Assembly (NCBI GenBank): GCA_003170595.1 | Contig: PMZA01000445.1 | Location: forward strand, 1-32,914 | DNA length: 32,914 bases | Direction of reading: 5' to 3' | Source of the DNA: Armatimonadota bacterium | Lineage (GTDB): Bacteria > Armatimonadota > Zipacnadia > Zipacnadales > FEN-943 | Shown here: piece after piece, positions 1 through 32,914 of the stretch | Layout of the letters: the number at the start of each line of letters is the position of its first letter | How positions within the stretch are numbered: the first letter of the stretch is position 1 | Notes under the pieces: model-generated | Seen by the model: only the letters and a program-made list of their open reading frames with translations | Database searches by the model: none | Told to the model about the DNA's origin: nothing | Program-made: the position numbers and the translations under genes

Positions 1-2
1 CC

Positions 3-122
3 CTCGCCGACGCCTGCCGCTACGTCCTCGAAGCGGATGAGCGACTTGGGGCGTCAGCAAGTGCGCTGGCGACGGCTTCTTCCCAGGTCGCGGTACGGCC
101 TTCCGCCCCGGCGGCGGCCTAG
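3..122 (+). CDS. possible C-terminal end of an upstream gene (partial)
   Basis: The third forward frame is open from the window edge to a TAG at 120-122 and encodes 39 residues with an ordinary protein-like start (LADACRYVLEADERLG) and an Ala/Pro-rich end. Codon third positions are mostly G or C, as in the genes downstream. The alternative frame that stays open to 222 is Arg/Pro-rich and looks like a GC shadow. The piece is too short to assign a family, and I infer only that a plus-strand gene may end here. No function is proposed. Confidence 0.3.
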   Translation, partial: LADACRYVLEADERLGASASALATASSQVAVRPSAPAAA

Positions 123-356
123 GCTTCGTTGCCGAGACCCGCATGGGCCAAGGCGATCAGCTGCGCAGCTGGGTGGCATGAAGGAGCCTCAGCGTCAGTT
201 CCCGAGGCCCTGCAGTTTCTAGACCCATCAGATGCTCTCACGAGTTTGGTTGCTTCCCTTGCCCCCTTCGTACGCTAGCCATCGCTCACCGACCACGAAG
301 GCCTTGAAAGCATCAGCCTGGGGCCACGCCCAAAATCCCCATAAAGCAGATAGGTA

Positions 357-386
357 TTGACGGCATTGGGTAGCCTGTGCTATTAC
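357..386 (+). promoter_or_regulatory. possible sigma-70-type promoter for the acs gene string
   Basis: TTGACG (357-362) and TATTAC (381-386) are separated by 18 bases, a 5/6 and 4/6 match to the -35 and -10 consensus. The element sits in the most AT-rich part of the upstream gap. Transcription would start near 393 and give a leader of about 235 nucleotides before the GTG at 628. This is pattern matching only; such matches occur by chance, although less often in high-GC DNA. Confidence 0.35.
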
Positions 387-491
387 AAGCTATCACTCAG
401 TAGTATGACGTGGTGGATGGAACGTTGAACAGACCTGCAAGCCCGGTGTTGTTGGCCGGTCACGGTGGATTGGTGATTCAAGGCGGGTCGA

Positions 492-510
492 TCTGAGCCC
501 ACGGCTCAGA
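492..510 (+). promoter_or_regulatory. perfect 8-bp dyad in the acs leader (hairpin or operator)
   Basis: TCTGAGCC (492-499), a CAC spacer and GGCTCAGA (503-510) form an exact inverted repeat. There is no T-run after it, so it is not a standard intrinsic terminator. Its right arm overlaps a second stem, CTCAG (505-509) with CTGAG (515-519), so the two folds exclude each other. It could be a repressor operator, an RNA leader switch or mRNA protection; the sequence does not decide. Confidence 0.45.
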
Positions 511-613
511 CGCCCTGAGTGCCCTTGTGCAGTTGTCAGACCCCGCAGACAAGTCGCAGCCGCCCGACCGTTAGTTGAATAGCCAGAGCACGTGCTCTCG
601 AAGGACCTCAACC

Positions 614-620
614 GAGGTGA
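614..620 (+). promoter_or_regulatory. ribosome binding site that selects GTG 628
   Basis: GAGGTGA lies 7 bases upstream of GTG 628. The alternative upstream GTG at 592 has no comparable Shine-Dalgarno sequence, and starting at 628 gives an N-terminus of the length seen in the two NuoF paralogues of this window. Confidence 0.6.
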
Positions 621-627
621 TAGAGGC

Positions 628-2247
628 GTGGCGTATCAGGCACAACGGCGTTTGCGTCCTCCACAAGAGCTATTCGCTCTACGCGACGAGCTGCTGGACT
701 GGTGGCAGTCGCCCGGCCAGGCGGTCTACGTGTATGGAGGCGCGTGCCAGGCGAGGCGTGCGCGCGAGGTGGCGTCGGATTTCGCCCAACGTCTCGGCCC
801 GCGGCTGGCGGGCGGCTCCCCTCAGGATGTTGGCCTCTACACCGCCGGCTGCCACGGCCTGTGTTCGGTAGGACCCACAGTGTACGTTGCCCCTCTAGGC
901 GTCTTCTACGTGGACCTCACGGTTGACGATGTCGGCCCCATTGTCCGGCGGACTCTGGGCGAGGGCGAAATCCTCGACGATCTCACGCTCTGGGATGCAG
1001 CCACCGGGCGCCACATCCCCCTCAAGCAGGACGTACCGTTCCTCAGACTCCAGACGCGGCGGCTCATGCGTAGCTGCGGCGAGGTCGATCCCCGTCGCAT
1101 CGAGGACAGCCTCCGGCGCGGCGGGTACTCGGCGCTGGCGCTGGCGCTGGAAGGCATGGCCACCGAGGACATCGCTGCGGTCGTGGAGGCTTCCGGGCTG
1201 CGTGGACGCGGCGAGACGGATGCCCCCTGCGCGGAGAGATGGGCGGCCTTCACTAAAGCCTCGGCGGCTCGAAGGCGCCTGACGGCCTACGTGAAACGCT
1301 GGGACACTGCGGCGGCGACCGACTGCACGCTACTGGAGGGCGACCCTCACTTGGTTCTCGAAGGCATGGCTCTCGCGGCATTGGCGACGGGGTGCGAGGT
1401 GGGGCAGCTGCTGGTACCGCCCGGGCGCGATGTGGCCCTGGCAACGATGGAGGAAGCCATTGAGCAGGCCTGCGCCTACGGTCTGCTGGGCGAGAACATC
1501 CTTGGGACCAGATTCTCGTTCACAGTAGAGGTGTGCGCCTCTCGGCCCCTGAGATGGCCGACCGAGAACGAGGGTGAGGGGTGGTCTGCGTCGGGATCCT
1601 GCGAGCTTCGTCATAACGTCGAGACGCTGGCGAATCTCCCCGGGCTAGTGGCCAGGGGAGCGGCCGAGTTCCGCAGTGTTGGCCCACAGGAGTGCCCTGG
1701 CACGAGGCTTGTGTCGCTCGGAGGAGACCTGCGCTACCGAGGTGTAGTCGAAGTGCCCTGTGGAACGCCCGTGGTGGACATCATCGAGAAGCTGGGAGGC
1801 GGCGGTAAGAGCGGGGAGTCGCCGCAGGGCGTGTGCCTGGGCGGACCGGCAGGCAGGATTCTGCCCATGAGTCTGCTGGCCAGGACCGCATACGGTGTGG
1901 GGCCCGACGCGGCGGACGTGGTGGCCTTTGAGAACCCCGATAGCGTGGTTAGTCGCGTACGGCAGGCCGCGGCCTACGAGGCAGAGGAGGCCTGTGGCCG
2001 ATGCGCCCCTTGCAGGATCGGCACCAAGCGCGTCGTGGAGATCCTCGACGAACTGCTCCTGTGCGAAGGCAGCCCCTCGGCGGTCGCAGACCTGAGGGGC
2101 ATCGGCGAGGCCCTGACGTTGACCGCCGGCTGCGATCAGGGCGCCCACTGCGCGGACTCTGTTCTCTCCGCCATCGCTTCCTTTGAGGAGACCTTCCTCG
2201 CCCACCTTTCCGGTGGACCTTGCCCGTCGCCGGCCCGTGAGGCGTGA
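628..2247 (+). CDS. divergent NuoF-like protein lacking FMN/NADH motifs
   Basis: This 539-aa protein aligns along its length with NuoF/HydB-type subunits, including the two paralogues in this window. It has a thioredoxin-like N-terminal domain with GCHGLC (C75, C79), an SLBB-like segment (GVVEVPCGTPVVDIIEKL) and the C-terminal [4Fe-4S] motif CGRCAPC (C456, C459, C462) plus C502 at the right spacing. The flavin domain is degenerate: after GLRGRG (190-195) the Gly-rich loop is replaced by ETDAPCAERW, the acidic NxDEGDPGAF segment is absent, and the FVCGEETALLASLEG segment is gone. One N-terminal [2Fe-2S] Cys is Tyr36. The frame is intact with normal codon use, so it is not an obvious pseudogene. 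It ends 6 bases before the FdhA-like gene and probably partners with it. I infer an FMN-free electron-relay or structural subunit; NAD(H) reactivity is unlikely. GTG start chosen by the RBS at 614-620. Confidence 0.8.
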   Translation: MAYQAQRRLRPPQELFALRDELLDWWQSPGQAVYVYGGACQARRAREVASDFAQRLGPRLAGGSPQDVGLYTAGCHGLCSVGPTVYVAPLGVFYVDLTVDDVGPIVRRTLGEGEILDDLTLWDAATGRHIPLKQDVPFLRLQTRRLMRSCGEVDPRRIEDSLRRGGYSALALALEGMATEDIAAVVEASGLRGRGETDAPCAERWAAFTKASAARRRLTAYVKRWDTAAATDCTLLEGDPHLVLEGMALAALATGCEVGQLLVPPGRDVALATMEEAIEQACAYGLLGENILGTRFSFTVEVCASRPLRWPTENEGEGWSASGSCELRHNVETLANLPGLVARGAAEFRSVGPQECPGTRLVSLGGDLRYRGVVEVPCGTPVVDIIEKLGGGGKSGESPQGVCLGGPAGRILPMSLLARTAYGVGPDAADVVAFENPDSVVSRVRQAAAYEAEEACGRCAPCRIGTKRVVEILDELLLCEGSPSAVADLRGIGEALTLTAGCDQGAHCADSVLSAIASFEETFLAHLSGGPCPSPAREA

Positions 2248-2253
2248 CACGTC

Positions 2254-4968
2254 ATGCTCATGACGATAGACGACACAGCCTGCGAATACCGGTCTGGCGA
2301 GACGGTTCTTGAGGTCGCCCGGCGTCACGGCATCGACATACCGTCCCTGTGCGATGACCCGCAGGTGCGGGCGCGCGGGACGTGCCGGCTGTGCATGGTG
2401 GAGGTGGATGGCGAGGATCGTCCCGTCCCGGCCTGCATGACTGCGGCGGCGGAGGGCCTGAGTATTCGCACCGAGACGCCGCGGCTGGCCTCAGCAAGAC
2501 GGACGGTTCTAGAACTGCTGCTGTCGGATCATCCCGTGGAATGCAGCGGTTGTGAGCAATCCGGTAGCTGTCGGCTCGAGGAGCTGGCCCTCCGCTACAA
2601 GGTCCGCGCCAGCCGGTTCCTGGGCGCCCGCCACAGCGTTCCTGCGGCGTCGGACGCCAACCCCTTCATCCTTCGCGACCCCGCCCGGTGCCTTCTCTGC
2701 GGACTTTGCGTTGAGGCCTGCCGCGAGCTTGAAGGCGTGGGAGGCCTGCGGATCGCGGGACGAGGGTTCGACGCCCACATCGAGCATCTTACGGAAGGTG
2801 ACGGGGCCCGTGGGGGCTGCAGGCTCTGCGGCCGCTGCGTATCGGTGTGTCCTGCGGGCGCCTTGACGGAACGCAAGCGCAAGGGCCTGGGGCGTCTGGC
2901 CGAGGCGCGCAAGGTGCGCTCGGTATGCCCGCATTGCGCCGTCGGCTGTGAACTTGAGATCAACGTGCATGAAGGCGAGATAGCGGGGATCACGTCGAGT
3001 GGTGGCTATCTGTGCGTACGGGGCAGGTACGCCTACGACTTCGTGCACAGCCCTGATCGTATGACGGTCCCGCTGGCGCGCCACGGCCACGGCGCCTTGG
3101 GGGGCCACCTCCGGCAGGTCTCGTGGGACGCGGCCCTGGGTCTTGCCGCGGAGAGCCTGCAGCGGGTAGTGGCGCAGCATGGCCCGGAATCTGTCGCCGT
3201 CCTCGGTTCGTGCAAGGCCACCAACGAGGCCAACTACGTTCTGCAGAAGTTCGCCCGCGCGGTGCTTGGCACGAACAACATCGACAACGGCGCCGGGACC
3301 TGCGAGACGCCTAGGGTGATCCGAGGGGACCTGGAGCTTGGCACCGACCTGATGACGAACTCCTTCGAGGACTTCGAGCGCGCGTCGGTCATCCTGCTCG
3401 TAGGCTCGGACCCTGAACAAACCCACCCGGTTCTCAGCGCGCGCCTCCGACGTGCGGCCCGCATGGGCACCCGCCTGATCGTCGTCGACCCCCGGAGGAT
3501 CGACCTGACGGAGCAGGCCAGTACGTACCTGCGGCTGAGGGTGGGGAGCGAGGTCGCGCTGATCAACGCGCTGGTGAAGGTGATCCTCGACGAGGGCCTT
3601 TTCGACGGGCCCTTCGTGCTGGCGCACACCACGGGCATACACGATTTGGCCGAGTCAGTACACGCCGTGAGGATGGGCGAAGTCGCCCGCCAGACCGGCC
3701 TCGCCCAAGATGCGATCGAAGGCGTCGCCCGCCAGATCGCCGCCGCCGAGAGCGTCATGTTCGTATACACGACCGGGGCAGCTCATCCCCTCTGCGGTCA
3801 CGAGGTCGGCGCGGCGCTGAGGAATCTGGCCCTGCTCACTGGCAACGTCGGTCGCGACGGAGCAGGGACCAACGCGCTCCGGCTGCAGAACAACGCTCAG
3901 GGCGTCTGCGACATGGGCTGCCTGCCTGACGTCCTGCCCGGCTACCAGCCGGTGACCGATGCCGCAGTGCGCGCGAAGTTCGAGGCCGCGTGGGGGGTGA
4001 ACCTCCCGTCCGAGCCAGGCGTGGGCAGGGCCGGACTCCTGGACGCCATCCTCTCGGGCAGGATCAAGGCGCTCTATGTCATGGGCGAGAACCCCGCCGT
4101 CTCCTACCCCGATCCCGGCCGTACACGCCGCGCCCTGGAAAGCCTTGAGCTGCTGATCGTGCAGGACATCTTTTCGACGGAGACTGCGCAGCAGGCGGAC
4201 GTGGTGCTGCCTGCCGAGGCCTGGGCCGAGGTCGACGGGACCTACACCAGCACGGAGCGACGAGTGCAGCGGGTCCGGGCGGCTGTCCCGTCAGCCTGCG
4301 ATGTCCGCCCGGATTGGGAGATCGTGTGCCGGGTTGCCGAAGGCATGGGCCACCCGATGGGGTACCCCTTCGCTGAGGCGATATGGGACGAGGTCGCAGC
4401 CCTGTCCCCTCTCTTCTCGGGAATCACCTACGACCGGCTCGAGACGGGCGGCCTGCAATGGCCGTGCACGAACAGCTACGATTCGGGACGCAAGACCCTC
4501 CACGCCCTCGTGCATACCGACGGCGTTCGGGAAAGCTTCCGGCCGGTGCAAAGATCGGAAGCCTTGCCCGGCGCGGACGTCGATGACGAGTACCCGCTCC
4601 TGCTGACCACGGGCAAACGCCTGTACCACTACCAGCCCGGGACCACTGCCCAGCGCGCCGAGGGCCTCGACGACCTTTGGCCCGAGGACGTGCTGGAGGT
4701 CTCGCCGGCGGATGCAGCCCGGCACAACGCCACCGATGGCCGGCGGATCCGGGTGGTGTCGCGGCACGGGGAGACGGTGGCGACGGTGTGGGTGAGCGAC
4801 CGCACCGCGCCGGGCGTGGTCTTCCTCTCGCCCCACCCGCGGCGCGCGGGTAACCGCGAACTGGGCCTGTATGGCATGGACCGGCTAGCGGCCTCCACAG
4901 AGCATGGGGCCTGCGCAGTGCGCATGGAGTCCGTGGAGGCCGCCGTCATCGGCGGCCATGGAGGCTGA
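2254..4968 (+). CDS. FdhA-like molybdopterin oxidoreductase with altered active site
   Basis: This 904-aa protein has the architecture of NAD-linked formate dehydrogenase alpha subunits: a NuoG-like [2Fe-2S] domain (CDDP..CRLCMVEV), a His-Cys3 [4Fe-4S] site (HPVECSGCEQSGSC), two [4Fe-4S] motifs (CLLCGLCVEAC, CRLCGRCVSVCP), then the FDH-type [4Fe-4S]/bis-MGD catalytic domain from about residue 225 and a C-terminal molybdopterin-binding domain. The metal-ligand Cys is kept (C350), but the following residue, catalytic His in formate dehydrogenases, is Glu351 (TCETP). The Lys that links cluster and pterin in CVKG is Arg256, and the RGQNN motif around Arg543 reads RLQNN. The paralogue at 27837 has the canonical residues at all these places. 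Formate oxidation therefore cannot be assumed; the substrate is unknown. It follows the degenerate NuoF by 6 bases and lies upstream of ndk and cooS. Confidence 0.85.
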   Translation: MLMTIDDTACEYRSGETVLEVARRHGIDIPSLCDDPQVRARGTCRLCMVEVDGEDRPVPACMTAAAEGLSIRTETPRLASARRTVLELLLSDHPVECSGCEQSGSCRLEELALRYKVRASRFLGARHSVPAASDANPFILRDPARCLLCGLCVEACRELEGVGGLRIAGRGFDAHIEHLTEGDGARGGCRLCGRCVSVCPAGALTERKRKGLGRLAEARKVRSVCPHCAVGCELEINVHEGEIAGITSSGGYLCVRGRYAYDFVHSPDRMTVPLARHGHGALGGHLRQVSWDAALGLAAESLQRVVAQHGPESVAVLGSCKATNEANYVLQKFARAVLGTNNIDNGAGTCETPRVIRGDLELGTDLMTNSFEDFERASVILLVGSDPEQTHPVLSARLRRAARMGTRLIVVDPRRIDLTEQASTYLRLRVGSEVALINALVKVILDEGLFDGPFVLAHTTGIHDLAESVHAVRMGEVARQTGLAQDAIEGVARQIAAAESVMFVYTTGAAHPLCGHEVGAALRNLALLTGNVGRDGAGTNALRLQNNAQGVCDMGCLPDVLPGYQPVTDAAVRAKFEAAWGVNLPSEPGVGRAGLLDAILSGRIKALYVMGENPAVSYPDPGRTRRALESLELLIVQDIFSTETAQQADVVLPAEAWAEVDGTYTSTERRVQRVRAAVPSACDVRPDWEIVCRVAEGMGHPMGYPFAEAIWDEVAALSPLFSGITYDRLETGGLQWPCTNSYDSGRKTLHALVHTDGVRESFRPVQRSEALPGADVDDEYPLLLTTGKRLYHYQPGTTAQRAEGLDDLWPEDVLEVSPADAARHNATDGRRIRVVSRHGETVATVWVSDRTAPGVVFLSPHPRRAGNRELGLYGMDRLAASTEHGACAVRMESVEAAVIGGHGG

Positions 4969-4974
4969 GGGCCA

Positions 4975-5499
4975 ATGCCCGAGACACAGGCCAGGACAGC
5001 GACAACTCAAGCCCTCGCGACCGAGACGCAGGTCGAGGAGACCTTCGTGCTGATAAAGCCCGACGCCGTGCGCCGCAAGCTCGTGGGCGAGATCGTGGGC
5101 CGCTTGGAGCACAGGGACCTCAAGATGGTCGCGGCGAGATTGGTCAGGCCGACGCGAGAACTCGCCGGGCAGCACTACGGCGACGAGATCGCGCAGCGGT
5201 ATGGCGAAGAGATCCGGAACGCTTTGCTCGACTATGTGTGCGGTGGACCTTGCCTGGCCATGGTATGGCGCGGCCCGGAGGCTGTGGCGACGGCGCGAGG
5301 CGCCGTCGGCCTGAGGCCCCAACCCGGCGACTGCGAACCGGGGAGCGTCCGGCGCGATTTTGGTTGCGACACGATCGAGGCATCCCGGGCGGAGCGGCGG
5401 GCCCTGGAGAACTTGGTGCACACATCGGACGCGCATGGATCGGCCCAGCAGGAGATCAGGCTTTGGGGCCTGATGGACGAGAGACAGCTCAGGCAGTGA
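4975..5499 (+). CDS. ndk: nucleoside diphosphate kinase (long-form, divergent)
   Basis: The 174-aa product carries the NDP kinase fold signatures: FVLIKPDAVRRKLVGEI near residues 23-39, the HY segment, GPCLAMVWRG, PGSVRRDFG and the catalytic histidine in NLVHTSD (H149). The enzyme passes phosphate from ATP to NDPs through a phosphohistidine. It has a roughly 20-residue N-terminal extension and an insert before the His motif, as in the longer NDK group. The usual PFF segment and GATNP motif are replaced (RYGEEIR, GLRPQPG), so activity is likely but not certain. It starts 6 bases after the FdhA-like stop and ends 16 bases before cooS, inside a redox operon, an unusual location for a housekeeping gene. 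Confidence 0.88.
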   Translation: MPETQARTATTQALATETQVEETFVLIKPDAVRRKLVGEIVGRLEHRDLKMVAARLVRPTRELAGQHYGDEIAQRYGEEIRNALLDYVCGGPCLAMVWRGPEAVATARGAVGLRPQPGDCEPGSVRRDFGCDTIEASRAERRALENLVHTSDAHGSAQQEIRLWGLMDERQLRQ

Positions 5500-5515
5500 C
5501 AGGGGGTCTGGAAGT

Positions 5516-7453
5516 ATGTCGCAGATGGCAAAGACGATTGACCCGGCGAGCCAGTTGATGATCGAGTGCGCGGCCTGCGAGGGCATCGGCCTCACGTGGG
5601 ACCGCCTCGAAGCGATGCAGCCCCAGTGCGGCTTCGGCAAGCTCGGCGTGTGCTGCACGACGTGTCAGATGGGGCCTTGCAGGATCGACCCCTTCGGCAC
5701 GGGCCCGAGCGAGGGCGTGTGCGGTGCTACCGCGCAGACCATCGTGGCCCGCAACCTGGCGCGGAAGATCGCTGCCGGCTGCGCCGCCCATTCCGACCAC
5801 GGCCGAACCGTGGCCGAGGCCCTGTTGCTTGCGGCCGAGAATCCGGACAGCGGCTACAAGATCAAGGACGAAAAGAAGCTCAGAGTCGTCGCGGAAGAGT
5901 TCGGCCTCGCGGTTGACGGCAAGTCCGTCGAGGCGATCGCGAAAGCGGTGGCCGAGGCATGCCTGGGCGAGTTCGGCAAGCTCCACGGTGAGCTCGTCAT
6001 GGCCCAGCGCGCCCCGGAGCCGCGAAAGGCTCTGTGGCGGCAACTGGGCATCATGCCCGGCGCCATCGACCGCGAGGTTGTGCGCCTGCTCCACCAGACG
6101 AACATGGGCGTGGATGCCGACCCCACGAACCTGCTGCTCTCGGGGATGCGCTGCGCTCTGGCCGATGGCTGGGGCGGATCGATGATGGCCACCGATCTGC
6201 AGGACATCCTCTTCGGCTCGCCCAAGCCGATCCGGACGAAGACGAACCTCGGGGTGCTGAAGGCCCCCAAGGTCAACGTGATCGTGCACGGCCACGAGCC
6301 GGTGCTCTCGGACATGCTCGTCGAGGCGTCGCGCGATCCGGAGATCCTCGCGGCGGCCGCGGCTGTCGGTGCCGACGGCATCCAGCTCGCGGGCATCTGC
6401 TGCACGGGCAACGAGATCCTCATGCGCCGCGGCGTCCCCTCGGCCGGGTCCTTCCTGCACCAGGAGCTCGCGCTGCTGACCGGCGCCGTCGAGGCCATGA
6501 TCGTCGACGTGCAGTGCTGCATGCCTGGCCTGCCGAGGCTGGCGGACCACTATCACACCCAGATCATCACCACCTCGCCCAAGGCGAAGATGCCGGGCGT
6601 CCGCCACATGCAGTTCGACGAGAACCGGGCCTACGAGGTGGCGAAAGAAATTCTCCTGGCGGCGATAGAGGCCTTCCCGAAGCGTGAAGCCGCGCGGGTA
6701 AACATCCCCAAGGAAGAGGTCGATCTCGTGGCGGGCTTCACGGCCGAGTACGTGCGCACGCTCCTGGGCGGTCGCTTCCGCCCGTCGTACCGCCCGCTCA
6801 ACGACGCGATCATCTCCGGGCGAATCCGTGGAGTGGCCGGCGTCGTCGGCTGCGAGAACCCGCACCTCACGCAGGGCAAGAGCCACGTGGACATGATGAA
6901 GGAGCTCATCCGCAACGACGTGCTGGTGGTGTCGAGCGGGTGCTCGGCTCTCGCGGCGGCGCGCGAAGGATTGCTGACCCCCGAGGCGGCGCGGATACAC
7001 GCCGGCCGTGGGTTGGCCGAGGTGTGTGAGGCCGTGGGGATGCCGCCCATCCTGCACGTTGGGGCCTGCGTGGACAACAGCCGCATCCTCATCGCGTGTT
7101 GCGAGATGCTCAAGGAGGGCGGGCTCGGCAACGACATCTCCGACCTGCCTGCCGCGGGTGCCGCGCCCGAATGGATGTCGGAGAAGGCGATCACCATCGG
7201 CTTCTACGTGGTGGCCTCGGGGATCTACACGATCTTCGGCGAGCCCCAGCCGATGATGGGCTCGCCCGAGGTGCGCGACCTGATGTGCCGCGAGTTCGAG
7301 GAGATCGTCGGCGGCCGCTACGACTTCGAGGCCGACGCGATCAAGGCGGCGCACATGATGATCGAGCACATGGACCGCAAGCGGGCCGCCTTGAAGCTCC
7401 AGCCGATGATGTACGAGGCCGCACCGAAGGAACTTGCGCTGGCGTCGGCTTAG
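5516..7453 (+). CDS. cooS: anaerobic carbon monoxide dehydrogenase, Ni-Fe-S catalytic subunit
   Basis: The 645-aa protein is a bacterial CooS/AcsA, the usual length for the family. It interconverts CO and CO2 and in this context supplies CO to acetyl-CoA synthase. The D- and B-cluster cysteines sit in CGFGKLGVCCTTCQMGPC (C38, C46, C47, C50, C55) followed by GVCGAT near 69. C-cluster ligands are visible as His260 in HGHEP, the GICCTGNE segment near 295, VQCCMPG near 333, GCENP near 447, SGCSA near 477 and GACVDNSR near 527. All expected ligands are present. It is co-directional with cooF 12 bases downstream and with acsB further on, which favours a role in the ACS complex. It can also be called acsA. 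Confidence 0.97.
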   Translation: MSQMAKTIDPASQLMIECAACEGIGLTWDRLEAMQPQCGFGKLGVCCTTCQMGPCRIDPFGTGPSEGVCGATAQTIVARNLARKIAAGCAAHSDHGRTVAEALLLAAENPDSGYKIKDEKKLRVVAEEFGLAVDGKSVEAIAKAVAEACLGEFGKLHGELVMAQRAPEPRKALWRQLGIMPGAIDREVVRLLHQTNMGVDADPTNLLLSGMRCALADGWGGSMMATDLQDILFGSPKPIRTKTNLGVLKAPKVNVIVHGHEPVLSDMLVEASRDPEILAAAAAVGADGIQLAGICCTGNEILMRRGVPSAGSFLHQELALLTGAVEAMIVDVQCCMPGLPRLADHYHTQIITTSPKAKMPGVRHMQFDENRAYEVAKEILLAAIEAFPKREAARVNIPKEEVDLVAGFTAEYVRTLLGGRFRPSYRPLNDAIISGRIRGVAGVVGCENPHLTQGKSHVDMMKELIRNDVLVVSSGCSALAAAREGLLTPEAARIHAGRGLAEVCEAVGMPPILHVGACVDNSRILIACCEMLKEGGLGNDISDLPAAGAAPEWMSEKAITIGFYVVASGIYTIFGEPQPMMGSPEVRDLMCREFEEIVGGRYDFEADAIKAAHMMIEHMDRKRAALKLQPMMYEAAPKELALASA

Positions 7454-7465
7454 GAGAGGTGCCCG

Positions 7466-7996
7466 ATGAAAGGCTCGGCGATATGGGTGGAGATCGAGAA
7501 GTGCCTGGGGTGCAAAACCTGCGAGGTCGAGTGCGCGCTGGCCCACTGCGAGGTCAGCGACATCGTCGAGGTGGTCACTCGGGCGCTGCGGCCGACGCAC
7601 CGCGTGAGCGTCACGCCGGTGTCCTACGAGATCGCCGTCCCGATCCAGTGCCGGCACTGCGAGGACGCCCCGTGCATAGCCGTGTGCCCGTCGGGCGCGC
7701 TGACCAAGCTCGGGCCCGAGCAGGCTGTGGTCCACGACGCCGACAGGTGCATCGGCTGCAAGAGCTGCATCATCGTATGCCCCTTCGGCGCGGTCGCGAT
7801 CGGGCCCGATGGTCGGACGATCGTGAAGTGCGACCTCTGCGCCGCGCGAGCTGCCGAAGGGCAGATGCCGGCGTGCGTGAGCGGTTGCCCGACGAAGGCG
7901 CTGCATTTCGGGGAGATCGACGATCTCGCCCGCGAAGCGCGCAAGAAGGCGGCGAGGAATTTGCTCGAGGCGATGTTGGCGGAGAGCGAGGGTTAG
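7466..7996 (+). CDS. cooF: CooF-like four-cluster ferredoxin
   Basis: The 176-aa protein has four cysteine motifs in the order seen in CooF/HycB-type electron-transfer subunits: CLGCKTCEVECA, CRHCEDAPCIAVCP, CIGCKSCIIVCP and CDLCAARA..PACVSGCP. These bind four [4Fe-4S] clusters. CooF carries electrons between CODH and a partner complex. Here the partner is plausibly the NuoE/NuoF/HoxU-like module encoded next. There is no signal peptide or membrane segment, so it is cytoplasmic. A strong AGGAGAGGTG overlaps the cooS stop and precedes ATG 7466. Confidence 0.93.
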   Translation: MKGSAIWVEIEKCLGCKTCEVECALAHCEVSDIVEVVTRALRPTHRVSVTPVSYEIAVPIQCRHCEDAPCIAVCPSGALTKLGPEQAVVHDADRCIGCKSCIIVCPFGAVAIGPDGRTIVKCDLCAARAAEGQMPACVSGCPTKALHFGEIDDLAREARKKAARNLLEAMLAESEG

Positions 7997-8018
7997 CGAG
8001 GTCGTTGAGGCGCGGATC

Positions 8019-8495
8019 ATGGCCCTGGAAATCGAGGACACAACCGAGCTGGTCGAGATCATCCTCAGGAGCTACGCGCCGGAGCCCTCGGCTCTGATCG
8101 CGATGCTGCAGGACATCCAGCGCGACTGCCGGCATCTGCCCCGCGAGGCGCTGGTGCGAGTCGGCGAGCACCTCGGTGTGCCGCTGAGCCAGGTCTATCG
8201 CGTGGCAACCTTCTACGCCACCTTCAGCCTCGAGCCTCGTGGCAGGTACGTGCTCCGCGTATGCGACGGGACGGCGTGCCACCTGAAGGGCTCAGGGCTT
8301 CTGGTCGAGGCCATCCAGCGCCGCCTCGGCATCGGCCCGGACGAGACGACCGAGGATGGGCTGTTCACGCTGGAGACCGTGCACTGCCTCGGGGCGTGCG
8401 CTCTGGCGCCCGTGATGGTGGTCAACGATAAGTTCCACCCCCATCTGGACATGAGCAAAGTGGCACGCATCATCGATGCGTACGCAAAGGGGTAA
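8019..8495 (+). CDS. NuoE/HydC-type [2Fe-2S] thioredoxin-like subunit
   Basis: The 158-aa protein matches the NuoE/HydC/HndA family: a helical N-terminus (LIAMLQDIQRDCRHLP), the YRVATFYATF segment, then the thioredoxin-like [2Fe-2S] domain with CDGTAC and CLGAC ligands. It passes electrons to or from the FMN of its NuoF partner, encoded 5 bases downstream. The order nuoE, nuoF+ferredoxin, HoxU-like equals the core of electron-bifurcating HydABC-type and NAD-linked complexes, but no hydrogenase gene is present and the neighbours are CODH genes. Confidence 0.93.
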   Translation: MALEIEDTTELVEIILRSYAPEPSALIAMLQDIQRDCRHLPREALVRVGEHLGVPLSQVYRVATFYATFSLEPRGRYVLRVCDGTACHLKGSGLLVEAIQRRLGIGPDETTEDGLFTLETVHCLGACALAPVMVVNDKFHPHLDMSKVARIIDAYAKG

Positions 8496-8500
8496 GTCGC

Positions 8501-10354
8501 ATGGCACTAGTCGCCGACGCCAGGAGCTTCGATGAACTCTGTGAGAGGATCCGGACCACGCATGCGCCCGGCCGGTCCGTCGTGTGCGTATGTGGGGGCA
8601 CCGGCTGCCGGGCGTCGGAGAGTGAACTACTCGCGCCCGCCTTCGAGCAGGCCCTGTCGGAGAGCGGCCTTGCCGGCGCCGTCGACCTCCGCGTCACCGG
8701 ATGCCACGGCCTGTGCGAGTATGGCCCGCTGGTCATCGTCCACCCCCAGCGGTTCTTCTACCAGCGCGTGAAGCCCGACGACGCCGCCGAGATCGTGCGG
8801 CAAACGGTCCTCGGCGGCGAGCCCGTCGAGCGTCTGCTCTACAGGGATCCTGCCACCGGCCGCCTGATGCTCCACGACCATGAGGTGCCCTTCTATACCC
8901 GCCAGCAGCGCATCGCCATGCGCGACAACGGGGTCATCGATCCCCGTCGCCTTGACGACTACATCGCCCGCGGCGGCTATGACGCGCTACGCAAGGTCCT
9001 GACCTCGATGTCGCCCGAGCAGGTGATCGACGAGGTGGAGAAGTCGGGGCTCCGTGGCCGCGGCGGCGGCGGCTTCCCCACCGGACGCAAGTGGCGGGCT
9101 TGCCGCAACGCGCCGGGCGATGTCCGCTACGTCATCTGCAACGGTGACGAGGGCGATCCCGGCGCCTTCATGGACGAGGGCATCATGGAGGGCAACCCGC
9201 ACGCGGTCCTCGAGGGGATGGTGGTCGGCGCCTACGCGATCGGCTCACGCGAAGGGTTCATCTACGTGCGCGGCGAGTACCCCCTGGCCGTCGAGCGCCT
9301 GAGCGTCGCCGTCGAACAGGCCCGCCACTACGGGCTCCTGGGCTATGACATCCTCGGCTCGGGCTTCAGCTTCGACGTCACCATCGCCCGCGGCGGAGGC
9401 GCCTTCGTCTGCGGAGAGGAGACCGCCCTGCTGGCCTCCCTGGAAGGCAAAGCCGGTGAGCCGCGGCCCAAGTATGTCTTCCCCGTCGAGGTCGGCCTGT
9501 GGGGCAAGCCCACGACGATCAACAACGTCGAGACCTGGGCCTGCATCGCGCCGATCCTTACTATCGGCGCCGACTGGTTCGCCGCCATCGGCACCGAGAA
9601 GAGCAAGGGCACCAAGGTCTTCTCGGTAGTCGGCAAGGTCGAGAACACCGGCCTCATCGAGGTCCCCATGGGGATCACGCTACGCGAGATCATCTTCGAC
9701 CTGTGCGGCGGAATCAAGGGCGGCAAGAAGCTCAAGGCCGTGCAGACCGGCGGGCCGTCGGGCGGATGCATCCCCGCCGAGCTGCTCGATCTGCCCGTGG
9801 ACTACGAGCACCTGACCGAAGCCGGCTCGATGATGGGCTCCGGCGGCATGATCGTCATGGACCAGGAAACCTGCATGGTGGACCTGGCGCGCTACTTCGT
9901 CGCCTTCCTCGCCGAGGAGTCCTGCGGCAAGTGCACGCCCTGCCGTGAGGGCCTGCGTCAGATGCTCGCCCTTCTCACCCGGATCACCCGCGGCGAGGGT
10001 CAGCCCGGCGACGTCGAGGTCCTCAGCGAACTCGCCGACACCCTCTCCGATGCGGCCCTCTGCGGCCTCGGCACGACCGCCGCCAACCCCGTCCGCACGA
10101 CCCTGCGCTACTTCCGCGATGAGTACGAGGCCCACGTCACCGAACACCGGTGCCCCGCAGGCTTCTGCCGGGACCTCATCACCTTCTGGATCAACACGGA
10201 CGCCTGCACGGGCTGCCAGGCGTGCGCAAAGGTCTGCCCGGTGCAGGCGATCTCGGGCGAGGCCAAGAAGCCCCACGTGCTGGATCAGGCGACGTGCATC
10301 CGCTGCGGCCTGTGCCGGATGACCTGCCGGTTCGAGGCGGTGCAGGTGGAGTGA
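8501..10354 (+). CDS. NuoF/HydB-type FMN/NAD(P)H subunit with C-terminal 2[4Fe-4S] domain
   Basis: The 617-aa protein has a thioredoxin-like N-terminal domain (CGGTGC, GCHGLC), intact FMN/NAD motifs (GLRGRGGGGFPTGRKW, NGDEGDPGAFMDEG, GAFVCGEETALLASLEG, INNVETW), an SLBB segment, the [4Fe-4S] motif SCGKCTPC, a His/Cys stretch (AHVTEHRCPAGFC) and a C-terminal ferredoxin with two [4Fe-4S] motifs (CTGCQACAKVCP, CIRCGLCRMTC). This is the HydB arrangement known from electron-bifurcating hydrogenases, where the His/Cys stretch and the ferredoxin extension belong to the bifurcating core. Unlike the other two NuoF paralogues here, only this one has the ferredoxin. I infer an NAD(P)H-linked, possibly bifurcating, partner of CODH. 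Confidence 0.93.
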   Translation: MALVADARSFDELCERIRTTHAPGRSVVCVCGGTGCRASESELLAPAFEQALSESGLAGAVDLRVTGCHGLCEYGPLVIVHPQRFFYQRVKPDDAAEIVRQTVLGGEPVERLLYRDPATGRLMLHDHEVPFYTRQQRIAMRDNGVIDPRRLDDYIARGGYDALRKVLTSMSPEQVIDEVEKSGLRGRGGGGFPTGRKWRACRNAPGDVRYVICNGDEGDPGAFMDEGIMEGNPHAVLEGMVVGAYAIGSREGFIYVRGEYPLAVERLSVAVEQARHYGLLGYDILGSGFSFDVTIARGGGAFVCGEETALLASLEGKAGEPRPKYVFPVEVGLWGKPTTINNVETWACIAPILTIGADWFAAIGTEKSKGTKVFSVVGKVENTGLIEVPMGITLREIIFDLCGGIKGGKKLKAVQTGGPSGGCIPAELLDLPVDYEHLTEAGSMMGSGGMIVMDQETCMVDLARYFVAFLAEESCGKCTPCREGLRQMLALLTRITRGEGQPGDVEVLSELADTLSDAALCGLGTTAANPVRTTLRYFRDEYEAHVTEHRCPAGFCRDLITFWINTDACTGCQACAKVCPVQAISGEAKKPHVLDQATCIRCGLCRMTCRFEAVQVE

Positions 10355-10356
10355 CC

Positions 10357-11112
10357 ATGACACCCTTCACGATCAACAACCTTCCGGTGGAAGCCGAGCC
10401 CGGCGAGACCGTCCTCCAGGTCGCGCGGCGGTATGGCATCGAGATACCGACCCTGTGCTACCACGAGGCGGTGACGGCCTATGCGTCGTGCCGGCTGTGC
10501 ATCGTAGCGGCGACCGAGGGCGGACGGACGCGCATCGTGACCTCGTGTACTTACCCCGCTCGCGAGGGCCTGGAGGTCCACACCGACACCGAGGCCGTCC
10601 GCGCTCTCCGGCGGGTGCTGCTGGAGCTGCTGCTGGCCGAGGCGCCGGCGTCCGAGCAGCTGAGGGAGTACGCGGCCGGCCTGGGCGTCACGACCACGCG
10701 CTTCCCGAGCGAGGACCCCGAGAATAAGTGCATCCTCTGCGGCCTCTGCGAACGGGTGTGCAGCGAGCACGCCCACGTCGGCTCGATCAGCTTCGCCCAC
10801 CGGGGCCCGCGGCGGAAGATGACGACGCCCTTCGATGAGCCGCCGGATCAATGCAAGGGCTGCACGGCCTGCGCTTACGTCTGCCCGACCGGCGCGATCG
10901 ACGTGCGGATCGGCGCCGGTGGGATGGAGCTGGAGCCATGGTGCGCGCGAGTGGAGATGGTGGCGTGCGCGGAGTGCGGGATGAGGTTCGCGCCCGCGCC
11001 AGAGATGGAGGAGTTGGCCGAGAAGGGGAAGGTGGAGCCGGCGGTGATGGCACTGTGCCCGATCTGCCGGCGAAAAGCGCATGCGAGAGTCCTGTTGACA
11101 GGCAAAGCGTGA
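10357..11112 (+). CDS. HoxU/NuoG-N-terminal-like iron-sulfur protein with CxxC tail
   Basis: Start ATG 10357 lies 2 bases after the nuoF stop; the frame is open further upstream but that part overlaps nuoF. The 251-aa product has a NuoG/HoxU-like [2Fe-2S] domain (CYHE..CRLCIVAA..C) and two [4Fe-4S] motifs (CILCGLCERVC, CKGCTACAYVCP). The His-Cys3 cluster usual in this family is missing: the region around LLLAEAPASEQLREYAAG has no cysteine. The C-terminus adds two CxxC pairs (C204/C207 and C234/C237) like a zinc or rubredoxin-type knuckle, similar to tails of HycF/HyfH-type ferredoxins. There is no catalytic domain, so it is an electron wire, probably between the NuoEF module and CooF/CODH. 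Confidence 0.85.
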   Translation: MTPFTINNLPVEAEPGETVLQVARRYGIEIPTLCYHEAVTAYASCRLCIVAATEGGRTRIVTSCTYPAREGLEVHTDTEAVRALRRVLLELLLAEAPASEQLREYAAGLGVTTTRFPSEDPENKCILCGLCERVCSEHAHVGSISFAHRGPRRKMTTPFDEPPDQCKGCTACAYVCPTGAIDVRIGAGGMELEPWCARVEMVACAECGMRFAPAPEMEELAEKGKVEPAVMALCPICRRKAHARVLLTGKA

Positions 11113-11157
11113 GGCCGGGGCGCAGCCCTGGACCGTTAGAGGCGCCGCCAAGGCGAA

Positions 11158-11163
11158 GAGGTG
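11158..11163 (+). promoter_or_regulatory. ribosome binding site of acsB
   Basis: GAGGTG ends 7 bases before ATG 11171. A second GGAG touches the start codon directly and is too close to act. The 58-base gap before acsB is the longest between genes since the start of the string, but shows no terminator. Confidence 0.5.
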
Positions 11164-11170
11164 TCTGGAG

Positions 11171-13366
11171 ATGTCGAAGACTGTCGCTATCGCCGCAATC
11201 CGCGGGTCTCATGGGGTGGTCGACCTCGTCGAAGAGGAGTACGAGGCCGCTCTGAGTCTGCACGGCCTCGACGGGAAGATCGGATTTCCCGCCACGGCCT
11301 TCTACCTGCCCATGGCGTGCGCGCTGCTGGGGCTGGAAGTGGAGACTCTCGGCCAGATGGGCGTGGTCCTCGACGAGGCCAAGAGCTTGCTCGCCGATGA
11401 GCCGACCGAGAACATCTGGCTGCCGTACCTGAGCAGCGCCCTCGACGCCGGCATCGCTACCCTCCTCGGCCAGGAGATGCTGATGGCCCTCCGCTACCTC
11501 GACGGCCGCGAGCCCCAGCCGGGGTGGCACGGGTTCATCTCCGACACGATCCTGCGATCGCTCGGCATCCAGCTCGTCGACGGCCGCCTGCCCGGCTTCG
11601 CGGCGATCGTGGGCGCGGCCCCGAACAACGAGACCGCCGTGCATATCCTCCGCGAGCTGCAAAAGCGGAGCATCCTCACCTTCCTCGTCGGCAACGACGA
11701 CGGCCGCACGATGCGCGATCAGCTCCTCGAGGAGGGCATCATCCCCGACGATCCGGCCGCTGGCTGGGACACCTACACCGTGCCGCTGGGGCCGGACACC
11801 CACTCGCTGATCTACGCGCTCAACTGGGCGATCCGCGGCGCCCTCACCTTCGGCGGCGTGCAAAAGGGCGACTGGGAGCGCGCGCTCAAGTATTGCCGCG
11901 ACAGAATCTTCGCCTTCGGCATGGGGCTCGGGCCCATCGACGATCTCAAGTTCGCCGCCGGTGCTGGTGCGATCAACATGGGCTTCCCGGTCATATGCGA
12001 CACGCTCATTCCGGAGATCAGGCCCACGGGCGTCTGCACCTACGAGGAGTTGGTCCACGAACTCGACCACGCCAAAATCGTGCCCACGTGCATCGAAGTG
12101 CGCGGGGTGAAGGTGACGGTCAAAGAGATCGACATCCCAGTCCCGGTGGCGGCGGCCTTCGAGGGCGAGACGGTCCGCAAGGCCGACATGCACTGCCAGT
12201 TCGGCGGCAAGTACTCCACCTGCTTCGAGTACGTGAAGATGCGCGAGATGGATGAGCTCGAGGACGGCAAAATCACTGTCCTCGGCGACGACTTCGACCA
12301 GATCGAGGAAGGCGGCGCGCGCCCCATGTTCACCTTCATCGAGGTGGCCGGGCGGAAGATGCACCAGGACTTCGAGCCCATCCTCGAACGGCAGATCCAC
12401 ACGATCCTCAACCACGCCCTCGGCGTCTTCCACATGGGCCAGCGCGACATGCCGTGGGTGCGCATCAGCAAGGATGCGGCCAAGGCCGGCCTGCGGATGA
12501 AGCACCTCGGCTCGCTGCTGATCGCCGAGTTGCACGCGCGCTTCGGCGCGATCGTGGACAAGATCCAGGTCACCATCTGCACCGACGAGAGCCGGTTCGA
12601 ACCGCTGCTCACCGAGGCGAAGCTGGCCTACGCGACCCGCGACGAGCGCATCGGCGGCATGACCGACGACTCGGTCGACATCTTCTACTCGTGCACCCTC
12701 TGCCAGTCCTACGCGCCCAACCACGTGTGCATCATCAGCCCCGAGCGCCTCGGCCTTTGCGGCGCCTACAACTGGCTCGACGGCCGCGCCTCCTTCGAGA
12801 TCAACCCCGCCGGGCCCAACCAGCCCGTGGACAAGGGGCAGACGATCGACCAGGTACGCGGCCAGTGGTCGGGCGTCAACGAATTCGTCAACGCCGCCTC
12901 GAACAAGTCCATCGAGTGCTTCAACGCCTACTCGCTGATGGAGGACCCGATGACCTCCTGCGGATGCTTCGAGTGCATCGTGGCCATCCTCCCCGAGGCG
13001 AATGGGGTCATGATCGTCAACCGCGAGTACGAGGGCATGACGCCGATAGGCATGCCCTTCACAACGCTCGCGGGCACGGTCGGTGGTGGGGCGCAGACGC
13101 CCGGCTTCCTCGGAGTGGGGCGGCTATATATCACGTCGAAGAAGTTCATCTCGGCCGAGGGCGGGCTCCCGCGAGTGGTATGGATGCCCAAGGAACTAAA
13201 GGACGGCGTCATGGATCTGCTCCGCAAGCGGGCCGAGGAGATGGGCATACCCGACCTCCCCGACAAGATCGCCGACGAGACCGTCGCCACGACGAGCGAA
13301 GAGCTGCTCGACTATCTGATGAAGGTCGACCACCCGGCACTGACGATGGATTCCCTGCTGGGATAA
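11171..13366 (+). CDS. acsB: acetyl-CoA synthase, ACS subunit of CODH/ACS
   Basis: The 731-aa protein is a full-length bacterial AcsB (about 729 aa in Moorella). It condenses CO from CODH, a methyl group from the corrinoid protein and CoA into acetyl-CoA at the Ni-Ni-[4Fe-4S] A-cluster. All A-cluster ligands are present: C508, C511, C520 and C530 in the segment CTLCQSYAPNHVC..C, and the Cys-Gly-Cys that chelates distal Ni at C597-G598-C599. Each is exactly two residues later than in the Moorella enzyme, so the protein is nearly colinear with it. The N-terminal CODH-docking domain, absent from archaeal ACS, is included. AcsC follows 12 bases downstream. Confidence 0.98.
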   Translation: MSKTVAIAAIRGSHGVVDLVEEEYEAALSLHGLDGKIGFPATAFYLPMACALLGLEVETLGQMGVVLDEAKSLLADEPTENIWLPYLSSALDAGIATLLGQEMLMALRYLDGREPQPGWHGFISDTILRSLGIQLVDGRLPGFAAIVGAAPNNETAVHILRELQKRSILTFLVGNDDGRTMRDQLLEEGIIPDDPAAGWDTYTVPLGPDTHSLIYALNWAIRGALTFGGVQKGDWERALKYCRDRIFAFGMGLGPIDDLKFAAGAGAINMGFPVICDTLIPEIRPTGVCTYEELVHELDHAKIVPTCIEVRGVKVTVKEIDIPVPVAAAFEGETVRKADMHCQFGGKYSTCFEYVKMREMDELEDGKITVLGDDFDQIEEGGARPMFTFIEVAGRKMHQDFEPILERQIHTILNHALGVFHMGQRDMPWVRISKDAAKAGLRMKHLGSLLIAELHARFGAIVDKIQVTICTDESRFEPLLTEAKLAYATRDERIGGMTDDSVDIFYSCTLCQSYAPNHVCIISPERLGLCGAYNWLDGRASFEINPAGPNQPVDKGQTIDQVRGQWSGVNEFVNAASNKSIECFNAYSLMEDPMTSCGCFECIVAILPEANGVMIVNREYEGMTPIGMPFTTLAGTVGGGAQTPGFLGVGRLYITSKKFISAEGGLPRVVWMPKELKDGVMDLLRKRAEEMGIPDLPDKIADETVATTSEELLDYLMKVDHPALTMDSLLG

Positions 13367-13378
13367 GGAGGACTTCGC

Positions 13379-14716
13379 ATGGCTCTGAGCGCAATCGAGA
13401 TCTACAAGCTCTTGCCGCAGACGAACTGCCGTGACTGCGGGTTCCCGACCTGCCTGGCCTTCGCGATGCAACTCGCGCAGAAGAAGACCTCGCTCGACAA
13501 GTGCCCGACCGCCAGCGAAGAGGCGAAGGCGGCGCTCGAGGGCTCGTCGGCTCCGCCCATCAACCTCGTGACGATTGGCGCGGGCGAGCGCGCGCTGAAG
13601 ATCGGCAATGAGACCGCGATGTTCCGCCACGAGGACGCCTTCCATCATCCGTGCGGGCTGGCCGTCACCGTGCCCAGCGACCTCGATGCGGCGCAGCTTG
13701 CGAAGCGTGCGGCTGACCTTTCGGCGCTGCAGTTCGACCGCGTCGGACAGAGCACGGGCGTGGACCTCCTTGCCTTGCAGCACGTGCCGGGCAGCGATCT
13801 GGCCGCGGCTGCGCGTGAAGTAGCCGCCAACGGCAGCCTGCCGATCGTTCTCATGACCGACGACCCAGTGGCGATGGCAGCCGCGGCTGCGGCGATCGCT
13901 GACAAACGCCCCCTCCTCTATGCCGCGACTAGCGCGAACCTCGACGACATGGCCGCGATCGCCAAGCAGCACAACCTGCCCCTGGCGGTGCGCAGCGATG
14001 GCGTCGCCAACCTCGCCGACCTCGCGCAGAGGGCGTCGGAGGCGGGTGTGACCGAGATCGTGCTCGACAGTGGCGCCCGCACTCCCGCGGAGATGCTCGC
14101 CGACTTGACCGCGATCCGGCGCGCCGCTCTGTTGAAGAAGAACCGGCAGGTGGGCCACCCGACGATCGTCGTGGCGATGGGTGACTCGCCGCTGAGCAAG
14201 GTGGTCAACGCGTCGGTAGCGATCGCGAAGTACGCCGGCATCGTGGTCGTGGACTTCGACGACCCGGCGCTGCTCCTGCCCCTCGTCACCGCGAGGCTGA
14301 ACATCTACACCGACCCGGAGAAGCCGATCCAGGTGCAGGCCGGCATCTACGAGGTCGGCACGCCGACGGAGGACTCGCCGGTGCTGGTGACGACGAACTT
14401 CTCCCTGACCTATTTCACCGTCGAGGGCGACGTGTCGGCGAGCAAAGTGCCTGCCTGGATACTCGTGGTCGACACCAAGGGCACGTCGGTCCTAACCGCC
14501 TGGGCGGCGGAGGACTTCACGGCCGAGACGATCTCGAAGGCGCTGGCCACGAGCGGCATCGCCGACAAGGTCAAGCACCGCACGGTCATCCTCCCCGGCG
14601 GCGTCGCGGTATTGAGCGGCAAGCTCGAGGACCAGTCGGGTTGGACCGTCGTTGTCGGACCACGTGAGAGCGCCGGCATACCGGCCTTTCTGAAAGCCTT
14701 ACCGGTGCCCGCGTAG
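13379..14716 (+). CDS. acsC: corrinoid/iron-sulfur protein large (gamma) subunit
   Basis: The 445-aa protein is the large CFeSP subunit, family length. It has the N-terminal [4Fe-4S] domain with C17, C20, C25 and C42 (NCRDCGFPTC, DKCPT), a TIM-barrel middle part and a C-terminal corrinoid-binding domain. It carries the methyl group on cobalt from AcsE to AcsB, and its cluster serves reductive reactivation. A clear GGAGG lies shortly before ATG 13379. The next gene is its activator and acsD follows. Confidence 0.97.
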   Translation: MALSAIEIYKLLPQTNCRDCGFPTCLAFAMQLAQKKTSLDKCPTASEEAKAALEGSSAPPINLVTIGAGERALKIGNETAMFRHEDAFHHPCGLAVTVPSDLDAAQLAKRAADLSALQFDRVGQSTGVDLLALQHVPGSDLAAAAREVAANGSLPIVLMTDDPVAMAAAAAAIADKRPLLYAATSANLDDMAAIAKQHNLPLAVRSDGVANLADLAQRASEAGVTEIVLDSGARTPAEMLADLTAIRRAALLKKNRQVGHPTIVVAMGDSPLSKVVNASVAIAKYAGIVVVDFDDPALLLPLVTARLNIYTDPEKPIQVQAGIYEVGTPTEDSPVLVTTNFSLTYFTVEGDVSASKVPAWILVVDTKGTSVLTAWAAEDFTAETISKALATSGIADKVKHRTVILPGGVAVLSGKLEDQSGWTVVVGPRESAGIPAFLKALPVPA

Positions 14717-14724
14717 GACCTGAC

Positions 14725-16641
14725 ATGAGCGCACACACTGTCATCTTCGAACCTGGAGAACGCTGCGTCTCGGTGGACGACGGGACGACGCTGGCCGACG
14801 CGGCGGCGCTGGCGGGCATCGCCCTTCCCTTGTCGTGCGGGGGCCACGGCGCTTGCGGCAACTGCGGCGTCCTCGTGCGCGCCGACGAAACGCCCTCGCG
14901 GTCCGGCGGCAAGGGCTGGGTGCTTGCATGCCAGACGCGGGTCCACGAAGACCTGGTTGTCGACGTCGGGCGGGCCGAGCGCTTGGCCGCCCAGCTTGAC
15001 GAGAGCGTCAGCGATGCTGACGTTCGCGGCTTCGAAGCCGTACCCGCCGGCGACGGCCACCCGCTGGTGCGCGCGCTGGTCGTGCGGATGAACCCGCCGA
15101 CGACGCAGGACAATTCGCCCGACCTGAGCCGCTTTCGCACCGCGCTGCGCAAGGCAGATCCGGAGCCCGCGTCCATCTCAATCAGCCTCCCTACTCTACA
15201 GTCGCTCCCCGGTGTCCTTCGCCGCAGCGGCTTCGAGGTCGAGGTCGTGCTGGCCGACGAAGGGGAGGTCTCGCGGGTCCTTTCCGTGTCGGGGCCTGGT
15301 CGCGGGTCGCCTCCGAGACATGGGGTGGCGATGGACATCGGCACTACGACGGTCGCCGGCCAACTCGTCGACATGACGCAGGCGATGTCCCTCGGGACGG
15401 CCGTTCACCGCAACGCGCAGGCCCAATTCGGTGACGACGTCATCAGCCGCATTCTTCGCTCGGAGGAGCATCCCACCGGCTTGCGGGATCTGCGCGCATC
15501 AGTTCTGGGGACTGTGAACGGCCTGATCCGCCAGCTTGCCCGGTCGGCCGGTCTCCGGCCCACCGACATCGTCGCCGCGTCCATCGCCGGCAACGCCACG
15601 ATGACGAGCTTCCTGCTGGGTATCGAGGCCCCGGCCATTCGGCGCGCACCGCATGTCCCGGCCGCCGGCGACCTGCCGGTGTTCCGGGCGGAAGAGGTCG
15701 GGCTCGAGATGAACCTGGCGGGCGCGGTCTATCTGCACCCGGCGGTCAGCGGCTTCGTCGGCGGCGACATCGTCGCAGGCGTTCTCGCCACTGGCATGGA
15801 CGAAAGCGCCGACCTGTCTCTGCTCATCGACGTCGGCACCAACGGCGAGATCGTCGTCGGGTCTTCGGAGTGGCTGACCTGCTGCTCCTGCTCGGCTGGT
15901 CCGGCCTTCGAGGGCGTGGGGATCGAGGCAGGCATGCAGGCCAGCCGCGGCGCGATCGAGCAGGTCCGCTATGACGCGAGCACCGACGCGCTTGAGCTGC
16001 GCGTGATTGGAGGCGGCCCTCCCGCTGGCATCTGTGGCACCGGTCTGCTGGAGGCGCTCGCCACGCTCTTCGAGGCCGGCATCATCGACCGCAGCGGGCT
16101 CTTCAACGCGGACGCGCCCACCAGGCGACTGAGGCAAAGCGGCTATCAGACGGAGTTCGTGCTGGTGCGTCAAGGCGAGCTGGGCGCCGTGCTGGACATC
16201 GTCCTCACCCAGGCCGACGTGGAGCACCTCATCCGCTCCAAGGCCGCCGTGCACGCGGGCATCACCGTCCTGCTGCGGGCGCTGGGCTTGCGGGCCGAGC
16301 AGATCGCGAAGGTCTACATTGCCGGAGGCTTCGGAGCGCACCTCAATCTCGAGGCAGCGGTCAAGCTCGGCCTGATCCCGGACGTTCCCGCGGAGCGGAT
16401 CGAATACGCGGGCAACAGCTCCTTGCGCGGTGCCTGCGCGAGCCTCATGTCGCGCGCGGCGCGGGAGCGCGTGAGCCGCATCGCCCAGAGCATGACCTAC
16501 CTGGAGCTTAGCGGCGACCCTACCTTCATGGATGAGTACGTGGCGTCGATGTTCCTGCCGCACACGGACCTGAGCAGGTTCCCGTCGGTGAGATGCTGGC
16601 GCCGGCGTTCGCAGGCAAGCGTAGGGCAATCGAGGAGGTAG
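14725..16641 (+). CDS. acsV: corrinoid reductive activator (AcsV/RACE-type, DUF4445)
   Basis: The 638-aa protein has an N-terminal plant-type [2Fe-2S] ferredoxin domain (C38, C44, C47, C69; CGGHGACGNC and ACQT) followed by a linker and a large ASKHA-type ATPase domain (MDIGTTTVAGQLVDM, IDVGTNGEIV, GICGTGLLEAL, IAGGFGAHLNLE). This is the layout of reductive activators of corrinoid enzymes (RACE), which use ATP to return inactive Co(II) to Co(I). Its place between acsC and acsD points to CFeSP as the substrate. The final residues are basic and variable, and the acsD start follows after 3 bases with a strong GAGGAGGT inside this gene. Confidence 0.93.
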   Translation: MSAHTVIFEPGERCVSVDDGTTLADAAALAGIALPLSCGGHGACGNCGVLVRADETPSRSGGKGWVLACQTRVHEDLVVDVGRAERLAAQLDESVSDADVRGFEAVPAGDGHPLVRALVVRMNPPTTQDNSPDLSRFRTALRKADPEPASISISLPTLQSLPGVLRRSGFEVEVVLADEGEVSRVLSVSGPGRGSPPRHGVAMDIGTTTVAGQLVDMTQAMSLGTAVHRNAQAQFGDDVISRILRSEEHPTGLRDLRASVLGTVNGLIRQLARSAGLRPTDIVAASIAGNATMTSFLLGIEAPAIRRAPHVPAAGDLPVFRAEEVGLEMNLAGAVYLHPAVSGFVGGDIVAGVLATGMDESADLSLLIDVGTNGEIVVGSSEWLTCCSCSAGPAFEGVGIEAGMQASRGAIEQVRYDASTDALELRVIGGGPPAGICGTGLLEALATLFEAGIIDRSGLFNADAPTRRLRQSGYQTEFVLVRQGELGAVLDIVLTQADVEHLIRSKAAVHAGITVLLRALGLRAEQIAKVYIAGGFGAHLNLEAAVKLGLIPDVPAERIEYAGNSSLRGACASLMSRAARERVSRIAQSMTYLELSGDPTFMDEYVASMFLPHTDLSRFPSVRCWRRRSQASVGQSRR

Positions 16642-16644
16642 ACC

Positions 16645-17616
16645 ATGCCTTTCGAGAGGCCGAAGGAGAAGTGGCGTGCGGCTGTTAACGAGGTCAGGAT
16701 CGGAGCGACCGCGGCCGAAGGCGGCACGCGCTCGACGACGATCACTGTCGGCGGCGAGGCAACGCTCCCGTTCCTCAACTTCGAGGCGGAAGCCCCTCAC
16801 CGTCCGGTGATCGCGATGGAAGTGCTCGACGTGGCGCCGACGGACTGGCCGACGCCCCTGGTCGATGCCTTCGGCGACGTGTTCGGCGATCCTGCGGCGT
16901 GGGCGCACAAGTGCGTCGAGCAATTCGGGGCTGACATGATCTGCCTCCGCCTCCAGAGCGCCCATCCCGACGCGGGCAACGCCTCGCCCGCCGACTGCGC
17001 CGCGACGGTGAAGAAGGTGCTCGAGACCGTGAGCGTGCCCCTGATCCTCTGGGGCTGTGGCGATCGCGACAAGGACAACGACCTCCTCCCGGCGATCAGC
17101 CAGGCCGCGGCTGGGGAGCGCGTCTGCCTAGGCTCGGCCGTGCATGAGAACTACAAGACCATCGCGGCCTGCGCCCTGGCCGACGGCCACGTGGTCATCG
17201 ACGAGGCGCCCCTCGACATCAACATCCAAAAGCAGGTCAACATCCTCGTCACCGAGATGGGCGTCAAGACCGAGGACATCCTCATCTACCAGTCCACTGG
17301 CGGCCTGGGCTACGGCGTCGAGTACGCCTACACGATCATGGAGCGCACTCGCCTGGCGGCCCTCGGCGGCGACAAGATGCTCTCCATGCCCATGCTCGCC
17401 ATCGTCGGCTCGGAGACCTGGCGGGCCAAGGAGTCGCGCCTGCCCGAGGCCGAAGCGCCTCAGTGGGGCAAGCAGGATGAGCGTGCGATCCTCTGGGAGG
17501 CCGTCACCGCCGAGTTTTTCATGCAGGGCGGGACGGACATCCTGGTGATGTGGCACCCCGAGGCGGTACGGCTCGTGAAGGAATCGATGCTGGCCTACTC
17601 GGCGGCGGCGGTCTGA
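16645..17616 (+). CDS. acsD: corrinoid/iron-sulfur protein small (delta) subunit
   Basis: The 323-aa protein has the length and sequence of the AcsD family. It begins with the typical MPFERPKEKW and contains the GGEATLPFLNFEAEAPHRP segment and TIM-barrel signatures. It forms the CFeSP heterodimer with AcsC, contributing to the corrinoid site and docking with the methyltransferase AcsE, encoded 26 bases downstream. No Fe-S motif is expected or seen. Confidence 0.97.
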   Translation: MPFERPKEKWRAAVNEVRIGATAAEGGTRSTTITVGGEATLPFLNFEAEAPHRPVIAMEVLDVAPTDWPTPLVDAFGDVFGDPAAWAHKCVEQFGADMICLRLQSAHPDAGNASPADCAATVKKVLETVSVPLILWGCGDRDKDNDLLPAISQAAAGERVCLGSAVHENYKTIAACALADGHVVIDEAPLDINIQKQVNILVTEMGVKTEDILIYQSTGGLGYGVEYAYTIMERTRLAALGGDKMLSMPMLAIVGSETWRAKESRLPEAEAPQWGKQDERAILWEAVTAEFFMQGGTDILVMWHPEAVRLVKESMLAYSAAAV

Positions 17617-17642
17617 CGTTTGATGCCACGGAGGCGTCTTAG

Positions 17643-18428
17643 ATGATCCTGATCGGCGAACGGCTTAACGGGATGTTCAAGCGGGTAGGCGCGGCAATCG
17701 TCGCCCAGGACGAGGCCGTGATCGTTGAGGTGGCGCAGCTACAGATCGCGAAGGGTGCCAATATTCTCGACCTCAACGTCGGCCCCTCGGCGGAAGACGC
17801 CGTGGCCGCGATGCGGTGGCTGGCTGAGACGACGCGCAAGGTCACCGACCTTCCGCTCGCCATCGACAGCCCCAAGCCGGCGGTCCTCCGCGCGGGTCTC
17901 GAGGCGGCGGGTGCGAACGCGCTCATCAACTCGACGACCGGCGAGGAGGAGAAGCTCGCCGAGTTGATGCCCCTTGCGAGCGAGTACGGCTGCCCAATCA
18001 TCGGGCTGACGATCGATGAGAACGGCGTGCCTCGCGATGCGGCCGGACGCACGGAGGTCGCCCTCAAGATCGTCGCCTCGGCAATGGAGCACGGGGTCCT
18101 GCCCGAGAACGTGTGGATCGACCCGGTCATCCTCCCGATCTCGTGCACGCAGAACCATCAGCCGGAGGTCCTCAAGGCCATCGCGGAGTGCAAGCTGCTG
18201 TCGGATCCATCACCAAAGACGATCCTGGGGCTTAGCAACGTCTCCCAGGGGACGCAGTATCGCCCTTTGGTGAACCGCACCTACCTCGTGATGGCGATTG
18301 CCTCGGGCCTGGATGGGGCGATCATGGATCCCCTCGACGACGACCTCGTGGACGCCATGATCACGGCCGAACTACTGATGAACAACACGGTCTACTGCGA
18401 CGATTTCCTGAAGGCCTACAGAACGTAG
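17643..18428 (+). CDS. acsE: methyltetrahydrofolate:corrinoid/Fe-S protein methyltransferase
   Basis: The 261-aa protein is AcsE (MeTr), family length 262. It moves the N5-methyl group of methyl-tetrahydrofolate to Co(I) of AcsCD, joining the methyl and carbonyl branches. The pterin-binding TIM barrel is visible (MILIGERLNG, NILDLNVGPSAED, LAIDSPKP), and Asn199 in GLSNVSQG, which assists methyl activation in the Moorella enzyme, is at the same number. This gene shows that the carrier is a folate and not methanopterin. GGAGGC precedes ATG 17643. Confidence 0.97.
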   Translation: MILIGERLNGMFKRVGAAIVAQDEAVIVEVAQLQIAKGANILDLNVGPSAEDAVAAMRWLAETTRKVTDLPLAIDSPKPAVLRAGLEAAGANALINSTTGEEEKLAELMPLASEYGCPIIGLTIDENGVPRDAAGRTEVALKIVASAMEHGVLPENVWIDPVILPISCTQNHQPEVLKAIAECKLLSDPSPKTILGLSNVSQGTQYRPLVNRTYLVMAIASGLDGAIMDPLDDDLVDAMITAELLMNNTVYCDDFLKAYRT

Positions 18429-18448
18429 AGGATGCGAAGCTCGCGACC

Positions 18449-19144
18449 ATGCTCACTCTGGAGATACATCACACCGGCGGCCTTTACGCCCAGCGGCTTA
18501 TCCATTACTTCCGGTCCCGCGGGGGCCACGTAGAGGATTACGAGGCGCCGCGCAATCTGCCCATGATCATCGACGAGCCGGAGGAGTACCTGCCGGCGAA
18601 CGCGGGTCACGGGGACGTGGTGATCGCGGTGCATATGCATCAGGACCTCGTGGTCGAGCTTCCGGACCTGATGGCGGTGCACGGCGGCAAGGCCCTGATC
18701 GTGCCGGTCGAAGACCCCGACTGGGCGCGACCGGGACTGGTCCGACAAGTAGGCGAACTGTGCCGGGGCCGAGGCCTTGAGTGCGAGTTCCCCAAGCCCT
18801 TTTGCGCGCTCAACCCGCAGGGACCGGTCCTCAAACGCTTCGCCGACGAGTACGAGGTCGGCAAGCCCGAGCTGATCCTGACCCAGCGTGACGGCCGCGT
18901 AGTGGGTGCCGAGTGCAAGCGTGGCGCGCCGTGTGGGCTGACGGCCGCAGCAGCGGGCAAGCTCGTGGGCACGGACCTTAGCCACGAGACGCTGGAGATC
19001 GTGCACTCGCTCCATGCTACCTACCCTTGCTTGGCCACCATGACTATGGACCCAGCCCTCGGAGACACAGTCATGCACCTGTCGGTAGGCCTGCTGTACG
19101 AGGCCGTCCAGGAAGCAGTGAAGAAGGCGAAGGACGAGGAGTAG
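18449..19144 (+). CDS. DUF166 family protein of unknown function
   Basis: The 231-aa protein resembles DUF166/COG1810, a family common in methanogenic archaea whose members are sometimes labelled putative thymidylate synthase without proof. Visible family-like features are IIDEPEEYLP, a PKPFC motif (C119), the pair C156/C162 in AECKRGAPCG, and YPCLATMTMDPALGDTVMH (C194). These four cysteines could bind a metal or cluster. No membrane segment or signal peptide is seen. It lies 20 bases after acsE and 29 bases before a CooC gene, so a role in maturing or serving CODH/ACS or the folate/corrinoid step is plausible, but this is inference from position. Family assignment was made from memory. Confidence 0.7.
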   Translation: MLTLEIHHTGGLYAQRLIHYFRSRGGHVEDYEAPRNLPMIIDEPEEYLPANAGHGDVVIAVHMHQDLVVELPDLMAVHGGKALIVPVEDPDWARPGLVRQVGELCRGRGLECEFPKPFCALNPQGPVLKRFADEYEVGKPELILTQRDGRVVGAECKRGAPCGLTAAAAGKLVGTDLSHETLEIVHSLHATYPCLATMTMDPALGDTVMHLSVGLLYEAVQEAVKKAKDEE

Positions 19145-19161
19145 AGTCGGCTCTTTCCACT

Positions 19162-19168
19162 GAGGTGG
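19162..19168 (+). promoter_or_regulatory. ribosome binding site that selects ATG 19174
   Basis: GAGGTGG lies 5 bases upstream of ATG 19174, which begins MKLAVAGKGGVGKT, the normal N-terminus for a CooC P-loop ATPase. The frame is open further upstream inside the DUF166 gene, but that extension is not protein-like. Confidence 0.6.
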
Positions 19169-19173
19169 TTCCG

Positions 19174-19923
19174 ATGAAGTTAGCGGTCGCCGGCAAAGGC
19201 GGCGTTGGCAAGACGACAGTCTGCGCGGGCCTTACGCTGTTACTGGCCGAGGCCGGCAAAGTCATGGCCGTGGACGCCGACCCGAACAACTGTCTGGGCT
19301 TTGCCCTGGGGATACCGCCGGACAGGCTGGTGGACATCAAGCCCGTGTCTGAGATGAAAGAACTGCTTGCGGCAAGGGCGGGCAGTTCCGGGGGCGGGAT
19401 GTTCGACCTCGCGCCCGAGGTGGCCGACCTGATCGAGGAGTTCAAGATCAGCGACGGCAACATCGACCTGCTGGTCATGGGCACGATCGATCGCGGCGGT
19501 GCGGGTTGTGCCTGCTCGCTCAACAGCACCCTCAAGCAGCTTCTCCGCGAGCTTGTTGCCCTGCCGGGATCCCTCCTGGTGGATATGGAGGCCGGCCTGG
19601 AGCACCTGGGCCGGGGTACGGCCGCCGCCGTCAACGCCTTCCTGGTCGTCGTGGACCCGACGCCGCCGGCCCTGCGCGCGGCTTTGCGCATTGTGAAACT
19701 CGCCGGCGAACTCGGGATCACCAACGTCTTCGCCGTCGGCAACCGTGCGTCCACCGAGGGGGAGAAGACCCTCATCCGCGAGGCCCTCGGCGACATGCCG
19801 GTGATTGGCTTTGTCGGCGACCATCGCGGTCTCGCGCAGGAAGGCGTCTTTGCTGGCGACGCCGGCCAGGCCCTCCGCGCCGACCTCGCCGCCGTCCTCG
19901 AGAACCTTCGCACGCGAGCCTAG
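19174..19923 (+). CDS. cooC: CooC-type nickel insertion ATPase (CooC/AcsF)
   Basis: The 249-aa protein is a MinD-like P-loop ATPase of the CooC/AcsF family, with a deviant Walker A (GKGGVGKT) at residues 7-14, a Walker B-like VDMEAGLEHLGRG segment and the Cys-X-Cys motif C112-A-C114, the nickel-binding pair of CooC dimers at the same numbers. It uses ATP to insert nickel into CODH or ACS. It follows the DUF166 gene and is followed by a second CooC paralogue; the two may be specific for the C-cluster and the A-cluster, but the sequence alone does not tell which. Confidence 0.93.
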   Translation: MKLAVAGKGGVGKTTVCAGLTLLLAEAGKVMAVDADPNNCLGFALGIPPDRLVDIKPVSEMKELLAARAGSSGGGMFDLAPEVADLIEEFKISDGNIDLLVMGTIDRGGAGCACSLNSTLKQLLRELVALPGSLLVDMEAGLEHLGRGTAAAVNAFLVVVDPTPPALRAALRIVKLAGELGITNVFAVGNRASTEGEKTLIREALGDMPVIGFVGDHRGLAQEGVFAGDAGQALRADLAAVLENLRTRA

Positions 19924-19959
19924 CAGTCCACCTAGACCGTTTGGCGTGGAGGCAGTCGG

Positions 19960-20727
19960 ATGTCGAAAACGATAGTGGTCGCCGGAAAAGGCGGCAGTGG
20001 CAAGACAGTGATCGCGGCCCTGATGGTCAAGGCCCTCGTCGAGTCGAAGGCCGGGACCATCCTCGCGGTGGACGCCGACCCCAATCGCAACCTCGACCGC
20101 GCCCTCGGCGTCGAGGCCGAGGAGACCGTGGGCAGCATCCGCGAGAACATGCTCGAGGAGATCACCTCCCTCCCCGGTGGGATGACCAAGGCCGAGTACA
20201 TCGCCTACCGCACGCAGCAATCGATAGTGGAGACGGACGACTTCGACCTCCTCGCCATGGGCCGCCCCGAGGGGCCCGGCTGCTACTGCTACGCTAACAG
20301 CATCGTCCGGCAAGTGGTGGACAAACTGTCGGACGAGTACGACTACGTGGTCGTTGATTGCGAAGCCGGCCTCGAACATCTCAGCCGCCGCACCGCCGGC
20401 CGGGCGGACTATGTGCTGGTAGTCGCCGACCCGAGCGTGCGCTCCGCCGAGACGGTGCGCCGCGTGGTAGAGCTGATGGAAGACCTCGGCACGCCTCTGG
20501 GCAAGACCGTGGTCGTGGCCAACCGCAGTCGCAATGGCATGGTCCCCGCTGTCCGCGCGATCCTGGAGGGCGTCGCCGCCGGCGCTGTCAGCGTGGTCCC
20601 GGAAGACGAGGGCGTCCACTGCCTCGATGATGCCGGCGAAGCGCTGTTGAAGGTGCCACTGGACAGCCCTGCCTATCGGGCCGTCAAGGACATCGTCCGC
20701 GAGAGCGGCATTGCCGAGGTTGAGTGA
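19960..20727 (+). CDS. second CooC-type nickel insertion ATPase
   Basis: The 255-aa protein is a paralogue of the preceding gene with Walker A GKGGSGKT, VVVDCEAGLEHLSRRT and the Cys-X-Cys motif C108-Y-C110 (GPGCYCYAN). It has its own GGAGG ribosome binding site in the 36-base gap. Tandem CooC genes are known in acetogens, where one serves CODH and the other ACS. The two copies differ strongly in sequence, so the duplication is old or they were brought together from different clusters. Confidence 0.92.
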   Translation: MSKTIVVAGKGGSGKTVIAALMVKALVESKAGTILAVDADPNRNLDRALGVEAEETVGSIRENMLEEITSLPGGMTKAEYIAYRTQQSIVETDDFDLLAMGRPEGPGCYCYANSIVRQVVDKLSDEYDYVVVDCEAGLEHLSRRTAGRADYVLVVADPSVRSAETVRRVVELMEDLGTPLGKTVVVANRSRNGMVPAVRAILEGVAAGAVSVVPEDEGVHCLDDAGEALLKVPLDSPAYRAVKDIVRESGIAEVE

Positions 20728-20732
20728 GAGCC

Positions 20733-21842
20733 ATGGTCCAGTCCATCTACATAGCGGGTACAGGACAGCATGCGGGCAAGACCTTCGTCTCCCTGGGCCT
20801 CGTGGCGGCGCTGCGCGAGAGAGGCCTGGCGGTCAGGTATATGAAGCCGGTCGGCCAGCGGACCGTGCACGTTGACGGCGTGTCCGTCGACGAGGACGTG
20901 GCCCTGATCCATCGCGTCTTCGGCATGCCCGGCGCCGTGACGGCGGCCAACCCCATCACCGTTCCCCGCGGGTTCACCCAGCGCTTCCTGCTGGGGGGCG
21001 GCAACACGGACTCGCTGAAGGAGAAGATACTGGCGGGCTTCGCAGAGACCAGTGACGGCGCCGACGTAGTTGTCGTTGAGGGCACGGGCCACGCCGGCGT
21101 GGGCGCCGTCCTCGGCCTCTCGAACGCGACGGTCGCGGCTCTCCTCAACTCGAGGACCATCGTCGTCATCGGCGGCGGCATCGGACAACCCATCGACGAA
21201 TTCGCCGTCAACCAGGCGCTCTTCGAGAAGGAAAGCGCCCCTCTCCTGGGAGTGATAAGCAACAAGGTTCAGCCCTCGAAGATGGAGGAATGCCGTTCGA
21301 CGGTGTCGGTGTGGTTCGGCGGCGCGGGGATTCCCGTCTTGGGCATGGTCCCGATGCTGCCCGTTCTCTTGGAGATCACCCTCCGCCAGGTAGTCCACGA
21401 GATCGAGGCCTACGTCCTCAGCGGCGAGGAGTTCCTCGACCGCCGTCTCCGCAAGTTCATCATCGGCGCCGCGCCCGCCCACCGGCTGCTCGACGAGTTC
21501 ACCGAGGGCACTCTGGTCATCACGCCCGGAGACCGCGATGACATCATCCTGGCCTGCATCTCCGCCGAACTCAGCGCCGAGGCCAGCGACGACGCGCCCC
21601 ACGTCTCGGCCCTGTGCCTCACCGGCGGCGTCCGCCCGCAAACGAACGTGCTGCGAATCATCGAGCGGAGCCGCGTACCGGTCATCGCCTCCGACGATGG
21701 CACCTTCAACCTCGCCACGCGGATCGCGAACCTCGTTGCGAAGATCCTTCCGAGGGATCACGAGAAGATTCGCATCGCCAAGGAAACGGTCGGCGAGCTC
21801 GTGGACATCGACAGAATCGCCGGCGGTCTGTCGAGCGCCTAG
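20733..21842 (+). CDS. BioD-like ATPase with DRTGG domain (PTA N-terminal-like)
   Basis: The roughly 369-aa protein combines a dethiobiotin-synthetase-like P-loop domain (GTGQHAGKT near residues 8-16, VVVEGTGHAGVG) with a C-terminal DRTGG domain (VITPGDRDDIILACIS). This equals the N-terminal regulatory half of large phosphotransacetylases without the catalytic PTA domain. Stand-alone versions exist in many bacteria and their role is unclear; at the end of an acetyl-CoA-forming operon a sensor or regulator of acetyl-CoA/acetyl-phosphate metabolism is conceivable, but unproven. Biotin synthesis is unlikely because no bio genes are near. A GTG at 20724 overlapping the previous stop is an alternative start. 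Confidence 0.85.
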   Translation: MVQSIYIAGTGQHAGKTFVSLGLVAALRERGLAVRYMKPVGQRTVHVDGVSVDEDVALIHRVFGMPGAVTAANPITVPRGFTQRFLLGGGNTDSLKEKILAGFAETSDGADVVVVEGTGHAGVGAVLGLSNATVAALLNSRTIVVIGGGIGQPIDEFAVNQALFEKESAPLLGVISNKVQPSKMEECRSTVSVWFGGAGIPVLGMVPMLPVLLEITLRQVVHEIEAYVLSGEEFLDRRLRKFIIGAAPAHRLLDEFTEGTLVITPGDRDDIILACISAELSAEASDDAPHVSALCLTGGVRPQTNVLRIIERSRVPVIASDDGTFNLATRIANLVAKILPRDHEKIRIAKETVGELVDIDRIAGGLSSA

Positions 21843-21883
21843 CCTTGGCCTCGAGTCGCCTGCTCCGGCACCCGAGCTTCGAT

Positions 21884-21899
21884 CCACTCAGGCGAGTGG
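21884..21899 (+). terminator. hairpin after the acs gene string, possible terminator
   Basis: CCACTC (21884-21889), loop AGGC, GAGTGG (21894-21899) form a perfect 6-bp stem 41 bases after the last gene of the acs string and before the pabB promoter-like element. There is no T-run after it, so it would be a weak or non-canonical terminator. Confidence 0.35.
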
Positions 21900-21926
21900 C
21901 TCTGGTTGGCCAGCCGTCACGCCCCT

Positions 21927-21954
21927 TTGGATTAGGCCTTGCAGGGCCTATACT
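21927..21954 (+). promoter_or_regulatory. possible promoter of pabB-pabC
   Basis: TATACT (21949-21954) is a 5/6 match to a -10 box; a weak -35 (TTGGAT, 21927-21932) lies 16 bases upstream. Transcription would begin about 30 bases before ATG 21992. An inverted repeat AGGCC(21934-21938)/GGCCT(21945-21949) covers the spacer and could be an operator. The match is suggestive only. Confidence 0.35.
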
Positions 21955-21991
21955 GGACTTGAATTTGGACCCGTTCTCTGCGGCAAGGCCA

Positions 21992-23437
21992 ATGGCAGAC
22001 CAACCCATCGTCGACCTTCTTGATGCGCCGGAACCCATCGCCCTCGCCTCCGCTCTCGCCGACGAGCCCCATGTGGCGTGGCTCGATGCGGCGCTTCCCG
22101 GTGGGCCGCAGGGACGCTACAGCCTGATCGCCGCGCGGCCGTCGACGATCCTCGAAGCGAAGGGCGATCGCCTGCTCGTCGGCCCGCCAGCTGCGCCACG
22201 GGAGGAAAAGGGCGACCCGTTCCGGGCCTTGGAGCGCCTCCTCGCCGAGTGGCGGACCTCTGCGCCGGGCTTCCCGCTGCCCTTCGCCGGTGGGATGGTC
22301 GGCTACTTCGGCTACGACCTCGCGCCGTGGACTGAGCCGGTGACGCTCCATGCCGTCGACGACCTGCAGGTCCCCGATATGTTCATCGGCTTCTACCCCG
22401 CGGCGGTGGTCTACGATCACGCCGACCGCGCCGCTTGGCTTGTCCACCTGCCCGGAAAGGGCGGTGAAGAGGCGTCAAAGTGGCTCCGAGAGGTCGCTGG
22501 AAGGCGCTCAAAGGGGCCTCAAACGACGCCCAAGAGGGCCGTTGCGGAGGGTACGGAGCTGTCCTGCAACTTCACTTACGACCGCTACACCGCGGCGATC
22601 AGGCGGGCGAAGGAGTACATCGCCGCGGGCGATATCTATCAGGTGAACCTCTCCCAGAGGTTCCAGGCGCCGCTCCAGAGCGACGGATTCTCGCTCTACA
22701 ACCGCCTCAGAACGACGAATCCTGCCCCTTTCGCAGCCTATCTGCGACACGAGGACGAGGTCGAGGTGCTCAGTTCGTCCCCCGAACGCTTCCTCAGAAT
22801 GGAGTCCGACGGGCTGGTCGAGACCCGTCCGATCAAGGGCACGATCGCCCGCGGGGCGACGCCGGAGGAGGATCGCCGCCTGGCCGACGTTCTCCGCGCG
22901 AGTGTCAAAGATAGGGCGGAGCTGCTCATGATCGTCGATCTCGAGCGCAACGACCTGGGCAAGGTCTGCGAGTTCGGGACGGTGCGGGTGCCGGAGCTGG
23001 GAGGTCCTGCGGACCTCTTTGCCCTGGAGAGCTATGAGACGGTGCATCACCTGGTAGCGACGGTTCAGGGGCGGCTGAGGGCCGGTCAGGGGCCGGTGGA
23101 CCTGCTCCGGGCGACGTTTCCCGGCGGGTCGATCACCGGCGCGCCCAAGATCCGCTCCATGCAGATCATCGACGAGCTTGAGCCGACCAGGAGGGCCGTG
23201 TATACCGGCTCCATCGGCTACATCTCCGCCCATGGGCGGATGGACCTAAACATCGCCATCCGGACCTTAATCGTGCGCGGGAGCGAGGTGTTCTACCAGG
23301 TGGGAGGCGGAATCGTGGCCGACTCGGACCCGCATGCCGAGTACGTGGAGACGCTGCACAAGGGCCGGGGCATGGCAGCAGCGCTGGCGGAGGACTTGCC
23401 GGCGCAGCTTGACGCCCTGGCCGGAGGTGTATCGTGA
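21992..23437 (+). CDS. pabB: aminodeoxychorismate synthase component I
   Basis: The 481-aa protein belongs to the chorismate-utilising TrpE/PabB family. The catalytic segment reads TRPIKGTIARG with Lys282; the Lys is diagnostic of PabB, whereas anthranilate synthase has Ala there. Other motifs are GDIYQVNLSQRF, SSSPERFL, LMIVDLERNDLGKVC and FPGGSITGAPKIRSM. It makes 4-amino-4-deoxychorismate from chorismate and ammonia or glutamine; the glutaminase PabA is not in the window. ATG 21992 was chosen because the frame upstream is not protein-like, but its ribosome binding site is weak (AAGG). pabC overlaps its stop codon. The product feeds folate synthesis, needed for the methyl branch. Confidence 0.95.
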   Translation: MADQPIVDLLDAPEPIALASALADEPHVAWLDAALPGGPQGRYSLIAARPSTILEAKGDRLLVGPPAAPREEKGDPFRALERLLAEWRTSAPGFPLPFAGGMVGYFGYDLAPWTEPVTLHAVDDLQVPDMFIGFYPAAVVYDHADRAAWLVHLPGKGGEEASKWLREVAGRRSKGPQTTPKRAVAEGTELSCNFTYDRYTAAIRRAKEYIAAGDIYQVNLSQRFQAPLQSDGFSLYNRLRTTNPAPFAAYLRHEDEVEVLSSSPERFLRMESDGLVETRPIKGTIARGATPEEDRRLADVLRASVKDRAELLMIVDLERNDLGKVCEFGTVRVPELGGPADLFALESYETVHHLVATVQGRLRAGQGPVDLLRATFPGGSITGAPKIRSMQIIDELEPTRRAVYTGSIGYISAHGRMDLNIAIRTLIVRGSEVFYQVGGGIVADSDPHAEYVETLHKGRGMAAALAEDLPAQLDALAGGVS

Positions 23438-24264
23438 ACTGGGCGCCGACCGCGTGGCGGGATGGGGCGCTGGTGCCAACTGAGACGCTGACCCTCCCGG
23501 CGATGAGCTTTGCCGCGCTGTACGGCTTCAGCCTCTTCGAGACGCTGCGGACTTATGGCGGGCGGCCGTTCCTGCTCGATAAGCACGTTGTGCGGATGAA
23601 ATCGGGCGCTGAAGAGCTAAGATTGGGCGCTCCGGAACTGTCTGAGAGCGTGATTTCGGCGGTTCTCGGCGCCAATAATCTCTCTGATGCGGCTGTGCGG
23701 ATGACGCTGGTGGCGATGGGGGACGACTGGGACGACCTCAGACCGTCGCTGACGGTCGCTGTGCGGGCGTTCGAAGGCTATCCGGAGGAGTGGTATCGCG
23801 ACGGAATCGACCTCGTTGTGGCGCCGTGGCGTCGCTGCGCACAAGACGCGACGGTCGGCCTCAAGTCGGGGAACTACCTGACTTGCCTGCGGGCGAGGGA
23901 GTTCGCCCACCGGGCGGGCGCCCAGGAGGCCCTGCTGCGGAACTGCGCCGGGCAGGTGACGGAAGGGGCCGTCACGAACTTGTTCGCCGTCGTTGCCGAT
24001 GGGACACTCGTCACGCCGCCGGTGGAGGACGGCCTTCTGCCGGGGGTGACGCGGGCGGTGGTGCTGAACCTCGCGCGGGAAGCGGGGATCCGGGCAGCGG
24101 AGCGGTCGATCGCGCCCGAGGACCTGGGCGCGTTCAGGGAAGCTTTCGTCACGAACTCGCTGATGGAAATCGTGCCGGTCAGACGGATAGGGGATAGGCC
24201 GGTCGCGACCTGCCCCGGAGAGACCACCCGGCTTCTTGCGGAAGCCTACAGCCAGCTTCACTGA
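23434..24264 (+). CDS. pabC: aminodeoxychorismate lyase (class IV PLP enzyme)
   Basis: The 276-aa protein is a fold-type IV PLP enzyme with the cofactor lysine K144 in LKSGNYLTCLRARE and the EGAVTNLFAV and LPGVTRAVV motifs. The family includes branched-chain aminotransferases and D-amino acid aminotransferases, but the translational overlap with pabB (GTG 23434 within GTGA, GGAGGT 5 bases before) argues for aminodeoxychorismate lyase, which forms p-aminobenzoate and pyruvate. Confidence 0.9.
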   Translation: MNWAPTAWRDGALVPTETLTLPAMSFAALYGFSLFETLRTYGGRPFLLDKHVVRMKSGAEELRLGAPELSESVISAVLGANNLSDAAVRMTLVAMGDDWDDLRPSLTVAVRAFEGYPEEWYRDGIDLVVAPWRRCAQDATVGLKSGNYLTCLRAREFAHRAGAQEALLRNCAGQVTEGAVTNLFAVVADGTLVTPPVEDGLLPGVTRAVVLNLAREAGIRAAERSIAPEDLGAFREAFVTNSLMEIVPVRRIGDRPVATCPGETTRLLAEAYSQLH

Positions 24265-24575
24265 GCCACGGATTTCGTCGCCCCACCGCCTTTGCGTGCT
24301 TTCGCTCCTAGCGGAGACTGTATCGACCCCGATCGCGTTACTTCTAGCGCGTAACCCCAGCAGCACGGTCGCACATGGGAACATCTGGAGTCTTCCCAGC
24401 GTTATAACACTGAGTGATAGGAGCAGATCGCCGACCTTCACATCTGCGTGGCGCGTACGGCGGCCAAGTAGAGCGTGGAACTATCCAGGGCTTCAGCCCC
24501 TATCGCACGTCGCCCTGTTGATGCGCCCCATCTGGGGGCGTCAGCACAAGACCCGCAGTTCCAGGGGACCGACAA
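24265..24575. other. intergenic gap upstream of the FDH operon
   Basis: The 311 bases between pabC and mobA contain no protein-like frame. Base composition is more balanced than in the genes. I see a palindromic GTTATAAC (24401-24408) with a -10-like TATAAC but no good -35, a short repeat CGCGTTAC/CGCGTAAC near 24335-24355, and a GC-rich hairpin close to mobA. The stretch probably contains the promoter of the mobA-fdh operon. I do not recognise a known riboswitch in it. Confidence 0.5.
24524..24540 (+). promoter_or_regulatory. GC-rich hairpin in the leader of the FDH operon
   Basis: CGCCCC (24524-24529), loop ATCTG, GGGGCG (24535-24540) form a 6-bp stem 35 bases upstream of the mobA start. 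No T-run follows. It could be part of an RNA leader structure or a weak attenuator. Confidence 0.3.
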
Positions 24576-25202
24576 GTGGCTGAAGTCGGCGCGATTGTGT
24601 TGGCGGGAGGTCGGGGACGGCGCCTGGCACCGGATAAGGGTTGTCGGCTGGTCGCCGGCACCTCTCTGGTTGCTCGAGTCGTGCGGGCGGCAACCGCGGT
24701 CGCCGAGCGAGTCGTCGTAGTCGGCGACGCTCCGCTACCTACCGGGATCGATCTTCCGGTTCTCCATGACGAAATGCCCTATGCCGGGCCTTTGCACGGC
24801 TTGCTCCTCGGCTTGCGCGCTCTCCAGACTCCGGTCGCTATGCTCCTGGCCTGGGATATGCCCTTTGTAACCCCCGAGTTGTTGCGCTACCTCTCCCGAG
24901 GGCTCGATGGTTCTGCGGCCGCCATTCCCCTTGTACTAGGTCAGCCTCAGCCCCTTTGTGCGGCCTATGCACAGTCGTGCGCCCCGGTAATCGAGGGTAT
25001 GGGAGATGGTGTCGACCTCCCAATGTGGGCCTTGTACCCCCGGTTGCCTGTGCGGTGGGTAAATCAGCACGAGCTTGCGCAGTACGGCGACCCCCGACGG
25101 CTGTTCTTCAACGTCAACACCGGGGCGGACCTGGAACTCGCTCAGGACCTCGCCGCCCGGGGCTCTGCCCCTCATCTTTCGCAGTCGAGGAGGAGTTTTT
25201 GA
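24576..25202 (+). CDS. mobA: molybdenum cofactor guanylyltransferase
   Basis: The 208-aa protein has the MobA nucleotidyltransferase signature LAGGRGRRLAPDKG (residues 9-22), a WDMPFV motif in place of the usual CDMPF, and FFNVNTGADLELA near the C-terminus. MobA links GMP to molybdopterin, giving the bis-MGD cofactor required by FdhA, encoded downstream in the same string. The start is GTG 24576 after AGGGGA. The stop overlaps the nuoE start (TGATG). Related sugar and purine-nucleotide transferases are possible alternatives, but the operon context makes MobA most likely. Confidence 0.9.
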   Translation: MAEVGAIVLAGGRGRRLAPDKGCRLVAGTSLVARVVRAATAVAERVVVVGDAPLPTGIDLPVLHDEMPYAGPLHGLLLGLRALQTPVAMLLAWDMPFVTPELLRYLSRGLDGSAAAIPLVLGQPQPLCAAYAQSCAPVIEGMGDGVDLPMWALYPRLPVRWVNQHELAQYGDPRRLFFNVNTGADLELAQDLAARGSAPHLSQSRRSF

Positions 25203-25771
25203 TGCCCGAAGCCCAGGTCATGACGGCCACGCTTGAACCCGCGATCCAGACCGTGCAGGCAGTTAGGGCGGCTGAGGCGGCCGAGGCCGTGGACGCGGTT
25301 GACCTCTCGCTGCTCGAGCCCCTGCTGGCGATGTACCCCCGCCAACCCGACCACGTCATACCCCTCTTGCGCACCGTGCAGAAGCACTACGGCTACATCC
25401 CCGCCCAGATGGTCGGCCTCATCGCCGCGCATCTGCACGTGTCGCGGGCCAAGGTGTTGGGCGTCGCCACCTTCTACCCGCAGTTCTCCCTCACGCCCCA
25501 AGGCCGCCATAAGGTATGCGTATGCCGGGGCACGGCCTGCCACGTCCGCGGCGGTAGACAGGTCCTCGACACAGTCCGCAAGCAACTCGGCGTCAAGCCG
25601 GGAGAGACCACCGCCGACCACGACTTCACGCTGGAGACCGTTGCCTGCGTGGGAGCCTGCGCCGTCGGGCCTGTCATGACGGTGGACGGGGAGTGCTACG
25701 GCAAGCTCGACCAGAGCGATGCCCTGGAGGCGCTCAGCCACTGCCGCCGGGAGATGCCCGCCGCACGATGA
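25202..25771 (+). CDS. NuoE-type subunit of NAD-linked formate dehydrogenase
   Basis: ATG 25202 overlaps the mobA stop and has a GGAGGAG site. The 189-aa product has an Ala/Glu-rich N-terminal extension of about 35 residues, then the NuoE fold (LLRTVQKHYGYIP, VLGVATFYPQF) and the [2Fe-2S] ligands CRGTAC and CVGAC. The frame is open upstream inside mobA, but the extension is not conserved. It should relay electrons for the NuoF encoded directly after (ATGA overlap) and FdhA. The role as the gamma subunit of an NAD-dependent FDH follows from context. Confidence 0.93.
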   Translation: MPEAQVMTATLEPAIQTVQAVRAAEAAEAVDAVDLSLLEPLLAMYPRQPDHVIPLLRTVQKHYGYIPAQMVGLIAAHLHVSRAKVLGVATFYPQFSLTPQGRHKVCVCRGTACHVRGGRQVLDTVRKQLGVKPGETTADHDFTLETVACVGACAVGPVMTVDGECYGKLDQSDALEALSHCRREMPAAR

Positions 25772-27465
25772 TACGGTCACGGCAGGATCTGGCCGCCCGC
25801 AAGTGGGCCGCCCTCGTCGCCATGCCGGAGCGCACCCTCGCCGTGTGCAGCACCGGCTGCCAGGCGGTCGGCGCCGCGCAGGTATGCCAGGCCTTCGAGG
25901 ACGAGATCACCCGCTTGGGCGTAGCGGACCGGGTGCGTCTCAAGCGCACCGGCTGCCACGGTTTCTGCGAACAGGGCCCGGTCCTTGTCGTCCACCCCGA
26001 GCGCATCTTCTACCCCCACGTGCGGGTCGAGGATGTCCACGAGATCCTCGAGCGCACCGCCCTCCGCGGAGAACCCATCGACCGCATCCTCTACACCGAC
26101 CCCAAGACTGGCGAGAAGATCGTGCGCGACTGCGACGTGCCCTTCTACCGGTTGCAGACTCGCATCGTCTTCCGCCACAACATCGAACTCGACCCGGTGG
26201 ACCTGGACGACTACATCGCGCGGGATGGCTACGCGGCGGCCGCGAGGGCCCTCTGTGAGATGCAGCCCGAACAGGTCATCGACGAGGTGAAGCGGTCCGG
26301 CCTGCGTGGGCGGGGCGGCGCAGGCTTCCCCGCCGGCGTGAAGTGGGACCTCTGCCGCTCGGCTACCGGGTCCCAGAAGTACCTAATCTGCAACGCCCAC
26401 GAGGGCGACCCGGGCGCCTTCATGGACCGCAGCCTCCTCGAGGGCTCACCCCATGCGATCCTCGAGGGCATGATCGTCGCGGGCTACGCCATCGGGGCCA
26501 CGAAGGGGCTCATCTACGTGGGCGCCGAGTACCCTCTCGCCATCACGCACGCGAGCATCGCCCTTGAGCAAGCCCGCGACGCCGGACTTCTCGGCGACAA
26601 CATCCTGGGCTCCGGGTTCTCCTTCGACATCAGCCTCCACGAAGCCGCAGGCGTTTTCGTCTGCGGCGAGGAGACGGCGCTTATCGCCTCGCTGGAAGGC
26701 TGCCGCGGCATGCCTCGTCCCAAGCCGCCCTTCCCCGGCCAGCGCGGCTACAAGAACGCGCCCACGACCATCAACAATGTCGAGACGCTGGCCAACATCG
26801 CGCCCATCCTTCTCAACGGCGCCGAGTGGTATGCCTCCTTCGGCACCGAGGGCAGCAAGGGCACGAAGATCTTCGCCCTCGCCGGCAAGGTGAACTGCAC
26901 CGGCCTCGTCGAGGTACCCATCGGGACGACCCTCCGCCAGATCATCTTCGAGATCGGCGGCGGCATCCCCGGCGGCCGGAAGTTCAAGGCGGCTCAGATG
27001 GGCGGCCCCTCCGGCGGCTGTGTCCCCGCCCGCTACCTGGACTTGCCCATCGACTACGACACGCTCAAGGGTGTCGGCGCGATGATGGGCTCAGGCAGCC
27101 TCATCGTCATGGACGAGGATACCTGCATGGTGGACATCGCCCGCTTCTTCCTCGAATTCACGCAGAGCGAGTCCTGCGGCAAGTGCGTGCCCTGCCGGAT
27201 CGGCACGCGCCGGATGCTGGAGATCCTCGATCGCATCACTGGGGCCGGAGGCCCCCCGGGCGAGGCCCGCCTGAGCGACCTTGACGAGCTTGAACACCTC
27301 GCCGAGACCATCAAGCTCAGCGCCCTCTGTGGCCTGGGCCAGACCGCCCCCAACCCCGTGCTTTCCACTCTCCGTTACTTCCGCGACGAGTACGAAGAGC
27401 ACGTCCTGTTCCGGCATTGTCGCGCAGGCGTCTGTGAGGGTCTCGTGCGCGCCCTGCCGATCTGA
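25768..27465 (+). CDS. NuoF-type FMN/NADH subunit of formate dehydrogenase
   Basis: The 565-aa protein starts at ATG 25768, which overlaps the nuoE stop as ATGA. It has the N-terminal thioredoxin-like domain (CSTGC, GCHGFC), GLRGRGGAGFPAGVKW, NAHEGDPGAFMDRS, VFVCGEETALIASLEG, INNVETL, an SLBB segment and the [4Fe-4S] motif SCGKCVPC. It has no C-terminal ferredoxin, unlike the CODH-linked copy, which fits a simple NAD+-reducing FDH beta subunit. One oddity is His211, where relatives have Asp in the N(A/G)DEG segment of the FMN pocket. Confidence 0.94.
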   Translation: MIRSRQDLAARKWAALVAMPERTLAVCSTGCQAVGAAQVCQAFEDEITRLGVADRVRLKRTGCHGFCEQGPVLVVHPERIFYPHVRVEDVHEILERTALRGEPIDRILYTDPKTGEKIVRDCDVPFYRLQTRIVFRHNIELDPVDLDDYIARDGYAAAARALCEMQPEQVIDEVKRSGLRGRGGAGFPAGVKWDLCRSATGSQKYLICNAHEGDPGAFMDRSLLEGSPHAILEGMIVAGYAIGATKGLIYVGAEYPLAITHASIALEQARDAGLLGDNILGSGFSFDISLHEAAGVFVCGEETALIASLEGCRGMPRPKPPFPGQRGYKNAPTTINNVETLANIAPILLNGAEWYASFGTEGSKGTKIFALAGKVNCTGLVEVPIGTTLRQIIFEIGGGIPGGRKFKAAQMGGPSGGCVPARYLDLPIDYDTLKGVGAMMGSGSLIVMDEDTCMVDIARFFLEFTQSESCGKCVPCRIGTRRMLEILDRITGAGGPPGEARLSDLDELEHLAETIKLSALCGLGQTAPNPVLSTLRYFRDEYEEHVLFRHCRAGVCEGLVRALPI

Positions 27466-27486
27466 TGGGGGCTAGGAGCATCGTCC

Positions 27487-27822
27487 ATGATCAAGATCGC
27501 AATCCTGTTTCGCCGCGCCTCGGGCCTGACGCATCAGCAGTGCGTCGAGCATTGGCTCACCGTGCACGGCCCTCTCGTGCGCGAGAGCGACTGCGGCCGG
27601 CGCTATGTCCGCAGGTACGTCAACGCGGAGATCACCTGCAGCCTTCCGCCCGGCGCGGCCGAGTACGACGGCATCGCGGAAATGTGGTTCGACAACCGCG
27701 AAGACTTCGAGGCCTTCTTCGCCGATCCCGAGTACGCGGCGGTGCTGGGTCCGGATGCCGCCTGCTTCGCCGATATGCCGAACCTGCGGATCTTCGCCAC
27801 CGAGGAGACTCCGGTCCTTTGA
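27487..27822 (+). CDS. EthD-like dimeric alpha/beta-barrel protein
   Basis: The 111-aa protein resembles the EthD domain family (dimeric ferredoxin-like alpha/beta barrel): it starts MIKIAILFRRASGLTHQQ, has the WLTVHGPL motif and a C-terminal DREDFEAFFADPEY-like segment (here DNREDFEAFFADPEY). EthD proteins accompany various oxidative and redox systems, with mostly unknown roles. It sits between nuoF and fdhA with gaps of 21 and 14 bases and no signs of transfer. No function in formate metabolism is known to me. Confidence 0.8.
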   Translation: MIKIAILFRRASGLTHQQCVEHWLTVHGPLVRESDCGRRYVRRYVNAEITCSLPPGAAEYDGIAEMWFDNREDFEAFFADPEYAAVLGPDAACFADMPNLRIFATEETPVL

Positions 27823-27825
27823 CTC

Positions 27826-27830
27826 GAGGT
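27826..27830 (+). promoter_or_regulatory. ribosome binding site that selects GTG 27837 for fdhA
   Basis: GAGGT lies 6 bases before GTG 27837. The same frame is open upstream through the whole EthD gene, but that extension is a shadow; the protein starting at 27837 (VSLTINNKP) begins directly with the NuoG-like [2Fe-2S] domain, as expected. Confidence 0.6.
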
Positions 27831-27836
27831 GCGCCC

Positions 27837-30569
27837 GTGGTCTCGCTAACGATCAACAACAAACCCGTCACCGCCGCGCGCGGAACTAACCTCCTCGAGG
27901 CCGCGCTCGCGGCGGGCATCAAGATCCCGCATCTCTGCTACGACCCGCGTCTGGAGGCCTACGGTGGCTGCCGACTCTGCCTGGTGGAGATCGAGGGCCG
28001 GCCGGCCCCGGTCACCGCCTGCACGACGGAAGTGGCCGAGGGCATGGTCGTCCATACCGAGACCGATCTTCTGCGCGACGTGAGGCGTACCCTAGTCAAG
28101 CTCCTTCTCTCCGATCACCCGCGCAAGTGCCTCACCTGCGGCAAGGCCGGCGTGTGTGACCTGCAGGACCTGGCCTATGACTTGAAGATCGAGGAGTTCG
28201 ACCCGACGCCCCGTGAGCCCTGCCCGGTGGTCGAGGCAGTCGGCAATGCCGTCATCTACCGGGATGCCGAAAAGTGCATCCTCTGCGGCAAGTGCGTGCG
28301 GCTGTGCGGGGAACTGCAGGCCGTCGGCGCCGTGGATTTCGTCGGACGCGGCTTCGACACGCACATAGACCCGCCGGCCGGCGGGCTGAACTGGAACACC
28401 GACTGCGAGCTATGCGGCCAGTGCGTCGACGCCTGTCCCACCGGCGCCCTGATGGTCCAGCGCGCTCTCGACCGTGGCCGCCCGAAGGATTTCACCAAGG
28501 TCCGCACCACCTGCGGCTACTGCGGCGTGGGCTGTGTGCTCGATCTCAACGTCCTCGACGATGAGGTCGTCCAGGTCACCGGCGATCTCACCGTCCCGCC
28601 CAACTTCGGCAACCTCTGCGTCAAAGGTCGTTTTGGGTATGAGTTCATCGAAGCCCCCGACCGCTTGAGTACGCCTCTGATCCGCAAGGACGGCGTGCTC
28701 GTCGAGGCCACGTGGGACGAAGCCTACGCTTTGATCGCCACCCGCCTGTCCGAGATTGCCGAGCGCTACGGCCCCGACGTCCTCGGCTTCGTCAGCTCCT
28801 CGCGCTGCACGAACGAGGAGAACTACCTGATGCAGAAGCTGGCGCGGCAGGTCTTCGGCACCCACAACGTCGATCAGTGCGCCCGTACGTGCCACGCCCC
28901 GACGGTCGCGGGGCTGGCGCTCTCCTTCGGCAGCGGCGCGATGACCAACTCGATCGGCGAAATCCGCGACTGCGACTGCCTCCTCGTCATCGGCTCCAAC
29001 ACGACGGAGGCGCATCCCGTCCTCGCCCTTGAGATGAAGCGGGCCTGGCGGCGCGGCGCCGACATCATCGTGATCGACCCCCGGCGCATCGGCATGACCG
29101 AGTTTGCGAAGCTACATCTCGCCCTCAACCCCGGCACCGACATCACGCTGATCAACGCGATGATGCACGCGATTCTCGAGGAGGGGCTCGAGGATGCGGC
29201 CTTCATCGCCGAGCGTACCGAAGGCTTCGAAGAGATGCGGGAGGTCGTCACCCGCTACCGGCCCGAGGATGTTGCCGGCCTCTGCGGCGTGCCCGCCGAG
29301 GACATCCGCGCCGCAGCTCGCCTCTACGCGACGGCCGACAAAGCTGCCATCTTCTACACCCTCGGCATCACCGAGCACACCTGCGGCACCGACAACGTCC
29401 GCTCCTGCGCGAATCTCGCAATGCTTACGGGCCACCTCGGCCGGGAAAGCACCGGCGTGAACCCCCTCCGCGGCCAGAACAACGTGCAGGGCTCGTGCGA
29501 CATGGGCGCCCTGCCTAACGTCTACCCCGGCTACCAGAAAGTGGACGACCCCGCCGTCCAGGCCAAGTTCTCGGCCGCTTACGGGCGCGACCTGCCCGCC
29601 TCCGTCGGCCTCACCACCACCGAGATGATCGAGCGCGCCCTCGACGGGCAGATCAAGGCCCTCTATGTCATGGGCGAGGACATCGTGATGAGCGAACCCT
29701 TCCTCGCGCGCACCGTCGAGGCCGTCGAAAAACTGGACTTCCTGGTCGTCCACGACCTCTTCCTGTGCCGCACGGCCGAGTACGCCGACGTTGTGCTTCC
29801 GGCGGCATGCTTCGCCGAGAAGGACGGCACCTTTACGAACACCGAGCGCCGCGTGCAGCGCGTGCGGCAGGCGATCTCGCCGCGGGGTCAGAGCAAGGCC
29901 GACTGGGAGATACTGGTCGAGGTCGCGGGCCGCCTGGGCCACGACTGGGGCTACGATCACCCCTCCGCCATCTGGGACGAGATGGCCGCGCTATCCCCGA
30001 TCTTCGCCGGCATCAACTACGCCCGCATCGACGAGGTCGGCCTGCAGTGGCCATGCCCCTCGACGGACCATCCCGGCACAAGGTTCCTCCATCAGAGCAA
30101 GTTCTCGCGTGGCCTGGGCAGGTTCTTCCCGATCGATCATCGCCCGCCCGCCGAGGAGCCCGACGGCGAGTATCCCTTCGTCCTCATCACCGGGCGCACG
30201 TTGTACCACTACAACGTCGGGACCATGACGCGGCGCAGCCGGGCCAGCGCCGAGCGCCAGCCCGAGGCCTTTGTCGAGATCTCGCCCGAAGACGCCGCAC
30301 GTCTTGGCGTCAAGCACGAGGAGAAGGTCCGCGTGAGCACCCGGCGCGGTGTGCTGACCGTGAACGCCTGGGTCACCGACCGCGTGAAGCCGGGCAAGAT
30401 CTGGATGCCCTTCCATTTCGCCGAGCAGCCCGCCAATGCCCTGACTGTCGATGCCTTCGACAACATCACCCGGACGGCCGAGTACAAGGTCTGCGCGGCA
30501 GCCGTGGAACCCGTCGTTCTGAAGGCCGGTCACGTCCGTGGGGCCGCCTTCGCCGCGCCGTCAGGTTGA
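27837..30569 (+). CDS. fdhA: NAD-linked formate dehydrogenase, catalytic alpha subunit
   Basis: The 910-aa protein is a cytoplasmic Mo/W-bis-MGD formate dehydrogenase. In order: NuoG-like [2Fe-2S] (CYDPRLEAYGGCRLC), His-Cys3 cluster (HPRKCLTCGKAGVC), two [4Fe-4S] motifs (CILCGKCVRLC, CELCGQCVDACP), FDH-type [4Fe-4S] (CGYCGVGC..CVKG, Lys263), the active-site pair Cys352-His353 (TCHAPTVAG), Arg545 in NPLRGQNNVQGSCDMG, and a C-terminal dinucleotide-binding domain. The metal ligand is Cys, encoded TGC, and not selenocysteine. All catalytic residues of formate dehydrogenases are present. It works with the upstream NuoE and NuoF to couple formate/CO2 and NAD+/NADH, and would supply formate to the methyl branch of the pathway. 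fdhD follows 4 bases later. Confidence 0.95.
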   Translation: MVSLTINNKPVTAARGTNLLEAALAAGIKIPHLCYDPRLEAYGGCRLCLVEIEGRPAPVTACTTEVAEGMVVHTETDLLRDVRRTLVKLLLSDHPRKCLTCGKAGVCDLQDLAYDLKIEEFDPTPREPCPVVEAVGNAVIYRDAEKCILCGKCVRLCGELQAVGAVDFVGRGFDTHIDPPAGGLNWNTDCELCGQCVDACPTGALMVQRALDRGRPKDFTKVRTTCGYCGVGCVLDLNVLDDEVVQVTGDLTVPPNFGNLCVKGRFGYEFIEAPDRLSTPLIRKDGVLVEATWDEAYALIATRLSEIAERYGPDVLGFVSSSRCTNEENYLMQKLARQVFGTHNVDQCARTCHAPTVAGLALSFGSGAMTNSIGEIRDCDCLLVIGSNTTEAHPVLALEMKRAWRRGADIIVIDPRRIGMTEFAKLHLALNPGTDITLINAMMHAILEEGLEDAAFIAERTEGFEEMREVVTRYRPEDVAGLCGVPAEDIRAAARLYATADKAAIFYTLGITEHTCGTDNVRSCANLAMLTGHLGRESTGVNPLRGQNNVQGSCDMGALPNVYPGYQKVDDPAVQAKFSAAYGRDLPASVGLTTTEMIERALDGQIKALYVMGEDIVMSEPFLARTVEAVEKLDFLVVHDLFLCRTAEYADVVLPAACFAEKDGTFTNTERRVQRVRQAISPRGQSKADWEILVEVAGRLGHDWGYDHPSAIWDEMAALSPIFAGINYARIDEVGLQWPCPSTDHPGTRFLHQSKFSRGLGRFFPIDHRPPAEEPDGEYPFVLITGRTLYHYNVGTMTRRSRASAERQPEAFVEISPEDAARLGVKHEEKVRVSTRRGVLTVNAWVTDRVKPGKIWMPFHFAEQPANALTVDAFDNITRTAEYKVCAAAVEPVVLKAGHVRGAAFAAPSG

Positions 30570-30573
30570 GACC

Positions 30574-31365
30574 ATGGGCGTCGCCTACGAGGAATTCGAC
30601 TGCCTGATCGCCGACGGCGCCGCCCTGACGCCGGGCACGCGCAAGGTGGCGGCCGAGGAGCCTCTTACGGTTTTCGTCGAAGGCGAGGCCCTCGTCGTCC
30701 TGGTGTGCACCCCCGACCACGAACGCGAGTTGGCCCTGGGCTACCTGCTCACCGAGGGCCTGCTTACCTCGGCGAAAGACGTCGCGAGCCTCGACTCGGG
30801 CACGAAGGGTCAGCTTCACGTGGAGCTGGCGCCGGGGGTGACCCTCGAATCCTCAGCGGCCGGCAAGCCCCTGGTGTCGCCGGTATGCGGCCTCTGCGGC
30901 GCGAGAGCGGTGGAGACCCTGGTCTTCGAACTCCCACCCTTCCCCGGCACGGCGATCGCGGCGGCCGACCTGCGCCAGATGGCCGTCGTCCTCCGCTCCC
31001 AGCAGCCGCTCTTCGAGGCGACCGGCGGCACTCACGCGGCGGTCCTCTGCCCCAAAACGCCCCTTGGCCCCAACCCCGTGGTGATCGTCAGGGAGGACAT
31101 CGGGCGCTGCAACGCCGTGGACAAGGTCCTCGGGGCTTGCCACCTGCGGGGGGAGGCACTGGACCGCCCGCTGCTGTTCGTGTCGGGCCGGTGCTCCTTC
31201 GAGACGGTGGCCAAGGCGGCTCGAGCGGGTGTCGGTGCAGTCGCGGGCATTGGCGCTCCGACATCGATGGGGGTCAAGCTCGCTCGCCGGCTGAAGATGC
31301 TCCTTGCCGGCTTCGTCCGAGGTGAAACCCTCACCATCTACTCCGGCCGCCTGGCTGAGGAGTAG
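30574..31365 (+). CDS. fdhD: formate dehydrogenase accessory sulfurtransferase
   Basis: The 263-aa protein is FdhD, which passes sulfur from a desulfurase to the bis-MGD cofactor and so makes FDH active. It has the conserved CxxC loop (C105-G-L-C108 in PVCGLCGAR), the TGGTHAA motif and REDIGRCNAVDKVLG. ATG 30574 follows the fdhA stop by 4 bases; the frame is open upstream inside fdhA but that part is not conserved. It is the last gene of the FDH operon, and its neighbours confirm the FDH assignment. Confidence 0.95.
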   Translation: MGVAYEEFDCLIADGAALTPGTRKVAAEEPLTVFVEGEALVVLVCTPDHERELALGYLLTEGLLTSAKDVASLDSGTKGQLHVELAPGVTLESSAAGKPLVSPVCGLCGARAVETLVFELPPFPGTAIAAADLRQMAVVLRSQQPLFEATGGTHAAVLCPKTPLGPNPVVIVREDIGRCNAVDKVLGACHLRGEALDRPLLFVSGRCSFETVAKAARAGVGAVAGIGAPTSMGVKLARRLKMLLAGFVRGETLTIYSGRLAEE

Positions 31366-31683
31366 TGCTCGATCCACAGAACGGCAACGGTTCGCCAGTC
31401 ACAAACGCCCGAGGAACAGTAGTCGCACCCTTATGGCCATGCAGGAAATAGGCTGCTAACGCGCCGCTGCCGGGCTGTCATCCTGAGGATGCAACGGTTT
31501 GCGTTGCTGACGAAGGATCTCATTCTTTCGGGAAGCCTGCGTGCCCTGTAGCCGAGAGCTTGGCGAAAAAAGGAGATCCTTCGGTCGGCCCAAGGGCCTC
31601 CGTCAGGATGACAGACGGGGAGGCACCCGGTGCTGTAAGACGCTGGCGCCATCGGCGATAGCAGCGTATTTCATTAACGGCCA
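31366..31683. other. convergent intergenic gap containing a palindromic repeat
   Basis: The 318 bases between fdhD (plus strand) and the MOSC-MoaB gene (minus strand) have no protein-like frame. Their central part (31475-31614) is a nested inverted repeat described separately. The rest shows nothing I recognise. Confidence 0.5.
31475..31614. repeat. 140-bp nested palindromic repeat element (MITE-like)
   Basis: The ends are a perfect 12-bp inverted repeat, CTGTCATCCTGA (31475-31486) and TCAGGATGACAG (31603-31614). Inside is a second perfect 11-bp pair, CGAAGGATCTC (31511-31521) and GAGATCCTTCG (31573-31583). The whole can fold into one long interrupted hairpin. GTCATCCTGAG-type repeats of this form are scattered through many bacterial genomes and usually lie between genes. 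There is no transposase, so it would be a non-autonomous or REP-like element. Lying between converging genes, it could also act as a bidirectional terminator. Confidence 0.8.
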
Positions 31684-32673
31684 TTAGGGTGCGGCTGTGG
31701 CCGGTGGTGGGCCTTCGCCTTTGCCTTCCGCCTTTCCGCAATCCACAGCTTCCCCCCGCAGCAGCTCCACCGCGTGAGGCAGCGCCTCTCGCACCGCCTC
31801 CAGATTCTCCACCGCCCCTTTCGGGCTCCCCGGCAGGTTGATGATCAACGACCGCCCCACCAGCCCCGCCACCGTCCGCGACAGCATGGCATGAGGGGTC
31901 TTCAGCAGGCTCTGGGCACGCATCCGCTCCGCCAGCCCCGGCACCTCGCGCTCGATGACGGCCCGTGTGGCCTCCGGGGTAACGTCTCGCGGGCCGCAAC
32001 CAGACCTACCGGTCGTCAGGACAAGGTCAATCCCGCGCCGCGCCACCGCGTCCCTGAGCGCCTCCACGATCGCCTCGTGGTCGTCTGGCACGACTCTCTC
32101 CAGCGCCACATGGGCCCCCAGTTCCGCCTCGACGTACTCCCTCAGCGCAGGCCCCGACGCGTCTTCGCGTTCCCCTCGATGCGCGCGATCGCTCACCGTC
32201 ACGATGGCCACCTGGATCGTGGACCTATCGATCGGCGCCACCACTCGCACCTCGTCGCCGGGCCTCACCTGCCCACCCGCCTGCACCTCGAGGAAGATCC
32301 CGCGCTCCGGCATGATGCAGTAGCCGACCGTATGGAAGATCGCGCACGGGTCATGGCACGTCTTGCCGATCTGCGTGACGACCAGCCGCGCCTCGCCTAT
32401 CGCCACTTCGCTCCCGAGGCCCAGCGCATCGACGGCCAACCCCTCGGTCACGATGTTCTCGCCGAAGGCGCCGAACTCCAGCTCCAACCCCTGCGAGCGC
32501 ATCTCCTCGATCGCCGCGACGTCGAGCACGCTCAGCTGCCGGTGACCGGGCCCTGCATGCGCGTCGCCCTCCACGCCGTGCCCGGCAACCAGCTCCACTT
32601 CAGCCGTCGCCTGCTTGGCGGTTCCCTTCTTCTCACTGAGGCACACCGCCAGCACGCGGCCCCGGGCGCTCAT
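31684..32673 (-). CDS. MOSC domain - MoaB/MogA fusion protein
   Basis: The 329-aa protein has an N-terminal MOSC domain (about residues 1-150; [35 protein letters not shown]) and a C-terminal MoaB/MogA domain (about 155-305; [50 protein letters not shown]). MogA-type domains adenylate molybdopterin before metal insertion; MOSC domains handle sulfur or bind the cofactor. The usual GGTG loop reads GRSG here, while the acidic residues in PDDHEA and RDVTPE are kept. Start ATG 32673-32671 overlaps the moaC stop (ATGA), so the two are translated together. The C-terminal tail is Gly/Pro/Ala-rich. It probably serves the FDH enzymes of this window. Confidence 0.9.
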
Positions 32674-32914
32674 CGTGCTTTCGCCTCGAAGTCCAGGTCG
32701 CCGTGCTTGCCTCCGTTCTTGCGCAGAACCCGCACGTCGCTGATCACGGCACCCGGGTCCAGGGCCTTGCACATGTCGTAGACGGTCAACGCCGCGACGC
32801 ACACGGCCGTCAACGCCTCCATCTCGACTCCGGTCGATGCCTTCGCCCGAGTCGTCGCACGGATTTCCACGCCGCCCTCGATGGCCTCGATCTCGATCCC
32901 CACATGCTCGAGCG
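32670..32914 (-). CDS. moaC: cyclic pyranopterin monophosphate synthase (3' part, truncated by window edge)
   Basis: The C-terminal 80 or so residues of MoaC are present, with the hallmark segments [20 protein letters not shown] and [24 protein letters not shown]. MoaC acts with MoaA in the first step of molybdopterin synthesis. The frame stays open to the window edge (residues [10 protein letters not shown] match the family before the GTG at 32903), so the true start lies outside. Its stop overlaps the start of the MOSC-MoaB gene. Confidence 0.93.

Follow-up and report, generated by a model that had tools for sequence, protein, structure and literature searches.

Probable flavin-free electron relay or docking piece, related to NAD-linked formate dehydrogenase, at the head of a CODH/ACS operon in Armatimonadota

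NuoG of complex I and the QrcB-type molybdopterin-like subunits have the fold of formate dehydrogenase (FDH), with the Mo function lost, and form part of an Fe-S conduit. How CODH/ACS and FDH are supplied with electrons is a central question in the bioenergetics of the Wood-Ljungdahl pathway, the known solutions being flavin-based hubs, ferredoxin or hydrogenases. The electron chain of FDH is Mo–Fe-S–...–B1–FMN (PMC7171172, PMC8880783), and in homologues FMN is located 6 Å from the B1-type [4Fe-4S] cluster (PMC8880783). In the FdsB/FdsA pair of the NAD-linked FDH of Rhodobacter capsulatus and Cupriavidus necator, the His-Cys3 cluster of FdsA is found at the dimer interface, and the N-terminal domain of FdsB carries no [2Fe-2S] cluster (PMC7171172). 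A flavin-free NuoF fold is known from NqrA, a NuoF/RnfC-fold subunit of the membrane pump Na+-NQR (PMC9588780), which is also without Fe-S clusters and is regarded as a subunit without cofactors or known direct function (PMC9588780, PMC12174285). In Bacillus subtilis, the FdsA-like subunit ForC contains Gln in place of the active-site His, with Cys and Arg kept, and has FDH activity; its non-diaphorase partner ForE belongs to DUF1641 and is not a NuoF relative (PMC8808070).

The window analysed here is the whole of a contig of 32,914 nucleotides from an Armatimonadota MAG (6.4 Mb, 84.5% complete, contamination 5.2%). The 32.9 kb contig is a Wood-Ljungdahl gene cluster, and its features from degF to acs, as well as the NuoF2–FdhA2 pair, are on the forward strand. 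It begins with a pair of genes, here called degF (628-2247) and degFdhA (2254-4968), followed by ndk for a nucleoside diphosphate kinase (4975-5499), cooS for the Ni CO dehydrogenase (5516-7453), and a gene for a four-cluster ferredoxin protein (Fer4, 7466-7996). The latter is CooF/HycB/DmsB-like, lies three genes downstream of degFdhA and is a candidate electron partner. Then come an intact nuoE–nuoF–hoxU-like diaphorase module (8019-11112), the acetyl-CoA synthase gene acs (11171-13366), acsC, acsV, acsD, acsE and others; after the acs genes, the distal part of the contig contains nuoE2, nuoF2, fdhA2 and fdhD. Gaps between genes from degF through nuoF are 5-22 bp, which indicates a single operon.

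DegF is a NuoF/FdsB/HydB-like protein without the FMN/NADH site. Its frame is open over about 540 codons (539-540), with a GTG start preceded by GAGGTGA; the initial annotation had likewise described the frame as intact. The best phmmer match among PDB sequences was HydB of T. kivui (8a6t_B, E 7e-77), and homology to the NuoF fold was supported by Foldseek (E 3e-32 to 7p5h_B, with a model of pLDDT 60). The Pfam family NADH_4Fe-4S scored 58 bits; Complex1_51K was matched at positions 1-99 of 150 only, with 34 bits, compared to 148-150 bits for the two intact copies. For the comparison of motifs, degF and its orthologue from another genome (G001, see below) were aligned with 42 intact Armatimonadota NuoF proteins. 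The five FMN/NAD loops named for HydB (PMC8880783) are all altered or deleted in both orthologues, so that the initial annotation, which had recognised a NuoF paralogue with altered FMN/NADH motifs, named fewer losses than there are. In the former FMN loop 1 (1201-1230) the consensus GRGG[AG]G has become GRGETD, i.e., GRGGAGFPT is replaced by GRGETDAPC, including a new Cys, C201, common to both orthologues. The segment NxDEGDPGAF had been thought missing; its motif is indeed lost, but the segment is still there with other residues, NADEGDPGAFM of loop 2 (1282-1323) reading YVKRWDTAAAT. The FMN-binding Asn is Tyr in both orthologues (N221Y), Arg or Thr stands in place of the binding Glu, and the next Gly is Trp (G225W). 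The former loop 3 (GAGAFVCGEETALLASLEG, 1537-1614) has lost its motif; the stretch G.GAFVCGEETAL...EG...PT..NNVET is about 19 residues shorter in degF; a shortening of the flavin domain by some 20 residues had been noted earlier. GGPSGG is changed to GGPAGR, and MGSGG to GPDAAD.

The cluster ligands show the opposite pattern. Cys456, Cys459 and Cys462 (1993-2013), three ligands of the N3/B1-type [4Fe-4S] cluster, are invariant in both orthologues and the 42 intact copies, and the fourth, Cys502 (2131-2133), is also kept in both; the retention of these four residues had been reported correctly. Among 62 flavin-domain columns with at least 95% conservation in intact copies, 31 were changed or deleted in both orthologues, as against 4/4 cluster cysteines kept (hypergeometric p = 0.03, within degF). 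The N-terminal domain, most of which had been stated to remain, is thioredoxin-like and lacks one of its usual residues: the first of four Cys of the [2Fe-2S] site is Tyr36 (733-735) in both orthologues and Cys in 32 of the 42 intact copies. Four other cysteines, C201, C256, C282 and C378, are found in both orthologues and in 0/42 intact copies; three of them are situated in the former flavin domain and might bind a metal. The structure models were too weak (pLDDT 60 and 39) to resolve the pocket or the spacing of the new cysteines. Judged by the loss of motifs, degF would thus be a flavin-free NuoF retaining a [4Fe-4S] site. This part of the earlier interpretation is supported; the role of relay or assembly subunit attached to it is still a proposal.

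HydB proteins of bifurcating HydABC (8a6t, 7p5h, 7t2r) are the closest solved relatives of degF by sequence and fold. In contrast to them, degF has no FMN loops and ends after the NADH_4Fe-4S domain, without the C-terminal two-cluster (2x[4Fe-4S]) ferredoxin domain; two conserved Cys positions which are likely matches of the HydB B2 [2Fe-2S] ligands (439, 537) are not Cys in degF of the window. NqrA shares the absence of flavin from a NuoF-type fold, but degF has kept its [4Fe-4S] ligands and is paired with an FdhA relative instead of being part of a membrane pump.

This relative, degFdhA, is an FdhA-like protein with a NuoG/HoxU-type N-terminal Fe-S domain (2254-2907), in which all cluster ligands are present and both orthologues retain 34 of 35 conserved columns. 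It was compared with 25 intact FdhA proteins. All 20 Fe-S ligands are kept in both genomes, including those of the Mo-proximal cluster. Around the formate site, however, the protein is altered in both. Where the 25 intact FdhA have Cys/Sec-His, with Cys or TGA (Sec) as the Mo ligand, degFdhA shows Cys350-Glu351 (3301-3306) and its orthologue Arg-Trp; hence the Mo-ligand position is Cys in one and Arg in the other, and the catalytic His is lost in both (Glu and Trp, respectively). In the LCVKGR motif, whose Lys lies between the Fe-S cluster and the Mo cofactor, this residue is Arg (3019-3021), and Met in G001. The catalytic Arg543 (3880-3882) is kept in both, its neighbours being changed alike (P541A, G544L, V548A), and a further change of the substrate pocket, H512P, is common to both. 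The motif FHF.E..AN.LT (4843-4857), in the C-terminal region expected to hold the pterin cofactor, is altered by E864R and N868R, and is changed in G001 too. The changed residues of active site and C-terminus suggest that the Mo cofactor may be missing. Since ForC works with Gln (PMC8808070), the missing His is by itself no proof that degFdhA is inactive; the argument is based on the combination of changes and the Arg in G001.

Because the formate site is altered in both genomes, a point that the initial annotation had missed, the two proteins would be a degenerate FDH heterodimer rather than a diaphorase without flavin attached to a functional FDH. FdsB and FdsA have the same domain plan and gene pairing, and the N-terminal domain of FdsB resembles that of degF in being without a [2Fe-2S] cluster (PMC7171172). 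They differ from the pair, which has no FMN/NADH loops, no catalytic His and a variable Mo Cys, is located in a CODH/ACS operon, and is not accompanied by a NuoE/FdsG gene next to degF in the window or in G001. Like NuoG and the QrcB-type subunits, degFdhA is a relative of the FDH fold with N-terminal Fe-S ligands kept; here the change was seen in one family only, the NuoF partner would be flavin-free, and there is no membrane complex. ForC and ForE are similar as an FdsA-like subunit with replaced active-site His and a non-diaphorase partner, but ForC is active and ForE is no NuoF relative. Both the window genome and G001 possess a second, canonical NuoE–NuoF–FdhA–FdhD set apart from the pair. 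In the window this FDH is encoded by NuoF2–FdhA2 (25693-30569), with NuoE2 just upstream. The cells need therefore not rely on degFdhA for formate chemistry.

An orthologue of degF with the same losses, for which the initial annotation had suggested a search, occurs in a second genus of this Armatimonadota family. It is 48% identical (G001:C75, L036/L059) and is encoded on contig JANZZA010000158.1 of Armatimonadetes bacterium SKW107. That contig ends inside degFdhA, and another one starts with the last part of this gene and continues with ndk, cooS, Fer4, acs, acsC, acsV, acsD and acsE; degFdhA is 59% identical to its orthologue and acetyl-CoA synthase 83%. The order degF–degFdhA–ndk–cooS–Fer4–acs thus matches the window, the nuoEF–hoxU module aside, and the CODH/ACS operon of each genome is headed by the pair, which the initial annotation had not noticed. 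Within this operon of G001, no other NuoF/HoxU-type unit was seen. Contamination or misassembly as the origin of the pair was rejected in view of its occurrence in two MAGs of different genera, with 48-59% identity and the same gene order. A third orthologue was not found among 291 Armatimonadota genomes, where the pair scored 1087 and 1123 bits and the next protein, a NuoF with intact loops, 348; nor among 84,980 species genomes searched with peptide patterns, which would miss distant relatives. In this collection, a scan with a single sequence gave no match, and one with two sequences gave only the G001 contig. The third genome of the family (G002) contains neither ACS nor degF, and sampled genomes in which CooS and Fer4 were both found upstream have a cooS–Fer4–acs core that lacks degF, degFdhA and ndk. 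This makes the pair, with two known orthologues, an addition ahead of CODH/ACS that is specific to the family.

Two side observations concern this operon. The ndk gene is found between degFdhA and cooS in both genomes, directly after degFdhA, and no copy turned up in the other CODH/ACS operons sampled. The NADH module (nuoE–nuoF–hoxU) comes and goes within CODH/ACS operons: it lies between the CooF-like gene and acs in the window, and is found in genome G042 (in G024 at least hoxU), but G001 and several further genomes lack it at this place, between Fer4 and ACS.

The pair is under purifying selection. Omega values (NG86, window versus G001) were 0.28 for degF and 0.15 for degFdhA; intact genes gave 0.13 (NuoF2), 0.10 (FdhA2) and 0.07 (ACS). 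With degF well below 1, neither the dN/dS check nor the search for an orthologue, both named earlier as possible refutations, spoke against the initial annotation. These values are rough, dS being 1.5-2.3 and near saturation. Differences in degF by codon position were 0.39, 0.31 and 0.60, which is independent of the saturation correction. Nonsynonymous divergence of the pair is about 2-4 times that of the intact paralogues and ACS, and thus only loose constraint would be needed. At 57 strongly conserved positions of degF the two orthologues differ from every intact copy or almost every one, and at 27 of these they share the identical new residue; in the flavin domain this applies to 11 of the 27 positions that both have lost without deletion, N221Y and G225W among them, and in degFdhA to 20 of 32 positions lost in both. 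Identity of the flavin domains of the two degF proteins is 53%, not lower than in the rest of the protein. In trees, degF and degFdhA formed long basal branches and could not be placed.

What could such a pair do? Judging from the residues kept and lost, it is probable that degF-degFdhA serves as an electron relay or docking piece without flavin, and that it is neither an ordinary enzyme nor a dying gene. The leading interpretation, to which we give about even credence, is that of a flavin-free Fe-S adaptor for CODH/ACS, originating from an NAD-linked FDH, which would relay or store electrons of a one-electron carrier. By homology to FdsAB, degF and degFdhA should assemble to a heterodimer of the FdsA/FdsB type in which the NADH/FMN entry is lost, the formate/Mo exit altered or lost, and the cluster set between them kept. 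If all sites are occupied, there would be one [4Fe-4S] cluster in degF and, in degFdhA, one [2Fe-2S], one His-Cys3 [4Fe-4S], two ferredoxin-type [4Fe-4S] and the Mo-proximal [4Fe-4S] cluster; these six could pass on single electrons, or park them, for the CODH/ACS pathway. Replacement of the flavin loops and deletion of about 19 residues could leave the B1-type cluster, formerly covered by FMN, facing a one-electron carrier, perhaps ferredoxin or the CooF-like protein, which would dock there. The FdhA-type clusters might then relay or store the electrons and possibly hand them to a partner docking at the N-terminal Fe-S domain of degFdhA; alternatively the electrons would go nowhere, and the pair would be an electron buffer. 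If the Mo site is dead, the wire would have no known terminal acceptor, which counts against a relay.

A related proposal, possible but rather unlikely, is that the dead heterodimer serves as a ferredoxin port, which docks on the intact FDH (by the FdsA-type interface with the His-Cys3 cluster) or on CODH/CooF. It would be a pseudo-protomer in a mixed complex, through which single low-potential electrons could enter Wood-Ljungdahl enzymes without flavin or NADH. We consider it unlikely that the pair is a structural pseudoenzyme, serving CODH/ACS or the intact FDH as a scaffold or in assembly or regulation, with structural or vestigial clusters through which no catalytic current flows. NqrA provides a precedent, and the faster evolution compared to the intact paralogues would fit; yet 24/24 Fe-S ligands are kept in both genomes despite the loss of the flavin site, and a mere scaffold would not need them. 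That degFdhA has kept its bis-MGD and converts a different substrate, degF being the ferredoxin port of this molybdo- or tungsto-enzyme, appears distinctly improbable. The catalytic Arg and most motifs of the bis-MGD fold are kept, the pocket changes common to both orthologues could point to a new substrate, and ForC is active without the active-site His (PMC8808070); against this, the Mo ligand itself differs between the orthologues, the Lys between cluster and cofactor is lost, and conserved residues of the C-terminal cofactor region are changed in both.

There is little likelihood that the former flavin domain binds another nucleotide, flavin in a new mode, or a metal via C201, C256 and C282. 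The new cysteines shared by the orthologues and the undiminished identity of the domain would be consistent with a new ligand, but bulky Tyr and Trp have taken the place of the FMN Asn and Gly, and no known binding motif was recognised in the flavin domain of degF. A pair of decaying pseudogenes would explain the rapid divergence and is nevertheless extremely unlikely: frames are open over 539 and 904 codons in the window, the sequenced part of the G001 copies contains no stop, and many derived residues are identical. This explanation was rejected on the grounds of the orthologue in another genus, the conserved synteny, and the omega values.

A limited literature search revealed no title or abstract on a flavin-free NuoF paired with an FdhA relative, and no description of a flavin-less NuoF end combined with an altered FDH end and a kept Fe-S set at CODH/ACS. 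If our leading interpretation, the Fe-S adaptor, is true, modern bacteria would have made a plain Fe-S conduit out of an FDH, in a way that resembles the step behind NuoG of complex I. Annotation pipelines would call the two genes nuoF and fdhA, and a warning is appropriate against counting them as an NADH-dependent formate dehydrogenase.

Some further observations were made on the contig and its MAG. NuoF2 (25693-27465), otherwise intact, contains NAHEGDPGAF; NADEG or NGDEG is present in 40 of the 42 intact copies, the counterpart in G001 has NADEG, and His at this site occurs in one other copy (L048). The frame of NuoE2 is 24956-25771; the listed open reading frame 25233-25679 is in another frame and has no family match. 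The same MAG contains a second ACS (L100, G000:C13:1-3545), about 52-57% identical, with CooS and AcsD fragments, representing either a second CODH/ACS operon or contamination, which amounts to 5.2% of the MAG. Inside the Wood-Ljungdahl cluster, at 21614-24264, genes for a chorismate-binding protein (PabB/TrpE-type) and a class IV aminotransferase (PabC-type) were found, which perhaps have a role in folate supply.

Follow-up and report, generated by a model that had tools for sequence, protein, structure and literature searches.

The question raised by this locus is why a CODH/ACS operon begins with two genes of the formate dehydrogenase (FDH) type whose products have lost or altered the sites at which such an enzyme works. 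The electron route to CODH is poorly known in acetyl-CoA-pathway bacteria beyond the characterised models, and a conserved pair with its terminal redox sites gone and its clusters kept would amount to a natural experiment on whether the Fe-S chain of the formate dehydrogenase/complex I family can be of use alone. The pair, here named NuoF* and FdhA*, was studied in a window of 32,914 nucleotides that forms an entire contig of a draft Armatimonadota genome (6.45 Mb, 84.5% complete), and it is also present in the MAG Armatimonadetes bacterium SKW107 (G001), which belongs to a different genus of the same family. The genes of the window that matter here are as follows.

628..2247, + strand: NuoF*, NuoF/FdsB-like, without FMN and NADH sites; N3 [4Fe-4S] ligands C456, C459, C462 and C502 present
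2254..4968, + strand: FdhA*, FDH-type molybdopterin oxidoreductase; N-terminal Fe-S ligands complete
4975..5499, + strand: ndk, the sole nucleoside diphosphate kinase gene found in the genome; operon position identical in SKW107
5516..7453, + strand: cooS, Ni-CODH catalytic subunit (TIGR01702, 647 bits)
7466..7996, + strand: cooF-like, multi-[4Fe-4S] ferredoxin
8019..8495, + strand: NuoE1, canonical
8501..10354, + strand: NuoF1, canonical, with FMN/NADH motifs and C-terminal 2[4Fe-4S]; BfuB/HydB-like
10357..11112, + strand: HoxU1, short Fe-S subunit, HoxU/NuoG-N-terminal-like
11171..13366, + strand: acsB, acetyl-CoA synthase
13379..18428, + strand: acsC, acsV, acsD and acsE, in the same order as in SKW107 (names from reading the translations, with no HMM behind them)
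25202..31365, + strand: NuoE2-NuoF2-FdhA2-FdhD, canonical formate dehydrogenase block, kept in both genomes

NuoF* and FdhA* are intact neighbouring genes separated by a 6-base gap, as an earlier note on this DNA had stated, and they stand first in the CODH/ACS operon. NuoF* starts at GTG 628, with the RBS AGGTGA at 614-619; an alternative in-frame GTG lies at 592, and the alignment of the SKW107 homologue begins at ~628. The earlier note had described the pair as co-directional with cooS and the acs genes, and the common operon holds, but ndk, which lies between FdhA* and cooS, had been overlooked. It had also described the pair as lacking a NuoE partner, with the canonical set 20 kb downstream. 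No NuoE adjoins the pair and the canonical block is where it was said to be, but the nearest NuoE is only ~3 kb away and in the same operon, because NuoE1-NuoF1-HoxU1 (8019-11112) directly follows cooF. This trio resembles the Codh-Bfu order BfuC-BfuB-short BfuA, for which the Bfu paper gives Firmicutes as the only source (PMC9304861).

In SKW107 the operon reads NuoF*-FdhA*-ndk-cooS-cooF-acsB-C-V-D-E and is spread over two contigs. Contig C75 carries NuoF* and FdhA*, the latter leaving the contig end at residue 797, and contig C214 opens with FdhA* residues 833-903, followed by ndk-cooS-cooF-acsB-acsC-acsV-acsD-acsE. Both ends of the break fall inside FdhA*, with ~36 residues absent between them, and GC3 is similar for the genes on both contigs (0.60-0.73); we infer that the two contigs adjoin. 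The co-directional linkage with cooS and the acs genes at the operon head, which the earlier note had read from a single genome, is thus seen in two genera, in SKW107 across a contig break. Profile searches found neither NuoF* nor FdhA*, together or alone, in the other 289 of 291 Armatimonadota genomes. The expected association with CODH/ACS genes and of the two genes with each other was therefore borne out throughout the phylum set, in a small sample of two carriers, both fragmented MAGs. In G002, the third genus of the family, both the pair and an acsB match are missing, and acsB, in most cases together with cooS, occurs without the pair in over a dozen further genomes of the order. Because most relatives in the order that have CODH/ACS lack the pair, it is something this family has added and not a general part of CODH/ACS. 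Outside Armatimonadota, coverage came from a pattern-based scan of genome contigs, which gave no other degenerate members among the matches listed.

NuoF* was compared with 100 canonical NuoF rows. Against this background the NADH site is lost, as had been proposed, the FMN site is lost too, and both losses are repeated in SKW107. The FMN glycine loop GRGGGGFPTG has become GRGETDAPCA in the window and GRGITTVPCA in SKW107, the N-x-D-E flavin ligands N214, D216 and E217 are replaced in both members, and the NADH loop CGEETALxxSxEG is deleted or replaced in both; in NuoF1 numbering, the FMN/NADH positions lost in both are G189, G191, N214, D216, E217 and C304-G305. The four N3/B6 [4Fe-4S] cysteines listed above are retained, and PF10589 scores above its cut-off. 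All Fe-S cysteines counted (7/7) are common to both members, as are 6/13 of the other cysteines. The first Cys of the N-terminal [2Fe-2S] motif is replaced; FdsB of RcFDH is also without an N-terminal [2Fe-2S] cluster (PMC7171172). Neither member reached the TIGR01959 cut-off of 558.65 (177.9 and 169.1 bits), a test that separates weakly because canonical NuoF1 (503.1) and NuoF2 (461.7) also fall below it. An AlphaFold model of NuoF* (pLDDT 86.6, pTM 0.90; TM 0.90 to HydB, 8a6t_B) is of low confidence at residues 308-321, the former place of the NADH loop; because the input alignment was mostly canonical NuoF, this model means that the fold is compatible and is no independent discovery of it.

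For FdhA* we compared alignment columns in 17 rows, 15 FDH-like and two NuoG-type (L051 and L081), and the presence of the latter two makes the column count conservative. L051 and L081 were themselves considered as further degenerate FdhA proteins and dropped, since L051 belongs to a complex I operon and the two fall in a NuoG-containing clade. The altered formate site, also claimed from the letters alone, is real against these rows and is repeated in SKW107. Active-site His351 is Glu in the window and Trp in SKW107; Lys256 of CVKGR, which we take to relay between cluster and pterin, is Arg and Met, respectively; and the Mo-ligand Cys350 is still present in the window (C350-E351) and is Arg in SKW107 (R-W). 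Thus neither copy has the Cys/Sec-His pair of formate dehydrogenase alpha. TIGR01591 (cut-off 666.25) is missed by FdhA* at 621.1 and by the SKW107 copy at 592.8, the latter being truncated, and FdhA2 of the window scores 886.5. The two FdhA* sequences group together in the tree (100/100). Their sister is an FDH of the same order (90/96), and the clade that includes NuoG (100/99) is separate, so that they are not placed with complex I NuoG. An AlphaFold model of FdhA* built from five rows was too poor (pLDDT 56) and was set aside.

Other parts of FdhA* are well preserved. All Fe-S cysteines, which by homology to RcFDH are ligands of clusters A1-A5 (PMC7171172), are present in both copies (19/19), and H93 of the A4 motif is also retained. 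The active-site Arg (Arg587 of RcFDH) corresponds to R543 in the motif NALRLQNNAQG, which is identical in both copies, the window protein keeps 141/172 canonical invariant columns, and the Molybdopterin and Molydop_binding domains are recognised. Because the frame for pterin binding is well kept, as is Arg-QNN, it is possible that FdhA* still binds a pterin. The substitutions E389Q, H512P, K660V and F657W are common to both copies. Identity between the copies is 27% in the metal-ligand loop, compared with 59% over the whole protein, a divergence that is not extreme, since 11% of 11-residue windows have an identity no higher than this. Cysteines outside the Fe-S sites are common to both in 5/9 cases. 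Fe-S cysteines that are all common, other cysteines that are partly so and a loop at 27% indicate constraint on the wiring, and much less or none at the ends. Moreover, recurrence of the site losses in a second genus means that they are not sequencing noise.

Pairwise comparison of the two members (NG86) gave a dN/dS of ~0.27 (0.47/1.76) for NuoF* and ~0.16 (0.35/2.25) for FdhA*, ratios that are rough because dS is near saturation and that are still far from neutral. These values argue that the pair is probably under purifying selection, and against decay. FdhD and a MOSC gene accompany the canonical FDH block, which both genomes retain; hence the pair is a paralogue that is not needed for formate.

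Our best explanation, which we hold tentatively and at somewhat less than an even chance, is that NuoF*-FdhA* is an FDH-type complex minus both catalytic ends, retained to give CODH/ACS an Fe-S conduit or adaptor. The ancestor would have been an NAD-dependent formate dehydrogenase heterodimer of the FdsB-FdsA type, from which both catalytic ends were removed and the iron-sulfur chain was left in place. In RcFDH, electrons travel 76 A between bis-MGD and FMN via clusters A1-A2-A3-A5-B6 (PMC7171172), and by homology ligands for this whole chain appear to be present in the pair, with the working ends absent. The clusters presumably assemble, and the two proteins would form a complex that serves CODH/ACS as a conduit or docking module, through which single low-potential electrons could move between CooF/CODH and another carrier or partner; candidates are ferredoxin, HydABC or, in the window genome, the NuoE1-NuoF1-HoxU1 diaphorase. 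A wire or adaptor is preferred to a new catalytic site because the Fe-S ligands are all kept and the metal-ligand loop is poorly conserved, with the ligand lost in one member. The earlier interpretation, a new task for the co-altered pair, is partly supported, by joint conservation, the operon-head position and purifying selection; the proposal that it takes electrons from a different substrate is not supported. Several points count against a conduit: an N3 cluster without FMN has no known exit; the pterin-binding frame is mostly kept, with Arg543-QNN and, in the window, Cys350, which leaves Mo chemistry a modest chance; and the pair comes from two fragmented MAGs, most order relatives carrying CODH/ACS without it. 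A bolder version, which we regard as rather doubtful, is that the pair is a flavin-free, formate-blind FDH-type Fe-S wire in a CODH/ACS supercomplex, setting electron entry to or exit from CO2-to-CO reduction; it would then be a previously undescribed type of CODH partner. With two genes and a fixed operon position, the pair is a defined target for heterologous tests.

The well-kept frame of FdhA* would also suit a different reading, the one put forward in the earlier note: FdhA* would have remained a bis-MGD enzyme, with another substrate or other ligands, and NuoF*, free of flavin, would let its electrons out to CooF or ferredoxin. The retained invariant columns, the identical NALRLQNNAQG, both recognised domains and the four common substitutions, which look like a remodelled pocket, speak for it; we nevertheless consider it unlikely, as SKW107 lacks the Mo-ligand Cys, the ligand loop is so little conserved between the members, and the Lys of CVKGR has become Arg in one and Met in the other. 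About equally improbable is that the pair has no redox role at all and is a pseudoenzyme acting as scaffold, chaperone or regulator of CODH/ACS assembly. Both catalytic ends are gone, the NuoF* fold is kept and the position at the operon head is fixed, as would be expected of such a protein, but the full canonical set of Fe-S cysteines in FdhA* together with the N3 site exceeds the needs of a plain scaffold, even if clusters can be structural.

In the window, the trio NuoE1-NuoF1-HoxU1 separates cooF from acsB, which suggests another role: the pair could add subunits to a bifurcating complex of the Codh-Bfu kind that includes this trio. Codh-Bfu gene clusters have been described in Firmicutes (PMC9304861). 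The reading has little probability in our view, since SKW107 has the pair and no NuoE-NuoF-HoxU between cooF and acsB, and two genomes of the same order without the pair (G027 and G036) have NuoF1-HoxU1 directly 5' of acsB. Simple decay of a duplicate of the formate dehydrogenase genes is very improbable. The NuoF* branch is very long in the tree, where its placement is unsure, and both genes have a lower GC3 than the window's cooS and acsB; against this, two long open frames persist in two genera at 49-59% identity, dN/dS is far under 1 and the cluster ligands are selectively kept.

The Fe-S conduit reading can be compared with known systems. Nearest are the soluble NAD-dependent formate dehydrogenases FdsABG of Rhodobacter capsulatus and C. 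necator: FdhA* residues 3-862 align with FdsA (9wxb_B, 602 bits; 6tg9_A, 587), the alignment of NuoF* to FdsB extends to the N-terminal thioredoxin-like domain, and the cluster chain A1-A2-A3-A5-B6 is shared by homology. The pair, however, is without the FMN/NADH site and without a NuoE/FdsG partner, its active-site His and relay Lys are replaced, its Mo-ligand Cys is not constrained, and it is linked to CODH/ACS. Within the Bfu family (HydABC, StnABC, Codh-Bfu and Fdh-Bfu), HydB is closest to NuoF* in fold (TM 0.90), Codh-Bfu and Fdh-Bfu clusters are known, and Codh-Bfu was proposed for Firmicutes (PMC9304861); StnC, which has an inactive FdhF domain, sets a precedent for an inactive FDH domain as an electron conduit (PMC10482914). 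Bfu complexes need BfuB with FMN and five clusters (B1-B5), plus BfuC (NuoE), whereas NuoF* has neither FMN nor the C-terminal 2[4Fe-4S] domain, and no NuoE adjoins the pair in either genome.

A second precedent is the FDH-like CISM protein of Dehalococcoides (DET0187), which has Ser for Cys/Sec, shows no formate activity and is proposed to connect a hydrogenase with a dehalogenase (PMC5736913). Like FdhA*, it is an FDH homologue with a replaced active-site ligand and a proposed role in passing electrons between other enzymes (PMC5736913), but it acts in organohalide respiration with the Hup hydrogenase, and a NuoF-like partner and linkage to CODH/ACS are not described there. NuoG of complex I is likewise related to molybdopterin enzymes, lacks Mo and has the N-terminal Fe-S domains in common with FdhA*; FdhA*, in contrast, groups with FDH and keeps the C-terminal pterin-binding domain, and complex I NuoF keeps FMN. 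NuoE/F/G-like proteins near CODH are known at the COG level (PMC6344411), and the new feature here is that the pair has lost sites at both of its ends. No description of a flavin-less NuoF or of such a pair was found in the open-access literature, which is weak evidence of absence.

Several observations concern the surroundings of the operon. An apparently non-coding stretch of several hundred bases lies 5' of NuoF* in both genomes (window 120-628; L041 1984-2848), and an Rfam search found no RNA elements in the window or in either of the two SKW107 contigs. The same genome bin as the window contains a 3545-bp fragment (L192, G000:C13) with a second cooS-acsB-acsD, ~51-54% identical to the window genes, which is either a second CODH/ACS cluster or contamination. 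The ndk gene of the operon is the only NDK match in the window genome, and likewise in SKW107, and thus it is a housekeeping gene carried there in both genera. Between acsE and cooC lies a gene (18449-19144) whose sole Pfam match is DUF166 (PF02593), and its position is conserved in SKW107 and relatives.

Follow-up and report, generated by a model that had tools for sequence, protein, structure and literature searches.

A DUF166 protein from an Armatimonadota CODH/ACS operon with a predicted IscU-like domain is a candidate helper for metal-centre assembly

The DUF166 protein encoded in the CO dehydrogenase/acetyl-CoA synthase (CODH/ACS) operon of an Armatimonadota bacterium is a candidate helper for metal-centre assembly, given the linkage and co-occurrence of its family with CODH/ACS and the predicted IscU-like fold of its second half. 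We put at about even the chance that DUF166 is a CODH/ACS accessory protein, a two-domain metallocluster scaffold or chaperone composed of a Rossmann-like and an IscU-related domain; both the role in CODH/ACS maturation and the binding of metal are what we infer. The recognised CODH/ACS accessory proteins (CooC, CooJ, CooT and AcsF) have been associated with the binding of nickel or metal, and to our knowledge the assembly of the nickel-iron-sulfur clusters of CODH and of the A-cluster of ACS is only partly known. In the open-access literature we found no paper linking DUF166 to CODH/ACS or to IscU, and such a link may be in print elsewhere; new here are the predicted IscU-like C-terminal and Rossmann-like N-terminal domains of DUF166. 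An IscU-like family travelling with CODH/ACS in archaea and several bacterial phyla would point to a named gene and four named residues. If true, this would give a DUF a function and the DfsP selenoproteins a hypothesis, and would make DUF166 a candidate for a missing helper of the metal centres of an ancient carbon-fixing enzyme.

The window, by which we mean the whole stretch of 32,914 nucleotides that was analysed, carries on its forward strand an operon with the order cooS, electron-transfer genes, acsB, acsC, acsV, acsD, acsE, DUF166, two cooC-like ATPase genes and a gene whose product is similar to the Pta N-terminus. The genes ahead of DUF166 are cooS (CO dehydrogenase, 5516-7453; PF03063, 563 bits), acsB (acetyl-CoA synthase, 11171-13366; NF040764, 989 bits), acsC (CODH/ACS gamma subunit, 13379-14716), acsV (corrinoid reductive activator, 14725-16641), acsD (CODH/ACS delta subunit, 16645-17616) and acsE (methyltetrahydrofolate:corrinoid methyltransferase, 17643-18428; PF00809 and NF005719, 292 bits). 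The DUF166 frame follows after 20 bases at 18449-19144 on the forward strand, runs from ATG to TAG and encodes 231 amino acids; 29 bases further on, at 19174, is the ATG of the first cooC-like gene. The initial annotation, which had placed the gene between acsE and cooC, was thus correct on this point. Its assignment to DUF166 was likewise borne out by a profile search, in which PF02593 was the single Pfam family on the frame (E = 1.9e-43; 149.1 bits against a gathering cut-off of 24.4; residues 28-225). The protein is a full member of PF02593 and COG1810, which we take to be the same family, with no difference from it. The "archaeal flavour" ascribed to the protein did not hold, as it groups with Armatimonadota sequences and its family occurs widely among bacteria. 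Its closest named relatives are from Armatimonadota metagenome-assembled genomes (MAGs), and 41-73% identity to 14 relatives from the same taxonomic order speaks for a conserved gene rather than a chance open reading frame. The source genome (6.45 Mb assembly, 84.5% complete) contains one DUF166 gene only. The Wood-Ljungdahl pathway has been reported from the phylum (PMC10290634). The two cooC-like P-loop ATPases downstream (19174-19923, PF01656; 19960-20727, PF13614/PF01656; both forward strand) each have a CxC motif, and Cys116 and Cys118 of one CooC are described as conserved metal-binding sites (PMC7079680).

Linkage was scored for the best 80 of 153 DUF166 relatives obtained from one pattern scan of genome contigs, a locus counting as linked if a core CODH/ACS gene of the same strand lay no more than 5 kb away. 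Such a gene was linked in 40 of these 80 loci and cooC was the only linked gene in 4 further loci; neither was near DUF166 in 36 of the best 80, several of which lie on short contigs. The linked loci showed several gene orders: acsE-DUF166-cooC in Armatimonadota, acsE-DUF166 without cooC in the Hebobacteria type, acsC-DUF166-POR in two Bacillota, cooS-cooC-fhs-DUF166-FTCD_C in Thermosediminibacter, DUF166-cooS-acsB-acsD-acsC-acsV in Anaerolineae, and cdhA-DUF166-cdhB-cdhC in Dehalococcoidia and in four Desulfobacterota loci (L113-L116). Four other Desulfobacterota loci (L138-L141) had the order acsB-acsD-acsC-acsV-cooC-DUF166. The cdhA, cdhC and cdhB genes of locus L060 were verified by TIGR00314, TIGR00316 and PF02552. 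By parsimony on a quick tree of 48 linked and 20 unlinked rows, the linkage state changes at least 7 times. Unlinked canonical DUF166 genes of Desulfobacterota have SufC and an SmsB-like SufBD as neighbours, directly 5' of DUF166 (L065, 7992-9966; L052, L075 and others). A short DUF166 paralogue of Methanobacteriales (L098, 2242-3571) adjoins two DsrE-type genes and a gene for a protein ending in a CdhE-like Fe-S domain.

We then compared the presence of DUF166 (PF02593) and acsB (PF19436) within the same genomes of four lineages, leaving out the seed genomes that had been chosen for DUF166 (G000; G067; G056; G060, G049, G064, G069). In the Armatimonadota order (n = 40), 15 genomes had both, none had DUF166 only, 3 had acsB only and 22 had neither (Fisher P = 2e-8). 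The corresponding counts were 21, 3, 1 and 123 for Methanobacteriales (n = 148; P = 3e-21), 5, 0, 32 and 213 for Chloroflexota (n = 250; P = 6e-5) and 51, 4, 135 and 103 for Desulfobacterota (n = 293; P = 1e-7), with kinship ignored in every test. The association with CODH/ACS claimed in the initial annotation is supported by these values, and the combination of gene linkage and co-occurrence that would be expected of a maturation factor was found. A small number of losses could account for the Methanobacteriales pattern. A further possible artefact is the joint disappearance of linked genes from incomplete MAGs; it is less likely in Methanobacteriales because neither DUF166 locus of G105, the one genome of this order in which both were read, adjoins CODH/ACS genes.

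The association is not an obligatory one. DUF166 was present in just 5 of the 37 acsB-bearing Chloroflexota genomes. CODH content was considered as an explanation for the many absences, on small numbers: CooS was found in all of these (5/5, n = 5 only), and of the 32 acsB genomes without DUF166, 16 had CooS over the cut-off, 2 had a CdhA-like pattern and 14 had neither. Because these 32 Chloroflexota and 135 Desulfobacterota genomes have acsB without DUF166, the protein is optional for CODH/ACS and cannot be generally essential, as expected of a factor that is replaceable by other scaffolds or needed in some conditions only. Conversely, acsB was over the cut-off in 42 of 50 genomes chosen via their DUF166 loci. 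Fifteen DUF166 genomes were without over-cut-off acsB (8 from these 50, 3 Methanobacteriales and 4 Desulfobacterota); CooS was over the cut-off in 7 of them, a CdhA-like pattern was present in 3 and neither in 5. In a 2007 comparison (PMC1852104), COG1810 (MMP0976) is listed, as is the epsilon subunit of CODH (MMP0984), with the proteins that all methanogens and A. fulgidus have; Methanosphaera stadtmanae is given there as lacking both.

A full-length AlphaFold2 model built from a 59-sequence alignment (pLDDT 95.6, pTM 0.91) predicts a Rossmann-like N-terminal domain (residues 1-135, 18449-18853, forward strand) containing C119 and a C-terminal domain (residues 136-231, 18854-19141, forward strand) containing C162, C194 and H210. 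With the full model, VIA-align returned Rossmann-type domains only, for the most part spanning residues 1 to about 161 and with Z up to 11.0; Rossmann dehydrogenases reached Z of about 11 over about 120 residues. Foldseek returned nothing at E ≤ 0.001 for the full model and general Rossmann matches only. The IscU signal emerged only when residues 136-231 were modelled alone (AlphaFold2, pLDDT 90.4, pTM 0.81). This model aligned with ISCU2 in VIA-align at Z = 8.8 and an rmsd of 2.5 Å over 84 of 96 residues; ranks 1-16 were all IscU or ISCU2, and the first non-IscU structure followed at Z = 7.5. Foldseek also placed the IscU group on top, with a best E of 0.04 that is not significant. The C-terminal domains of the Mo-CODH medium subunit and of LplA were similar as well and were rejected, ranking lower at Z of about 7. 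Since VIA-align Z values of 7-8 are common for models without relatives, we sought a second line of evidence in profile comparison.

Simple sequence searches did not make this connection. The whole DUF166 protein had no relatives in the PDB by sequence, and its profile gave one chance-level match there (E = 0.12). HMMER did not find IscU when the C-terminal domain was run against Pfam and the PDB, and none of 59 C-terminal domains matched PF01592 even with E values of up to 10 admitted, so that DUF166 is not filed as a member of PF01592. For profile-profile comparison, an IscU/NifU_N set was taken from 36 diverse genomes, with 26 of 30 loci aligned and then 20 weaker matches added to give 46. 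When the 112-row profile of this domain was compared in hhalign with the 26 IscU sequences, the result was P = 1.6e-4 and a score of 29.4, against 18.4 for the highest of 100 column shuffles and 19.9 for the reversed profile. With the 46 sequences, the match was collinear over 79 columns with P = 2.7e-5, a probability of 74.5% and a score of 33.2. As controls, 33 unrelated families taken from the same loci reached P = 8.4e-3 at best with the DUF166 C-terminal domain and 4.8e-3 with IscU. Narrower sequence sets weakened the match (P = 0.0031, 0.0072 and 0.057, the last with few DUF166 sequences). We consider remote homology of the C-terminal domain to IscU likely.

The ligand set of IscU consists of three cysteines, an aspartate and a histidine, and DUF166 matches it only in part. 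In the alignment, C162-G163 falls on the Cys-Gly of IscU (the cysteine being that of the GCG motif), G174 on an IscU glycine and H210 on the histidine of the HC motif; C162 and H210 are the only ligand positions matched. The aligned region does not extend to the first ligand motif of IscU, Cys-Gly-Asp, and the last cysteine, in HC, is L211 in DUF166. The protein thus resembles the IscU/SufU/NifU N-terminal scaffold (PF01592) in its predicted C-terminal fold, whereas it has an extra Rossmann-like domain in front, lacks the Cys-Gly-Asp loop and the HC cysteine, and has C119 and C194 placed elsewhere. A separate IscU (L186) is also encoded in the source genome.

Residue conservation was examined in 112 relatives (89 canonical, 15 DfsP-like and 8 Methanobacteriales short paralogues). 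C119 (codon 18803-18805), C162 (18932-18934) and C194 (19028-19030), all on the forward strand, were invariant in 112 of 112 rows across the three subfamilies, although part of the relatives had been found with two scan patterns, one containing C194, which biases that set for C194 but not the loci found by HMM. The same three cysteines are present in all 15 proteins of the taxonomic order. C156 is a cysteine in 9 of the 89 canonical rows, where valine is the usual residue, and is not conserved within the order either. Of the four conserved cysteines proposed in the initial annotation, three therefore stand and C156 does not, and a four-cysteine site was rejected. H210 (19076-19078, forward strand) was present in 86 of 89 canonical and 15 of 15 DfsP-like rows and in none of the 8 short paralogues.

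The DfsP subfamily differs at the residue before C119. Directly 5' of the C119 codon, 11 of 30 Desulfobacterota loci have an in-frame TGA within the motif PP[TI]UC, which is what DfsP selenoproteins would show; the UGA beside C119 in this subfamily is probably read as selenocysteine. The preceding residue is U or C in 15/15 DfsP-like rows and F or L in 89/89 canonical rows; in the window protein it is F118. The window protein is homologous to DfsP and has C119, C162, C194 and H210 in common with it, but it scored 61.1 bits with the DfsP model NF041372, below the cut-off of 200, and has no selenocysteine or cysteine at residue 118. CODH/ACS genes were found in 0 of 13 DfsP-type stretches, and the subfamily may therefore serve something else. 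Several of the 11 TGA-bearing DfsP-type loci (L120-L137) adjoin a gene of the fumarylacetoacetate hydrolase family.

If the predicted fold is correct, C119 of the N-terminal domain would come together with three residues of the IscU-like domain, C162, C194 and H210, in one putative 3-Cys/1-His site that could stand in for the missing IscU ligands. Such a site might transiently bind an Fe-S cluster or a metal ion, which DUF166 would pass to CODH (C-cluster) or ACS (A-cluster) beside the nickel-handling CooC ATPases; in the Methanobacteriales short paralogue, without H210, the site would differ. The idea of a metal or cluster site, already raised before this analysis, gains from the three invariant cysteines and the predicted IscU-like domain. 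DUF166 would share with the nickel ATPases CooC and AcsF a proposed place in CODH/ACS maturation, and the genes are adjacent, but no family match relates it to them and it has no P-loop ATPase domain. A more detailed version, which we offer tentatively and think rather doubtful as a whole, is that DUF166 is a dedicated scaffold for the Fe-S part of the C-cluster or A-cluster before CooC-type ATPases add nickel. Its IscU-derived domain would be fused to a Rossmann-like one that contributes the remaining cysteine of the site, the protein would accompany archaeal and bacterial CODH/ACS alike, and DfsP would be a selenocysteine offshoot for another target.

The same 3-Cys/1-His site could instead bind Ni(II) and deliver nickel to CODH/ACS with CooC, the IscU-like fold being a metal-binding frame only. 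A nickel or zinc carrier of this kind is consistent with cooC adjoining DUF166 both in Armatimonadota and in a Desulfobacterota group of different operon order, and a selenocysteine beside C119 in the DfsP group would suit a Ni ligand. We nevertheless regard it as unlikely, as the DfsP-type loci lack CODH/ACS linkage (0/13) and the presence of SufBC and DsrE among the neighbours suggests a part in handling Fe-S clusters or sulfur.

Of those neighbours, the two DsrE-type genes beside the Methanobacteriales short paralogue would also fit a thiol or selenol protein, in which the cysteines carry a persulfide or cycle as a disulfide (Sec-Cys in DfsP) and thereby serve or protect CODH/ACS. The TGA directly before C119 in the 11 Desulfobacterota loci points in this direction, and the DUF166 family is tabulated in sections of selenoprotein reviews (PMC9312934, PMC13188914). 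With F or L at residue 118 in every canonical member, which leaves them without selenocysteine or cysteine beside C119, we give this possibility little weight.

We think it improbable that DUF166 is a C1-transfer enzyme or a regulator of the methyl branch. Methanogen members have carried the old label "thymidylate synthase", and DUF166 lies directly 3' of acsE in the window and between fhs and the cyclodeaminase-type FTCD_C gene in Thermosediminibacter. Against this, the Pfam search of the window protein gave no pterin or folate domain match, the fold searches led to Rossmann and IscU-like domains, and no C1-branch gene is in contact with DUF166 in the cdhA-DUF166-cdhB order; the C1 transfer suggested in the initial annotation is weakly favoured by the fhs-DUF166-cyclodeaminase-type order. 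That DUF166 has no direct role and is a general anaerobe protein carried in mobile CODH/ACS clusters would suit the 36 unlinked loci among the best 80 and the many acsB genomes without DUF166, but is improbable as well in view of the several linked gene orders and of Methanobacteriales, all of which are anaerobes and in which DUF166 tracks the presence or absence of acsB in 144 of 148 genomes, though unlinked in G105.

Other features of the window and of related genomes deserve mention in addition to the metallocluster helper that we favour. The AAA_26 and DRTGG protein at the end of the operon (20724-21842, forward strand) is similar to the N-terminal portion of phosphotransacetylase but lacks the catalytic portion; several Armatimonadota (L018, L019, L031, L032, L040) also have it 3' of cooC in their CODH/ACS operons. 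On either side of the operon, at 592-4968 and 25693-30569, are two sets of NuoF-like and molybdopterin oxidoreductase genes that are likely NAD-linked formate dehydrogenases, the second being followed by an fdhD-like gene. A further acsB, scoring 378 bits, lies on a different contig of the source genome (G000:C13:761-1489). Open frames of ~625 amino acids (G003:C15, G020:C30, G090:C99) matched the C-terminal domain of ACS in part, with about 134-147 bits; they occur besides or without a normal acsB and possibly represent a divergent ACS-like protein in Armatimonadota.
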